IMG/VR virus record: IMGVR_UViG_3300023184_000045
Coordinates: 59,498-123,497 of that record
Origin: a virus
Direction: 5' to 3' (one strand)
Length of the DNA: 64,000 bases
Of the stretch, positions 1-64,000 are shown in pieces. Each line of letters begins with the position of its first letter. The stretch's first letter is position 1. The notes under the pieces are model-generated. The model was not told the origin of the DNA. It did not search any database and saw nothing but the letters and a program-made list of their open reading frames with translations. The position numbers and the translations under genes were made by a program.

Positions 1-1038
1 GTTAGGGTCGGGTATTGCCACTAAACTATCATTATTAACATTTCCTGCTATGCCTAAAGCCTCAACAGTCATTAATAAAGTAAAATCACCCAATTCAGAT
101 ATATGATATACTTCGCCTAATTTAGTTACTCCAATAGCATCTGCACCAAGGCATGCAATACTAATAAATTTTGCAAACTGTTTTGAAAATTTTCCCACTA
201 CGTTAAACTGATTATCAGTGACAAACACTGTATCAAGCCCTGCTATCCATATACGTGTATTACTTGAATTCACCGACATTGTTTTTATTGGTGGATTTAT
301 TTTTGATTGATAATAACTGCGACGAGCATCAAGATAACTTTGCCCGCTGGGAGTGTCAGAATCAAACCATAATGCTTCTAATGAATTAACAGGAAGAACT
401 GTTGGAGTATATGTGCCGCTATAGTAATATCGATGGTTAAATATTATGCGATACATTTTTCTGTTTCCGCAGAGTATCAACGCCTCAACTGTTTCTTTTC
501 CGGTAAGTGGGTCAGTAACACGTAGTTTACTATATTCAATTGGACCAGCAGGAAGGCCAACTCTAGTGAATAATACTTGTTTGTCAGAATAAAAATAAAC
601 TGCATCATTTATATGATCAAGTACAATATGAGTACGCTCCATATCAATTTGATTATAATTAAAACCAAATTCGCGCTGTTTATCTTCGCCATAAAATGTA
701 ATTAAAAATTTTCCTGGTACATAGTTATACCAAGATTTTCCTGCGTCGCCAGGTTTAACTGTAGGAGTATAACTATTTTTATTAACTACAGCAAAAGAAT
801 GAGTTTTAAAATCAAGTTGATACTCGTAAAATGTGTAGTCTAAGTATCCCGGAGGAGAGGTAACAGTAGCTTCGACATAATCAGTGATATTTAATTTAAT
901 TGGTCTAGTATTTGTTACCGTACCATTTATTGATACTGTGACATTTGACCATATATTAAACGTTTGATATTTGTCTGAATAAAAATTTACTGTAATAGGG
1001 CTATTGGGGGCGCATGCCGAAACGCTGCTGAACATCAT
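1..1038 (-). CDS. Virion structural / fibre-like protein, C-terminus cut by window edge
   Basis: An open frame runs from base 1 to an ATG-ATG pair at 1038/1035 with no stop, giving at least 346 residues; the gene continues beyond the left edge. A GGAGG at about 1041-1045 is too close to the first ATG, so the second (1035) is the likelier start. The product is rich in Tyr, Thr, Asn and short beta-type segments. Its C-terminal half has repeated stretches such as IWIAGLDTVFVTDNQFNVVG followed by GADAIGVTKLGEVYHISEL, which look like beta-propeller blades. It is the last visible gene of the minus-strand fibre cluster, so a tail-fibre or receptor-binding role is inferred. No family is recognised with confidence. 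Confidence 0.65.
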   Translation of the reverse strand, partial: MMFSSVSACAPNSPITVNFYSDKYQTFNIWSNVTVSINGTVTNTRPIKLNITDYVEATVTSPPGYLDYTFYEYQLDFKTHSFAVVNKNSYTPTVKPGDAGKSWYNYVPGKFLITFYGEDKQREFGFNYNQIDMERTHIVLDHINDAVYFYSDKQVLFTRVGLPAGPIEYSKLRVTDPLTGKETVEALILCGNRKMYRIIFNHRYYYSGTYTPTVLPVNSLEALWFDSDTPSGQSYLDARRSYYQSKINPPIKTMSVNSSNTRIWIAGLDTVFVTDNQFNVVGKFSKQFAKFISIACLGADAIGVTKLGEVYHISELGDFTLLMTVEALGIAGNVNNDSLVAIPDPN

Positions 1039-1090
1039 GCCCTCCAATATATTGTATCATTTCCACTATGTAATGTTTTGTAAATTTAGA

Positions 1091-2527
1091 TTAAGGTGCA
1101 GGATTACCAACTGTATGACTATCTTCAGACTCGGTATTATACGTGTCCACTGATCCATCTTCGTCCCAACCTGCGGCAGTTAAAACCATTAACCTCATAC
1201 CAGTGCCGTAACGTTCTGTGCCGTATAATGCGGTATATTTGCGTTTGCCTAACGTAGGGCCACCAACAATAATATCACCATTGTTATCATACCCGCCGTC
1301 GTTTTCGTTATAAACATCAACAGTAATAGTTGTGCCTGCGCCAACAACAGCAGCAGACACTGTTCCTAGCATGTCTAGCTCGTCTGCATATCTGAATCTA
1401 GGTGAACTTAAATTATTCAAGAAAGTAACAACAAATTCACCACTCTCAGTCAATGACTGCTGTGGATACGGATTTAATATTGCTGGATTATCTTCTGACT
1501 GTATAGTAGCCGGTCTTTTCCTACTAGGAACCGGAACATCGACTTCTCTTCCAATAAATTTTACAAACTGCTGCGGAGACGATGACCCGCTAACTACAAA
1601 CAACGGGCATCGACTTGTTTCTTGCGTAATATTGTTATTTGCTGGATTTCCGTTTACAATTCCGCGGAAAACTGCACCGCCGCGCACATGCCCTGTAATT
1701 CTATCTACTGCTCGTTGAATTAAAACCCAACGCAAGGGGCTATTTCCATACGGCTTACTTGGGTTAGGGTTATTAACTGGATCCCAGGTACCTTCGGGAG
1801 TTTCTTCTTGACTACCTTCCCAAACTGCTAAAAACATCCCTCTATTAGTCATTGTTAGTGTATAACTCATTGGATAAGCTGCTTCAGACCCAGTAATGCT
1901 TGCAGTACGATCTAACCAAATTTTGTTAAATGCAGTGGGCATCGCGCCCGGTGTTGCAGCAGTCCAATCGAGAGGCGAGACATTGCCAACTGGCTCTGTT
2001 ATTGTTCCACCTGTTAATGCTCTGGTACTATACTGTGCAATGATACCAGTGTTTGACAATTGCATTTCTGTTGCAATATGTATTGCTAGTTGTGAGTCAG
2101 ACAATTGATTAAAACAAATTCTCCAATTTGACGAATTTCCAGCAGCTGAGTAATAACTGCCAACTTGGTCTTTATAAGCCAATGGATCTACTGCTACATT
2201 TGACGATAATATCACTATACGAGAACTTCCAGTGCCAGCGCCACTTGCAGGTGGCGTTTGAGTTCCTGTTCCAAACGAATCGTATACTAGGTCAAAATAC
2301 ATCGATCCAGGGTCAGTATAAGTATTAACAGTCGCTAGCCCCCGAGCGGGTCTTGTAGTCCATGACGACCCGGTATTATAAGGAGAAGCTACTCTATTAT
2401 CGCCCCCTAATGTTTTTGGACCCCATGGTTGAATTATGCCAACATTGCCGGTCATTTCACTTACTATGTCATTAAGTATGGTTTCTACACTTGTAAACCC
2501 GTACTTTGTAATATTAAAACATGCCAT
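1091..2527 (-). CDS. Virion structural protein, paralogue of the next upstream gene
   Basis: 478 aa, started by an ATG with AGGAG about 10 bases upstream. The central and C-terminal parts match the C-terminal third of the neighbouring 968-aa protein. Shared blocks are YPMSYTLTMTNRGMFLAVWEG here against YPLNYTMTVTNRGLFFGVWEG there, a following WVLIQRAVDRITG / WFLVQRPVNRYTG block, and RFRYADELDMLG / RFRYSEELDMVG near the C-terminus. The N-terminus (KYGFTSVETILNDIVSEM) resembles the neighbour's in having a short helix that may dock to the particle. The position inside a fibre and baseplate-decoration cluster suggests a virion component. The exact role is unknown. Confidence 0.75.
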   Translation of the reverse strand: MACFNITKYGFTSVETILNDIVSEMTGNVGIIQPWGPKTLGGDNRVASPYNTGSSWTTRPARGLATVNTYTDPGSMYFDLVYDSFGTGTQTPPASGAGTGSSRIVILSSNVAVDPLAYKDQVGSYYSAAGNSSNWRICFNQLSDSQLAIHIATEMQLSNTGIIAQYSTRALTGGTITEPVGNVSPLDWTAATPGAMPTAFNKIWLDRTASITGSEAAYPMSYTLTMTNRGMFLAVWEGSQEETPEGTWDPVNNPNPSKPYGNSPLRWVLIQRAVDRITGHVRGGAVFRGIVNGNPANNNITQETSRCPLFVVSGSSSPQQFVKFIGREVDVPVPSRKRPATIQSEDNPAILNPYPQQSLTESGEFVVTFLNNLSSPRFRYADELDMLGTVSAAVVGAGTTITVDVYNENDGGYDNNGDIIVGGPTLGKRKYTALYGTERYGTGMRLMVLTAAGWDEDGSVDTYNTESEDSHTVGNPAP

Positions 2528-2546
2528 TATTATTAAACTCCTGATG

Positions 2547-5453
2547 TTAGTGTGGTATATCTTTGAGTGCGCAGATTCTTAGGCCTGTGTTGTATGGTAA
2601 GTTAGAAGGCATTGCTCTGTAAACACGCGGCGTGCTTTCGTTATATACCCCAGATCCATTTGGTTTTTGTAATACTACATCATTACCACCTGCGCAAACA
2701 TCTGCCGAAGTTTGCCCAACCATATCCAATTCTTCAGAATACCTAAATCTAGGTGTTGTTAAATTATGTAAGAATGATATTAGATATGTATTTGTCTCAG
2801 TTAGTGCAATTTGATTTGTTGTATTTAATATTGCATAACTATTAATAGTATGTGAATCTGCTGGTATTCTATACGCTGACAACATATTACTTTGCATCCA
2901 TGCAGTACCAGCAGTAGCATCGCTTGCAGCACCTAGGGCGGCAAGTTGTTGATAACCTGGCAGGGATGCTGAACCCGACCCAATATATGCTATCATCGAC
3001 CTAGGGTCAATTGTATCTCTGTAAGCGTCAGGGTCGCCTTGTTGCGGGTGTAAGATATCTTCTTCACGTACAACAAATTTCCAATATTTATATCCAACAC
3101 TATTAACGCAAAATACCGGGCATCTTCCTTTAGTTAAAGTTTTTCCAGTGTATCGGTTAACCGGCCGTTGTACTAAAAACCAATTAAAGAAATTATCTTT
3201 ATCGGTAACACTTCTAACTGAAGTTTTTTGTATTACGCTCCAATTGCCTTCCCATACACCAAAAAATAGTCCTCTATTTGTTACAGTCATTGTGTAATTT
3301 AACGGATATATTTCAGGGGATCCAGCAACACGAGCTTCTCTATTTAAAAATCCTTCGGCTGTTTTGTCTTTGTCAGGTGCAATCATACTACCACTATAAC
3401 CCGGCGTCTGATGTGGAACATTGTTTGATCCATTTGAACCACCAAAGAATACATACTTTGTTGGTTGGGAGCCCATCATCCCAGCGCGGTCAATAGGATA
3501 TTGGCCTGCAGAATTAAATATATTACTAATACCACCGTCATCTTGCAATTGCAACGGTGTACCAGCATAACAGTTTAAAGTCTGCGCTCCTACACCTACT
3601 TTGTTGTACACGCTTGTGTTGCTTACAACTTCAAATGCCAGGCGCCATGGTTGTCTATACGATTCGGGAAAACTAAATTCCAATAGGTCGTGCATCGTTA
3701 ATGATGCTTGACTATCTAATCGCACGTTGGCTTTGAGATTGTTTAAATTACTTAGATTGTCGTTTACGCTAACAACAGTGCCAATTAGCACCGGGTCACC
3801 GGCGCCTAGTAGCGTTACATTTTGCCCTTCGTAGATGATTCCTCGTTTGGTAGTGGCACTATTAGATAACTGATCTACTTCAATGTACACATTACTAGAA
3901 GTACTTGCAGTTATGTTACCAGTAACTACGCGGCTGCTATTCAATGGATCGGTTCCACCATTAGCCTCTATAATTATTAAAAACCCAGCTGCTGTTATAT
4001 CGTCGGTATCTTTTGCTTTTGCTCCGGCACCTCTAACTACAATTTTGTCATCTTGGTTAATAGTAATCTCATTACTGACTCCAAACCAAGTATAAGTTGA
4101 CGAATGTTGTTTCCAATTCTTTGCGCCGGGGCCGCTCCATTCTACAATTCCGTCAACCACCAGAATAGGATTAATACTAGTAATAGTAGTGCCAGGAGGA
4201 ATAATACTTGATGGATTAGATTCCGTTGGTTCAAGTAAAATTTCTTGACCAATAAAAAATCCTGTACCGGGTACACCACTAGTAGCATCGGTATACAGCA
4301 CATTTGCCCAAAAACCATCTCTAGGCCATAAATCAATTGATCCGTTGGCTCCGTGGGCATTTTGCCAGGTCAGGCCTGCGCCTTCAGGCTGCGCCACCGG
4401 GTCCAGGCCTGTTACTCCAATTGACAAGTATGCTGCTTCGGTATAGGGGTTTATAGTGGGGTTTATAGTAGTAGACAGTTTCCCGCCATGCTGAGAATAA
4501 CTTGGCTTACTAATTGCCACCGTGCCGTTGTCAGTAACATCATTATACCCAGGATCCGCCAATGGCTGTGCAATTATATCTACAGTTGGTGCATCTGTAG
4601 ATCTTGCTGGTACAGTTCCTGTGCTTTGACATAAAAATGTTCTTGTATTAGCAGTAAATGTTGGTGTTGTATTTGTAGAACTCAACCCATTTACATCCAC
4701 TTTTGGCCATGTTAATTCAATTATATCAGTAGGAGTCACCGGAAAGTTAGTACCTCTTCTAGGCAACAAATACCAATTATTAGCTTTAATATTGTAGTCA
4801 GAGAAACCAGGCGTCCAGTCTTTTGTCATTCTAACTGACGTAATTGATCCGTACGGGGTAACTGATGATACAACTACGCGAGGAGCCGGTACATCTAATA
4901 ATTTTAATTTTGGTGGGGTTCCTGCCGAGCCAGGATCATATCCTACGTCATACACAGGGTCGGTGTCGGTGTAATAAATTGTGTCGTTTATATTCAATCC
5001 CGGACGTAGTGCAGTAAATACAGTTCCAATTACATTTGATGGCGAACCTATCTTAGTAAAATCAGCATTGCTTCCGCCGCTATTTGTACCAATGCTCACA
5101 ATTTGATATGCATGCCCGTGCAGCCACGGATCACCGTTGGGAAATACCGCATCCCCTTGTGGGGATCCAGTTGCAAAAGCCGGCACGCTAATTTCTAATA
5201 CGTCACCAACTTTGTACCCAACACCACCTCTAACTATTTTTAAATCTCTTAGAGTGGGACTTGCAGAATCAAGATACAAAATTGAATTTCCAACTTCGTC
5301 AGTTGCAGACACATGTTTTTTGTCAAACCCGTGTTCGTTAATCAAAGTGCCTACCGCATCACCTACTAATTCTGCCATATTAGTAAAACCAATTACTTCA
5401 GTTGCAAAAAAGTCTTGATCTGCGTATTCTTTTGTGTAAACTATTGTTGCCAT
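2547..5453 (-). CDS. Large virion structural protein (968 aa)
   Basis: ATG start with AAGGAG upstream, and its own late-promoter-like GATAAATA 55 bp upstream. The N-terminal 40 residues are helical (AELVGDAVGTLINEHGF). At residues about 110-150 there is a small module (GHAYQIVSIGTN..., ADFTKIGSPSNVIGTVFTA) that recurs in the gp6-like and giant baseplate proteins of this phage. The middle is beta-rich and threonine/glycine-rich. The last third, from about residue 690, is paralogous to the downstream 478-aa protein. These features fit a modular tail or fibre protein. No enzymatic motif was seen and no T4 counterpart is evident. Confidence 0.75.
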   Translation of the reverse strand: MATIVYTKEYADQDFFATEVIGFTNMAELVGDAVGTLINEHGFDKKHVSATDEVGNSILYLDSASPTLRDLKIVRGGVGYKVGDVLEISVPAFATGSPQGDAVFPNGDPWLHGHAYQIVSIGTNSGGSNADFTKIGSPSNVIGTVFTALRPGLNINDTIYYTDTDPVYDVGYDPGSAGTPPKLKLLDVPAPRVVVSSVTPYGSITSVRMTKDWTPGFSDYNIKANNWYLLPRRGTNFPVTPTDIIELTWPKVDVNGLSSTNTTPTFTANTRTFLCQSTGTVPARSTDAPTVDIIAQPLADPGYNDVTDNGTVAISKPSYSQHGGKLSTTINPTINPYTEAAYLSIGVTGLDPVAQPEGAGLTWQNAHGANGSIDLWPRDGFWANVLYTDATSGVPGTGFFIGQEILLEPTESNPSSIIPPGTTITSINPILVVDGIVEWSGPGAKNWKQHSSTYTWFGVSNEITINQDDKIVVRGAGAKAKDTDDITAAGFLIIIEANGGTDPLNSSRVVTGNITASTSSNVYIEVDQLSNSATTKRGIIYEGQNVTLLGAGDPVLIGTVVSVNDNLSNLNNLKANVRLDSQASLTMHDLLEFSFPESYRQPWRLAFEVVSNTSVYNKVGVGAQTLNCYAGTPLQLQDDGGISNIFNSAGQYPIDRAGMMGSQPTKYVFFGGSNGSNNVPHQTPGYSGSMIAPDKDKTAEGFLNREARVAGSPEIYPLNYTMTVTNRGLFFGVWEGNWSVIQKTSVRSVTDKDNFFNWFLVQRPVNRYTGKTLTKGRCPVFCVNSVGYKYWKFVVREEDILHPQQGDPDAYRDTIDPRSMIAYIGSGSASLPGYQQLAALGAASDATAGTAWMQSNMLSAYRIPADSHTINSYAILNTTNQIALTETNTYLISFLHNLTTPRFRYSEELDMVGQTSADVCAGGNDVVLQKPNGSGVYNESTPRVYRAMPSNLPYNTGLRICALKDIPH

Positions 5454-5507
5454 TTATTTTTTACTCCTTGCCCAAAATAAACACATTAAGGGCTAATGTT
5501 ATAAAGT

Positions 5508-5515
5508 TATTTATC
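5508..5515 (-). promoter_or_regulatory. Late promoter-like GATAAATA
   Basis: Minus-strand octamer GATAAATA, one base from the T4 late consensus TATAAATA, 55 bp upstream of the 968-aa gene. The same octamer precedes several other structural genes in this window. Confidence 0.55.
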
Positions 5516-5545
5516 ATCTTTAATCCAGTTGTTATGTTTGATTAA

Positions 5546-6376
5546 TTAATTTAAGGCATTCCAGGCGCCGTTGACCCATATATTTAACTTATTAGATGAC
5601 GTGTCAAATACCGTTTTTCCGTCATATAAATGCTGTGTTGGTAATGCCGTTAAAACTTCCGTTGCAGGTCTACTATCTGTTACAGCAGGGAAATAATATA
5701 TACTAAAAGTTATTGGATCACCAGCCTGGTAACTGTCCAAACTAGTAAGTGTTACAAATACTCTGGGTTGAGCCGGTTCTTCCAAATTTGAAAATATGCT
5801 GTATTGTCTGCTTTGAAAACTACTTCCGTCGTTAAGTATAACAGTACCATCATCGGTTAAATGGTCTGGAGTAGCAATAAATGTATAAGGGTTTGGTTCA
5901 TTTTTATCAGGCGTACTAAAAACTTCAACTTGAACAGGCCTGCTAACACTTACTGCATATACTATAGAACTAACTCCAATATTTAACACAAACTCTGCTG
6001 TACCAAACCCAACCAAACTGCTTATGGTTGTTTCGTATCGTCTACGGCGTATTCCAGACTCTGGAGCTCCAGGAGCCCAGTATGTTACCATGCTGCCAGG
6101 GCCGTCGGCTGTTAGTATCTGGCCAAATCCATCTGGAGCCGTAGGCGGTAATGTATAAGATGTACCAATAGTTATTGTATTGCCAACAAACAAGTTACCT
6201 GTAATGTTAGCAGAACCAATAACATCAAGTTCTACCCTGGGTGTTAATGTGTTAATACCTACACGTTTTTTAACAACGTCAAAATAAACAACATCACCAT
6301 CTATAGCTAAGTTAATACCATCTCGTTGCAAATTTGCAACAAGCATTGGACCAGTAATTCTTCCTATTGTTGCCAT
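5546..6376 (-). CDS. Tail-fibre-like structural protein
   Basis: 276 aa. The start codon overlaps the previous stop by one base (TAATG), so translation is probably coupled. The N-terminus has a fibre-type pattern: ITGPMLVANLQRDGINLAI, then KKRVGINTLTPRVELDVIGS and an ANITGNLFVGNTITIG segment. This resembles the repeating beta-strand shaft sequences that precede or accompany phage fibres (compare VGIGTTSPAAKLHV-type motifs). The C-terminal half is unassigned, ending in LYDGKTVFDTSSNKLNIWVNG, a motif also found in phage structural proteins. A virion fibre or fibre-attachment role is inferred from context. Confidence 0.7.
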   Translation of the reverse strand: MATIGRITGPMLVANLQRDGINLAIDGDVVYFDVVKKRVGINTLTPRVELDVIGSANITGNLFVGNTITIGTSYTLPPTAPDGFGQILTADGPGSMVTYWAPGAPESGIRRRRYETTISSLVGFGTAEFVLNIGVSSIVYAVSVSRPVQVEVFSTPDKNEPNPYTFIATPDHLTDDGTVILNDGSSFQSRQYSIFSNLEEPAQPRVFVTLTSLDSYQAGDPITFSIYYFPAVTDSRPATEVLTALPTQHLYDGKTVFDTSSNKLNIWVNGAWNALN

Positions 6377-6795
6377 TATGCGTATCCGTGTAAAATTACT
6401 ATGGGTTGATTGTTAGGTGGGGCACTAGAAAACTCAATTTCTCTGCCATTAACTACAAATGCAACACCCGGGTTTTGAAAAACGTTACCAATGAACACTA
6501 AAAGATGCATTTCGTCGCCAGGCAAATAACTATACTTCATCGGGCCAAATCTAGTTTGTGACCCATTGCCAGTATATGTATCTTTTTGTAGCCTTGATGC
6601 ATTAAGACCAGTTATAAATACCTTCCATGAATTATTATAAAATATTTCAGGATCCCCGGTGGTTTTATTATATCTAATTAATCCATCCACAGGCGAATCG
6701 GGACCAACAGCACTATACCCTACTGGTATTCGTATGCTGTGGCTAGCAGATCTCAGCTCTAGATTTTTAAGGTATCTACCCATATTAAATGCCAA
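6376..6795 (-). CDS. Small virion structural protein
   Basis: 139 aa. It overlaps the upstream 444-aa gene by 11 bp and the downstream gene by 1 bp, so the three are likely co-translated. It contains PVDGLIRYNKTTGDPEIFYN, a short motif common in phage fibre and decoration proteins (compare PVDGMIRYNSTTNKFEGY). It then has a beta-rich C-terminus with LVFIGNVFQNPGVAFVVNG. No enzymatic signature is present. It probably forms part of the fibre assembled from this cluster; the precise role is unknown. Confidence 0.7.
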   Translation of the reverse strand: MAFNMGRYLKNLELRSASHSIRIPVGYSAVGPDSPVDGLIRYNKTTGDPEIFYNNSWKVFITGLNASRLQKDTYTGNGSQTRFGPMKYSYLPGDEMHLLVFIGNVFQNPGVAFVVNGREIEFSSAPPNNQPIVILHGYA

Positions 6796-8119
6796 TACTA
6801 GACACTGTTGCTATAACCACTGGCAGATCTACAGATATTACAGGACTAGTTGTACGATATGTCCAAGTTGTCACATCTGGACTAGTAGCAACTCTGGCTG
6901 CGTACCCAACTGCTATAAATTCTGCTCTATCCGAATTCCACAGTATTCCTGTACCTGCATCGCCGCCCCAATCTGAATTTGGATTAGCAAGTGCAGTTGA
7001 CTCAGTTGCCCATGAGGATCCATCGTACAAGTACACGTTTGGTAGTGTACTACCAAATACATAAAATCCGTAACCTGGCCTAAAAGTTGCACTAGCAATG
7101 CAAGGCTGTGTTGATGATGTAACTAAATCTGCAAGTCCACTGTTGTAAGTCCACGACGTGCCATTGGTGCTGGTACCCGCACTGTGGCTATCAACAGTTA
7201 GTGCCAAATATATAGATCCTGATGTTAATATTGTTGTTATCCTGTCGGTTCCCCAAGCAGGTGTGTTGTATAAATCTAAATACACAGTCCACACATTTCC
7301 ATCAACGCTTCTTGCAATTTTTCCGCCAGTACCACCAACGACAAAATAAGTTCCATCCCACATAACCGAAGTTGCATCAGTAAGTAGTCCCCAATCAGGA
7401 TTGGCACCAAGATTTATTCTGTTAGTCCATGTACTGCCATTAATACTGGTAGCTACCCTGGCCTGGTCGCCAACAGCCATGAATATTGATCCATTGTTAG
7501 CAACTGCATTAATATTTTTATTTCCCCAACCAGAAAGATTAAAAATTGCATCTTTATTAGCCCAATGTATGCCATCAGAACTAGAAGCCATTAGTCCCTG
7601 GTCGCCCACTGCTACATATTGATTGCCTATCATTTTAGTAACAGCATTTATTTTTGTTCCGCTTGGCCAGCCTAATGTGTCTATTAGATCGGACTGGTAT
7701 GTCCATTCTTCGCCAGTAGGACTAGTTGCAACTTTTCCGTCGTTACCAACTATTAGGTATTCACTTAAATCATGTGCCCAAGTAACTGCTCTACAATCTG
7801 CAATTGTGCCCCATCCTGTGCTGCTCAATCCAACACCAACTGTGGATGCTGGATCAATTATGTTAGCAAACAAACCGTCACCGTCGCCAAGAATTAATTT
7901 TTCATTGTCTATTACATAAGTGTCATGCGCAGTTAATTGCACTTTATAATAGATCAGTCTGTTATTAGTAGGAATCTCTGTATTGGGTACAGCAAAAACA
8001 TTAAACATAATTGTTCTATCGCTGGTATTGCAAAAATACATAGCAGTAATAGCACTACCGCCTGCGCTGGTATAGATGCTGTCTGCTGTGGTTGTTAAAG
8101 TTGTACTGGTTAATGCCAT
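6785..8119 (-). CDS. BNR/sialidase-like beta-propeller fibre protein
   Basis: 444 aa. From about residue 110 to 430 it has at least five repeats of a blade motif: GNDGKVATSPTGEEWTYQS, GDQGLMASSSDGIHWANK, GDQARVATSINGSTWTNR, GGTGGKIARSVDGNVWTVY and GYAARVATSPDVTTWTYR. The pattern S-x-(D/N)-G-x-x-W is the Asp-box/BNR blade signature. In phages such propellers usually act as surface-binding domains and need not be enzymes. The catalytic Arg triad of true sialidases was not identified. The N-terminal 100 residues are a separate beta domain, perhaps for attachment to the fibre. It is read together with flanking fibre genes. Confidence 0.8.
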   Translation of the reverse strand: MALTSTTLTTTADSIYTSAGGSAITAMYFCNTSDRTIMFNVFAVPNTEIPTNNRLIYYKVQLTAHDTYVIDNEKLILGDGDGLFANIIDPASTVGVGLSSTGWGTIADCRAVTWAHDLSEYLIVGNDGKVATSPTGEEWTYQSDLIDTLGWPSGTKINAVTKMIGNQYVAVGDQGLMASSSDGIHWANKDAIFNLSGWGNKNINAVANNGSIFMAVGDQARVATSINGSTWTNRINLGANPDWGLLTDATSVMWDGTYFVVGGTGGKIARSVDGNVWTVYLDLYNTPAWGTDRITTILTSGSIYLALTVDSHSAGTSTNGTSWTYNSGLADLVTSSTQPCIASATFRPGYGFYVFGSTLPNVYLYDGSSWATESTALANPNSDWGGDAGTGILWNSDRAEFIAVGYAARVATSPDVTTWTYRTTSPVISVDLPVVIATVSSIGI

Positions 8120-8129
8120 GTTATTTTTC

Positions 8130-8762
8130 CTATAGCACCAATGAATAAATCAATGCTCTTTGTTTGGTAATCAATTCTTGATCATCTTTGATAGAATTTG
8201 ATACATATAATCCTGTTACTCCGCCGCCAGGCAAGCTAGCATAAAACACAGTTGAGTCTGTTACTTGTGGCACGCTGTTGATAGTATATTTAATTTGTAT
8301 GCCAGCATTAGATCCAAACAGTGAATACCCTGGATTAAACACAATATTTTGACTGTCAGCCGATCTAATCTCATAGCCTGCTAAATTTAAATCACCGCCT
8401 AAGTAAGGAGTAGGGTCATCGGCTACGTGTGACATAACATCACTCAGTGTGAGTCCACCATCTGAACTAATTTGCCACTTGCCTACTGCTTCTGTCCACT
8501 GAAAAACTGCGTTGGGTTCGTCGCCGCGTCTGACTTCTATGCCTGCATTTAATACTGGTACGCCTGTGGTTACATTAGCTGCTAATGTAATGATATTGTC
8601 CGTTATTAGTGTTTCAACAGATCCAATATTAGTTTGTGATCCAATTACTATTAAATCGCCTGCAATGCTAACAGTACCGTGGCCAGCACGAGCATCTAGA
8701 TATATGTTGCCGTCTAGTGCTTTTAAGTACCAATCACCTGATGTACGATCAACCGTAGCCAT
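8130..8762 (-). CDS. Tail-fibre-like structural protein
   Basis: 210 aa and first gene of the 8762-to-5546 fibre operon, with a GATAAATA late-promoter-like site 20 bp upstream. The N-terminal part reads WYLKALDGNIYLDARAGHG, then VSIAGDLIVIGSQTNIGSVE, ending in TDNIITLAANVT. This is the beta-solenoid type of repeat seen in phage fibre shafts (VTIAGNLTVLGTTT and similar). The segment NAGIEVRRGDEPNAVFQWTE follows. It probably forms a trimeric fibre segment with the downstream products. A T4 equivalent cannot be named. Confidence 0.7.
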   Translation of the reverse strand: MATVDRTSGDWYLKALDGNIYLDARAGHGTVSIAGDLIVIGSQTNIGSVETLITDNIITLAANVTTGVPVLNAGIEVRRGDEPNAVFQWTEAVGKWQISSDGGLTLSDVMSHVADDPTPYLGGDLNLAGYEIRSADSQNIVFNPGYSLFGSNAGIQIKYTINSVPQVTDSTVFYASLPGGGVTGLYVSNSIKDDQELITKQRALIYSLVL

Positions 8763-8781
8763 GAATTATTCCTATTTTAGA

Positions 8782-8789
8782 TATTTATC
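8782..8789 (-). promoter_or_regulatory. Late promoter-like GATAAATA
   Basis: Minus-strand GATAAATA 20 bp upstream of the 210-aa fibre gene and just downstream of the terminator that closes the preceding unit, so it can serve as the start of the fibre operon. Confidence 0.6.
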
Positions 8790-8802
8790 ATCTAAGATAA
8801 GT

Positions 8803-8833
8803 TAAAAAAATAGCTGCCACAGCAGCTATTTTT
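8803..8833 (-). terminator. Rho-independent terminator of the 336-aa gene
   Basis: Inverted repeat TAGCTGC (8811-8817) and GCAGCTA (8822-8828) with a 4-base loop, flanked by A and T runs. On the minus strand the stem is followed by a run of seven T. It lies 15 bp past the stop of the 336-aa gene. Confidence 0.8.
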
Positions 8834-8847
8834 ATTTAAAAACGAAT

Positions 8848-9858
8848 TTAAGCGTTTGATATTTTGATGTTAACATCGGCTGCAAAGTATGGTTGATTGT
8901 CATATACTTTAGTACCGCTAGTACCATTTGCAGTCCATGCTACTGAACTATTACTTGCAAATTGATGACTAGCACCGGTACCACGAGTCACTCGTGCTTG
9001 ATGATTTGACAACTTTGTAATGTAATATTGATTGCCAGCAGTATCAGTTGCTGTGATAGAAGCTTCGCCAGCTGTAATTACAGCTGAATCTTTCAACTTG
9101 ACAATACCAGTTCTTGTGCCATCTGTTACTTTATAACGACGTCCAGAAACTTGTCTGATTACATCAACTGTGGTTGCCGAACCACCAGTTAAGTATGCTG
9201 TCATAGTAATTGCATTCTCGTTTTGACCAACTACAGCCGATGATCCCATTACTGCATCACCAGTAACCGATTGGCTAAATGATACAGCCGCATCGGTTGG
9301 ATCGGTATATCCAGAACCGTTGTTAATCATCAACACTGATTTGGCACGATAACGCAATGTTAATGTTGCGCCAGTGGCTGTACTTGCTGAGCCGTCGGCG
9401 TGTGTTACTGTGGTTGCTTGTGCTCCAGTTGCTAAAGCACCCGATGCATACAAGAATGTACCACGGCTCAATGGTGTTACAGCAGTAACATCGTCGCCGC
9501 CGGTTCCACCAATTGTATCAACTGTAAAAGTTGCTGTGCCGGCGGAAGTAGTAACTGTTAGAATATCACCGGCTACGTATCCAGCCATTGTACCGCCAAT
9601 GGCAGTTGCACTTTCAACTTCAGATGTAACACTACCAGTTGCACGTACAGCACCTAGTGCTAACTTGTCTGGATCACTGAATGTAGTCGATGGTCGTACT
9701 GTATACGCACCCAGGGCAGTTAATGTTACACTAGCAATCTGATTACCACCAAGACCGTCATCGCCTTGATTTGCAGAATTATGTGCGTTTGTACTTTCGG
9801 CACCATTAGCGCCGATGTTGCGATTACCAAAATATTTTTTATTTAAAGGACGTCCCAT
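8848..9858 (-). CDS. Virion structural protein (336 aa)
   Basis: ATG start with AAGGAG upstream. The gene is a single-gene transcription unit, with a late-promoter-like site at 9947-9954 and a terminator at 8803-8833. The N-terminus MGRPLNKKYFGNRN is basic. It is followed by beta-rich, Ala/Thr/Gly-rich sequence with a repeated type of segment (TVRPSTTFSDPDKLALGAVR; GGTMAGYVAGDILTVTTSAG). The C-terminus again has beta strands, with VTRGTGASHQFASNSSVAWT. From memory, proteins starting GRPLNKKYFG occur in marine T4-like phages as unassigned virion proteins. The function is unknown. Confidence 0.75.
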   Translation of the reverse strand: MGRPLNKKYFGNRNIGANGAESTNAHNSANQGDDGLGGNQIASVTLTALGAYTVRPSTTFSDPDKLALGAVRATGSVTSEVESATAIGGTMAGYVAGDILTVTTSAGTATFTVDTIGGTGGDDVTAVTPLSRGTFLYASGALATGAQATTVTHADGSASTATGATLTLRYRAKSVLMINNGSGYTDPTDAAVSFSQSVTGDAVMGSSAVVGQNENAITMTAYLTGGSATTVDVIRQVSGRRYKVTDGTRTGIVKLKDSAVITAGEASITATDTAGNQYYITKLSNHQARVTRGTGASHQFASNSSVAWTANGTSGTKVYDNQPYFAADVNIKISNA

Positions 9859-9879
9859 TTTATTTTCTCCTTAAGAATT

Positions 9880-9937
9880 TATGGCGTTCTATGCCATACG
9901 CGGTTGGATTTCCGCATAAAACTTGCCCTATGCAAGT
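9880..9937 (-). other. Leader with three consecutive hairpins
   Basis: Three inverted repeats lie between the promoter at 9947-9954 and the 336-aa gene. They are ACTTGC/GCAAGT (9921-9926 with 9932-9937, followed on the minus strand by TTTT), GCGG/CCGC (9900-9903 with 9912-9915) and TATGGC/GCCATA (9880-9885 with 9893-9898). The first could act as a weak terminator for the pirin-like gene or as an attenuator; the role of the others is unknown. Confidence 0.45.
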
Positions 9938-9946
9938 CGTACTGTC

Positions 9947-9954
9947 TATTTATC
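9947..9954 (-). promoter_or_regulatory. Late promoter-like GATAAATA
   Basis: Minus-strand GATAAATA overlapping the stop codon of the pirin-like gene and 89 bp upstream of the 336-aa structural gene, giving that gene its own late transcript. Confidence 0.55.
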
Positions 9955-10606
9955 AATTTAATTCAAATAATATTAAATGAGGTGTTCCAATTGGCACTAC
10001 AAAACTAATTTGATCTATTTCTATTGCATCACCTTCGGTTAATACGATATCGTTAATAGTGCAGCTTCCTTCTAGTACCAGTAAGTAACTAAAGTCATTC
10101 GTTTTTAGATTTTGATCTAGTATTCCTGCCCAACAACTAAACCTAGTATTTTTAAACACTATAGGCAGCGGAGCAAAGCCTGCAGGGCGATCAAAAAAAT
10201 TGTATTTAGGAGTTTGATCCCAATCTATTGTATTAGGATAAATCCATATTTGCAAATATCTATTAGACTCTGAGCTTTCATTAGACAATTCGTGCCATAT
10301 ACTATCACCGCACCAAAAATGTTGCACTTGCCCAGCACGAGCTATATTATCATTGCCAATGTTATCCCGATGTCTACATTGTCCAGCAATGACATAATTG
10401 ATTATGTCTAGTCCGCAATGTTCATGCCAGCTGGTAATAAATCCCGGTTTAGTTCTATCATCATTGATTGTTGTCACCGGACCCCAGTTTGTATACTTAG
10501 GATCGCGATAATTCATACAACTAAAACTACGATAACTTTGATAGTTGTCTTCCCCTAAACGATTTAATGGAATAAATCCTCTAGTATCTGCTGGTCTAAT
10601 TTTCAT
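9953..10606 (-). CDS. Pirin-family bicupin protein
   Basis: 217 aa, slightly shorter than typical pirins (about 230-300 aa). The N-terminal cupin follows the pirin pattern: SYRSFSCMNYRDPKY, then WGPVTTINDDRTKPG, the H-x-H metal motif at His61/His63 (WHEHCGLDIINYVIAG), HRDNIGN, and a second His at 105. In pirins the second motif is usually H-x-E (for example THSEFN). Here it reads WHELSN, so the Glu is adjacent to the His and the fourth ligand may differ. Known pirins are iron-binding cupins, some with quercetin dioxygenase activity, some regulatory. In a phage this is probably an accessory or host-modulating gene. It sits between structural genes, has no clear ribosome-binding site, and is flanked by terminator-like hairpins, which suggests a self-contained insertion. 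Family assignment is strong; function is unknown. Confidence 0.85.
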   Translation of the reverse strand: MKIRPADTRGFIPLNRLGEDNYQSYRSFSCMNYRDPKYTNWGPVTTINDDRTKPGFITSWHEHCGLDIINYVIAGQCRHRDNIGNDNIARAGQVQHFWCGDSIWHELSNESSESNRYLQIWIYPNTIDWDQTPKYNFFDRPAGFAPLPIVFKNTRFSCWAGILDQNLKTNDFSYLLVLEGSCTINDIVLTEGDAIEIDQISFVVPIGTPHLILFELN

Positions 10607-10626
10607 ATACAGTATTTAATAGCCGT

Positions 10627-10653
10627 AAAAAAGCCTACTATAAAAGTAGGCTT
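10627..10653 (-). terminator. Rho-independent terminator of the 128-aa gene
   Basis: Nine-base perfect inverted repeat AAGCCTACT (10631-10639) and AGTAGGCTT (10645-10653) with a 5-base loop. On the minus strand it is followed by TTTT. It lies 21 bp past the stop of the 128-aa gene and just upstream of the pirin-like gene. Confidence 0.85.
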
Positions 10654-10673
10654 GATTTTTAAATAACTACTGA

Positions 10674-11060
10674 TTAACAGTCGTTAACAATACTGTAGCC
10701 AACTAACTCGCCGTCCCAAACACGAACACTAGTTAGACCAGTTGTTGCATTAATTGCATCTTCTAGTAGACTGTTACGTAGCTGATCGGCTGCTGCACGG
10801 TTTGAGGGAAACGGTGCTGTTTCTGCACTGGCAATAACTGTAAACCAATGATTATCTGGCTTACCAATTCCGTACAATTCAATGCTTTGTTGCAATCCTC
10901 TAATAGCTTTTGAGTACAAACTATTTGGTAATAGATAGTTGGTTTCTACATCTTGCTGCATATCAACTTGAAAAAACGCTAGATTGCGAGTTCCCATAGT
11001 TGTTGTTGGTTGTGTTTTCTGATAATTAACTGCTAAGTCTGTTCCGGTTAAATCTGCCAT
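10674..11060 (-). CDS. Conserved-looking hypothetical protein, likely head- or virion-associated
   Basis: 128 aa. ATG start with a GGAGCC upstream and a GATAAATA site 27 bp upstream. It forms a single-gene unit ending at the terminator at 10627-10653. The N-terminus is polar (GTDLAVNYQKTQPTTTMG). The middle has an amphipathic helix (LYSKAIRGLQQSIELYGIG), and later come WFTVIASAETAPF and an Ala-rich helix. It lies directly downstream of the gp23 terminator, and its own late-type promoter supports expression with the virion genes. I do not recognise the family. Confidence 0.7.
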   Translation of the reverse strand: MADLTGTDLAVNYQKTQPTTTMGTRNLAFFQVDMQQDVETNYLLPNSLYSKAIRGLQQSIELYGIGKPDNHWFTVIASAETAPFPSNRAAADQLRNSLLEDAINATTGLTSVRVWDGELVGYSIVNDC

Positions 11061-11086
11061 ATTGGCTCCTTTTAATTTAGTAATAA

Positions 11087-11094
11087 TATTTATC
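11087..11094 (-). promoter_or_regulatory. Late promoter-like GATAAATA
   Basis: Minus-strand GATAAATA, 27 bp upstream of the 128-aa gene and just past the gp23 terminator, so transcription restarts here. Confidence 0.6.
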
Positions 11095-11124
11095 TGAATT
11101 TAATAATTTATTATTGGTTAGCCA

Positions 11125-11149
11125 ACAAAAAAGGCTCCGAAGAGCCTTT
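11125..11149 (-). terminator. Rho-independent terminator of the capsid operon
   Basis: Stem GGCTC (11133-11137) with GAGCC (11142-11146), extended by AAA/TTT, around a CGAA loop (TTCG on the minus strand). On the minus strand it is followed by TTTTTT. A TTCG tetraloop with a U-tract is a classic strong terminator. It lies 44 bp past the gp23 stop. Confidence 0.9.
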
Positions 11150-11192
11150 AATGTAACTTCCCATCCCAAAGGTAAAAAGTTTGGTTCTACTA

Positions 11193-12371
11193 TTAATAGA
11201 ACGATAAGTTTTGTACAGCAATCTCAGAAACGTAGTCGCCTGCGTTGCCTAAAGAACTTGCTGTGTTGGTCAACTCAACATAACCATAACGTGTCATGAA
11301 GCCAACTACTGGTTCAAAAGTAGATGGATCCAACACAACACCACTGCTCATTAATGGAACATATGGGCAATAAAATGCTGCTGCATCAGCTTCGCTGGAA
11401 CCTTTGTATCCAACTAGAACTGGCTTAGCGTCGTCAGCATAAGAGTCAACGAAAATACGCATTGCGCCATTTAATGTACCAACAAACTTGGTGTTTGTAG
11501 GAGCTTCAAATGTACCTTCAGTAGTGCGAGCAAAAGCCGAAGTAGTTGCAGACTGTAGCACAGTTAGTGCTGCAGGAGAAACAACTGCCCAGTTAGCAGC
11601 GCCACGACGTGTACGTTGAGCAATCAAGTTAGCTGCGCGGTTAATCAATACTGCTAGTGCAGCATGCTCGTCACCAACGAAGGTAGCTGTGCCAGATACG
11701 GCAGCTTGGTTATAATAGAGTTCAGTTGCGGCCAAAGCACGTAATGAACCTAAAACTTCCTGATCAATCTCAACTGTAATTTCTTGTGCTAGTGCAGCCA
11801 TGATTTCTGCCTCAACATCCAAACCGTGCATGGCTTGAGCGTCTTGAGCAGCTTCAAATGTCCAACGAGCAGATAGCTTACGAGTACGAGCCTCAACTAC
11901 TTGCTTCAAGATTTGAACATTGATCTTACGACCTGGTTCGCCTTCAAGCGACGCAGTGGAAGATGCTTTACCAGTACCAGCATTGCCAGAATAAGCATTA
12001 GCAATCTTGAACGGGCTCAATGCTTCGTCACCGGCTGCGGTGTCAGTGTTGTAACCGCTGGTGTCATTCATTGTTTCTGCATAACGTACACGTAGAGTGT
12101 GGATCTGTGCAACAGGTCCGGTCATTGGCTGAACACCAACAATTTCGTTAGCAATAACAGTAGGCATTACACGACGGATAACTGGAAGAATCACACGGTT
12201 AAGTGTAGACATGTTTCCAGATGTTGTTGAACCAGCAGTTACCGATTCAGCCAATTGGCGACGTGTGTTTTCTAGGATGATTCCCATTGTTGTGCGGCGT
12301 GGGCCTTGTAAGCCTTCAAGCAGGGCATCTTTAGTCTCGCCCCAACGGCCTTCTAATAGTTCTTGTGTCAT
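11193..12371 (-). CDS. 23: Major capsid protein, T4 gp23-like
   Basis: 392 aa. Conserved T4-type gp23 blocks are present: ENTRRQLAE, NRVILPVIRRVMPTVIANEI, VGVQPMTGPVAQIHTLRVRY, a central helix-rich region with EITVEIDQEVLGSLRALA, and a C-terminus with YGYVELTN and VSEIAVQNL. It is much shorter than T4 gp23 (521 aa) and shorter than the roughly 460-aa cyanophage forms. The T4-type insertion domain is therefore probably reduced or missing. The protease site is likely after LAE (residues 40-42), matching the (L/I)-x-E rule of gp21. It is the last gene of the gp20-to-gp23 operon, and its abundant transcript ends at the TTCG terminator. Confidence 0.95.
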   Translation of the reverse strand: MTQELLEGRWGETKDALLEGLQGPRRTTMGIILENTRRQLAESVTAGSTTSGNMSTLNRVILPVIRRVMPTVIANEIVGVQPMTGPVAQIHTLRVRYAETMNDTSGYNTDTAAGDEALSPFKIANAYSGNAGTGKASSTASLEGEPGRKINVQILKQVVEARTRKLSARWTFEAAQDAQAMHGLDVEAEIMAALAQEITVEIDQEVLGSLRALAATELYYNQAAVSGTATFVGDEHAALAVLINRAANLIAQRTRRGAANWAVVSPAALTVLQSATTSAFARTTEGTFEAPTNTKFVGTLNGAMRIFVDSYADDAKPVLVGYKGSSEADAAAFYCPYVPLMSSGVVLDPSTFEPVVGFMTRYGYVELTNTASSLGNAGDYVSEIAVQNLSFY

Positions 12372-12398
12372 TTTTCTTTCCTTTAAGGTTTAACTATA

Positions 12399-13493
12399 TT
12401 ATTTTAACCCTGCCAACCGACGTAGTTCAACAACATTAGTGTTAACTTGAACCGGCGTTTTAGCAGTTTTATCTCCAGTTACTGCAACATGGCCTTCGTT
12501 AAGAGTAGTCGAAGACTTCTCTTTTGTAGGACCAGATGTCAGTACTGCTGGAAGATACTTATCAAATGCATTCTTCAATTTATCAGTCTGCACGTTTTCA
12601 AGAAGCTCACGCATTACTGTTTGCTTCTCGCGGGTAAGAGTACCCAATAATCCAGAAATTACTTCCTTACGATTAATACTCTCTTTAATCACGCGAATTT
12701 CGCGATCTTTTGATTCAACAATTTGTTGCGCGTCGGTTGCGACTTTGGAAGTCTCATTGATTTGCTTTTGCTGATGATTAATAATCTGTTTTAGTTTTTG
12801 CAATTCACGATTTTCATTAAGGTGAGTTAACGAAAATTCTCCGGCAAAAGCTTCGAAAATACGACGACCAAACATGTTCTCGCGAGCAAGTTGAATGTCT
12901 TCCTTGAGTTGTGTTAGTTCTGCACCTAGTTTAGTGGATACCGATTCTTTAACAAGTTGTGCGCTGCTGGCAATAAAACGATGTTGTAGATCACTAATTT
13001 TTCTCTTGGCTTCAGCAACCAATTTAACTTTAGTTTCAACTACAGCTTGTTTGTCTTGTGCAAATTCTCTAATTTCATTTGTTAGTGCTTTAACAATGAA
13101 CTGTTCGAGACGGCGATAGTTTTCCAATTGGATCTTACGGTCTTTGTGCAGCTCTTTAATTTCTTCAGCTAGTTTAGTAGCCATGAAATTATTAAATCTG
13201 CCCGCACTTTCCATCATGTGGTTTTTAACACGCACACGATCTTCAACTACAGCTTGCTTCTCACCAACAAATTCTTCAATTTCTTTGGCAAGACTTTCAG
13301 TAACCATTTTGTCTAGAGCTTCGACCATTACTTGTTTGTCATGATTGTAGCGGCTAGCCATTTCTTCGCGCAATTCAGCACGAATACTTTCACGGGCTTC
13401 ATTTAACTTAGTTTCCCAAGCTTCATTGATAGCTGTGCGAGTTTCCTCGTTAACAATGCCACTATCTAATAATGGTTTGATAGCATCAAACAT
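12399..13493 (-). CDS. 22: Prohead core scaffolding protein, T4 gp22-like
   Basis: 364 aa, almost entirely charged helix and coiled coil from about residue 10 to 290 (long runs of E/K/R/Q with heptad spacing). A lower-complexity C-terminal tail ends in VVELRRLAGLK. Internal repeats are visible: EIEEFVGEKQAVVEDRVRVK and EIREFAQDKQAVVETKVKLV. It lies between the protease and the capsid gene, exactly as gene 22 does in T4, and starts 13 bp after gp21 with a GGAG site. Its role would be to form the internal scaffold of the prohead that gp21 later degrades. T4 gp22 is 269 aa, so this version is longer. Assignment rests mainly on position and coiled-coil character. Confidence 0.85.
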   Translation of the reverse strand: MFDAIKPLLDSGIVNEETRTAINEAWETKLNEARESIRAELREEMASRYNHDKQVMVEALDKMVTESLAKEIEEFVGEKQAVVEDRVRVKNHMMESAGRFNNFMATKLAEEIKELHKDRKIQLENYRRLEQFIVKALTNEIREFAQDKQAVVETKVKLVAEAKRKISDLQHRFIASSAQLVKESVSTKLGAELTQLKEDIQLARENMFGRRIFEAFAGEFSLTHLNENRELQKLKQIINHQQKQINETSKVATDAQQIVESKDREIRVIKESINRKEVISGLLGTLTREKQTVMRELLENVQTDKLKNAFDKYLPAVLTSGPTKEKSSTTLNEGHVAVTGDKTAKTPVQVNTNVVELRRLAGLK

Positions 13494-13505
13494 AATAGCT
13501 TTCTC

Positions 13506-14141
13506 CTATAATTTTAAGTCTTTGATCAAGCGAGTTACCTGCTCTTTCAAATACTTCTGCACTTTTTTGTCGTCCTGAGCATCACGAGCTATTTCTAGCG
13601 CCTTGTGCCCATGTTTCATATTAAACAAACCTTCATAGATGGCTGTTGGATATGCATGTGGCGCACTAGGTTGTGCTACAATGTCAACTGTGACTATCTC
13701 GAATTCACTGACGTGCCCAGTGCCTTCGCTGACGTTACCGCTACCGCGGCTTGAAACACCCAATTTAACACCACTTTCTAACATGGTTCGGACTAACTGT
13801 CCCATAGGTGTTGGTAGAATCTTTAGCTTGCCGCAGCCTGCAGGTCCGTCCATCCACATTTGTTCAATCATGTGGCTAACACGGTCCAGATTAATTTTTA
13901 AATCATCTGGGTGGTCTACTTCGCCCAAGACGCTGTAGCCACCTTTGATTTGTTCATTAATCTCTGACACTGCTTTGGTAATTTCATTAACAGGATAAAT
14001 GCGCTCGTTTAGATTTCTTACGCCGCCTTCAATGAAAATACCTTTCATGTAGCACTCTTTGACTGAGCCAGACTTGCTATCCTCGTAGAGGACTTCCATG
14101 CCAGCACGGTCAAAGGTAAGATTTTCTTTTAAATAAGCCAT
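13506..14141 (-). CDS. 21: Prohead core protease, T4 gp21-like (peptidase U9/S77)
   Basis: 211 aa, matching T4 gp21 in size (212 aa). Motifs fit the herpes-like prohead protease fold: KGIFIEGGVRNLNERIYP near the start, GEVDHPDD with candidate catalytic His77, then LGVSSRGSGNV with candidate catalytic Ser130/131, and VTVDIVAQPSAPHAYP. It would process the capsid and core proteins after prohead assembly. The gene lies between the acidic core protein and the gp22-like scaffold in the usual T4 order. Confidence 0.93.
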   Translation of the reverse strand: MAYLKENLTFDRAGMEVLYEDSKSGSVKECYMKGIFIEGGVRNLNERIYPVNEITKAVSEINEQIKGGYSVLGEVDHPDDLKINLDRVSHMIEQMWMDGPAGCGKLKILPTPMGQLVRTMLESGVKLGVSSRGSGNVSEGTGHVSEFEIVTVDIVAQPSAPHAYPTAIYEGLFNMKHGHKALEIARDAQDDKKVQKYLKEQVTRLIKDLKL

Positions 14142-14151
14142 TATATACCAA

Positions 14152-15096
14152 TTAACGAGTTGTCTTACGTACTGCTCTACGTGACTCAGCTACTACGCTA
14201 GACTTAACAACTGGAACCGATCCATCAGTGGTTTGTCCTTCTTTGCCATGATTCTTTTCATAGCTGGTTTCTTTACCGTTGTAGAACTTGTCAGCACCTT
14301 TGCCACCCGGTACATTAACTTGGCGCTTAGTAACGTCAATTTGACCAGAGTTTTTGCTGTATTCGTTCTTTGGCATAGAATAAGCACGACCTTCAGGAGC
14401 CGATTCAGATCCACCTTTAACAATATTGCCGGATGTTCCGCCCATATTGTTCTTAGGTTGATTTAGGCTTTTAGAGTTAATTGGCGCACTACCGTCGTTG
14501 CCAACTAGTTTACCTTCTGGTGCGCTTTTCTTTTCAGCGCCGTGACCATCTTTAACTGGAATAACATATTCCATTAGTTCGTCGGTGTCCATCATGCTGT
14601 GCTCGTCGCCGCCCATGCCACCCATGTCGTGCATACTAACATCGCCATGAATGCCTGGCTCGCCGTGTTCTTCGTTTTCTTCGCCGGCTACGATTCGATC
14701 AAATTTAGCACTTAAAGCATCTAATTCTGCTTCTAGGTCCATAACGCGGTCAGACAATTCTTGCTCGCCGCCCATTTCGCCGTCCATTTCACTGCCGCCT
14801 TCTTCGTGCTCTGCGCCTTCTTCTTCGTCGCTTTCGCCTTCTTCGTGCTCTGCGCCTTCTTCGTCATTGCCAAATGGATTTTCTTCCTCTTCTTCGTGCA
14901 TACCGTGTTCGTCATCAGAAATTTCGTCAACTAAGTTGTCAACTCCGCTTCCAGATTGTTGAATAGCTGGCTCTTCGTCAATTAAGTTTTCATAGATTGA
15001 TCTTGATTTCTCAACAACGATTTGATGAAAAAGCTCACGTGCTTTATCTTCTTGCTCATTGATGATATATTCAATTAACTTTTCAAATTGGTTCAT
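14152..15096 (-). CDS. Acidic prohead core protein (position of T4 genes 67/68)
   Basis: 314 aa. The N-terminal helix (NQFEKLIEYIINEQEDKARE, then LFHQIVVEKSRSIYENLI) resembles the short prohead-core proteins found between gp20 and gp21 in marine T4-like phages. Residues about 60-115 are extremely acidic, with a duplicated GAEHEEG unit. A Met/His/Gly-rich section (DVSMHDMGGMGGDEHSMMD) and a polar, basic C-terminus follow, ending VVAESRRAVRKTTR. Acidic character and location match T4 gp67/gp68 core proteins, which help shape the prohead. Sequence similarity to T4 itself is not evident, so the assignment is by position and composition. Confidence 0.7.
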   Translation of the reverse strand: MNQFEKLIEYIINEQEDKARELFHQIVVEKSRSIYENLIDEEPAIQQSGSGVDNLVDEISDDEHGMHEEEEENPFGNDEEGAEHEEGESDEEEGAEHEEGGSEMDGEMGGEQELSDRVMDLEAELDALSAKFDRIVAGEENEEHGEPGIHGDVSMHDMGGMGGDEHSMMDTDELMEYVIPVKDGHGAEKKSAPEGKLVGNDGSAPINSKSLNQPKNNMGGTSGNIVKGGSESAPEGRAYSMPKNEYSKNSGQIDVTKRQVNVPGGKGADKFYNGKETSYEKNHGKEGQTTDGSVPVVKSSVVAESRRAVRKTTR

Positions 15097-15131
15097 AGGA
15101 ATCTCCTTGTAATTATGTATTCGCTTAATGA

Positions 15132-15157
15132 TATTTACATAATATTACAATATTATG
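15132..15157. promoter_or_regulatory. AT-rich inverted repeat overlapping a weak late-promoter-like site
   Basis: CATAATATT (15138-15146) and AATATTATG (15149-15157) form a perfect 9-base inverted repeat. It overlaps a minus-strand TGTAAATA (15132-15139), one base from the late octamer, upstream of the acidic core protein gene. It may be a promoter or operator, or just AT-rich spacer. Confidence 0.3.
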
Positions 15158-15194
15158 CATTAAATGGTGGTTTTTTGAATGATTTCAACTATTT

Positions 15195-15422
15195 TTACAT
15201 AGGTGGCACGCCAGTTGCTGGCGGCTTGAATTGTTTTGCTACATCTTCAACTTCTTTTTGACGTTCAAATGTACGCAGGTCATTCATAATTCTGAGTCGT
15301 TTAATCTGCATTAAAGTAAGCCTGCTTTTGCGGGTGTCAGTCATCTTTTTGATGCTATTATCATCATTTTCCGAACTGTAACCTTCGGCCCGATTAGTAC
15401 TAAAAAATTCAGTTATAAACAT
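15195..15422 (-). CDS. Small conserved-looking protein between gp20 and the prohead core genes
   Basis: 75 aa. The core KSRLTLMQIKRLRIMNDLR is a basic helix followed by an acidic/basic segment (FERQKEVEDVAKQFKPP). Small proteins with a similar KSRLTL...INKLR-type helix are, as I recall, common at this position in marine T4-like phages, where T4 has gene 67. The gene lies 26 bp downstream of the portal gene and is likely co-transcribed with it. The function is unknown; a prohead-core or portal-associated role is inferred from position. Confidence 0.65.
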   Translation of the reverse strand: MFITEFFSTNRAEGYSSENDDNSIKKMTDTRKSRLTLMQIKRLRIMNDLRTFERQKEVEDVAKQFKPPATGVPPM

Positions 15423-15448
15423 ATAGAATATTTACCAAAAATAACAAA

Positions 15449-22521: not shown

Positions 22522-24288
22522 CTATGAGTCTACATCGGTTCCATACGTGGTATAGCCATTGCTCTTGGTAACCCTGAGTATATTTTCAACCCTGGCAACT
22601 AATTCATCGCGATGACTAACTAACCACACGCTCTTTTTGCCGTCCCTGCTGAGCTTTTTAAGGATAGCCAAAGAACTTTCCATTCCGCTGGAATCCAGTC
22701 CCGAATCAACCAATTCATCAACAAATAGTAGATTGACTTTCTGATATAGACTTTCCCAAACATCGCGGAATGCCCAGCTCAGACTTAAGATAAGTCTGTT
22801 GCGTTCGCCTCTGCTGAGATTGTCAAAATCTAAATCTCTACCTAGCTCAGTAATACTTACCGTTAGATCGTTTTGAAATTCCACTTGATGTGGCAAACCA
22901 ATCTTTTCTAAGTAATAGCTGAGTCTAGTATTTAAATAACTCAAGTTTTGATCAATGATTTTTTTACGAATAAAACTATCTTTGTTGGTCAGCAACTTGA
23001 GCAAAAACTCTTCGTGATCTTTCATCTTGGTCAGCTGATTGATATTATCATAGCTGACTTCTTCTAGAGCAGTTTTTGTCATCTCTTCAATTTGATCACC
23101 ATAGGGATCAACTTCAAGTTTCTTCTGCTCGATCTGCTGCAATAGGTTTGCCAGTGTAGCTCTGTGCTCGACAGCATCAGACTCACGATCATAGAATATA
23201 TCAGGACGCGGACCTAACTCACCCAAATCTTTTAATGTTTGAGTATGTTCTAAGTATTGACCATTCGTTGCCAAAGCCTGCAACGAGGCTTCTTGTAGTG
23301 CTGTTACCTTCTCATCCAACACACTTACATGCTTTTGATCATGGAACTCTTGTCCACAAGCATAGCAAGTGTGATTTTTTAAATCACTAATTTCTTTTGT
23401 TAGTGTGTTTATTAACTTTTCTTCTTTGGCCTCATCGAGCTCGCATCGCTTGATTAAACTGTTAAGAGATTTAATCTTTTCTGCTTTCTTGTTGTAGGCT
23501 GTCAGCGAGCGGTGTGCAGCTAGTTCTGCTTCGATGTCAATTTGATTCAATTGATCGTATGCACTTTGTAACTGCTCACAGTCTGTGTTGTATTTGTTGA
23601 CCCAGAGTGTTTGTCTACGTCGCAGTGCTTGAATTTGTTCTTCGATACGCTTGTTTGCATCAATAACAGCTCTGATGCGAAACTCGTCTTGCTGTATGTC
23701 GTCTTTAGTCTGTTTAATTCTTTCTTTGAGTACTTCTGCTTTTTCACTTAGCAAAGTAATACCCATCAGCTGCTCAATGATTTCTCGTTGATCGCTGGCT
23801 TTTAAACTTAGAAACGGCTCTGTGTAGGTGTTTAACGCAACAATATGTTTGAACATATTGTGGCTCATGCACAACAGTCGCTCAATGTCTTGCTGCGTTT
23901 CTCTGCTATCGCCTTGGCTTTCGTCGACAATTTGTTGTTCAACATCGGCAACATAAAATTTCATTACATTAGGTTTGCGTCCGCGTTCAATTCTATATTC
24001 AACGCCGTCTTTTTCAAAATCGATAGTAACCATCATGCCTTTGGCATTAGTTCTATTAATCAAATTGTCTTTTTTAATATTGGTTAGTGCATTGCCATAC
24101 AAAGCATAGCTAACTATATTCAATAATGCGCTTTTTCCAGTACCATTGCGGGCACCGCTATCGTCGCCGCCTAAGTCAAGATTCTCACCCAATATCAGTG
24201 TTAGATCGTTACGATCTAAATTGACACTCTGGGTAACGTTGCCAATCGACAAGAAGTTTTTTGCTGTAACAGATTTTATTTTAAGCAT
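22522..24288 (-). CDS. 46: Recombination endonuclease subunit, T4 gp46 (SbcC/Rad50-like)
   Basis: 588 aa, close to T4 gp46 (560 aa). It has an SMC-type ATPase layout: the N-terminal Walker A region GARNGTGKSALL near residues 45-56, in the gp46-specific context GENLDLGGDDSG. Coiled-coil arms follow, with a zinc-hook Cys pair (CYAC) near residue 308. At the C-terminus are the ABC signature LSRGERNRL, the Walker B segment VNLLFVDELVDSGLD and a D-loop, then the switch histidine in WLVSHRDEL. With gp47 it resects DNA ends for recombination-dependent replication and degrades host DNA. Its ATG overlaps the gp47 stop by one base, so the two are translationally coupled. Confidence 0.96.
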   Translation of the reverse strand: MLKIKSVTAKNFLSIGNVTQSVNLDRNDLTLILGENLDLGGDDSGARNGTGKSALLNIVSYALYGNALTNIKKDNLINRTNAKGMMVTIDFEKDGVEYRIERGRKPNVMKFYVADVEQQIVDESQGDSRETQQDIERLLCMSHNMFKHIVALNTYTEPFLSLKASDQREIIEQLMGITLLSEKAEVLKERIKQTKDDIQQDEFRIRAVIDANKRIEEQIQALRRRQTLWVNKYNTDCEQLQSAYDQLNQIDIEAELAAHRSLTAYNKKAEKIKSLNSLIKRCELDEAKEEKLINTLTKEISDLKNHTCYACGQEFHDQKHVSVLDEKVTALQEASLQALATNGQYLEHTQTLKDLGELGPRPDIFYDRESDAVEHRATLANLLQQIEQKKLEVDPYGDQIEEMTKTALEEVSYDNINQLTKMKDHEEFLLKLLTNKDSFIRKKIIDQNLSYLNTRLSYYLEKIGLPHQVEFQNDLTVSITELGRDLDFDNLSRGERNRLILSLSWAFRDVWESLYQKVNLLFVDELVDSGLDSSGMESSLAILKKLSRDGKKSVWLVSHRDELVARVENILRVTKSNGYTTYGTDVDS

Positions 24289-25304
24289 TAGAGAGTTTGA
24301 TAGATTTCAAGCAACAAGTTAGTATTATAGTTTTCACTGGTAATACCTGTCAATTGATTAGATACAATTTGATCAACGCTTTGAAAAGATATGTTGCCTT
24401 GTGCAACCATGCCTTCAAGGTCTACGTTTGATTGTGGTATTAATTTAATCTCTCTGAGATGATGGCTGTTAATAAATGTTTCTTTGATAAAGCTAGCTTC
24501 TTCGTAGCTAATGTCAATATCTAAGTTAACCCTGGCATGCATATTTCTGCGTAACAACCTGTCGGAGTCATTTAAGATGCTGCTAAGATTGTAAACTCGG
24601 TACACGGGTTGATCGGGCCAGGCATGATACACTGGCTCTTGTCCCCATTCGAGTATCATTAGCCCGCGTTCGTCGTCGCCAGCATCGGCATAGTTATGTG
24701 GAAAGCAATTGCCAATGTAGGTAATGTTCTTTTTAGTTTGGCGTTTGTGAAAATGTCCGGTAAACACATGATCAAAGTGATTAAAGTCTTCTCTATGTAC
24801 AGTGCCATGGTCAGGCATTTCTACCATAGCATTCATCATGTAACCTGGCAGTTCAAAATGCCCAAACATATATTTGGCAGCCAGCTTAGGAATACGTTTG
24901 TGGTCATCTGCAACAAGCCAAGGAGCAATAACTACATCACCCTCAATAAGCCAGTCATTGCAAATGACTACATTAGATAAATGTTTAGCCCACTCGACAC
25001 TTTGTACATCGCGCTTGTCTCGGTAATACAAATCATGATTGCCGGGTATAAAGAATACCCTATCAAAATTTGCATTTAAGTGTTCTAATGCTTGTAGGCT
25101 GTAATTAAGGGTAACAATGTTAATGCTAGCTCTATTGTTATGCCAATCGCCAAGGAACATAGCGGTTTCACAACCTTCTTCCTTGGCTTTGGCAGTAGCC
25201 CACTTGACAAAGTTCAAACAATCATCGTTGTGTTGGCTGCTGTTTGACTTTAGCCCAAAGTGGATGTCAGTGAAAACAGCGGCTTTTTTAAAAAGATTAC
25301 TCAT
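24288..25304 (-). CDS. 47: Recombination endonuclease subunit, T4 gp47 (SbcD/Mre11-like)
   Basis: 338 aa, the same size as T4 gp47 (339 aa). All metallophosphoesterase motifs are present in order: D-x-H in FTDIHFG, GDWHNNR, GNHD in FIPGNHDLYYRD, and GHFHKRQ. It supplies the nuclease activity of the gp46-gp47 complex. The gene directly precedes gp46 and follows gp55 by 47 bp on the same strand, suggesting a common early or middle transcript. Confidence 0.96.
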   Translation of the reverse strand: MSNLFKKAAVFTDIHFGLKSNSSQHNDDCLNFVKWATAKAKEEGCETAMFLGDWHNNRASINIVTLNYSLQALEHLNANFDRVFFIPGNHDLYYRDKRDVQSVEWAKHLSNVVICNDWLIEGDVVIAPWLVADDHKRIPKLAAKYMFGHFELPGYMMNAMVEMPDHGTVHREDFNHFDHVFTGHFHKRQTKKNITYIGNCFPHNYADAGDDERGLMILEWGQEPVYHAWPDQPVYRVYNLSSILNDSDRLLRRNMHARVNLDIDISYEEASFIKETFINSHHLREIKLIPQSNVDLEGMVAQGNISFQSVDQIVSNQLTGITSENYNTNLLLEIYQTL

Positions 25305-25351
25305 TCATCTATTATAACAATTTATCCATTGGTATGTAAAGCAATATGGCG

Positions 25352-26251
25352 TTAATCGTGATCGCCGTCGCTGCCACCCGAGTACCCAGATGACATACCT
25401 TGTCTAGTGTAACTTGGATTAAAGTTATTCATTTCTAAAATGTCATCGCGTAAGTTTTGATTACGTTTTTCAATATTTAACACACGAGTAAAGCTATTAG
25501 TGATAGCGGCAGTATAATACGCAAAAGGGTTCTGCGATTTTGACTCGTCAAATTGTAGTCCAATTTGGCTGAGTTGTAACAGTGCTTGGCTTCGCATTTC
25601 GTCATTGTATGTATATCCTCTCCAATTTGATCTTGTTGCATAGCGCTCACATAGTTTCATAAACATTAAGGCTAGCTTTTTAGTCATTGAACCGTGATCC
25701 CTAGACCACTCGCCTGTGTCTAAATTGCCCTTCCAGTGGCTTTTACCTACGCAATAGCTGGTACCTTCTGTGTCAATTTTATAGTGCTGGAATGGTGGAA
25801 AGTTACATTTGGTATATTTGATCACGGCTATTGGTACTTTGTAGTCTTCGTCGTCGTCGTACTCGGTGTGGGCAGCAGCCTCTTCATCGGCAGCGTCCTG
25901 ACTCTTTTTAGTAGCAGCTTCGTTAATTGGCACATGTGCCCAGGTCATTACCCGAAAAATTACATCGGTAGTAGGGATTTCTTCGGTCGGAAGTAAAAAC
26001 TCATCTAATTTACGTTTTTCTCCTAGTGCAACAGCAGCTTCTAGCTGTAGCTTTGCTAGACGTTCTGCTCGATTTTCCTGTGCTTGCCGAATGTTATCCG
26101 TGGTGATCTGTGCTAGATCGTGGATAATCATATCATAATCGGCATAATCCGGCGATGTAAAAGTACAGTAAGTACTCTTGCTACGGTGTATCTCTTTTAA
26201 GATATCTTTGTTGTTTAGATAATTGTGTTTAATTTTTATTCTCCTGAGCAA
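25352..26251 (-). CDS. 55: Late-transcription sigma factor, T4 gp55-like
   Basis: 299 aa against 185 in T4. The C-terminal half carries the gp55 signature: WRGYTYNDEMRSQALLQLSQ, then IGLQFDESKSQNPFAYYTAA and ITNSFTRVLNIEKRNQ, matching T4-type YNDEM, NPFAYFTQI and NSFL-x-x-x-x-KE blocks. The N-terminal half has an acidic insert (about residues 118-140, with many Asp/Glu) and an ATKKSQDAADEE stretch, which accounts for the extra length. It redirects host RNA polymerase to late promoters, in line with the many (G/T)ATAAATA octamers in this window. The C-terminal 20 residues are Gly/Ser-rich. Confidence 0.92.
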   Translation of the reverse strand: MLRRIKIKHNYLNNKDILKEIHRSKSTYCTFTSPDYADYDMIIHDLAQITTDNIRQAQENRAERLAKLQLEAAVALGEKRKLDEFLLPTEEIPTTDVIFRVMTWAHVPINEAATKKSQDAADEEAAAHTEYDDDEDYKVPIAVIKYTKCNFPPFQHYKIDTEGTSYCVGKSHWKGNLDTGEWSRDHGSMTKKLALMFMKLCERYATRSNWRGYTYNDEMRSQALLQLSQIGLQFDESKSQNPFAYYTAAITNSFTRVLNIEKRNQNLRDDILEMNNFNPSYTRQGMSSGYSGGSDGDHD

Positions 26252-26330
26252 ATTACTGCGTTATTTTTAGTTTAGCATACAATTCAATTGATTGCAACCA
26301 TTGGTATAAACATAGCACATTTTAAACGGT

Positions 26331-26338
26331 ATAAATAT
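26331..26338 (+). promoter_or_regulatory. Late promoter TATAAATA for the baseplate operon
   Basis: Exact late octamer on the plus strand, 21 bp upstream of the GTG start at 26359. It is the only strong late-promoter match seen at the head of the 34 kb plus-strand baseplate and adhesin run. Confidence 0.7.
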
Positions 26339-26358
26339 ACAAAAGAAGGAATACTATT

Positions 26359-27258
26359 GTGTCAGACTACCTAGGACTATATGATTACATATCGGGACAG
26401 CAAGCACCAAAGGCACGGCAAGAAATTCACATTGCACCTGGGGATTACCCTGCACGGTTAGATTCACCGTCGGATTCTGATCCTTATCAAAATTTAAATG
26501 CATTTACACCCGACGCTGCTACCAGACTTGCTGCCGCCGGATTAACAGCTGGCGGGTTTGCTCCATCTGCAACCGGTGTTAATACAGGTGGTATAGATTT
26601 TAGTCAAGGATCGTACGGAAACGCCGATTCTGGAAACACTGGCTATTCTTACAACAACAGCCCTGCTCAGTCTAGAGCAACCAGCAGCAGCGGAGTAGAT
26701 TGGCGTTTAAAAATCAGCTGCAAAGCAATCGGGTTAAGTGGTATTCTATCTCCTTTAGCTAAATCAAATGGGGTAATATTTCCAATTACTCCAACGGTGA
26801 ACATGACGTATCAAGCAAACTATTCTCCACAACGCTATACGCATAGCAATTATCCAATGTATTCATATGAGAATAGCGAAGTGCAAGCTATTTCAGTCTC
26901 TGGGGAATTTACCGCTCAAAATAAAGAAGAAGCTGCGTATGTATTAGCTTGTATTTATTTCTTCCGGGCAACTACTAAAATGTTTTTTGGCAGTGGCGCC
27001 AATGCAGGCAGTCCACCACCTATTGTTAGATTAAAAGGTTACGGTGACCAGTATTTGCCTAACGTGCCGTGTATAGTAACACAATTTGCGCATATTATGC
27101 CACAAGATGTTGATTATATCAGCAGTGGAACAACACGAATACCAACAGTTAGTACAATATCTTTAAGTCTACAACCGTTATATAGCAAGGCTACTATTAA
27201 AAACTTTGATTTACAAAAATTTGCCAGTGGTGGCCTAGTAGGATCGGGATTCCTATAA
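26359..27258 (+). CDS. Baseplate tail-tube cap or initiator protein (gp48/gp54-like)
   Basis: 299 aa with a GTG start preceded by AGAAGGA. Residues 1-115 are a Gly/Ser/Asn-rich N-terminal arm. The folded part, from about residue 118, contains FPITPTVNMTYQANYSPQRY, then THSNYPMYSYENSEVQAISV, SGEFTAQNKEEAAYVLACIY and LPNVPCIVTQFAHIMPQDVDY. This is a tail-tube-like beta-barrel pattern of the kind found in baseplate tube-initiation proteins next to a LysM-type gene. Position directly before the gp53-like gene supports a tube cap (gp48) or tube initiator (gp54) role; the sequence does not let me choose between them. Its stop overlaps the next ATG (TAATG). Confidence 0.6.
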   Translation: MSDYLGLYDYISGQQAPKARQEIHIAPGDYPARLDSPSDSDPYQNLNAFTPDAATRLAAAGLTAGGFAPSATGVNTGGIDFSQGSYGNADSGNTGYSYNNSPAQSRATSSSGVDWRLKISCKAIGLSGILSPLAKSNGVIFPITPTVNMTYQANYSPQRYTHSNYPMYSYENSEVQAISVSGEFTAQNKEEAAYVLACIYFFRATTKMFFGSGANAGSPPPIVRLKGYGDQYLPNVPCIVTQFAHIMPQDVDYISSGTTRIPTVSTISLSLQPLYSKATIKNFDLQKFASGGLVGSGFL

Positions 27259-27560
27259 TGACTGCAAAATACTCTAAATATAGTCCATACTATGCAACTA
27301 CTGTAACGGGCGGATTTCTTGACGTACTAAAATATAGACCCATACCAAAAAATTCATTAGATGTCAAATATACAATCGATACAATTTATGCATACCGTCC
27401 CGATTTATTATCGTCGGACCTGTATGGCAATTCGGGACTATGGTGGGTGTTTGCTATGCGCAATCCAAACGTGATCAAAGATCCTGTATTTGATTTTTAT
27501 CCCGGGCAAGTAATTTATATTCCTAACAAGTCTACTTTGATTTCAACATTGGGAATATAA
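27258..27560 (+). CDS. 53: Baseplate wedge protein, gp53-like with LysM-type C-terminus
   Basis: 100 aa. The central part YTIDTIYAYRPDLLSSDLYG, then NSGLWWVFAMRNPNVIKDPV, followed by DFYPGQVIYIPNKSTL, matches the short LysM-containing tail proteins. These include the C-terminus of T4 gp53 and the analogous small baseplate proteins that join the hub to the wedge. T4 gp53 is 196 aa, so this is a compact form, as in other far-T4 phages. It is translationally coupled to the previous gene and one base from the next. Confidence 0.75.
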   Translation: MTAKYSKYSPYYATTVTGGFLDVLKYRPIPKNSLDVKYTIDTIYAYRPDLLSSDLYGNSGLWWVFAMRNPNVIKDPVFDFYPGQVIYIPNKSTLISTLGI

Positions 27561-27561
27561 A

Positions 27562-29763
27562 ATGGCAGACAATGGGGCTTATAAAAAATATCTGTACGAA
27601 CAGCAGCAAAACAGGATTAAATCAAATACTGCTAAGTACGCAGGCATCACTACAGCCGCTCCTTTATCGGCTGCTGAAAAAACAACTATATCTGGCCCAC
27701 ACCAAAAACCACCTCGTGACCCTTTTGCAGATGCTCGTAACAATGCTGGTCGTGCTGGCTACGATGAAGCAGGTAGCCCAATTGACCCGTTTGCTGCTGC
27801 CCGTGCGAACGCTGGCCGTCCTGGGTATGATGAGTCTGGTGATCCGGTGGACGCATTTGCCAATGAACGTGCAAACGCTGGTCGCCCCGGATACGACGAA
27901 GCTGGCACCAAGATCAACAGCGACGGAACGCCTGGCGGAACTCAAAGTATAAGTGCCAATGGTGCAAGTTCTGGCGCAGACGGCGGTGGTAATCCGGATA
28001 GTAATCCGTTAGATAATTATGCTGACTATACCTACAGTTTAAATTTGTCTGTGCTGCCACCATCTGATTATAACGGCCTAGGCAACGGTCCGTTCAGTGC
28101 CGACGGCAAAGTATTAATTGCCAGCGGCGGTAGACGCGACAGTGGCTTTGGTAGAGTAGCAGGATTCGAATCTGATTTTTATTTTGATAGTTTTAAAATG
28201 ACAACTATTGTTGGGGTAAACAATACTACTCGTGGCAGTAATGTAATTGATATGTCGTTTACTGTATTAGAACCATATGGGATGACACTACTTGACAAAA
28301 TTTTAAAAGTAGCAGACACACTAGGCGCAAAAAATTGGAATGAAATGCCATTTGTAATGCAAATTGATTTTTATGGTAATACCAATGATGATATACCAGA
28401 ATTAATTGCTGGACAAACAAAAACTATTCCTATAAAATTAATTGAATGTAAAATTAAAGCAACTACCAAAGGTGCTGAATATCAGTTTCACGGAATTCCG
28501 TACAATCATGCAGCATTCCAAACTAATGCAGTATCAACTCCGGCATTCAATGAAGTAACTGCAAAAACTGTTGGAGAATTTTTTAGTAACGCAGAAGATG
28601 ATAAAGGCAGCTATGCGTCGGCACTGAACAAGTACCAACAAAAATTAGCTGATGCAAATAAAAAGTATCAGGCGCTACCTGATAAATTTGAATTTGAAAT
28701 TGACGATGAAATAAAAAATGCAAAAATAATTGCCGACGATAAGCGCGGCAATGTTAGAAATACCCCAACTGCAAACGATGCCGCACCTAGCTCAAAAAAA
28801 GTAGATGGAAAAAAAGCAGCAGAAGGTGGCAAACCAGCTACAGTTGATTTAAAAACTCAAGTTACAGCTATCAATGCTGGAACATCTATCCCAGCAGTAA
28901 TTGATCAAGTTATAAGGAACAGTAGTTATTTTTCTGAGCAAGTGGGTAAACAAGGTAACGATGTAATTAAATCGTGGAAAATAATTCCTAAAGTTGAAAT
29001 AATGGAATTTGACAATTATAGAAAATGCTACCAGAAAAAATACATATACGTAATTAAAAAATCAGAATATCACAACACCAAATATCCAGACGCACCTACT
29101 AAATTTCCTAAGAAAATTTCTAGGCAATATGATTATATGTACACTGGAAAAAATCAGTCTATAATAGATTTTAATATTGATTTTAATATTGTATTTTATA
29201 CAGCAATGACTGCCAATAGAGACAAACTAAAAACGACAGAAATAGATCCTGATTCAACAAAAAATGAACGAGATAAAGGCACCCAAGCTGGTGCAACAGC
29301 AAATAAATTGGATCAATCACATACAAAAACAGTTGGCTCAAATTCAGATCTTCAAACATCGGCACAAGGAACAAATGATTTTAAAAATGTAGCAGCAAAT
29401 GACTTGGTTAGATCGATGTTTACCGACTCTCGTGGAGATATGATTAATATCAAATTGAAAATTGCTGGTGATCCAGCATTTATTAAACAAGATGATGTTT
29501 ACTTTAAACCTAAGGCAAATGACAATACTCCGCCGGGCGAGCTTGATGGGGCCAACAGTTTTACCACTGATGGTGGCGAATTATTTGTTGCATTAAATTT
29601 TAGAACACCGTCGGACACTAATCCCACAGATGATACATATGATTTTAGTGAAAGCGAAAAGACTGCATTTAGTGGTACTTATAGAGTTATTACAATAGAA
29701 AACATTCTTGAACGAGGAGTATTTACACAAACACTTGATATAATAAAAGTATTTGATGTATAA
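27562..29763 (+). CDS. Baseplate hub protein (gp27-like by position)
   Basis: 733 aa. Residues 1-52 are charged; residues 53-118 are three 22-residue tandem repeats (see repeat entry); a Gly/Ser/Asn linker follows to about 155. The folded region begins YTYSLNLSVLPPSDYNG and includes FESDFYFDSFKMTTIVG, then MSFTVLEPYGMTLLDKIL, FVMQIDFYGNTNDDIPELI and IPIKLIECKIKATTKGAEYQ. This tandem beta-domain pattern fits the hub proteins that carry the spike (gp27, gpD, VgrG N-terminus). It lies between the LysM-type gene and the gp5-like spike gene, where a hub gene is expected. A poly-charged linker (about 370-425) and a flexible C-terminal part are also present. The hub assignment is an inference. Confidence 0.6.
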   Translation: MADNGAYKKYLYEQQQNRIKSNTAKYAGITTAAPLSAAEKTTISGPHQKPPRDPFADARNNAGRAGYDEAGSPIDPFAAARANAGRPGYDESGDPVDAFANERANAGRPGYDEAGTKINSDGTPGGTQSISANGASSGADGGGNPDSNPLDNYADYTYSLNLSVLPPSDYNGLGNGPFSADGKVLIASGGRRDSGFGRVAGFESDFYFDSFKMTTIVGVNNTTRGSNVIDMSFTVLEPYGMTLLDKILKVADTLGAKNWNEMPFVMQIDFYGNTNDDIPELIAGQTKTIPIKLIECKIKATTKGAEYQFHGIPYNHAAFQTNAVSTPAFNEVTAKTVGEFFSNAEDDKGSYASALNKYQQKLADANKKYQALPDKFEFEIDDEIKNAKIIADDKRGNVRNTPTANDAAPSSKKVDGKKAAEGGKPATVDLKTQVTAINAGTSIPAVIDQVIRNSSYFSEQVGKQGNDVIKSWKIIPKVEIMEFDNYRKCYQKKYIYVIKKSEYHNTKYPDAPTKFPKKISRQYDYMYTGKNQSIIDFNIDFNIVFYTAMTANRDKLKTTEIDPDSTKNERDKGTQAGATANKLDQSHTKTVGSNSDLQTSAQGTNDFKNVAANDLVRSMFTDSRGDMINIKLKIAGDPAFIKQDDVYFKPKANDNTPPGELDGANSFTTDGGELFVALNFRTPSDTNPTDDTYDFSESEKTAFSGTYRVITIENILERGVFTQTLDIIKVFDV
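27718..27915 (+). repeat. Three 66-bp tandem repeats in the hub gene
   Basis: Three in-frame units (27718-27783, 27784-27849, 27850-27915) encode DPFADARNNAGRAGYDEAG, DPFAAARANAGRPGYDESG and DAFANERANAGRPGYDEAG, each followed by a three-residue joint. The protein period is 22 residues. It is probably a flexible or ligand-binding arm. Confidence 0.9.
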
Positions 29764-29768
29764 TAAAG

Positions 29769-31892
29769 ATGTCTAAAACAGATAGAAGAATAGGTAAAAA
29801 AGTACCAGACTATATACGCCGTGAAGATAGCTCGGGCGTCCGCCTTGATGCTGGCCCGTATATTGGAAAAATTAAAAATAATTACGATACTATACGGCAA
29901 GGCAGATTGCAAGTTTGGATTCCGGACATTGGTGCAGGCGATGAGAATGATCCTAGTAATTGGCGAACAGTTAGCTATGCTAGTCCTTTTACTGGAGCAA
30001 CTTCTCAAGAAGAAGATAAAAAAGATAATAAATTTAAAAAAGGTGTAAGGCACACTTACGGATTCTGGTTTACTCCACCAGACATTGATAATTTTGTACT
30101 ATGTACATTTGTTGCAGGCGATCCTATGCGCGGATTTTGGTTTGCGTGTATACCAGTGCAAGCAGGGCAACACATGATACCAGCAATTGCTGGGTCTGCA
30201 AATTATGACGATAAAGATATTGACAGCGATGCTGTTAAAAAGATGTCAAAGTCGCCACCACTACCTGTAGCCGAGTTTAATGAAAATGCTGATCAGGATT
30301 GGTCTAATTTTGTAAATTTAAAAAAAGCCCTGCACGAAACACAAATTGAAGTTCTACTAGAGCAGGGGCTTGATAGAGATACAACCCGCGGAGTAATCAG
30401 TAGCAGCAGTCAGCGAGAAAGCCCTAGTAAAGTATTTGGAATTAGTACACCCGGCCGTGCATTGTCTGGAGCCACCAATGACCAGCTAGTCTATTCCAGA
30501 GAAGGTGGGCATACTTTTGTTATGGATGACGGCGACTTTGCAAACAAAAACAAATTATTTAGAATACGAACATCGGGTGGTCATCAATTAATAATGAATG
30601 ATTCCGATGATGTATTATACATTGGAAATAGTAAAGGAACAGCCTGGGTAGAGTTAACAGGCAGCGGCGATGTTAATGTATTTGGTACTGCTAGCATAAA
30701 TCTTAGAGCTCAAGAGAATATCAATTTCCATGCAGGCAAAGACATTAACATACATTCTGATGGAAAGTTTAATTTATTTGCAAAGACTTCTGTAAAAATT
30801 GAGTCAGAAGCAATAAGTTCTGTATCAAGTAAGAGAACAACTATATATGGCAATGGCATTGAAGTGGGTAGTGAATCTACCATTGACATTAATGCCAAGA
30901 GCAGTGCCAGTTATAGTGCTGGTCCAGAATTAATTCTATCTGGCACTACAATAAAATTAAATTCGGGCAAGGGTCCTACTGTAGCTAAACCTGAAAAAAT
31001 AACAATAAATGATTTGTACGATGCAGAAAAAGATGGCAACGGACAATGGCAATCTAAACCTGCTAAATTAAAAAGCATTGTTAAGAAAGCACCAACGCAT
31101 GAGCCGTGGGGACGAGACGGTGGTAAACCGAATCCAGCCGCTAGTGGCGCCGCCAGCGCATCCGGTAGCAACGGCGGCAGTTTGGGCAGCGCATCCGGCA
31201 GCGGCGCAACACAGACAGTAACCGGCGCCGGCGCAGTTGACGGATTTGGAAACCCAGTATTAAAAGGATCTAGCAACAGTTCGGATGCTGGATTAAAATC
31301 TGCACTAGGGGGAAGTGTTCGCAAACCAGCATCAAAAGAAGAAATGTATCGTAGCGACAATCCTACTCCTACAAAAGGAGTTGGTAACTTAGACCCAATT
31401 GATAAGAAAGCCTTAAAAACACAAATTGCCAAAAGTGAAAGTGGCGGTAAGTATGACATTGTAGAATCTAATAGAGGTAATTATTTGGGCAAGTACCAAG
31501 TTGGTGCGTCTGCACTAGTTGGCGAAGGATATATCAAACCTGATGCTTACGCCAAGTACGGTACTGCTGCGGTTAATTATCCATCAAGTTGGACTGGAAA
31601 AGATGGAGTTAGTGGTAAGCAAGATTTTCTTAACAATCATTCTGCACAAGAAAATGCAATGGACGGCTTACTTGACAAGAATTATGCTGCTTTGCAACGC
31701 ACTGGCGGCGTTAGATCAACTGATAGTAAAGAAACAGTATCAGGAATGTTGGCAACAAGTCACCTATTGGGTGCAGGCGGTGCAACAACATGGCGTAATA
31801 CAGGAGGCGGCGCAGACGCCAATGGTACAACGGGCACAGCATATTTTAACATGGGTAGGTACGCTTCAAACGTATTGGCTAAAACATCTTAA
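29769..31892 (+). CDS. 5: Baseplate spike, gp5-like, with C-terminal muralytic domain
   Basis: 707 aa. The N-terminal OB-type domain (about residues 25-150) reads YIGKIKNNYDTIRQGRLQVW, then IPDIGAGDENDPSNW and VRHTYGFWFTPPDIDNFVLC, as in gp5/VgrG spikes. The next part, about 230-400, has the beta-helix repeats typical of the spike (DVNVFGTASINLRAQENINF, HAGKDINIHSDGKFNLFAKT). A Gly/Ser/Ala linker lies near 455-490. The C-terminal domain from about 540 carries an E-SGG-K-Y motif (KSESGGKYDIV) and GNYLGKYQVGASALVGEGYI, characteristic of lytic transglycosylase or lysozyme-type phage domains, with the Glu near residue 556 as the likely catalytic acid. T4 gp5 has its lysozyme domain in the middle; here the domain is at the C-terminus. 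It would pierce and locally digest the cell wall during injection. Confidence 0.85.
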   Translation: MSKTDRRIGKKVPDYIRREDSSGVRLDAGPYIGKIKNNYDTIRQGRLQVWIPDIGAGDENDPSNWRTVSYASPFTGATSQEEDKKDNKFKKGVRHTYGFWFTPPDIDNFVLCTFVAGDPMRGFWFACIPVQAGQHMIPAIAGSANYDDKDIDSDAVKKMSKSPPLPVAEFNENADQDWSNFVNLKKALHETQIEVLLEQGLDRDTTRGVISSSSQRESPSKVFGISTPGRALSGATNDQLVYSREGGHTFVMDDGDFANKNKLFRIRTSGGHQLIMNDSDDVLYIGNSKGTAWVELTGSGDVNVFGTASINLRAQENINFHAGKDINIHSDGKFNLFAKTSVKIESEAISSVSSKRTTIYGNGIEVGSESTIDINAKSSASYSAGPELILSGTTIKLNSGKGPTVAKPEKITINDLYDAEKDGNGQWQSKPAKLKSIVKKAPTHEPWGRDGGKPNPAASGAASASGSNGGSLGSASGSGATQTVTGAGAVDGFGNPVLKGSSNSSDAGLKSALGGSVRKPASKEEMYRSDNPTPTKGVGNLDPIDKKALKTQIAKSESGGKYDIVESNRGNYLGKYQVGASALVGEGYIKPDAYAKYGTAAVNYPSSWTGKDGVSGKQDFLNNHSAQENAMDGLLDKNYAALQRTGGVRSTDSKETVSGMLATSHLLGAGGATTWRNTGGGADANGTTGTAYFNMGRYASNVLAKTS

Positions 31893-31900
31893 ATACTATT

Positions 31901-32275
31901 ATGACTACATACAAAGGATTTAGCACCTACAACAGACTACGTAAATTTACGTTATCTGACTTTGACTTGGTTAAACAAGACATTTTTAATCACTTTTCAA
32001 TAAGAAAAGGTGAAAAACTAATGAATCCCAAATTTGGAACAATCATTTGGGGATTGTTATTTGAACCAATGACAGAAAATATCCGTGAGCTAATAGCCGA
32101 GGACGTTAAGACAATTGTTGATTACGACCCCAGAGTGTCAGCTGATAGCATATCAATAATTGAATTTGAACACGGAATACAAATCAATTTAAATCTTCGA
32201 TACGTGCTAACTAATCAAGTAAGCGAGTTAGCACTGAGATTTGACAGCACGTCAAATGCTTTGACTTACGCTTAG
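31901..32275 (+). CDS. 25: Baseplate wedge protein, T4 gp25-like
   Basis: 124 aa, close to T4 gp25 (132 aa). Characteristic gp25/W-type segments are KQDIFNHFSIRKGEKLMNPK, then FGTIIWGLLFEPMTENIREL and VDYDPRVSADSI, followed by a strand-rich C-terminus (GIQINLNLRYVLTN). The protein joins the baseplate wedge to the sheath start. It lies between spike and gp6 genes, 8 bp after the spike stop, in the usual cluster order. Confidence 0.93.
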   Translation: MTTYKGFSTYNRLRKFTLSDFDLVKQDIFNHFSIRKGEKLMNPKFGTIIWGLLFEPMTENIRELIAEDVKTIVDYDPRVSADSISIIEFEHGIQINLNLRYVLTNQVSELALRFDSTSNALTYA

Positions 32276-32298
32276 TTAAACACCCACTTTAATTACAT

Positions 32299-32306
32299 AA
32301 TAAATA
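32299..32306 (+). promoter_or_regulatory. Weak late-promoter-like AATAAATA
   Basis: One base from the late octamer and 20 bp upstream of the gp6 start, in the only sizeable gap of the gp25-gp6 region. It could be a secondary promoter; AT-rich sequence makes chance matches common. Confidence 0.3.
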
Positions 32307-32326
32307 TATGAACAGAGTCTTATAAC

Positions 32327-35300
32327 ATGGCTATTATATCTCGACAAACCGGTCTGCTTTCGGCAGAAAACTGGAAAAAAATATATCAAACCTTTCGCGA
32401 GGCTGATTTCACTACCTACGATTTTGAAACCCTACGTAAGAGTATGATTGATTATATCAAGATATACTACCCCGAGGACTATAACGATTTTACAGAAAGC
32501 AGCGAATTTGTTGCATTAATTGACCTGATAGCTTTTATGGGTCAAAATTTGGCGTTTAGAACAGACTTAAATGCTAGAGAAAACTTTCTTGACACAGCCG
32601 AGCGCAGAGACAGCGTGTTAAAACTAGCCAGACTAGTTAGCTATAATCCCAAACGCACATTACCAGCTACAGGTTATTTGAAAATTGAAAATGTTAGCAC
32701 TACAGAAAGTGTGTTTGACAGTAACGGATTTGACCTTAGTAATACTATTGTTAATTGGAATGATCCAGCAAATGATAACTGGTTGGAGCAGTTTACTACA
32801 ATATTAAATGCAGCATTAGTTAGTAGTCAAATAGTTGGGAAACCTGCACATAGTCAAACTATAAATGGAATTGTTACAGATGAATACAGTATAAACAATT
32901 TATCTAGTACTGTTCCTATTTATAGATATGAATCAACGGTTGAAGGCACAACAACGTCATTTGAAATTGTTAGTGCAACCAGTACTGGAAAAACTTACAT
33001 TTACGAAGCTGCACCTGATTATCAGAAAGTTTTTAACTTTTTGTATAAAAACGATAACAATGGCAATTCTAGTAACAATACCGGATTCTTCTTTTACTTT
33101 AAGCAAGGCGAATTAGCAAGTTTAGATTTTAATGTTGCAGAAGCAGTGCCAAATAAAGTTGTTAACATTGATGTTAACAACATTAATAATTCAGACGTTT
33201 GGTTGTATAAACTTAACACCGATGCGTCAACTCAATCATTATGGACCCAAGTGCCGTCTACATCGGGCATTAATGTAATTTATAATAATCTAAGTGATAA
33301 AAATCTTTATCAAATTAACACACGCGCATCAGACCAAATTAGTTTAGTGTTTGGCGATGGGTCGTTTACTAATGTACCGCAAGGCGATTTTAGACTGTAT
33401 TACAGAACTAGTAACGGATTAAATTATAAAATAACACCAGACGAAATGCGATCTATTAGTATTACTATCAAGTATACTAGTAGACAAAATAGAATAGAAA
33501 CTATTACTATTCGTGCAAGTTTAAAATACACTGTTGCCAATGCGTCCTCAACTGAAACAACAGACAATATAAGACAAAAAGCACCGCAACAGTATTATAC
33601 TCAGAATCGCATGATTACAGGCGAAGATTATAATATCTTGCCTTATACTTCATTTAGTAAAATTATTAAAGCTAAATCTATTAACCGCACCAGCAGTGGA
33701 TTAAGCAGATATTTAGACATGTTGGATACCACTGGCAAGTACAGTAGTACTAATACGTTTGGCCAAGATGGCGTGCTGTATAGAGATGCGTATATTAATA
33801 CATTTGAATTTGGCTTCCGCAGCGCAAATGATGCACGTAGAATTGTATATAATCAAGTAATTAATCAAGTTGTGGCAGGACAAGGATTGTTACACCATTT
33901 TTACAAGACTACTTCAAATATATATTCAGCTGATATAATTACAGCTGACCAAATGTTGTTTGGCCACAGATATATCATTGAGTCTGTTGGCATAACAAAT
34001 TTTACATTATATGATGCTTTAGAAAATCGTGTTGGTGGTAATTTTGTTGCCGGCGGCGCCGACACAGTTAACGCTAATTCTCAGGGAATTGGCACAGTGA
34101 GAGAAATGCCAGTGGCTTGGCATTTAAGTGTAGTAGGCAGCAATAGTTCCAATGGGTATTTTATATCTAGCAGCACTGGGGCGGCGTTAGGGTTAACGCC
34201 GCCACCAAATACTATTTCACGATATTTAAAAGCTGGTGCAATTATAAAATTTCTAGCACCTGCAGGGAAATATTTTAATGCGTCAAATACTTTATTAACA
34301 GGTGTGCCTAGTCGCCCAGACGATAAAGTTGAAATATATGCATCTGTTGTTGATATAATTGGTAATGGTGCAAATGACGGACTTGGCAATTTTACCAATG
34401 GCGCAGGTCCCGTTACATTGAATACTAAAGTTCCGTCTGGCGCAATAATTAAATATGTCATACCTGCATACAAAAATAATTTTGGTGCTGGGTTTGTTGA
34501 TAATATTGTTAGCAACATTCTTGCCTATCAAAACTTTGGGATACTTTATAAGAGTACTACACAAACTTGGAAGTTGGCAGAATTTCCAGAAATGGCCGCA
34601 GACGAATGGATGATTAAATTTGAATATAACAATAATAGTAACAAATATATTGTAAGTTATAAAGGATTAGATTACATTTTTCATAGCCCGGCCGAGACTA
34701 CGTTTTACTACGATGCAGCACTAAAAATATACGATAGTAAAACTGCTAGTATCATTTATGATCACATAAATGTTCTAGGAGTTAACCGAGGCCCCGATTC
34801 GGCCGCACCATTGGGCGCAAATGCAACATGGAACGTATTGGATAAAGTAACTGATGTTGACGGATATGTTGACAGCAGTAGAATTTATTTAACATTTGCC
34901 GATAGTGATTCTGACAGCGTACCTGACAATCCAGATTTATTCAACTTGGTAGTAGATCCTGATACTAACTCAGAGTTTAAATTGGTATTTTTTGAATCAG
35001 TTGCTACAACTGGATACACAAAGTATTTTAATTTAACACTATTAGCGGCAGATACTGTAATTTCTATTTACGCAACTAAACAAGAGATCGCAACGGTGGC
35101 AACAGGATTTAATTCAAATTTTGAACTAGGGCAATTATTTTACGCCACCAACGATCGTGCATTCTATAAAATAATAAGAGCAGCAGATAGCAGTTTTACT
35201 TTGTCTGACGCTATAACAAAATATCAAGCATACTATGGACGTAGAAATTTGTTCTACCAATACAGACATAATTCTCCAAACACACGTAGAATTGATCCTA

Positions 35301-35872
35301 GTATTAGCAATATCATTGACATGTATGTGTTAACGTCTGAGTATGATACTAGTTACAGACAATGGATACAAGATACATCAAATACTGTAGTTGAGCCTAC
35401 TGCACCAACTAGCACTGAATTAGCAATAGACTTCTCTGGGTTAAATGATATTAAAGCTATTAGCGACACTATCATATTCCAGAATGCATCTTACAAACCA
35501 ATTTTTGGTTCTAAGGCTATTAATAATTTGCAAGCAATATTTAAAGTAGTTAAGAATCCAAATTTAAATATCAGTGATGCCGACATTAAGATATCGGTTA
35601 TCAATGCTATCAATACTTATTTTGATATTAACAATTGGGATTTTGGCGAAACATTTTACTTCAGTGAGCTGTCGGCGTATTTGCACCAAATGTTAAGTCC
35701 AAACATTGCAAGTATTGTTATAGTTCCTAGGGACCCGTCGATAAAATTTGGAAGTTTATATCAAATCAATGCAGAACCCAATGAGATAATTATTAGTTGT
35801 GCTACAGTAGATAATGTTGAAATTATCACAGCAGTAACAGCGATACAATTAAATCAAGGTGTGTCACTTTAG
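32327..35872 (+). CDS. 6: Baseplate wedge protein, T4 gp6-like, enlarged
   Basis: 1181 aa against 660 in T4. The N-terminus is clear gp6: ETLRKSMIDYIKIYYPEDYN, then DFTESSEFVALIDLIAFMGQ, NLAFRTDLNARENFLDTAER and RRDSVLKLARLVSYNPKRTLP. Conserved gp6/J-type blocks follow, such as YRTSNGLNYKITPDEM and ITGEDYNILPYTSFSKIIK with PQQYYTQNRMI before it. The C-terminal part has the gp6 core (LQAIFKVVKNPNLNISDADIK and YFSELSAYLHQMLSPNIAS). Extra length comes from a central insertion region that includes, at about residues 545-590, a small module (FGHRYIIESVGITNFTLYDA) shared with other proteins of this phage. It forms the baseplate wedge iris. Confidence 0.93.
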   Translation: MAIISRQTGLLSAENWKKIYQTFREADFTTYDFETLRKSMIDYIKIYYPEDYNDFTESSEFVALIDLIAFMGQNLAFRTDLNARENFLDTAERRDSVLKLARLVSYNPKRTLPATGYLKIENVSTTESVFDSNGFDLSNTIVNWNDPANDNWLEQFTTILNAALVSSQIVGKPAHSQTINGIVTDEYSINNLSSTVPIYRYESTVEGTTTSFEIVSATSTGKTYIYEAAPDYQKVFNFLYKNDNNGNSSNNTGFFFYFKQGELASLDFNVAEAVPNKVVNIDVNNINNSDVWLYKLNTDASTQSLWTQVPSTSGINVIYNNLSDKNLYQINTRASDQISLVFGDGSFTNVPQGDFRLYYRTSNGLNYKITPDEMRSISITIKYTSRQNRIETITIRASLKYTVANASSTETTDNIRQKAPQQYYTQNRMITGEDYNILPYTSFSKIIKAKSINRTSSGLSRYLDMLDTTGKYSSTNTFGQDGVLYRDAYINTFEFGFRSANDARRIVYNQVINQVVAGQGLLHHFYKTTSNIYSADIITADQMLFGHRYIIESVGITNFTLYDALENRVGGNFVAGGADTVNANSQGIGTVREMPVAWHLSVVGSNSSNGYFISSSTGAALGLTPPPNTISRYLKAGAIIKFLAPAGKYFNASNTLLTGVPSRPDDKVEIYASVVDIIGNGANDGLGNFTNGAGPVTLNTKVPSGAIIKYVIPAYKNNFGAGFVDNIVSNILAYQNFGILYKSTTQTWKLAEFPEMAADEWMIKFEYNNNSNKYIVSYKGLDYIFHSPAETTFYYDAALKIYDSKTASIIYDHINVLGVNRGPDSAAPLGANATWNVLDKVTDVDGYVDSSRIYLTFADSDSDSVPDNPDLFNLVVDPDTNSEFKLVFFESVATTGYTKYFNLTLLAADTVISIYATKQEIATVATGFNSNFELGQLFYATNDRAFYKIIRAADSSFTLSDAITKYQAYYGRRNLFYQYRHNSPNTRRIDPSISNIIDMYVLTSEYDTSYRQWIQDTSNTVVEPTAPTSTELAIDFSGLNDIKAISDTIIFQNASYKPIFGSKAINNLQAIFKVVKNPNLNISDADIKISVINAINTYFDINNWDFGETFYFSELSAYLHQMLSPNIASIVIVPRDPSIKFGSLYQINAEPNEIIISCATVDNVEIITAVTAIQLNQGVSL

Positions 35873-35891
35873 AATAACCTATAGGTAAACA

Positions 35892-38800
35892 ATGGCTACT
35901 AGAAAGACGTTAAATTTTCTCCCAGACATATTTAAAACAGATATTAATAAAAAATTTCTGGGCGCTACAATAGACCAATTGGTTAGCGAAGCAGAAATTT
36001 CTAAACTAAATGGACTAGTTGGGCGTAAATTTTCATCATTAACAAATCCCAGTGACAATTTTATATTGGAACCAACGGATACAAGACAAAATTATCAATT
36101 TGAGCCTGCGGTAATAGTCAACAATGAAAGTAATGGTATTGAACTGTATGGTGACTACCAAGCCCTAATAGAAAAAATTAGCTACTACGGCGGCATAACA
36201 GACAACCATAATAGATTATTTGAATCTGAATATTACAGTTATAATCCTAGAATTGATCTTGATAAGTTTGTTAACTATACTCGTTATTTTTGGTTACCAA
36301 ATGGGCCAGACACTGTAACAGTATCGTCTGGCGTTGACGGTGCACCAAAAGCATTTAATTTTACCCGCAATGATCAAGGTAATTCTGTCGTTGTTAATGT
36401 CAACGACGGTAATAGTGTTCCTAATCCAACTATTACCTTGGTAAGGGGCACTACATATCAATTTGTCGTAGACCAAGTTGGTCATCCACTGTGGATCCAA
36501 ACTGAAATTGGTACCGATGGCAAAAAAGACTTTGACTCTGCTGTATCTACTAGAGACATTTATGGTATTGACAACAACGGTACAGATAATGGAATAATTA
36601 CACTAGAAGTGCCAGAGCGCGATTCGCAAGATTATTACTTTAAAATGCCAATATTGGATTTTGTTGATTACTCTGTTAGTATTCCATTCTCGGAAATAGA
36701 TGGCCAATATTGGAACCAACCCGGTGATTCAGTAGGAGATATCGACGGCGACCCAACTTACCCAGATCGCCGCTATGTTATTTTTACATCAACTAGTACA
36801 AATAACAATGACTGGATAAACTTCAATGGTGCAACAGTTCCAGTTGAAAAAAGACACGGCCTATGGCAAATCACTATAGATGCCACTTCTAAAATTAAAT
36901 TAGAGTTTATTAGAAATATTCCAATTGGTTACAGAGTCAGAATAAATCATGGTGATGCATATACAGGTTACGAATTTTTTAAAAATTCTTCCGGGAACTT
37001 AGTACAATCGCCCCCTATTACTGCACCTCTGTCTACACTATATTATCAAGATCAAGACAATGAACTTATCTACGGAAAAATTGTAATTGTGGACAGACCT
37101 GGTGAAACAATTGATGTTACAACTGATATCATTGGCCAAAAAAACTATACTAGTTTCAATGGTGTTGTTTTTACCAATGGATTAAAAATTAAATTTGATG
37201 ACACTATATTTCCTGTGTCCTACCGGGGAGTAGAATATATTGTTGAGGGCGTTGGCATTTCTATTTCGTTAATTAAATTTTCTGACTTAGATCCAGTTGA
37301 AAGTATAATTGATACAGCAAGCATTCCGTTTGATACAGACTTTTTTGATAGTATTGAATTTGAAAAAAGCATATTAACATATGTTACTAATCATGATTAC
37401 ATAGTAATGAATCGTCAGTCAATTGATTTGAATGCCTGGGTGCGTACAAATAGATGGTATCATGAAGATGTAATTCGCCTTACAGCCGAGTATAATAAAA
37501 CTACATTAGTTGTTGACCCAGCAAGCAGAGCAAAAAGACCTATCATCGAATTTGAACCAAATTTGCAATTATTCAATTCTGGTAAATTTTTTACTGGAGT
37601 AATTGATCGTATAGATACCAATCTAATTGGCAATCTAATTACGGATGCATTTTTAACTATCAACGACAAATTAGTTAGTGATTTTGCCGGCAGCGGCAGT
37701 CTGAAATACAAAGAAGGACAACTAACAATATTTCCCAATGATATAAATTCAGAAGTTAGAAGAAGAATATATCGAGTAAGTTTTAAAAACCAATCGGCAG
37801 CTACTTCATTTGCAGGCACTTTAACGGGAACAATAAGTACTGTCGGCGGATCAAGACGAGCAAGTGGTATTGGGACATCATTTTTAGCAGCCGGCATACA
37901 AGTCGGCACACTACTGTATAATTCAAGTAATAATAATTATATTGGTAAGGTATTAATGGTATTAAGCAATACCGATTTGCTATTAGACAATAATGTTGCC
38001 CAAACTTACACTGAAGTTACTGTAAAATACAATTATCCTAGGATTGCATTAGAACCTCAAATAGTAGTGGCTCCTGACCATGTAGTGGTAGCCAGAACCG
38101 GCAGCAATAAAAATAGAAGCTATTGGTTTGACGGTAGTAATTGGATTAAAGCACAATTAAAAACTTCTTTCAATCAACCTATATTATTTGATTTAGTTGA
38201 CAAAAATGACATAAGTCTGTCAAATCAAGTTATGTATCCAACGAGTACATTTGCAGGCACCGAGATATTTTCTTACGTAGTTGGGTCTAGTACAACCGAT
38301 TCTGTGTTGGGATTTAGTTTAAAATATTCGGGCATAGGTAACTCTGTGTCTGACATTAATTTTAAAAATAATTTTGACTCGGACACCTTTACCTATAAGC
38401 CGTATGATTATGTAACAAAGAACATATCTGATGTTGGGTATCTGCGTAAAAATGTTAGTAACACCGAATATAAATTACTAAATTCATGGAATACAGTTGC
38501 CGAAGAAAGTAAGCAATATCAACATATGTCAGACAAAGCAGACGGCACAACTAATTATTTTGAAATTGATATCCTGCCGGACACTGTGTTAGATCAGCCA
38601 AATGTAAAAGTATTTGTCAATAACAAAATGATAGCGACAGCTGATTTTGAACTAGTGACGATCGGTATCAGGCATGCGGTGCATATAAAAACAACTTTAA
38701 TATTAAACGATAAAATTGATATACTTGTTTTTAATCGTAGTAATACTAGTGAATTAGGATACTATCAGATTCCTGGCAATTTAGAATTTAATGCACAAAA

Positions 38801-41800
38801 TATACTGTTAACTACATTAACTCTAGGTCAGATAAAAGGGCACTGGGACGAAATAGGAAAAAATACCAATGGCCTAATAGGAGATCCATTGGCAACCAAT
38901 AATCTCAGAGATTTAAATACACAATTACAGAGCGGATCAATATTACAGCATTCGTCACCTTTACTATATCCTTCGTTATTTTTACTCGATTCACAAGTTA
39001 ATTTTATCAATGGTGTAGAACTTGCACGTAAAGATTATTCAAGATTTAAAAATAAATTTTTAGAACTATGTACAACAACAGTTGGACTTAGTCCGGCTGA
39101 CCCAGCCGCTGGCGTAGATAAAATTTTAAAAATTATCAATGGAGTTAAAAATCAAACTTTTGCATGGCATTATTCAGACATGATCCCATGGGGAGGTAAT
39201 TTTGTTACCGACACATATAAAATAATCAATGCACAAAAAACAATTTACACACTGAATAATATATACAATGCAATTGGTGATAATATATATCCTGACAATG
39301 GGGTATCAAACAAAGCCGTGTTGGTATACTTAAATTCTACACAATTAACTATTGGGGTTGATTACACTATCACTGCCGGAAATCCCTACATAACATTAGA
39401 TTCCACTGTAACTCTAGTAGAAGGGGATATATTAACAATAAAAGGATACAAAAACACAGACGGTAGTTACGTGCCAGAGACTCCTACCAAATTGGGTATG
39501 TATCCAAAATTCATTCCTGAAAAAATACTTGATAATTCATACAGAACCCCGATATATGTAATACAAGGGCACGACGGAAGTTTAACTCCGACATTTGGCG
39601 ACCTGCGTGACGACTATCTATTAGAGTTAGAAAAACGAATTTTTAATAATTTAAAAGTTGAGTACAACGCAGAATTGTTTGATATGATTGCTGCAACACC
39701 TGGCAAATTTAGAGCCAGCGATTATTCTAGACTTGAATTTAATCAAGTATTAAATTCTGAGTTTTTAAAATGGATTGGCACAAATCAATTGGATGCTGGC
39801 GCCAACAATTATTTCTTGTCCAATGATGAGTTTAGCTGGAATTATAATCAAACAGTTGATTCGTTTGATGGCGGGGAATTGCCAGGCTATTGGAGAGGAA
39901 TCTATAGATATTTTTACGACACAGAACGACCCAATACACATCCATGGGAAATGTTAGGTATTACAGTAAAACCTTTCTGGTGGGAAAGCTATTACGGTGT
40001 AGCACCGTATGCATCTACTAATAGTGCAATGTGGACTGATATTTCGTTAGGCTATATCAAAGGCGATTTAAAGACTAATATCAATTATGTAAGACCCGGG
40101 CTGCTAGCTCATCTACCAATTGACACCAATGGCGATTTAGTATCACCTCTGCAGGCCAAGTTAGTTGGCAGCTTCAATGGTTCAGCATTTAGCCAAAGCT
40201 ATGCAATTGGCGACCAAGGACCAGTTGAATCGGCCTGGCGCAAAACCAGTGACTATGTATTTTCATTGAATAGAGCACTAGCAGTTCTTAAGCCAGCAAA
40301 ATACTTTGGCTTAATGATTAATACTGCAAAAACTACAAGAGATGACTTAACAAATCAATTTGTACTGACAGAAAATAAAAAAAGAGTCACTGTAGATTCT
40401 ATTTTAATAAATGGTGAAACTGTATCGGGTTCTATAATAAGAGCTAGTAGTTATATAAATTGGATACACGGATATCTTACTAACTTAGGTGTTAATGCAG
40501 CAACAAAAATTAGAACAACAATTGATCACCTGGGTGTAAAATTGGGATACAAAATGGCTGGGTACACTGATAAAAAATATATCACAGCCTTGGTTGAACA
40601 ATATAGTCCTAACAGTACAAATCAATCAGCAATTGTGCCAGATGAAAATTATATTGTTTATTTAAATAAAAGTGCCCCAATACGCAAAGCAGTTTATAGT
40701 GCAGTTATTATTAGAAAAACAACCACAGGATATTCTGTCAATGGCTATAATTTAAATTATCCTTATTTTACAGTAATACCAAGTCAAGCCAATGGGAATT
40801 TTTATACCATTGAATCGTTAACTACCAGGGCTGTTATATACCGCGATTACCAAGACATAAAATTAAATATTCCTTATGGTTATGAATTTGCATCATCACA
40901 AGAATTAGTTGACTTCCTAGTAGGGTACGGCCGTTACTTAACAGCGCAGGGATTCATCTTTGACACTTATGAAACAAATCTTAAAGAAGTAAAAAATTGG
41001 ATACTTAGTGCAAAAGAATTTTTAGCATGGACGTTACAAGGGTGGAATGAAGGTAGCGTATTAATATTAAGTCCTGTATCTTATCAAATTGAATTTTTTG
41101 CCAACGATGGTGTAATTGATGAAATTACAAATATTCAATCTGCTAGTCATATACTAGGCCCTAATTTTAATGTTATACGTATTGATGAACTATCAATTTT
41201 AAAAGAGCCTACGTTAACTACTGTTACCGCAATAACAGGGCAAACTATTGCATTCATTGAATTAAATCTAGTTCAATTTGAACATGCACTAATATTTGAT
41301 AACACAACCATATTTGATGATGTAATCTATAGACCAGAGCTGGGTAGTCGACAATACAGAATTAAATTAATTGGATCGAAGACTACCAATTGGGACGGGT
41401 CACTAAACCCGTCTGGATTTATTTACAATACAGGTAGTATTGATGAGTGGGCTCCGGGATACGATTATAAGAAAGCAGACATTGTTTCTTATAAGAATCA
41501 AAATTTTACAGCAATTGCAGATGTGTCTGCTAGTGACAAATTTGAATTTGATAAATGGAGTCTGACAGATAGAAAAATTACTTCTGGACTAGTACCAAAC
41601 TTTGCTCAAAACTCAAGTAAATTTGACAACATATACGACATCGACAATCCAAATATAGATGAAAATTTTGCCAGTTATGGAAGAGGGCTAATTGGATTCA
41701 GAAATAGATCTTATTTAGAAGATCTGGGAATGGACCAAACATCGCAGAGCAAGTTCTATCAAGGTTTTATTAAAGAAAAGGGAACATTAAAGTCAATTGA

Positions 41801-44800
41801 AGCTTTATTCTATGGTAGCTTTGACAATATAACAAATAACGTAACCGTGGCTGAGGATTGGGGATTACGTGTTGGCGAATACGGCGCCATAAAAACAAAT
41901 TTAGGCATTGATTTAATTTTAAACGAAACAACGTTTAAAGATAATCCACTAACACTAACCGTTATTAAAGATGACGAAGTGCCCGAAGACGGTGTGCCTG
42001 CATTTAGAGCCAGGGATCTAATTAGTCGCCCTCATGATTTTAAATCGCCAATATTCTTAAATCTTCCAATTGCAGAATCCTTAGAAACAGATTTAAAAAC
42101 AGCAGGGTATGTTAATATCAATGATGTTGATGAATTAATTTTTGACCTCAACGATTATGCAAATTTAACTACAACTGCACTGTCAAATTTGGCAACAGGG
42201 TATAAAATATGGGTAGCAAAAGATTTCAATCGCGACTGGCAAGTTTATAAAACTATACAAACTATCAACGAAGTTAATGCAATAGAGTATAGCTTAGATA
42301 ATAAAATTAAGATTACAACTAAGTTTGACCACGGATTGCAAATTGGCAACGTTTTTGCTATTAGGGATATTGACTCTGCATTTGATGGATTCTATCAAGT
42401 ATTGAATGTTGAAACATCAAACACTTTAATTTCAATAATTGATCCTGCACTAATACCTTTGATAATAACAACTCCTATATACGGAGCAGGTGCATTATTT
42501 GAATTGCAACAGTCTAGATTTAAAACAGCCGAAGATCGCGACACATCAATTACAAAAAATCTATGGGACGCCGGCGACTTGACCTGGATTGACCAAAATG
42601 ATTTAAATGGCTGGTCTGTAAACCAATTTGTTGGACTAAGCACAGGCATCTACAGTGGACCAACAAGTTTTTGGGGCATTAACAATGGCACTGTAACTAT
42701 ACGATCGTCTGGGCTGCCTTACCATGCTTATGGAACTGCTATAACTACAGCTACTGCTACAACAAAACACTATATCAGATCGTGGCCTTTACGTGCTGGT
42801 GCAAATGTAGCAGCGTCAACACCTACTGCCATTGGTAATGGCATAATAGGATTCTGTTTAAATGGTGTTCCAATCTACAGCCCAACCGCCGAAGCAATTA
42901 CTTCTTTTGACTTATATCTGACTATTGCAGGATTTAATTATAATCTTGCATACTCTAATTTTGGATCATATGAAATAGACACTGCCGGCGGGACTAGCCT
43001 GGCTGATGGAACTTATCTTTACAGAAGTTTTAGTTTCAGATCAGCGTGGGAAAATGGGCAAGGCGGAGTATCACCAAGAGAGTCTGGGTACAATGTACCT
43101 GACGTACTGTCGATACCGTACTACAATGGTGATTTGTTACACTCCGATGGGCACAGTAAAATTATTGGATTTGCGTCTGATGGTTACCCAATATACGGAC
43201 CGTATGGATACGCCGTTCCGCTTAATGTTTCCAGTGCACCGATAAGAATGATAAGCAGTTACAGACTTAAAGACTTATCGTATAGAGAACCCACTGAAGC
43301 ATGTGATTTAACCACATATCCAATGGGAATTTTTATACAAGATTACGCTTATTCAGAAGGATACGGAACATTAGATGCGCATAACGGAAGATATTGTATC
43401 ACGCCAGACTACCCCAATGGTACCTATGCATACTTTGCAACCATTGATGATATTGGGCCTGCATATCCGTACTTTGTAGGACCAACATACTATGGTGATG
43501 TTCCGACTGTTAGTAACTCCCTAATAGGCGGCCCTGGAATTGCTCCTTACGGCTTCCAAACAATTTCCAATCCAGTCTGGACTGAAATTAAAAAACAAAT
43601 GCCTACAGTAGATATTAACAGTGTTAAAGGTTTGCACATATTTAACAATATAAGCAAAACTATAATTGCACGCCTTGATTTCATTGACCCTGTTAAAGGA
43701 AAAATATTAGGCACAGCGGAAGCAGACATTGATTTTATAACCTCGGTTGACCCTGCATTTTATAACAATGGTACAGATGAGGCCTTGACAATTAATATTG
43801 ACTACAATTGGGGTAAACAACAAGTTGGTAAAATTTGGTGGGACTTAGATGCGGTTAGATACTACGACTACGAGCAGGGCTCTGTAGATTATAGAAAAAC
43901 TAATTGGGGCAAGTTCTTTACTGGAAGCAATATATTTGTATATGAGTGGGTAGAAAGTGATGTATTGCCTTCAGGGTATGTTGCAGCTGGGTTAGACGGA
44001 ATTCCTAAATTAGCAGACGATAGCGCCTATGGTACATTGTATTATGTTGACAGTGTAACGTTAACAGTCCGTACCAAGTACTATTATTGGGTTAGAGCTA
44101 AAAATTCAGTTGGATTAAACAACAAATTGCATAGCGTATTATCATTGGAGCAATTAATAGCTAATCCAATTATGCAAAATATACCATATGCTGCACTACT
44201 CAATGATAAAACAATAGCAGTTTATAATGTTGGAAAATACTTGTCAGGCAATGACATTGCATTGCATATTGATTATTCAACGTCGCATAATGAAAATATA
44301 GTGCATAGTGAATACGAGTTATTCCAACAAGGTAATAAAAGTGCAGTAATGCATCCCAGAATAGAGACTAAATTAATTGATAGTTTAGTTGGCACAGACG
44401 CCGATGGCCAACTAGTGCCAGATCCAAATTTACTGCCAGCAGATAGATTAGGATTGTCTAATAAACCAAGACAAACTTTAATTGTTAACAGATTAAAAGC
44501 AATTGAAAATATAATTAAATTTGTTAATTTAATATTAGTGCAACATCCTGTTGCGTCGCGTATTTTCAATAAACAAAATATATATTCTGACAACTTTTAT
44601 GCTCAATCACCATATCCCAACGAATACGACTATACAGTTGACTCAATTGTTGAAATGGATTATATAGCCGAAATTTCGTCACTTGATTTTGAATTTGGAA
44701 AACAATACGTTATAAGTCAAGTTGGTAATACCACGCAAGAAGACTGGAACATAGCAGCAGGAACCACTGGGGCAACATATGCCGACGGTGATATATTTAC

Positions 44801-47030
44801 AGCAAATAGCCAAGTTAGCGGCACAGGTTATGCATTTCCGAGTAGAGTGTTAGTAAAGTACGATGTCAATTACAGCAATCGTTGGACATTGTATCAAATG
44901 AAAGTTCTTACAAAACCTTTATTAATAAAAATACAGGGTTACAATGCAACTAATTTCTGGAACTTTGTTGATTGGTATGCAGCTGGGTACGATAGTAAAA
45001 CTTTAATAATTAATAAAATATTAGACAATTATAATCAAACATACACTACATCTTTTACCTCCGGAGAAATTGTAAGAATAAATGACAACGGCGACGGATT
45101 GTTTGGGATCTATAAAGTAAACAATTCTGGCAAATTTGATTTAATTGCACTAGAGTCGGGAAGTATACAACTTACTACTAATTTCTGGAAAGAGTTTGGA
45201 TATAGCCATTTTGACTTCGACTCTGATACATTTGACTTTAACTACTTCACAGAACTTAGATTTATCTTTAATGGATTAAAACAAGACATCTTTACCAAAG
45301 ACTTGGCAATTTACTACAATCAATTTTTATTTTATATAATTGAATATATTCTGTCAGAACAAAAAGATGTTGACTGGATATTTAAAACAAGTTTTATTTC
45401 TATACAGCATACATTAACTGGATTAATACAAACGCCTACGTATATTAAAGACAGGCAAGATCTTTATAGGCAGTACATTGAAGAAGTTAAGCCTTATAGA
45501 ACAAAAATAAAAGAATATACTTTAAATTATGCAAATTTCGAATCAATTGATACTGCTACTGTAACAGATTTTGATTTACCTGCATACTACGAACCATCAC
45601 TGGGATTGTTCCGTAGTCCCAATGGTGAAATGCCTGAAATAGATGCTAATTTGTTATTGTCTAATCCTAAGTATCAGGATTGGAACAATCACCACAAGTA
45701 TACTATTAATAGTGTTGAAATAGCCAATTCTGGTTTTGGATTTATTGTAAATCCAGACATATCAATAATTAGTACAGACACCACTGGGCATGGCGCTAAT
45801 GCTAAAGCTACAATTTTTGTTCCTGCAGGATTAACATCTGGCAATATTGCAACAGTTACAGTTACAGACGTGGGTCAAAATTATACTAGTACTCCGTTGG
45901 TGGTTGTCAATGGTACTGGTGCAACCCAAACAAGTATATCGGCAGTTGGACATCATCGCCCGGCTGTATTAAGTCCGCGAATGACTAATAAAAAGATTAG
46001 AAAAATCAACACTACAATTAAGTTTGATAGGGTGCAATATACAAGCAAAGTAGTCGACTGGACTAAGAATACTTTTTATAGTGCAGGTGCATATGTAAGT
46101 TACCAAGGGCAATGTTACAAAATTAAAGGTGATGTTACAACGTCTAATATATTTGATAGAAAACAATTTGACGTAGTTAGTGTAGAAGAGCTTACTAACG
46201 CAAATGATCGCATAATGGCATTTTATCAGCCAACTTCTGGTATGGTACCAAAAATATTGTCAAGACTAATGACCGGTTTAGATAGACCGCAGACCAACGC
46301 TAATCTTGATGCAACCACTGATACATTAATATATGGCGGCGGTTTCTCGGGTGCTGCTATCCCGGCTGGTCAGTTTGTAACTGGGCAACACTATATAATT
46401 ACAGTAGTTGGTAGTACTAATTTTACGCTAATTGGTGCAAGCTCTAATAAAATTGGATTGAGATTTACAGCAACAGGCCCTGGCGCAGGTACAGGATCTG
46501 CTGCAATATCTATTACTACAGATCAGTTTGGTAATGTAGCAGGTGTTAGCCCGGAAAATATTTCTGTTTACGGTGGTGCATTTGTTTCTGAAACGTTTAG
46601 CCATGCACCAGAAGAACTATTGCCGGGGATAACCTATGACTCACTTGGAATACGTGTATTGGCAACAAACGGAAATGGGTACCACCAACTTAAAGACATG
46701 TTAGATGCCACTATTGTGCGTCTAATAGAAACATCAAGGAACACAACGATAACAAGAGACTTAAAAGTTGACGATTTAACAATAACAGTGGCCGATGCAA
46801 CCCTGTTGTTTAGCCCAAATCCGATAAACATAATTCCGGGTAAATTGTTTATCAATGGCGAAGAAATCCACTACTATACAAAATCTGGTAATACATTGGG
46901 GCAATTACGACGCGGGGTCGGCGGTACAGGCACACCGCTAGTGCATTTATCTGGCTCGGCTGTCGAAAATGCCAATGTTTTAACAAATAATCCCGACGGG
47001 AAAACAGGTACTCCGCCTGATTTATCTTAA
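35892..47030 (+). CDS. Giant baseplate-associated structural protein (3712 aa)
   Basis: The largest gene in the window, located where T4 has gene 7. The N-terminus reads NFLPDIFKTDINKKFLGATI and SSLTNPSDNFILEPTDTRQN. At about 170-250 there is a cupredoxin-like segment (PTITLVRGTTYQFVVDQVGH, then PLWIQT...). At about 2260-2540 lies a YHYH-type domain: GLPYHAYG, GFCLNGVPIYSP, HSKIIGFASDGYPIYGPYGY and YCITPDYPNGTYAYF. Near 3495-3540 is the small shared module (TGQHYIITVVGSTNFTLIGA), and another version lies near 2935-2985. The C-terminus has FINGEEIHYYTKSGNTLGQL, a beta domain common at the end of phage structural proteins. The rest is long alternating beta and helix segments with no catalytic motif seen. 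I infer a wedge or baseplate-periphery protein that replaces the function of gp7 and its partners. Confidence 0.8.
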   Translation: MATRKTLNFLPDIFKTDINKKFLGATIDQLVSEAEISKLNGLVGRKFSSLTNPSDNFILEPTDTRQNYQFEPAVIVNNESNGIELYGDYQALIEKISYYGGITDNHNRLFESEYYSYNPRIDLDKFVNYTRYFWLPNGPDTVTVSSGVDGAPKAFNFTRNDQGNSVVVNVNDGNSVPNPTITLVRGTTYQFVVDQVGHPLWIQTEIGTDGKKDFDSAVSTRDIYGIDNNGTDNGIITLEVPERDSQDYYFKMPILDFVDYSVSIPFSEIDGQYWNQPGDSVGDIDGDPTYPDRRYVIFTSTSTNNNDWINFNGATVPVEKRHGLWQITIDATSKIKLEFIRNIPIGYRVRINHGDAYTGYEFFKNSSGNLVQSPPITAPLSTLYYQDQDNELIYGKIVIVDRPGETIDVTTDIIGQKNYTSFNGVVFTNGLKIKFDDTIFPVSYRGVEYIVEGVGISISLIKFSDLDPVESIIDTASIPFDTDFFDSIEFEKSILTYVTNHDYIVMNRQSIDLNAWVRTNRWYHEDVIRLTAEYNKTTLVVDPASRAKRPIIEFEPNLQLFNSGKFFTGVIDRIDTNLIGNLITDAFLTINDKLVSDFAGSGSLKYKEGQLTIFPNDINSEVRRRIYRVSFKNQSAATSFAGTLTGTISTVGGSRRASGIGTSFLAAGIQVGTLLYNSSNNNYIGKVLMVLSNTDLLLDNNVAQTYTEVTVKYNYPRIALEPQIVVAPDHVVVARTGSNKNRSYWFDGSNWIKAQLKTSFNQPILFDLVDKNDISLSNQVMYPTSTFAGTEIFSYVVGSSTTDSVLGFSLKYSGIGNSVSDINFKNNFDSDTFTYKPYDYVTKNISDVGYLRKNVSNTEYKLLNSWNTVAEESKQYQHMSDKADGTTNYFEIDILPDTVLDQPNVKVFVNNKMIATADFELVTIGIRHAVHIKTTLILNDKIDILVFNRSNTSELGYYQIPGNLEFNAQNILLTTLTLGQIKGHWDEIGKNTNGLIGDPLATNNLRDLNTQLQSGSILQHSSPLLYPSLFLLDSQVNFINGVELARKDYSRFKNKFLELCTTTVGLSPADPAAGVDKILKIINGVKNQTFAWHYSDMIPWGGNFVTDTYKIINAQKTIYTLNNIYNAIGDNIYPDNGVSNKAVLVYLNSTQLTIGVDYTITAGNPYITLDSTVTLVEGDILTIKGYKNTDGSYVPETPTKLGMYPKFIPEKILDNSYRTPIYVIQGHDGSLTPTFGDLRDDYLLELEKRIFNNLKVEYNAELFDMIAATPGKFRASDYSRLEFNQVLNSEFLKWIGTNQLDAGANNYFLSNDEFSWNYNQTVDSFDGGELPGYWRGIYRYFYDTERPNTHPWEMLGITVKPFWWESYYGVAPYASTNSAMWTDISLGYIKGDLKTNINYVRPGLLAHLPIDTNGDLVSPLQAKLVGSFNGSAFSQSYAIGDQGPVESAWRKTSDYVFSLNRALAVLKPAKYFGLMINTAKTTRDDLTNQFVLTENKKRVTVDSILINGETVSGSIIRASSYINWIHGYLTNLGVNAATKIRTTIDHLGVKLGYKMAGYTDKKYITALVEQYSPNSTNQSAIVPDENYIVYLNKSAPIRKAVYSAVIIRKTTTGYSVNGYNLNYPYFTVIPSQANGNFYTIESLTTRAVIYRDYQDIKLNIPYGYEFASSQELVDFLVGYGRYLTAQGFIFDTYETNLKEVKNWILSAKEFLAWTLQGWNEGSVLILSPVSYQIEFFANDGVIDEITNIQSASHILGPNFNVIRIDELSILKEPTLTTVTAITGQTIAFIELNLVQFEHALIFDNTTIFDDVIYRPELGSRQYRIKLIGSKTTNWDGSLNPSGFIYNTGSIDEWAPGYDYKKADIVSYKNQNFTAIADVSASDKFEFDKWSLTDRKITSGLVPNFAQNSSKFDNIYDIDNPNIDENFASYGRGLIGFRNRSYLEDLGMDQTSQSKFYQGFIKEKGTLKSIEALFYGSFDNITNNVTVAEDWGLRVGEYGAIKTNLGIDLILNETTFKDNPLTLTVIKDDEVPEDGVPAFRARDLISRPHDFKSPIFLNLPIAESLETDLKTAGYVNINDVDELIFDLNDYANLTTTALSNLATGYKIWVAKDFNRDWQVYKTIQTINEVNAIEYSLDNKIKITTKFDHGLQIGNVFAIRDIDSAFDGFYQVLNVETSNTLISIIDPALIPLIITTPIYGAGALFELQQSRFKTAEDRDTSITKNLWDAGDLTWIDQNDLNGWSVNQFVGLSTGIYSGPTSFWGINNGTVTIRSSGLPYHAYGTAITTATATTKHYIRSWPLRAGANVAASTPTAIGNGIIGFCLNGVPIYSPTAEAITSFDLYLTIAGFNYNLAYSNFGSYEIDTAGGTSLADGTYLYRSFSFRSAWENGQGGVSPRESGYNVPDVLSIPYYNGDLLHSDGHSKIIGFASDGYPIYGPYGYAVPLNVSSAPIRMISSYRLKDLSYREPTEACDLTTYPMGIFIQDYAYSEGYGTLDAHNGRYCITPDYPNGTYAYFATIDDIGPAYPYFVGPTYYGDVPTVSNSLIGGPGIAPYGFQTISNPVWTEIKKQMPTVDINSVKGLHIFNNISKTIIARLDFIDPVKGKILGTAEADIDFITSVDPAFYNNGTDEALTINIDYNWGKQQVGKIWWDLDAVRYYDYEQGSVDYRKTNWGKFFTGSNIFVYEWVESDVLPSGYVAAGLDGIPKLADDSAYGTLYYVDSVTLTVRTKYYYWVRAKNSVGLNNKLHSVLSLEQLIANPIMQNIPYAALLNDKTIAVYNVGKYLSGNDIALHIDYSTSHNENIVHSEYELFQQGNKSAVMHPRIETKLIDSLVGTDADGQLVPDPNLLPADRLGLSNKPRQTLIVNRLKAIENIIKFVNLILVQHPVASRIFNKQNIYSDNFYAQSPYPNEYDYTVDSIVEMDYIAEISSLDFEFGKQYVISQVGNTTQEDWNIAAGTTGATYADGDIFTANSQVSGTGYAFPSRVLVKYDVNYSNRWTLYQMKVLTKPLLIKIQGYNATNFWNFVDWYAAGYDSKTLIINKILDNYNQTYTTSFTSGEIVRINDNGDGLFGIYKVNNSGKFDLIALESGSIQLTTNFWKEFGYSHFDFDSDTFDFNYFTELRFIFNGLKQDIFTKDLAIYYNQFLFYIIEYILSEQKDVDWIFKTSFISIQHTLTGLIQTPTYIKDRQDLYRQYIEEVKPYRTKIKEYTLNYANFESIDTATVTDFDLPAYYEPSLGLFRSPNGEMPEIDANLLLSNPKYQDWNNHHKYTINSVEIANSGFGFIVNPDISIISTDTTGHGANAKATIFVPAGLTSGNIATVTVTDVGQNYTSTPLVVVNGTGATQTSISAVGHHRPAVLSPRMTNKKIRKINTTIKFDRVQYTSKVVDWTKNTFYSAGAYVSYQGQCYKIKGDVTTSNIFDRKQFDVVSVEELTNANDRIMAFYQPTSGMVPKILSRLMTGLDRPQTNANLDATTDTLIYGGGFSGAAIPAGQFVTGQHYIITVVGSTNFTLIGASSNKIGLRFTATGPGAGTGSAAISITTDQFGNVAGVSPENISVYGGAFVSETFSHAPEELLPGITYDSLGIRVLATNGNGYHQLKDMLDATIVRLIETSRNTTITRDLKVDDLTITVADATLLFSPNPINIIPGKLFINGEEIHYYTKSGNTLGQLRRGVGGTGTPLVHLSGSAVENANVLTNNPDGKTGTPPDLS

Positions 47031-47056
47031 TTGAGTTTATAAACCACAAAAATAAT

Positions 47057-47212
47057 ATGATAAATAATGATAATACCCAGTCTGAATCGGACAATTTAAA
47101 CAAGCCTGAGAAGGTTGAAAAGCCAGATGAACATCCTGGCATAGCTGTACAAGGATTTTTAAAGATCTTTGATCCAGAATCTGGTGAAGTTTTAGCCCAA
47201 GGGCGAGCTTAA
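47057..47212 (+). CDS. Small protein, truncated relative of the next gene's N-terminus
   Basis: 51 aa. The C-terminal half, HPGIAVQGFLKIFDPESGEV, then LAQGRA, resembles the N-terminus of the next protein (PSIQGFIKISDVTDSNCPVV, then LVEKKNA). The first half is acidic and polar. It has no strong ribosome-binding site, but the spacing to its neighbours (26 bp and 16 bp) and the similarity support a real gene. A GATAAATA octamer overlaps its start codon. Small proteins with the G-x-x-x-I-x-D-x-x-(S/T)-G-E-V-L pattern occur beside structural genes in T4-like phages. The function is unknown. Confidence 0.6.
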   Translation: MINNDNTQSESDNLNKPEKVEKPDEHPGIAVQGFLKIFDPESGEVLAQGRA

Positions 47213-47228
47213 AATTTAAAGGGCAGAG

Positions 47229-47855
47229 ATGCAAACACAAGAAAAACTACAACCAAGTATACAAGGATTCATTAAAATATCTGACGTTACAGATAGTAAT
47301 TGTCCCGTTGTTTTAGTTGAAAAGAAAAATGCTATTCACTATGAAAATATCAGTGAAGCATTGGCAATGAGCCTGGCCAACAAAGCTAGTAATTTTATTT
47401 CTGAAATGCATTTTGGGAATGGTGGTACTACTGTAGATCAGACAGGTATAATAACTTATTTGCCTACTAACGTAAACACACAAAATTCAGATTTATACAA
47501 TCCGACGTTTTTTAAATGTGTTGACGATCTAGATCCAATTAACACCGACCCGCTAAGAAACAAAATGGAAATTCGTCATATCCCAGGAACAGTATACACT
47601 GACATCTTAGTTACATGTCTATTAGATTACGGCGAGCCAGCAGGTCAGTCGGCATTTGATAATACAGCATATACTACAGATCAATATGCATTTGACGAAC
47701 TAGGACTTAAAGGGTGGAGCGCAACAGGAACAGGATTAGGAAAACTATTAACTCACGTTATTTTCCACCCTGTGCAAAAATCATTGAATAGATTGATTCA
47801 AATTGAATATACAGTAAGAATACAATCATTAACTAACTTAACAGGGGCGGCTTAA
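47229..47855 (+). CDS. Conserved-looking virion structural protein
   Basis: 208 aa. It starts with QGFIKISDVTDSNCPVVLVE, followed by AIHYENISEALAMSLANKAS, and continues with FGNGGTTVDQTGIITYLPTN. As I recall, the IHYEN(I/M)SEALA pattern is common in marine T4-like phages next to baseplate genes. The C-terminus is beta-rich (LLTHVIFHPVQKSLNRLIQI, EYTVRIQSL). It is likely a baseplate or tail component expressed in the same transcript as the giant upstream gene. No T4 counterpart is obvious. Confidence 0.75.
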   Translation: MQTQEKLQPSIQGFIKISDVTDSNCPVVLVEKKNAIHYENISEALAMSLANKASNFISEMHFGNGGTTVDQTGIITYLPTNVNTQNSDLYNPTFFKCVDDLDPINTDPLRNKMEIRHIPGTVYTDILVTCLLDYGEPAGQSAFDNTAYTTDQYAFDELGLKGWSATGTGLGKLLTHVIFHPVQKSLNRLIQIEYTVRIQSLTNLTGAA

Positions 47856-47906
47856 TTATGTATTTGAATAAATGGTTAAATACTAATAACTTGGAGTTAA
47901 CATCGT

Positions 47907-49118
47907 ATGGCATATAATATAAACAAATCAAATGGCGATTTGTTATCTATCGTTGAGGATGGCACGGCCGACATAAACACTTCTAGTATTGCACTAATAG
48001 GCAAGAATTTCCCTGGCTATGGAGAATACTTTAACGAAAATTTGATACACATAGTAGAAAATTTTGCAAATGACGCTTCTCCTGCTAATCAATTAACAGG
48101 TCAACTTTGGTACCAAACAAGCACAGAACAATTAAAAATTTGGAGTGGTACCAGCTGGGTATCGGCAGGCCGTCCTAATATTGTCAATGATACAATTAGT
48201 GTCACGCCGCATTACTTAACATTTGTAGATGGCTATGGCGGCACGCCTGATTTTAAAGTTGCTTCGACTAAAGGTATAACTTACATACCTAGTACCGGAA
48301 ACGTGGGAATTGGCATTGCTTCTGCAACGTCTAGATTGACAGTTAGTACAAATTCTGGCGCTACAGTATCTGCTGCAACGCCAAATACAAATACAACCGT
48401 ACATGTACACGGAGAAAACGGAAAAAATCAAACAGTATTATTTGAATCCTATGGTGGCACCGGTATTGCTTATAATCAGGCCAATGCATCATCATTGGTA
48501 TTTCGCAGAAACAACGGAACTGGTGTTTCGCTAGAAGCCGTTCAAAATAACGATATACTAGGAGTAGTGTCTGCACAAGGATACAACGGAACAGCACCGA
48601 CAACTATTCGTGCTGGTATTGTTTTTAGTGCTACAGAAACATGGACCGCTGGGGCAAATGGTACAAAAATAGTTTTTCAAACTACTCCAAATGCCTACGT
48701 TGCTAGTGCTAACGCAATGAGCATATTGGGTAACAAAACTGTAGAATGCTATGGTAATGTTAATGTTGTTGGATCAATTAATGCCGCTGGGTCAATTAAT
48801 GCCGCCGGCGATATTACTGCATTCTATACGTCAGATGCTAGACTTAAAACCAATGTACACACAATTGAAAATGCATTAGCTAAGACCGTTGCTATCAATG
48901 GCGTTACATTCAATTGGAATGAGCTAGCAATTGATAAAGATCAAACAGTCAGAGAAGCCGGTGTACTAGCGCAAGACCTACAGGCAGTATTGCCCGAAGC
49001 AGTTGGCGAAAGAGCCGACGGCTTTTTAGCTGTTAGATATGAAAAAATTGTACCGCTATTAATTGAAGCAATTAAAGAACTCAAATTGGAAATTGATGCT
49101 CTTAAGAAAAATATTTAA
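47907..49118 (+). CDS. Tail fibre with S74 intramolecular chaperone domain
   Basis: 403 aa. The N-terminus (INKSNGDLLSIVEDGTADIN, then FPGYGEYFNENLIHIVENFA, followed by NQLTGQLWYQTSTEQLKIW) is a common attachment-type domain of T4-like virus fibres. The middle is a beta shaft containing GNVGIGIASATSRLTVSTNS. The C-terminal domain from about residue 308 is an intramolecular chaperone/peptidase S74 domain: SDARLKTNVHTIENALAKT, then GVTFNWNEL, REAGVLAQDLQAVLPEAVGE and VRYEKIVPLLIEAIKELK. The self-cleavage site is expected just before Ser309, with Lys314 as the partner residue, which would release the chaperone after trimer folding. The last 20 residues are a coiled coil. Confidence 0.9.
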   Translation: MAYNINKSNGDLLSIVEDGTADINTSSIALIGKNFPGYGEYFNENLIHIVENFANDASPANQLTGQLWYQTSTEQLKIWSGTSWVSAGRPNIVNDTISVTPHYLTFVDGYGGTPDFKVASTKGITYIPSTGNVGIGIASATSRLTVSTNSGATVSAATPNTNTTVHVHGENGKNQTVLFESYGGTGIAYNQANASSLVFRRNNGTGVSLEAVQNNDILGVVSAQGYNGTAPTTIRAGIVFSATETWTAGANGTKIVFQTTPNAYVASANAMSILGNKTVECYGNVNVVGSINAAGSINAAGDITAFYTSDARLKTNVHTIENALAKTVAINGVTFNWNELAIDKDQTVREAGVLAQDLQAVLPEAVGERADGFLAVRYEKIVPLLIEAIKELKLEIDALKKNI

Positions 49119-49140
49119 AAATTGAAGTAGGGATAACACT

Positions 49141-52100
49141 GTGACTTTACCAATTTGGACTACAAATCCCAATACTCCATTATCATTGGGTAGCATACAA
49201 ACTGAATTTACTGGGGTAAACCCTATACGTCTCAGTGAGTACTATGCTACTCCGTCGGGATACGTTACTCCTGACAGGCAAGGGTATCCGTATGGAGTAG
49301 AAACTGCTATTCCGCTATTGGGAACACCACTATCGATTAGTAATTTTTACGGTGCTAGTGCAATTCCTTACGCCATCTACCCGGACAAATACATCTATAA
49401 CGAAGGCGAAGTTGTTGTCTTTACTGTTACTGCTCCGGAACCCGACGGAAATGTTTTATATTGGACAATTGAGCCAGTATATGGTTCAACTTTTGGTCAA
49501 GCAAATATCATTATTTCGCCTTTATCCTTGCCCACTGGTGGCCTAAATGCAGCATACAATCAAACTATTACTGCCACCGGCGGCATTGGTTCGTATACTT
49601 ACACATACACCAGAGGTGCTTTGCCAGCTGGGCTAACTTTGTTTAGCGGCAATGGTAGAATTGCAGGAACTCCAACGGCTGCTGGTAGCACAGTATTTTT
49701 AGTAAATGTTACAGACAGCGAGCTTAATTCAAATGTAAAAATATACACTATAGAAATAACTAATGTTGTTATTAGTCTATCGCCGGGTACCTTAGCACAA
49801 GGTTACAAGAACGTTCCGTTTACACGAACAATCACAGCAGCAGGTGGAACTTCGCCGTATGTTTTCTCAAATATTGGAAACTTGCCCGACGGTGTAACAT
49901 TAACATCAGCTACTGATACAACTGCAACGCTAGCTGGTACAACTACTAATGGCACTTATACATTTACAATTAAAGCAACTGATGCCAATAACAATTTTGG
50001 TAATGTAACATATGCATTAACAATAAACGACGTTGGTGTTACAGTTGATCCTGCAACCTTATCATCGGGTACTGTTAATATACCGTATAGCCAAGTGCTA
50101 ACAGCTACGTCTACCAATGGATCTGGACCTTACATATTCACTCTTGACGGCGGCACTACATTGCCAACTGGACTAACACTAACAGCAAACACAGGACTAC
50201 TTGGCGGAACTCCAACTGTATCTGGAACAACATCATTTACAGTTAAAGCAACAGATTCAAATAACAACTATGGCACACGACAATACTCGTTAACCATTGG
50301 TTCTGTAACTATTGCATTGTCACCGTTTACCTTGCCGGCAGCATATAGAAATGTAGCATATACACCTTTAACTTTTACAGTGTCTGGCAGCGGATCACCA
50401 CCGTTTACGTACAGCATAATATCTGGCTCGTTACCAGCTGGTATGACGTTAACTTCAAACGGCGTATTGTCTGGCACTCCATCGGCCACTGGTAGCTTCC
50501 CTGTAACTGTACGAGCACAAGATTATTATACAAACAATGGAGTTAGGGCCTATACCTTAGTGGTGGGAACGATTTCAATTGGATTTATTCCAGCATCAAT
50601 GCCCGCTGCAACTGCAAGAGTTGACTACACCCAGGCAATATTAGCCAGTGGCGGGACTGCACCTTACTCGTTTGCTATAACCAGTGGTAGTTTACCCAGT
50701 GGTTTTTCAATGGGACCAACTGGTATAATAACTGGTTCATCAAATGTACCCGTTGTTAGCAACAGTTTCACAGTAACTGTAACAGACGCTAACGGTAACA
50801 CAGCTGATAAAATTTATTCATTGTTAGTCAATGCAGTTTATATTACTATTACTCCAACAACCTTGCCCGATGGTGTCAAAACCGTAGCATATAGTCAAGC
50901 CCTTACTTCAGCTAACGGAACTGGTAATCCAGTGGTATATACTTACTCAGTTACCGCAGGGTCGTTGCCACCTGGCTTATCATTATCGTCAGGTGGCCAA
51001 TTATCTGGTACCCCAACTGTTATTGGCGGCCCGTATAGCTTCACGGTTACATCAACCGATGCAAATTTAAACTCTGGCACAAGAGCATACTCTATTGCTG
51101 TTTCTACAGACCAATGGGTAGTAGATTTAACTAGTTATAGCCTTGGATCGGCAGGCCCGGCACCGTTTGCTGCTGATGAAAATACATCACTGACATTTAC
51201 AATCACATCACCAAAAACATTAGCAGATGGTGTAGCTTCGCAATTGAGAATTATTGGACCAAAGACAACCGACGGAAGCGATGTGATATACGAAACTATT
51301 GACACGATTCGTGGTGCATACACTTACGACAATGGATTCACACAAGAATACAACATTACAGGATCTGCACTTACACTAGCAAAATGGATTGGTGCTCATT
51401 TATACAGATCAAATGAAACATTCACTGGATTGACAATTAATACAATAACATCGCAAACACGATACGGATTGTATAGAAAACCAGACGCTATGGGACTTGC
51501 ATTTTGGACATTAAAAGCCGTTGCAATGGGATGGGCTGCTGCTAGTACGGCATTGGTTTCTGCATTTATGGAAGCCTCTGAATTGGTAGGTAATAACCCC
51601 AGTAACCCGCTCCTTGACGGAACTAGATGTTTAACTTCTAGTAAAACATTTGTGTCTACAGGCGGCACAGACTTTTATGACAGAGCCGACCATACAGGCA
51701 ACACCGGAATAGCAACTGTAAACATACTGGCAGACAATCTATTAGAAGGCGAAGAATCCTTTGCGGTTGCTGTTTATTATAACAATGCTTTAGTGGCCAA
51801 TTGGGGAAGGGTAGTAGTCAACGATACATCTACACCGCCACCGGCTAACATTTATATGAGCGGTGTTGCTACTACTGCACAAAGAGGCACGATATACACT
51901 GATCAAATAATTTTGTCTGGCACAGGCACTTCACCGTTTTTGTTTAGTAAAACTGGAGGGACTCTGCCACCTGGGTTAACTTTGGGAACAGCCGACGGAA
52001 CATTGTATGGCAGACCGACTTCAATTGGTGTATTTGCTTTTACTATCCAGGTTAGAGATAACAATAACTACTATACACAAACACAATACACTATAACTGT

Positions 52101-52905
52101 TAGTGCAGCAACTATTACTGTGTCACCAAGTTCATTGCCAGCCGGTACTGCACTGTCGGTGTATAGTCAACAACTATCAGCCAGTGGCGGGGTAGGAACT
52201 TATGTTTACAGTTTATTGTCAGGCTCGTGGCCAGCTGGTGTTTCAATGTCCGGAAGCGGCCTGATATCAGGGACAATTGGGTCAACGGCAATTAGCCAAA
52301 CTCCTACAGTTAGGGTGACCGATTCGTATAGTAACACCGGTGATAAACAATATGTGTTTACAGTAAATCAATACTCTTCACCACCGCCTGTGTCACCACC
52401 GCCTGTGTCACCACCCCCGGTAACGCCACCACCTCCTGCCTATGTACCACAAAACAATTTAACTATTATTTTAACTGGGTCTGGGCAAGGATACTACGAC
52501 ATGTATACTGATAGTTTAGGTAGAACAGTTTACTATTACGATAAGTCAAATACACTGCGTGTAGGAAAGTTCTCTGTGCTTGGTCGCTTAGAAGCTACAG
52601 CTTATGTAGCAAACCCGCCAAGTGAAATTACTTGGTCTATTGCGTTTGGATCACTGCCACCTGGTATGAGTTTAGTTCCGGCTGGGTACGGATTGCTTTC
52701 AATACAAGGCACTCCTACGATAACTACATATTGCCAATACAATGGCTGCTCACCATTTAGTGCAATTTATAATCCAATGGATCATTGGGGCGGACAGGGC
52801 AATGCAGGTGTGCCGTTTACGCTTAAAGCCACTGCTGCAAACGGAGACTATGGAATTACATATTGCGCAGCCTTTGTGTATACATTTGACGGATTCCTCA
52901 CTTAA
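49141..52905 (+). CDS. Giant Ig-like adhesin with nested helical domain (1254 aa)
   Basis: GTG start with AGGGAT upstream. From about residue 120 to 640 there are six to seven He-PIG/cadherin-type Ig repeats of about 85 residues, each with a GGTxPYxF/GxLPxGLxL/GxLSGTPT/FTVxxTDxNxNxG pattern. Then a Calx-beta-type half-domain begins (about 640-720) and is interrupted by a helical insert at about 729-853 that resembles DUF4214: TLAKWIGAHLYRSNETFTG, then YGLYRKPDAMGLAFWTLKAV. After the insert the Calx-beta pattern resumes with LLEGEESFAVAVY and VVVNDTS. Two more Ig repeats, a Pro-rich linker (PPPVSPPPVSPPPVTPPPPA at about 1080-1100) and a C-terminal domain follow. Repeats of this kind usually act in cell-surface binding. 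It is probably a long side fibre or adhesin. Confidence 0.75.
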   Translation: MTLPIWTTNPNTPLSLGSIQTEFTGVNPIRLSEYYATPSGYVTPDRQGYPYGVETAIPLLGTPLSISNFYGASAIPYAIYPDKYIYNEGEVVVFTVTAPEPDGNVLYWTIEPVYGSTFGQANIIISPLSLPTGGLNAAYNQTITATGGIGSYTYTYTRGALPAGLTLFSGNGRIAGTPTAAGSTVFLVNVTDSELNSNVKIYTIEITNVVISLSPGTLAQGYKNVPFTRTITAAGGTSPYVFSNIGNLPDGVTLTSATDTTATLAGTTTNGTYTFTIKATDANNNFGNVTYALTINDVGVTVDPATLSSGTVNIPYSQVLTATSTNGSGPYIFTLDGGTTLPTGLTLTANTGLLGGTPTVSGTTSFTVKATDSNNNYGTRQYSLTIGSVTIALSPFTLPAAYRNVAYTPLTFTVSGSGSPPFTYSIISGSLPAGMTLTSNGVLSGTPSATGSFPVTVRAQDYYTNNGVRAYTLVVGTISIGFIPASMPAATARVDYTQAILASGGTAPYSFAITSGSLPSGFSMGPTGIITGSSNVPVVSNSFTVTVTDANGNTADKIYSLLVNAVYITITPTTLPDGVKTVAYSQALTSANGTGNPVVYTYSVTAGSLPPGLSLSSGGQLSGTPTVIGGPYSFTVTSTDANLNSGTRAYSIAVSTDQWVVDLTSYSLGSAGPAPFAADENTSLTFTITSPKTLADGVASQLRIIGPKTTDGSDVIYETIDTIRGAYTYDNGFTQEYNITGSALTLAKWIGAHLYRSNETFTGLTINTITSQTRYGLYRKPDAMGLAFWTLKAVAMGWAAASTALVSAFMEASELVGNNPSNPLLDGTRCLTSSKTFVSTGGTDFYDRADHTGNTGIATVNILADNLLEGEESFAVAVYYNNALVANWGRVVVNDTSTPPPANIYMSGVATTAQRGTIYTDQIILSGTGTSPFLFSKTGGTLPPGLTLGTADGTLYGRPTSIGVFAFTIQVRDNNNYYTQTQYTITVSAATITVSPSSLPAGTALSVYSQQLSASGGVGTYVYSLLSGSWPAGVSMSGSGLISGTIGSTAISQTPTVRVTDSYSNTGDKQYVFTVNQYSSPPPVSPPPVSPPPVTPPPPAYVPQNNLTIILTGSGQGYYDMYTDSLGRTVYYYDKSNTLRVGKFSVLGRLEATAYVANPPSEITWSIAFGSLPPGMSLVPAGYGLLSIQGTPTITTYCQYNGCSPFSAIYNPMDHWGGQGNAGVPFTLKATAANGDYGITYCAAFVYTFDGFLT

Positions 52906-52924
52906 TTAAAGTATAAGTATTACT

Positions 52925-55900
52925 ATGCCAATAACACAATCAGATTTTACCCCTAGCACGCTAACAGGGACTGTAACATTAGCAATTAAAACTGCTACAT
53001 TTACCAAAACTGTAACAGCAGATCAGCTGGCTGAAGGTAATGAAAAATTTGTCGCTAAATTAAGAAAAGACAGTACGTCTGGCACGGTAGTGGCTACATC
53101 AAATGTAGTCAGAATAAACGATACTAGCCAAGGCGGCGAAACTGTTCAGATTAGTCCTATAGCACTTCCTGTAGTTGGAAATAAATTAATCAGACTTACT
53201 TCGTATTCGCAACAACTAACAGCCACTGGCGGCGTTCCTGGTACCTATATATTTACATACTCGGGCACTTTGCCACCCGGAATATCAATGTCATCGTCGG
53301 GCTTGTTGTCTGGCACTCCTACTACCATTGGCGGCCCTTACAACTTTACGGTAACTGCAACTGATGCCAACACAGATTTTGGAGTACAACTTTATAGTGT
53401 TAACGTTGAGGGGCCCGGAATCTACTTAACACCTAGTACGTTGCCAAATGGATCACAAAATATTGACTACAAAACTTTAGCTGGTAATCCTTTAATTTTT
53501 TCTGCAACTGGCGGCGCTGCTCCTTATACATTTGATGTTACGCAAGGATTTTTGCCAGACGGGTTAACAATAAGTCCCAATGGGTTACTGTCAGGTAGAC
53601 CAACTGCTGCTGGATCAACAGCATTTAAAATTACAGCAACTGATGCAAATGGTAACACAGGAAGCCAAACGTATACACTAGTGATAGTTGCTGTTCCAAT
53701 TACTATTTCGCCTAGTTCATTAAATAGTGCTGCTAAACGTGTAGCCTATAGTCAACAGTTAACTGCTAGTTCTAGTAAAACAACTACTTATACATATACA
53801 CTGTCTGCTGGAACATTGCCAACAGGCTTAGCATTGTCGTCTAGCGGCTTAATATCTGGCACAACAGTCGAACTTGGTAGCAAAACATTTACAGTTAAAG
53901 CTACAGATGCTGATGGAAGTTTTGGCACCAGACAATATACATTGTCTGTTAGTGATGTTTTTATTTTTATATCTCTTACTTCAGGCGGCACCAGCACTTC
54001 ACTTACTGTTGCCAACAGATCGCCATACTCGGACACGTTCCAAGCAGCCGGCGGTGGTGGCCCTTACACCTGGTCGTACACCAATGGTACATTACCACCT
54101 GGCCTTATATTGAATACTCAAAGCGGAGTACTAAGCGGATCACCAACTTCTGTTGGAACATACAATTTTTCAATTGTTGCAACGGATAGTGCTCAAAATT
54201 CTGGTATTAAGAATTATACATATACTATATCCTCAGTTGGAATAGTATTAAGCCCGTCGACATTGTCGCAGGCTACAGTAAATGTGGCTTACTCACAAGC
54301 CTTGTCTGCTACTGGTGGAACTTCGCCGTACTCATTTACAGTTACAACTGGCACATTACCAACAGGTATTACATTGTCGTCGGGCGGCACTTTGTCTGGC
54401 ACCTGTGGAATTTCAATTGAAAGAACATTTACAGTTACAGCTACTGACGCCAACGGCAACACTGGCACACAGCAGTACACTCTTGAAGTAGCATACCAAA
54501 GTTGGAACATAGATTTAATTAGCGTAAACGGTGGCATAATACCCGACTACCAAGTTTTTACAAATTCAACTAATCCAAATAATGCAACAGCAATTAACGA
54601 AGGTGAGTACGTTATGTACTTTACCGTTGTTGCAAAAAATGCAACTAATCTTGATACATTATATTGGAATCTATCACCTGCCCCTGGCCAAACTAAAATT
54701 GTTAATGCAGGAGATTTTACATTACCGTCGGGCTCAGGTATAGTGCCTGGTGTTGTTCCGTATGACTGGGGCGATTATGCCACTGAGTTTAATAGAACTG
54801 GAACACCATTGGCTATTGCTAAATGGATTGCCGGTAATGTATATGTATCAAATAGTGCTTTTACAACCAGTAGCGGAACACGGTACGGCATTCTCAGAAA
54901 GCCCGATGCCAATGGGCTTGACTATTGGGTTAGTCAAGTAATTAGTAATAGTTGGTACGTCAGTAATGCATGTACTATAGGATTCTTAGACGCATTTTTT
55001 GCAAGTGTGGCTGCAACGTCAGAAGCGTCGCGGGCGCTAACCAATGTTAAGACTCCTATTACAACAGGTGGCCTATACTTCTATGATAGACAGTATGCTC
55101 CGCCGTATACATTTGACTATGGGTTTAGTCAAGAGTTTAACATGACTGGCGCTGATTTAGTATTAGCAAAATGGATTGGTAATAATTTATATTTGTCAAA
55201 TTCTACATTTACAGGTGTAAACGTAAATGGAACCACTGGCCAGACACGTTACGGTCTGTTTAGAAAACCCGACACTGTTGGTGTTTTGTACTGGACATTA
55301 CGTGCTAAAGAATTAGGTTATAGTCAAAACGATACTAGATTGATCAATCTGTTTTTTACTTCTATTAATCTAACCGGCGGAGATGGTGAAACCAGAGCAA
55401 CATCTAGTAGCAAGTCGTTCTTAGTTGAAGGTGGATCTACTTTTACAGATAGAGAAACATGGTCTGGTATTTCAGTCTACGGAGAGACTGATTTTATACG
55501 TGAATTTAATTTACCCGTAGATAGAATTACACTAGCCGAGTGGATCACATCGCAGCTTTACGGATCAAACAATGCATTTACTACCACTGGCGGTACAAGA
55601 TACGGGTTGAATAGAAAATCAGGTGTTGTTGATCTAAACTACTGGGTTACTACAGCAACTTCACAAGGATGGGCTGCTGCATCACCTGCATTAATAAATG
55701 CATTCTTTAATGCTGTACAAGGTGACGACTTACCAAGATCACAAACTAATCAAAAGGAATTTTTGGAAGACAGCCTGACGTCGGGATCGGTGTTTAATGA
55801 TCGGCCAGACCAATTGGCTGGTAGTGTAGTTATATACGATCCTTATACATATACCAATGGATATCAACAAGAGTTTGGCAGAACACAAGGCGAAACTGAC

Positions 55901-58900
55901 TTTGCTACTTACATCGGCGAGACATTATACGCATCAAACACACAATTTACTGGCTTGACCATTGGCGGTCAAACTAATCAGACACGTTACGGGTTAAATA
56001 GAAAACCTGACCTAATAGGACTTAACTATTGGGTTAACTATGCTATCACTAATAATCTAGTTACCATTGATGACAGTGGCAGTCCTACTTACGTACTCAC
56101 TGGACGTACTGCATTACTTAATGCATTTTTTACTGCTGTTAGTAGCATTGATCCTAGTAGGTCTTTATTAGCCGATAAACCATTTATTGAAGGCACAGCA
56201 CCCGGCACTAAATTTTATGATCGCCCGGACAAATCTGGCTCACTTAATTTTGGCGCAATAGCAGACCAATTAACCGAAGGTCCAGAATATTTCATACTAC
56301 AAGTTAGAACTGGTAGTACTGCTGGTCCAGTTGTGGCAACTAGCGATACAGTGGCTATTGTTGATACTAGTACTGCGACAGGTAATACATTTGGCGGCGG
56401 CGGAACAGGATTAACAAACTACACAGCAATTGTTAACGAAGGTGATACATTAAATTTCCAAATTTGGGCCCCTGGCACTATTCCTGTTACTACATTAACA
56501 ACCGGAGGCAATGTACAGCTGGCAATTGTTCAAACTAAGAATGTTGATGCTACTGACTTTGTTGGCAATGTAGAACTTGTAACAGCCACCGCTGTTAGTG
56601 GACGCACCTGGACTGCATCAATTACGGCCAAAGCTGACAACAAGACCGAAGGATTTGAATACTTTACTGCTGCTGCAAATTGGGGATCCAATTTGGCAAT
56701 AGTCACTGCTCCTGGCACTGTTGGAATACGTGACACATCAACGGGTTCGTCCTTTAAAATTTCTACTCAACCAACAAGCATCACCGAAGGTGATATTGGT
56801 ACATTTACAGTTGACGCCATTGCTCCCGACGGTACATTGGTATATTGGAAAATTAATCATATATCAACTAACAATTCGGATTTTGTTCAAGCATCGACTC
56901 GTTGGGAAGTTATATATGCTTTTGCTAATAATTTAACGGCACCTGTGTCGGTTGGTAACGACACAGGGCAATTTACAGAAGATACTTTGTCATATTGGAT
57001 GACAGTCGGACTTACATCTGGAACAGGATTTGATTCACGTATTGCTGCTCTCAGATCAGCCAATTCTGGCGCGGCAGCAGCCTGGGATGCAGCACGAGCA
57101 TTGGACGCGGTACAGTCAAACGGTACAGGTTGGTCTGCAACAACCGTGGGCGCCCCTGTAATTAATTCTAGAGCTAAGGTGTTAAAAGCCTACTACGATA
57201 ATCTAGAAGCAAAATTATTCCCAGACGAGAACAGCATCAGATATTGGATGTGTCATAGTATGGGCACTAATAATGCTACGTTTAACTCAACAGTTACTTC
57301 AGCAAACGACTCTGACCCTGGCGGCTATCTAGCCGCATTGACAGAACGTGCTCAATATTATCCACGTGCAACTCGTCCTGAAGTACTTTATGCTTATGCA
57401 GCTAATACAAAAACTGAATTGTTTCCGGTAGAAACAACCATTCAATACTGGATGGTTCACGGACTAGCAGGCTTCAATGATTTTGTTGAATGGTATAGAA
57501 ATCAAAATCCATCGTATGCATCATCATGGGATGCTGCTCGTAGTGCCGACCTATTAGGTACAACCGGATCGCCAATACTTGCACTAAGATCTGATGTAGT
57601 AAGAGCTTATCAGGATAATCCAGATGCAACAATTTATCCTACAAACGCTCAGATTAGATATTATATGACCATTGGGCTTGCTAGTTTTGCCAGTGATATA
57701 CAAATTTATAAGAGTGGGTCGCCGGTAACATGGGCTAGTGAAAATGCAGCACGAACTGCATTGGCCACCTTTGCAGGCCAGGCATGCACTGGCTCGGCTA
57801 TTATTAATAACAATACTGCTAATTTCTCTATTAGAGCCAGAAAAGATTTACTAACCGAAGGCAATTTGCGATTTACAGTTAGCATTAGCAAAACTGCAGG
57901 CGGAACGGCACAATTTACATCGTCTGAAATTAGTGTAATTGACAGCAGCACTTCTTTGTCATCTACAGTACCATTTGATGCAACAGGTTACACCTATGGA
58001 ATAAATTATACTCAAAGTGGTGTAATATATCTGGCTAGCGGATATGGATATCCATTGATATACAATCAAGCAGCGGTTACCGGACAACTGGCATTAACTT
58101 ACGCTATTAGCAATGGTGTACCTGCTGTAACATTAGGAGGATCATCTGCACCAAGGGTGAGCTTTACAGTTACAAATAGTTCGGGCGACACTGCCTACTA
58201 TCAAGTAATAGTTGAATACTTTGCACGTTCGCACATGGAGATTCTCCACACCCTGTCAGACAGCAATGGTATATTAGCATCAGGTAGTATGGAGTATCAT
58301 AGAGATACTGGCCTTTCCGGCAGTGGCCAAGACATTGATAGAAATGGCTATTGGACTTACGAGCTTGTATGGACACTAATAGTAGAGCCCGGTACCGGTA
58401 CATATTATGTTGGTATGTCATCTGTAAATAGTTATTCGCCAAACTACCCAGCTAAAACAACAGGTAACCCTGCTTATGAATTTGTTGATCCATCTGGCGT
58501 TAGAAAAGTAACAGTAAATCCATTGGTGTATACATATCCGGTTGGATATGGTTTCCAAACATGTTTTGTTTATGGATATACGGACAAACCTAGCTACCAC
58601 GACCAGATAGATGAAGGTGCATATACAGCGGCTTTCCAAATACACACTAGTAACATTCCGGCATCAACTGTTTTGTATTGGAACATATACTCTGCACAAA
58701 CATTGTCTGCTACTACAGCAGATACACCAGTAGCAGCAGATTTTACATCTGCTGTAACATCCGGAACGGTTGTTGTACAAAATAATTATGCACGAGTTGA
58801 CTTTACCGCGGTTGCAGATCAAATAACAGAAGGACACGAGTTCTTTGTACTACAAGTTAGACGTGGCAGCAACACAGGTCCTATATATGCTACCAGCAAC

Positions 58901-59833
58901 ATAATTAAATTAGCAGATACTAGCACTGGCGCTAATCAAGACTATGTTGAATACTTTGTTGGTCCATCTAGTGTAAATGCCAATGAGACTTTTAATGTAG
59001 CAGTAAAAGGTGGCGTACCGAGTACACCATTTGTGTGGTCAGGCGAAACCACTGGAGATGGTACATTAGACGGATCGGGTAATTTTGCCTTTAATGGACT
59101 TTCGGTATCGGCCGGAACTTATTCTTGGACATTTGTATTTGATGCAACTGGCCACTCAAAGACTTATACAGTAACAGCGTTGGCCGGCGCCGCACCTCCA
59201 CCACCACCTCCGCCAGCAGTGTATACACCAAATGTAATATGGGACTACCGTGGCAGCACTTATCTAATTCAAGGAACCTATAGTAATCATGGCACCAGCG
59301 GCGATTGGTATTCCACTGGCAACGGGTTACCGGGTGTAGTAAATTATAACCATTTTGAAAGCCAGACTCAGTCTGCATTATTATCTGGCACCTACCAGTG
59401 GACAGCAGCAGGGTCAAGTGCGATTAATGTAACATGGTCAAGTGCAGATACATACGGCCCAGCTTATGCAACTATTAGTGCGCCATATTCACAAAATTCC
59501 GATTGGAAAATTGAAGTGACATACTTTGCCAGAGCACACATGAATGTAACATTTAGTATTATACAGCAATATCTTGGCCCTGAGGTAATAGCAACTACCA
59601 CTAGACACTATAATAGAAATTCAGGGTATGATGACGATGGCGCCTTTTATGGTACATTGGGATATTGGTTATATACACAAACTGTGTATGTCACTGCTAC
59701 TGGAAGCGGCATCAATTTACTTGCTAAAATTCAAGGCGTAGACAACGGCGACTATAATTATCCAAGAAGTGGCGGCATACATGATTATCCAGATCCAATT
59801 GGGTTCTGGAAATGTACAGCTACGCAATATTAA
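52925..59833 (+). CDS. Giant Ig-like adhesin with several nested domains (2302 aa)
   Basis: Begins in the middle of a Calx-beta domain (VTADQLAEGNEKFVAKLRKD, then VVRINDTS), then about five He-PIG Ig repeats (residues 75-520). Residues 612-1104 hold four DUF4214-like helical inserts of about 110 residues, each with an AKWI...LY.SN, YG-(L/I)-(F/L/N)RKPD-type and (W/Y)W signature, followed by Calx-beta ends such as LTEGPEYFILQVRTGS. Residues about 1322-1608 carry a second type of helical repeat (R-x-x-V-x-x-A-Y, then YWM-x-x-(G/S)-(L/M)) inserted in another Calx-beta unit. Two copies of a FAR(S/A)HM-type domain lie at 1757-1865 and 2192-2302 (C-terminus). A poly-Pro linker is near residue 2090. 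It is probably a second, larger adhesin for host attachment. Confidence 0.75.
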   Translation: MPITQSDFTPSTLTGTVTLAIKTATFTKTVTADQLAEGNEKFVAKLRKDSTSGTVVATSNVVRINDTSQGGETVQISPIALPVVGNKLIRLTSYSQQLTATGGVPGTYIFTYSGTLPPGISMSSSGLLSGTPTTIGGPYNFTVTATDANTDFGVQLYSVNVEGPGIYLTPSTLPNGSQNIDYKTLAGNPLIFSATGGAAPYTFDVTQGFLPDGLTISPNGLLSGRPTAAGSTAFKITATDANGNTGSQTYTLVIVAVPITISPSSLNSAAKRVAYSQQLTASSSKTTTYTYTLSAGTLPTGLALSSSGLISGTTVELGSKTFTVKATDADGSFGTRQYTLSVSDVFIFISLTSGGTSTSLTVANRSPYSDTFQAAGGGGPYTWSYTNGTLPPGLILNTQSGVLSGSPTSVGTYNFSIVATDSAQNSGIKNYTYTISSVGIVLSPSTLSQATVNVAYSQALSATGGTSPYSFTVTTGTLPTGITLSSGGTLSGTCGISIERTFTVTATDANGNTGTQQYTLEVAYQSWNIDLISVNGGIIPDYQVFTNSTNPNNATAINEGEYVMYFTVVAKNATNLDTLYWNLSPAPGQTKIVNAGDFTLPSGSGIVPGVVPYDWGDYATEFNRTGTPLAIAKWIAGNVYVSNSAFTTSSGTRYGILRKPDANGLDYWVSQVISNSWYVSNACTIGFLDAFFASVAATSEASRALTNVKTPITTGGLYFYDRQYAPPYTFDYGFSQEFNMTGADLVLAKWIGNNLYLSNSTFTGVNVNGTTGQTRYGLFRKPDTVGVLYWTLRAKELGYSQNDTRLINLFFTSINLTGGDGETRATSSSKSFLVEGGSTFTDRETWSGISVYGETDFIREFNLPVDRITLAEWITSQLYGSNNAFTTTGGTRYGLNRKSGVVDLNYWVTTATSQGWAAASPALINAFFNAVQGDDLPRSQTNQKEFLEDSLTSGSVFNDRPDQLAGSVVIYDPYTYTNGYQQEFGRTQGETDFATYIGETLYASNTQFTGLTIGGQTNQTRYGLNRKPDLIGLNYWVNYAITNNLVTIDDSGSPTYVLTGRTALLNAFFTAVSSIDPSRSLLADKPFIEGTAPGTKFYDRPDKSGSLNFGAIADQLTEGPEYFILQVRTGSTAGPVVATSDTVAIVDTSTATGNTFGGGGTGLTNYTAIVNEGDTLNFQIWAPGTIPVTTLTTGGNVQLAIVQTKNVDATDFVGNVELVTATAVSGRTWTASITAKADNKTEGFEYFTAAANWGSNLAIVTAPGTVGIRDTSTGSSFKISTQPTSITEGDIGTFTVDAIAPDGTLVYWKINHISTNNSDFVQASTRWEVIYAFANNLTAPVSVGNDTGQFTEDTLSYWMTVGLTSGTGFDSRIAALRSANSGAAAAWDAARALDAVQSNGTGWSATTVGAPVINSRAKVLKAYYDNLEAKLFPDENSIRYWMCHSMGTNNATFNSTVTSANDSDPGGYLAALTERAQYYPRATRPEVLYAYAANTKTELFPVETTIQYWMVHGLAGFNDFVEWYRNQNPSYASSWDAARSADLLGTTGSPILALRSDVVRAYQDNPDATIYPTNAQIRYYMTIGLASFASDIQIYKSGSPVTWASENAARTALATFAGQACTGSAIINNNTANFSIRARKDLLTEGNLRFTVSISKTAGGTAQFTSSEISVIDSSTSLSSTVPFDATGYTYGINYTQSGVIYLASGYGYPLIYNQAAVTGQLALTYAISNGVPAVTLGGSSAPRVSFTVTNSSGDTAYYQVIVEYFARSHMEILHTLSDSNGILASGSMEYHRDTGLSGSGQDIDRNGYWTYELVWTLIVEPGTGTYYVGMSSVNSYSPNYPAKTTGNPAYEFVDPSGVRKVTVNPLVYTYPVGYGFQTCFVYGYTDKPSYHDQIDEGAYTAAFQIHTSNIPASTVLYWNIYSAQTLSATTADTPVAADFTSAVTSGTVVVQNNYARVDFTAVADQITEGHEFFVLQVRRGSNTGPIYATSNIIKLADTSTGANQDYVEYFVGPSSVNANETFNVAVKGGVPSTPFVWSGETTGDGTLDGSGNFAFNGLSVSAGTYSWTFVFDATGHSKTYTVTALAGAAPPPPPPPAVYTPNVIWDYRGSTYLIQGTYSNHGTSGDWYSTGNGLPGVVNYNHFESQTQSALLSGTYQWTAAGSSAINVTWSSADTYGPAYATISAPYSQNSDWKIEVTYFARAHMNVTFSIIQQYLGPEVIATTTRHYNRNSGYDDDGAFYGTLGYWLYTQTVYVTATGSGINLLAKIQGVDNGDYNYPRSGGIHDYPDPIGFWKCTATQY

Positions 59834-59851
59834 AATTAAAGGACAAACAAA

Positions 59852-60112
59852 ATGAATTACTCTATCAGAGCATTTGATAAAGCACAAGGTTGCTTGATTG
59901 TAGATTACGAAGGTATAGGACTTAAAACAGTTCCGGTACCGCTTACCTATATGGGATTGTACATCACAGGTGATCTACTTAGAGCACATATTGAAAACTT
60001 TATTCCTGCCGAATTACTAGAGCGTCAGCAACGACTAGCTGCGGGTATTCCTAATGTAGCAGAAATACAAGCATTGGTAACTCCGGTTAAAGAATCATTA
60101 GAGCCATCTTAA
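59852..60112 (+). CDS. Small hypothetical protein at the end of the plus-strand run
   Basis: 86 aa with AAAGGACA upstream. It begins NYSIRAFDKAQGCLIVDYEG and contains a helical C-terminal half (AHIENFIPAELLERQQRLAA, then IPNVAEIQAL). It sits directly after the giant adhesin gene, 18 bp away, as fibre-assembly or chaperone genes often do. No family is recognised; a fibre-assembly role is only a positional guess. Its 3' end overlaps the convergent next gene by 15 bp. Confidence 0.65.
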   Translation: MNYSIRAFDKAQGCLIVDYEGIGLKTVPVPLTYMGLYITGDLLRAHIENFIPAELLERQQRLAAGIPNVAEIQALVTPVKESLEPS

Positions 60113-60340
60113 ACAAAAATAAGTTATATCTTTGGGGTGTAACTTAGCTATAACTTTAAAAGAATAATTGTAGTTATTAGGGTCAATGGCTCGTTCCCAC
60201 CTAGGCTTTTCTACAGCATGGTCCATGACCCACTGACCTGCTTCACTTGATTGCCACCGATAAAGTGGTTCTGCAGCATACACAACAGGATCGTCTGCCC
60301 ATGCATCTACCGCAAATGTATGGACAACGATCTCTTCCAT
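60098..60340 (-). CDS. Small hypothetical protein downstream of thyX
   Basis: 80 aa, three bases after thyX on the same strand. The sequence begins EEIVVHTFAVDAWADDPVVY and has LYRWQSSEAGQWVMDHAVEK, then RWERAIDPNNYNYSFKVIAK. Tight spacing and normal-looking composition support a real gene. Its C-terminus resembles short accessory proteins that accompany phage metabolic genes (a strand-rich FKVIAKL end). The function is unknown. Confidence 0.65.
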   Translation of the reverse strand: MEEIVVHTFAVDAWADDPVVYAAEPLYRWQSSEAGQWVMDHAVEKPRWERAIDPNNYNYSFKVIAKLHPKDITYFCLRWL

Positions 60341-60343
60341 ATG

Positions 60344-61027
60344 CTACTCCGAAACGTATTCTTCAGCCATTGGAAATATAGCAGCAATAGCTTTGGCGCA
60401 GGCCAAGGCTACCAATTGATGCTCTTTTTGTGTACCATTTGCACTACGCAGTTCGATAAAGTGAACCCAACTACGTAATGTACCATTCATATACAAACGG
60501 CTAACAGTATTACCTTCAGGGAGTATGGCACGAGCTTGTTCTTTAGCAATACCTTGTTCTATTGCCCATGAATAGTGCTCATGTACTAGATCTATTACCT
60601 CTTGCTGTCTACGGTTCCACTCGGCAATAATATCCTGTTGTTTTGTGTCATTAACGTCAATTTCTATGCTGTTTTGCCTATTCTTGGTGTCTTGTAAACG
60701 AGCTTCTCGCAGAACAAAGCTAAGATCCTTAGTTGGGTCTGCGTAGCGTTGACTAAACTCTTGGAAACTAAAACTACGATGTCTAAGTATCTGGCGAGCA
60801 ATATCACGAGTGGTTTCAATTTCAACGCAGGCCGAAACCATTTCAAGTGGACTCCAGTGTGCGTGTTTAACCAGGTACCGAATAAGTTTTTCACTGGACT
60901 CAGTATTAAATTGATTGGATGGATTACTTACACGAGCACAGTATGCAATTAACTCTTGTGCATCGTTGATGCCTTGTTGTTGAAATGCAGCCGTAGGTTG
61001 TGAGTAGGAAACTAGATTTACGTTCAT
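60344..61027 (-). CDS. thyX: Flavin-dependent thymidylate synthase ThyX
   Basis: 227 aa, typical for the family. The ThyX signature R-H-R-x7-S is exact (RHRSFSFQEFSQRY). Other family blocks are LVKHAHWSPLEMVSACVEIE, the ARAILPEG motif and RSWVHFIELRSANGTQKEH. It methylates dUMP to dTMP using FADH2 and methylenetetrahydrofolate, supporting phage DNA synthesis. It overlaps the upstream 113-aa gene by 4 bp (ATGA). The phage T4 enzyme is the unrelated ThyA type (td), so this is a different lineage; ThyX is common in marine phages. Confidence 0.97.
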   Translation of the reverse strand: MNVNLVSYSQPTAAFQQQGINDAQELIAYCARVSNPSNQFNTESSEKLIRYLVKHAHWSPLEMVSACVEIETTRDIARQILRHRSFSFQEFSQRYADPTKDLSFVLREARLQDTKNRQNSIEIDVNDTKQQDIIAEWNRRQQEVIDLVHEHYSWAIEQGIAKEQARAILPEGNTVSRLYMNGTLRSWVHFIELRSANGTQKEHQLVALACAKAIAAIFPMAEEYVSE

Positions 61028-61365
61028 AGGTCTTTAAGTATTCGGTCAGTGATTGGTTGTACAGCTTTTGCAACATCGTCAACATCCACATAAAAGTCAA
61101 CGTCGACGATAATATGATCCAAGGCTGTTAACCGTGAATCTAACATTTCTTCAATTGCACCAGGATCGTTTCCCTCTTCGATCAATTCCTTAACATCGAT
61201 ATTAACTACAGTTCCATCTATTAGATTTACATTAAGCGACCGAAGCAACGTAATGGGAATTTCATTTTTTTCTACATCTTTAAGAATTTTTTTCCATTGA
61301 TCTCGAGGAGAAACATTAATCTTTTTTAACTTTGGGCGCGGCTTTTTTCTTGGTGGGAGTGGCAT
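61024..61365 (-). CDS. Hypothetical protein upstream of thyX
   Basis: 113 aa. The N-terminal 20 residues are very basic (PPRKKPRPKLKKINVSPRDQ), then WKKILKDVEKNEIPITLLRS and an acidic C-terminal half (HIIVDVDFYVDVDDVAKAVQ). It overlaps the upstream 225-aa gene by 50 bp and thyX by 4 bp. The Lys-rich start lies in the overlap with the Lys-rich end of the upstream gene. It may bind nucleic acid through its N-terminus. I do not recognise the family. Confidence 0.7.
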   Translation of the reverse strand: MPLPPRKKPRPKLKKINVSPRDQWKKILKDVEKNEIPITLLRSLNVNLIDGTVVNIDVKELIEEGNDPGAIEEMLDSRLTALDHIIVDVDFYVDVDDVAKAVQPITDRILKDL

Positions 61366-61993
61366 TTTTTGCAGTAGTAGGGTCGAGCGCAGCGGCTTCT
61401 GTTATCAGGCGTTCAGCTTCGGATAGTAATTGTTGGGCACTGGCTTTCATTGTTTCAGCTTGCCTAATTCTATCTTTGGCCAAATCTGCGTCACTTAATA
61501 CTTGATCAATTGGTGCTTGAATAGCAGCAGCTTTACCCCTGCTGTTCTTTGGAGCGCCGACTTCTTTGACATCTTCCATGCCTTTTCTTTTATTAGAAAA
61601 ACCTGTACTTGAATCTAAGTCAGCCAACCGTTTAACAGCTGCCTCTCCAGTCGCCATTTCTTTGAGAATGTTGTTTAACTCATCTAAACGAACTGAACTA
61701 TTTGTTGTAGGAGTAACAGTAACTTGATTAGTTGGCACCTTTTTCATTAGACCATCGGTATGTAATGCTTGCAAACAGTTACGTCCGTCTGGCATTAAAC
61801 TTCTAAATAAAGCGTCTGAAAAATTGTCTGCTTGTTGTCCCACAGGGCTTTCTAGTACTCTCATTACTTCATCATGATATGATCTGGGCAGCAGGTCGCT
61901 GTAGGCAACTAGACACATATGATCTTCACCTGGCACTTCTCGAAATAACAATACGACTTTTTTGTTGTTGTGTTTACCTATATGCTTATACAT
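61316..61993 (-). CDS. Conserved-looking hypothetical protein with charged C-terminus
   Basis: 225 aa with AAGGAA upstream. The N-terminal domain (YKHIGKHNNKKVVLLFREVP, then GEDHMCLVAYSDLLPRSYHD and VMRVLESPVGQQADNFSDAL) is compact and well ordered. From about residue 90 it becomes low-complexity helix with Lys/Ala-rich sequence to the end (PTKKKAAPKVKKD). It seems familiar from other marine T4-like genomes, but I cannot name a function. It is in an apparent operon with the 113-aa protein and thyX. Confidence 0.75.
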   Translation of the reverse strand: MYKHIGKHNNKKVVLLFREVPGEDHMCLVAYSDLLPRSYHDEVMRVLESPVGQQADNFSDALFRSLMPDGRNCLQALHTDGLMKKVPTNQVTVTPTTNSSVRLDELNNILKEMATGEAAVKRLADLDSSTGFSNKRKGMEDVKEVGAPKNSRGKAAAIQAPIDQVLSDADLAKDRIRQAETMKASAQQLLSEAERLITEAAALDPTTAKNATPTKKKAAPKVKKD

Positions 61994-62008
61994 AATTAAT
62001 TCCTTTGA

Positions 62009-62251
62009 TTATTGTTCGGTGCTGGTATCAGTATCGGCTGCTGCGGCTTTTGCAGCTTGTGCGGCAGTTACAAAGGCTGTAATGCGATCATACAGCAAGC
62101 CCACACTTGACAACTCGCCTGGTTTCCACGCACCTCTTTGTGTTCCAGTTTCTAAAACTTGGATCATAGTTGTAAGGTCTTGTAGAGTTAAAGATGGGGG
62201 GCCAGGTGGCATCTCATCAGTGATGGCAGTTGTATTTGTTTCTTCGAGCAT
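62009..62251 (-). CDS. Small hypothetical protein (80 aa)
   Basis: Strong GGAGAA site upstream. The core LTLQDLTTMIQVLETGTQRG, then AWKPGELSSVGLLYDRITAF resembles small proteins of marine T4-like phages with an LQDL...RGAFK-type pattern. The C-terminus is Ala-rich (TAAQAAKAAAADTDT). It is 15 bp upstream of the 225-aa gene, likely in the same transcript. The function is unknown. Confidence 0.7.
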   Translation of the reverse strand: MLEETNTTAITDEMPPGPPSLTLQDLTTMIQVLETGTQRGAWKPGELSSVGLLYDRITAFVTAAQAAKAAAADTDTSTEQ

Positions 62252-62307
62252 TGTTAATTCTCCGATAATAAACTTATTTAATGATGGGCGCCATCGACCG
62301 TTAAATT

Positions 62308-62601
62308 TTATAGATGAAATTTGTTGATATCTAGTAGCACTAATGCAAAGTAGGATGCTTCGCTATGAATTTCAAATCCGGCTCGTTTACGCATAGATAA
62401 ACCGCTGCTACCTTCTGTGGGTCCAACTATATCACCAAAATAAAATCTACCATTTAGATGTTCAAATATCCAATTTGATATTTGATTAGGAGGGCTAACC
62501 AGATCAAAGTCCACAGCAAAAAAATGCGGTGGACAATGATCTAATTTGCGTAACCCGTGTACATTTAACGGGTTAATTTCAAACGAGTGTAGTGATTTCA
62601 T
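62308..62601 (-). CDS. Small hypothetical protein (97 aa)
   Basis: Begins at an ATG at 62601; an in-frame TTG at 62610 is the only alternative. The sequence KSLHSFEINPLNVHGLRKLD, then HFFAVDFDLVSPPNQISNWI and FEHLNGRFYFGDI has a compact mixed pattern with several aromatic residues. It overlaps the upstream 87-aa gene by 23 bp. No family is recognised. Confidence 0.65.
   Translation of the reverse strand: MKSLHSFEINPLNVHGLRKLDHCPPHFFAVDFDLVSPPNQISNWIFEHLNGRFYFGDIVGPTEGSSGLSMRKRAGFEIHSEASYFALVLLDINKFHL

Positions 62602-64000: not shown

Follow-up and report, generated by a model that had tools for sequence, protein, structure and literature searches.

Probable nesting of distantly DUF4214-related helical units in Calx-beta-like domains of two giant phage tail adhesins

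Helical stretches that recur within the beta-rich part of long phage adhesins raise the question of whether they are beads between complete domains or insertions around which a host domain closes, and what such insertions could be for. We addressed this question for the window, a stretch of 64,000 nucleotides covering positions 59,498 to 123,497 of the viral record IMGVR_UViG_3300023184_000045. Here, downstream of baseplate-hub, baseplate-wedge and tail-fibre genes, 2 successive genes encode adhesin-like proteins:

49141..52905, + strand: P0001, adhesin-like protein of 1254 aa (He_PIG E 6.6e-79, 8 stretches)
52925..59833, + strand: P0002, adhesin-like protein of 2302 aa (He_PIG E 1.7e-52, 5 stretches)

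P0001 comprises an N-terminal region, He_PIG Ig-like repeats, a Calx-beta domain with one unit, a proline-rich linker and a C-terminal domain, and P0002 combines He_PIG repeats with several Calx-beta-like domains and nested arrays. They rank as giant adhesins of the tail, and the phage is of marine type. The insert region had no match among the 50,697 phage records of INPHARED, and a viral-contig scan with the N-terminal part of P0002 as query found no relatives of it; close relatives of P0001 and P0002 were not found, and similarity to other phages was detected in the units only.

The original prediction of at least five inserts of about 110 residues was borne out by the identification of five related units of approximately 115 residues, 1 in P0001 and 4 in P0002:

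51313..51684, + strand: nested DUF4214-related unit, P0001 residues 725-848 (48.3 bits, non-window profile)
54749..55090, + strand: nested unit 1 of 4, P0002 residues 609-722 (47.9 bits)
55100..55453, + strand: nested unit 2 of 4, P0002 residues 726-843 (43.0 bits)
55466..55804, + strand: nested unit 3 of 4, P0002 residues 848-960 (42.6 bits)
55838..56224, + strand: nested unit 4 of 4, P0002 residues 972-1100 (32.5 bits)

These scores (32.5-48.3 bits) were obtained with a profile made from units of other phages only, and residue-shuffling P0001 and P0002 1,000 times gave at most 4.6 bits; a search across the full record of 123,497 bases returned the five known units and no others. In a tree, all five from the window group in a single clade (support 100/99). 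The predicted AKWI...RKPD pattern is shared by the units but is loose, with EWI and RKSG in unit 3 and ATYI in unit 4, and across 27 unit sequences from diverse phages, Y6, E15 and R58 are invariant and seven further positions nearly so. Searches of solved structures with the unit sequences gave nothing significant (one chain at E 0.92; none in a second search), and a genome scan revealed no cellular relatives. DNA tandem repeats were rejected as the origin of the unit array, since only two overlapping calls, both in the proline-rich linker, were obtained at 49000-60000.

On either side of the inserts, half-profiles match Calx-beta sequence in both adhesins:

51115..51312, + strand: host Calx-beta first half (strands A to C or D), P0001 residues 659-724
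51700..51831, + strand: host Calx-beta second half (strands E-G, LEGEESF...VNDTS), P0001 residues 854-897 (20.6 bits)
54497..54748, + strand: host Calx-beta first half, P0002 residues 525-608 (14.1 bits)
56231..56371, + strand: host Calx-beta second half (LTEGPEYF...IVDTS), P0002 residues 1103-1149 (31.8 bits)

Thus, the nesting originally proposed stands, but as two nestings, one around a single unit and one around a tandem of four with no beta-domain sequence between its units, rather than five. Likewise, the range first proposed, 51325-56235, spans all five units but cuts off the host halves, the full nested domains being located at ~51115-51834 (P0001) and ~54497-56371 (P0002). The non-window half-profiles were built from seven uninterrupted Calx-beta domains outside the window, and the 14.1 bits of the P0002 first half compare with a maximum of 7.6 bits in 1,000 shuffles. 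The P0001 first half was not found by the non-window Calx-beta profile, its call being based on a profile that includes it and on a structure model. Unprompted, MAFFT split 12 interrupted or fragment rows, aligned with 9 uninterrupted Calx-beta domains, at one site.

In a model of P0001 residues 659-898, strands are followed by four helices and these by three strands, with the unit between the beta halves. Its confidence is moderate (pLDDT 67.5, junctions below 50), and its input was an alignment in which the split is already visible. The best nine rows of a VIA-align search with this model were all Calx/NCX calcium-binding domains (Z 7.5-8.0), a Z of 8 being near the background level stated for the tool; the continuous chain 444..553 of 3ead_C (Z 8.0, rmsd 3.2, 103 of 112 residues aligned) spans model range 1..240, i.e., both halves. 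Foldseek gave no PDB match at E <= 1e-3. A predicted Calx-beta fold of the host domain is supported, as far as a moderate model and a Z near background reach. Modelled alone (from 55091), unit 2 of P0002 yielded a pLDDT of 94.1 and a pTM of 0.88; an added beta-hairpin separates its first helix from the R-x-P-D motif. For this model, Foldseek found 0 matches at E <= 1e-3 in PDB and BFVD, and the best VIA-align hit was a Cascade chain at Z 3.2, from which a new fold does not follow.

The host domain has the fold of the CALX/NCX domains CBD1 and CBD2 in common (VIA-align) as well as conserved acidic residues, with E35, D73, D590, E594, E597 and D623 of A9 invariant or nearly so in the Calx-beta halves; these positions are putative calcium ligands. 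In contrast to known Calx-beta domains, an insertion of 124 to ~490 residues separates its strands C and E, and it lacks a Pfam match, PF03160 giving none at E <= 1 in the window proteins or their relatives, whether interrupted or uninterrupted. Further Calx-beta-like sequence was found in both proteins:

56405..56740, + strand: uninterrupted Calx-beta-like domain, P0002 residues 1161-1272, an empty comparison
58583..58924, + strand: uninterrupted Calx-beta-like domain, P0002 residues 1887-2000
~56747..57949, + strand: third host domain, P0002 residues 1275-1675 (Calx-beta first half, helical array, weak second half)
49366..49509, + strand: orphan Calx-beta first half, P0001 residues 76-123 (E 0.0018, profile includes other window domains)
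52988..53128, + strand: orphan Calx-beta second half at the very start of P0002, residues 22-68 (30.9 bits)

The third host domain, which lies beyond the range first proposed, carries a different 4-repeat helical array (residues 1326-1638) that is not detectably DUF4214 (hhalign 3.1%) or the unit (0.2%), had no match in INPHARED and was without relatives in the viral-contig scan; its second half scored 7.1 bits with the non-window profile, close to shuffle level. The orphan first half of P0001, directly followed by He_PIG repeats, had no match with the non-window profile.

The proposed likeness to DUF4214 holds as distant homology but falls short of a Pfam assignment. The best score for PF13946 in the window was 21.8 bits (P0002; gathering cut-off 23.2), and the whole record had no DUF4214 match at E <= 1e-3. 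At E <= 1, 10 of 18 units match DUF4214 (best 1.7e-5), and when the unit family was compared by hhalign with bacterial DUF4214, the probability was 95.6% over 40 columns for a set of 24 domains and 94.6% for 314 domains, the best of 30 column-shuffles reaching 2.3%. Units and bacterial members have a helix - R.PD..G..(Y)W - helix - F..S core in common: within the R.PD..G...W motif, R58, G64 and W68 are invariant or nearly so in 27 units, the DUF4214 counterparts of the motif being R23, D26, G29 and W33. Of the C-terminal S-x-E-(F/Y) signature, S54, E56 and F57 are conserved in bacterial DUF4214, whereas the units are without E-F. The units furthermore differ by their beta-hairpin and by additional segments at both termini, and they are nested in another domain, whereas DUF4214 forms tandem beads in surface and secreted bacterial proteins.

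In related phages, the unit was found in three settings: nested in Calx-beta (19 contigs), inside a helical domain, unrelated to Calx-beta, that the next gene encodes (14 contigs), and after a complete Calx-beta (at least 8 contigs). In an alignment of the second gene, 5 sequences have the unit, each time precisely at the loop ILG..GYGQ, while 18 homologues are empty there. Between contigs L008 and L010, the units of this gene are 94% identical in DNA and the rest 61%; counting codons of identical residues, 61 of 62 agree in the unit and 42 of 83 in the rest. Conversely, L002 and L008 are the closest backbone pair (rest 78%), yet their units are just 69% alike. Because unit and backbone disagree in this way, the unit is probably a transferable insertion domain, a conclusion that rests on the relatives and not on the window's own genes. 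A relative's unit as query had 0 matches in INPHARED. Among three metagenome assemblies, units, which make up 9.8% of 11.3 kb, carry 12 of the 23 substitutions between the near-identical contigs L036 and L029, but 5 of 35 between L036 and L030 (P 0.10, no clear enrichment), and 12 of 30 pooled distinct sites. Conservation of the units is mostly below that of their flanks in the first gene of the relatives, but mostly above that of the body in the second. Given these opposing trends, no single rule of fast evolution applies, and the notion that units always evolve fast was rejected.

The explanation that we favor, and hold to be somewhat probable as a whole, is that of an insertion domain amplified, exchanged between phages and displayed for host attachment. 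A compact helical domain distantly related to DUF4214 would fit into loops on the surface of other folded domains, in the window at a site flanked by strands C and E in each of two Calx-beta domains. Because of this position, the beta-sandwich would close round the unit and display it on the side of the long adhesin. With a common origin in this phage, the units would have multiplied in its lineage, 1 copy lying in one gene and 4 in tandem in the next, and in related phages the unit occupies other loops and is swapped between backbones. Display may help the phage attach to glycans or proteins of the host surface, and gain and exchange of copies may alter host recognition; a putative receptor-binding role has a little less than an even chance. 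Diversification of a host-binding surface, as originally suggested, fits the module exchange and the differing copy number and place in relatives, but for the window's own proteins no close relative was found.

Separate, adjacent domains, which the original prediction had named as the contrary outcome, are indeed the arrangement in the one clade with the unit after a complete Calx-beta, but not in the window. The supposed first half would then be another small Ig-like domain and the unit a bead between beta domains, as might also be suggested by orphan first-half matches in Ig-like domains without a second half (L015) and by the failure of the non-window profile on the P0001 first half. However, second halves are without strands A-C and are therefore not whole domains, first halves are matched by second halves across the inserts of both window proteins and of relatives, and a solved Calx-beta chain aligns continuously over both model halves. 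We consider separate domains very unlikely and the nested-domain anatomy of the window proteins highly probable.

With nesting granted, the units could still be structural spacers or protein-protein linkers that stiffen, lengthen or join fibres, their copy number tuning length rather than receptor choice. Four units in tandem within one host domain are in line with this, as are weak, though not significant, matches of the bacterial DUF4214 profile to phycobilisome linker and core proteins (ApcE, E 0.14; ApcH, 0.64; a rod linker, 0.87), next to which the sole other weak match is one NADH-dehydrogenase subunit. Their swapping as alleles in the relatives' second gene and their share of half the substitutions between two near-identical contigs suit a contact surface better, leaving a spacer role rather unlikely. 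Similarly improbable is neutral mosaicism, in which tolerated insertions without a role of their own spread by recombination of repetitive adhesin genes. Passages of PMC10684548 describe tail fibre genes as hotspots of domain mosaicism, and the occurrence of one module in three settings, one of them simply following a closed Calx-beta, agrees with such spread; however, the unit core is conserved across diverse phages and the window copies are all open and of full length, which argues that the fold is under selection.

The exchanged and displayed insertion domain can be compared with known systems. The mosaicism study cited above is presumably that of Smug et al. 2023. In its passages on phage receptor-binding proteins, protein fragments are exchanged and domain combinations stand side by side (PMC10684548); here, in contrast to what those passages describe, the module lies inside loops of two unrelated folds, and homologues occur both filled and empty. 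Repeats of Ig-like and BACON domains in phage structural proteins, thought to bind carbohydrates according to parts of PMC6949934, are likewise tandem accessory domains on virion proteins, whereas the unit is a helical insertion domain. A literature search on Calx-beta in phages or tails and on nested or inserted domains in tail fibres found no such inserts. The nested unit extends known phage domain mosaicism.

As a lead only, a relation to RsaA-type glycan binding may be mentioned. A typed DUF4214 consensus matched 6t72, which we take to be the N-terminal domain of the Caulobacter S-layer protein RsaA, at E 0.0098. This structure was absent from the DUF4214 profile matches at E <= 10 and from the fold matches listed for the lone-unit model (Foldseek, VIA-align), and hhalign gave a 41-residue RsaA stretch 4.9% against DUF4214 and 0.2% against the units. 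Portions of the literature report O-antigen binding by the RsaA N-terminal domain (PMC6978808) and a DUF4214 protein modelled over 88 residues on the Caulobacter S-layer protein (PMC11970703).

A more speculative combination, which we regard as doubtful, joins the unit as a receptor cartridge with a two-chain sandwich. The cartridge may be a module that folds by itself, has no recognised solved relative and fits loops of at least 2 unrelated virion domains, and its travel between phages as an allele may reset host recognition with the fibre undisturbed. The orphan Calx-beta halves (P0001 76-123 and P0002 1-68) may close into one sandwich across polypeptides, which may dock P0002, itself without the N-terminal region of P0001, onto P0001.

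Domain mosaicism of phage fibres is usually viewed as end-to-end swapping of domains. A loop-inserted module with filled and empty homologues, found as alleles across diverged backbones, would make plug-in diversification testable. The unit also points to a class of domains whose structure is predicted with confidence and for which no solved counterpart was found in the PDB, and a Calx-beta region that tolerates inserts of 124 to ~490 residues would be useful to protein engineers.

Two adhesin-like proteins, P0001 and P0002, which are composed of He_PIG Ig-like repeats and Calx-beta-like domains and are encoded 3' of baseplate and tail-fibre genes, carry an approximately 115-residue helical unit in five copies. 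The window forms the right part (59498-123497) of a virus record of 123,497 bases, whose baseplate-wedge protein has its nearest counterparts in jumbo myoviruses (Phosso, Atu_ph07 and PBECO4-like phages), at an identity under 60% in 71 of 71 matching records. The features considered are:

35892-47030, 3712-aa protein directly upstream of the adhesins, with a YHYH match (E 6.5e-29) and a carbohydrate-binding module 5/12 match below the cut-off
49141-52905, + strand, P0001 (1254 aa), one unit at residues 725-848
49366-49509, orphan first half of a Calx-beta domain (P0001 residues 76-123)
52925-59833, + strand, P0002 (2302 aa), four units within residues 609-1100
52988-53128, orphan second half of a Calx-beta domain at the beginning of P0002 (residues 22-68)
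56900-57838, second, four-repeat helical array (R..V..AY..N...YWM..GL), located within a further Calx-beta-like domain

Alignment of the five stretches revealed a common domain with 22 invariant columns. A profile built only from sequences of relatives, with none from the window, identified exactly five units in the two adhesins (32.5-48.3 bits, compared to a maximum of 4.6 bits among 1,000 shuffled proteins), and a search of the whole record revealed no sixth copy. The original prediction of at least five DUF4214-like inserts nested in Calx-beta domains of both adhesins thus captured a real and unusual arrangement but miscounted the nesting, which involves two host domains. Its family guess was nearly right: sequence comparison points to homology with DUF4214 well above controls, albeit distant, with helices 2 and 3 as the common part. 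A single unit was predicted very confidently (pLDDT 94.1), with helices at 20-34, 62-75 and 82-95 and a hairpin at 39-54; compared with DUF4214 sequences, this model suggests an extra hairpin after the first helix that is absent from DUF4214. No convincing match to the lone-unit model was found among solved and viral structures. For the second array, no relatives were found in phages or viral contigs, and a relation to DUF4214 was not detectable.

In P0001, one unit lies between a Calx-beta-like first half (EG...strand C) and second half (strand E...TEG.E.F...DTS), while in P0002 four units in tandem separate the halves of one such domain; uninterrupted domains are also present in P0002 itself and in relatives. 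Half-domain profiles built from seven uninterrupted non-window domains clearly detected both second halves (31.8 bits for P0002, 20.6 for P0001) and scored the P0002 first half above shuffles (14.1 vs 7.6 bits), and missed the P0001 first half before the insert. The predicted structure of P0001 659-898 (pLDDT 67.5, pTM 0.54) proceeds from strands through helices to strands. Foldseek alone yielded zero matches at E <= 1e-3 for this model (3ead_C ranks 7); with VIA-align, the best nine rows were Calx/NCX calcium-binding domains, aligned over approximately 103 residues drawn from the two sides of the insert together. In this model a strand precedes the unit, with low confidence at that place; the unit may enter in the loop joining strands C and D or at the turn from D to E.

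The orphan second half in P0002 begins exactly at the position where inserts enter. The genes are separated by 19 bases and differ in frame, with five open codons ahead of the P0002 start. Support for the orphan first half in P0001 is weak: a profile containing window sequences matched it at E 0.0018, and the independent non-window profile missed it. Apparently, one Calx-beta domain is divided between the two adjacent genes, which would fit gene fission at a weak point also used by inserts, as well as a sandwich closed between the two polypeptides.

Viral-contig scans yielded 17 related loci and then two further contigs; neighbouring conserved gene parts as query gave many more. Counted once per contig (L001-L017, L038 and L039), 19 contigs harbor 1-2 units nested in the second Calx-beta domain of the first of two adjacent genes, the first Calx-beta domain being uninterrupted in typed representatives. 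On 14 contigs, the second gene carries the unit too, in an ILG/GYGQ loop of an unrelated helical region, which in one alignment is filled in 5 sequences and empty in 18 homologues. Nesting is not obligatory, and the gene family includes nested and free-standing forms, because in another clade (L060:7267-7704, L230 and relatives) the unit follows a complete Calx-beta domain in 8 of 8 loci retaining it there; a later scan overlapping these loci found the same in 14 of 15, the fifteenth being cut off. At L104:5995-13741, homologues of both genes have different large additions where units would be, namely a glycine-rich domain and further Ig-like and Calx-beta domains.

In a tree, the five window units formed one clade against 18 other units (support 100/99), which makes multiplication inside this lineage, spanning both genes, the most likely origin. 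In the second gene of relatives, the history of the unit departs from that of the backbone. Between L008 and L010, unit DNA is 94% alike and the remainder 61%, with the same codon used at 61 of the 62 identical residues counted in the unit and 42 of 83 elsewhere; the common tract extends from the gene start to the unit end, after which similarity falls. A second unit class shared by L012, L016 and L002 shows 83-87% DNA identity on backbones of 59-67%, while the units of the nearest backbones, L002 and L008 (78%), are just 69% alike. In the first gene, most units diverge more than their flanks. Between the near-identical contigs L036 and L029, 12 of 23 substitutions fall inside units (binomial P 3.6e-7). 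This simple test overstates the enrichment, because clustered differences may represent a single import event or an assembly artefact; the corresponding values are 5 of 35 for L036 and L030 (P 0.10) and 12 of 30 when the distinct sites of the common span are pooled (P 2e-4). A further substitution cluster relative to L030 lies outside the unit, in the second-gene body (L036:10700-10827).

We propose that a compact, self-folding module would enter a loop while leaving the host sandwich intact, so that a long fibre may present it sideways, and that its copies could be multiplied or replaced through recombination. Because of its location, its exchange and publications that assign DUF4214 to surface proteins (PMC12780176, PMC11970703), we infer that the unit contacts the host surface; a link to O-antigen binding via RsaA is only a lead. 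Domain mosaicism of phage adhesins in general is already known, and what is new here is a variant in which an exchangeable helical module is inserted in loops, in several host domains and places.
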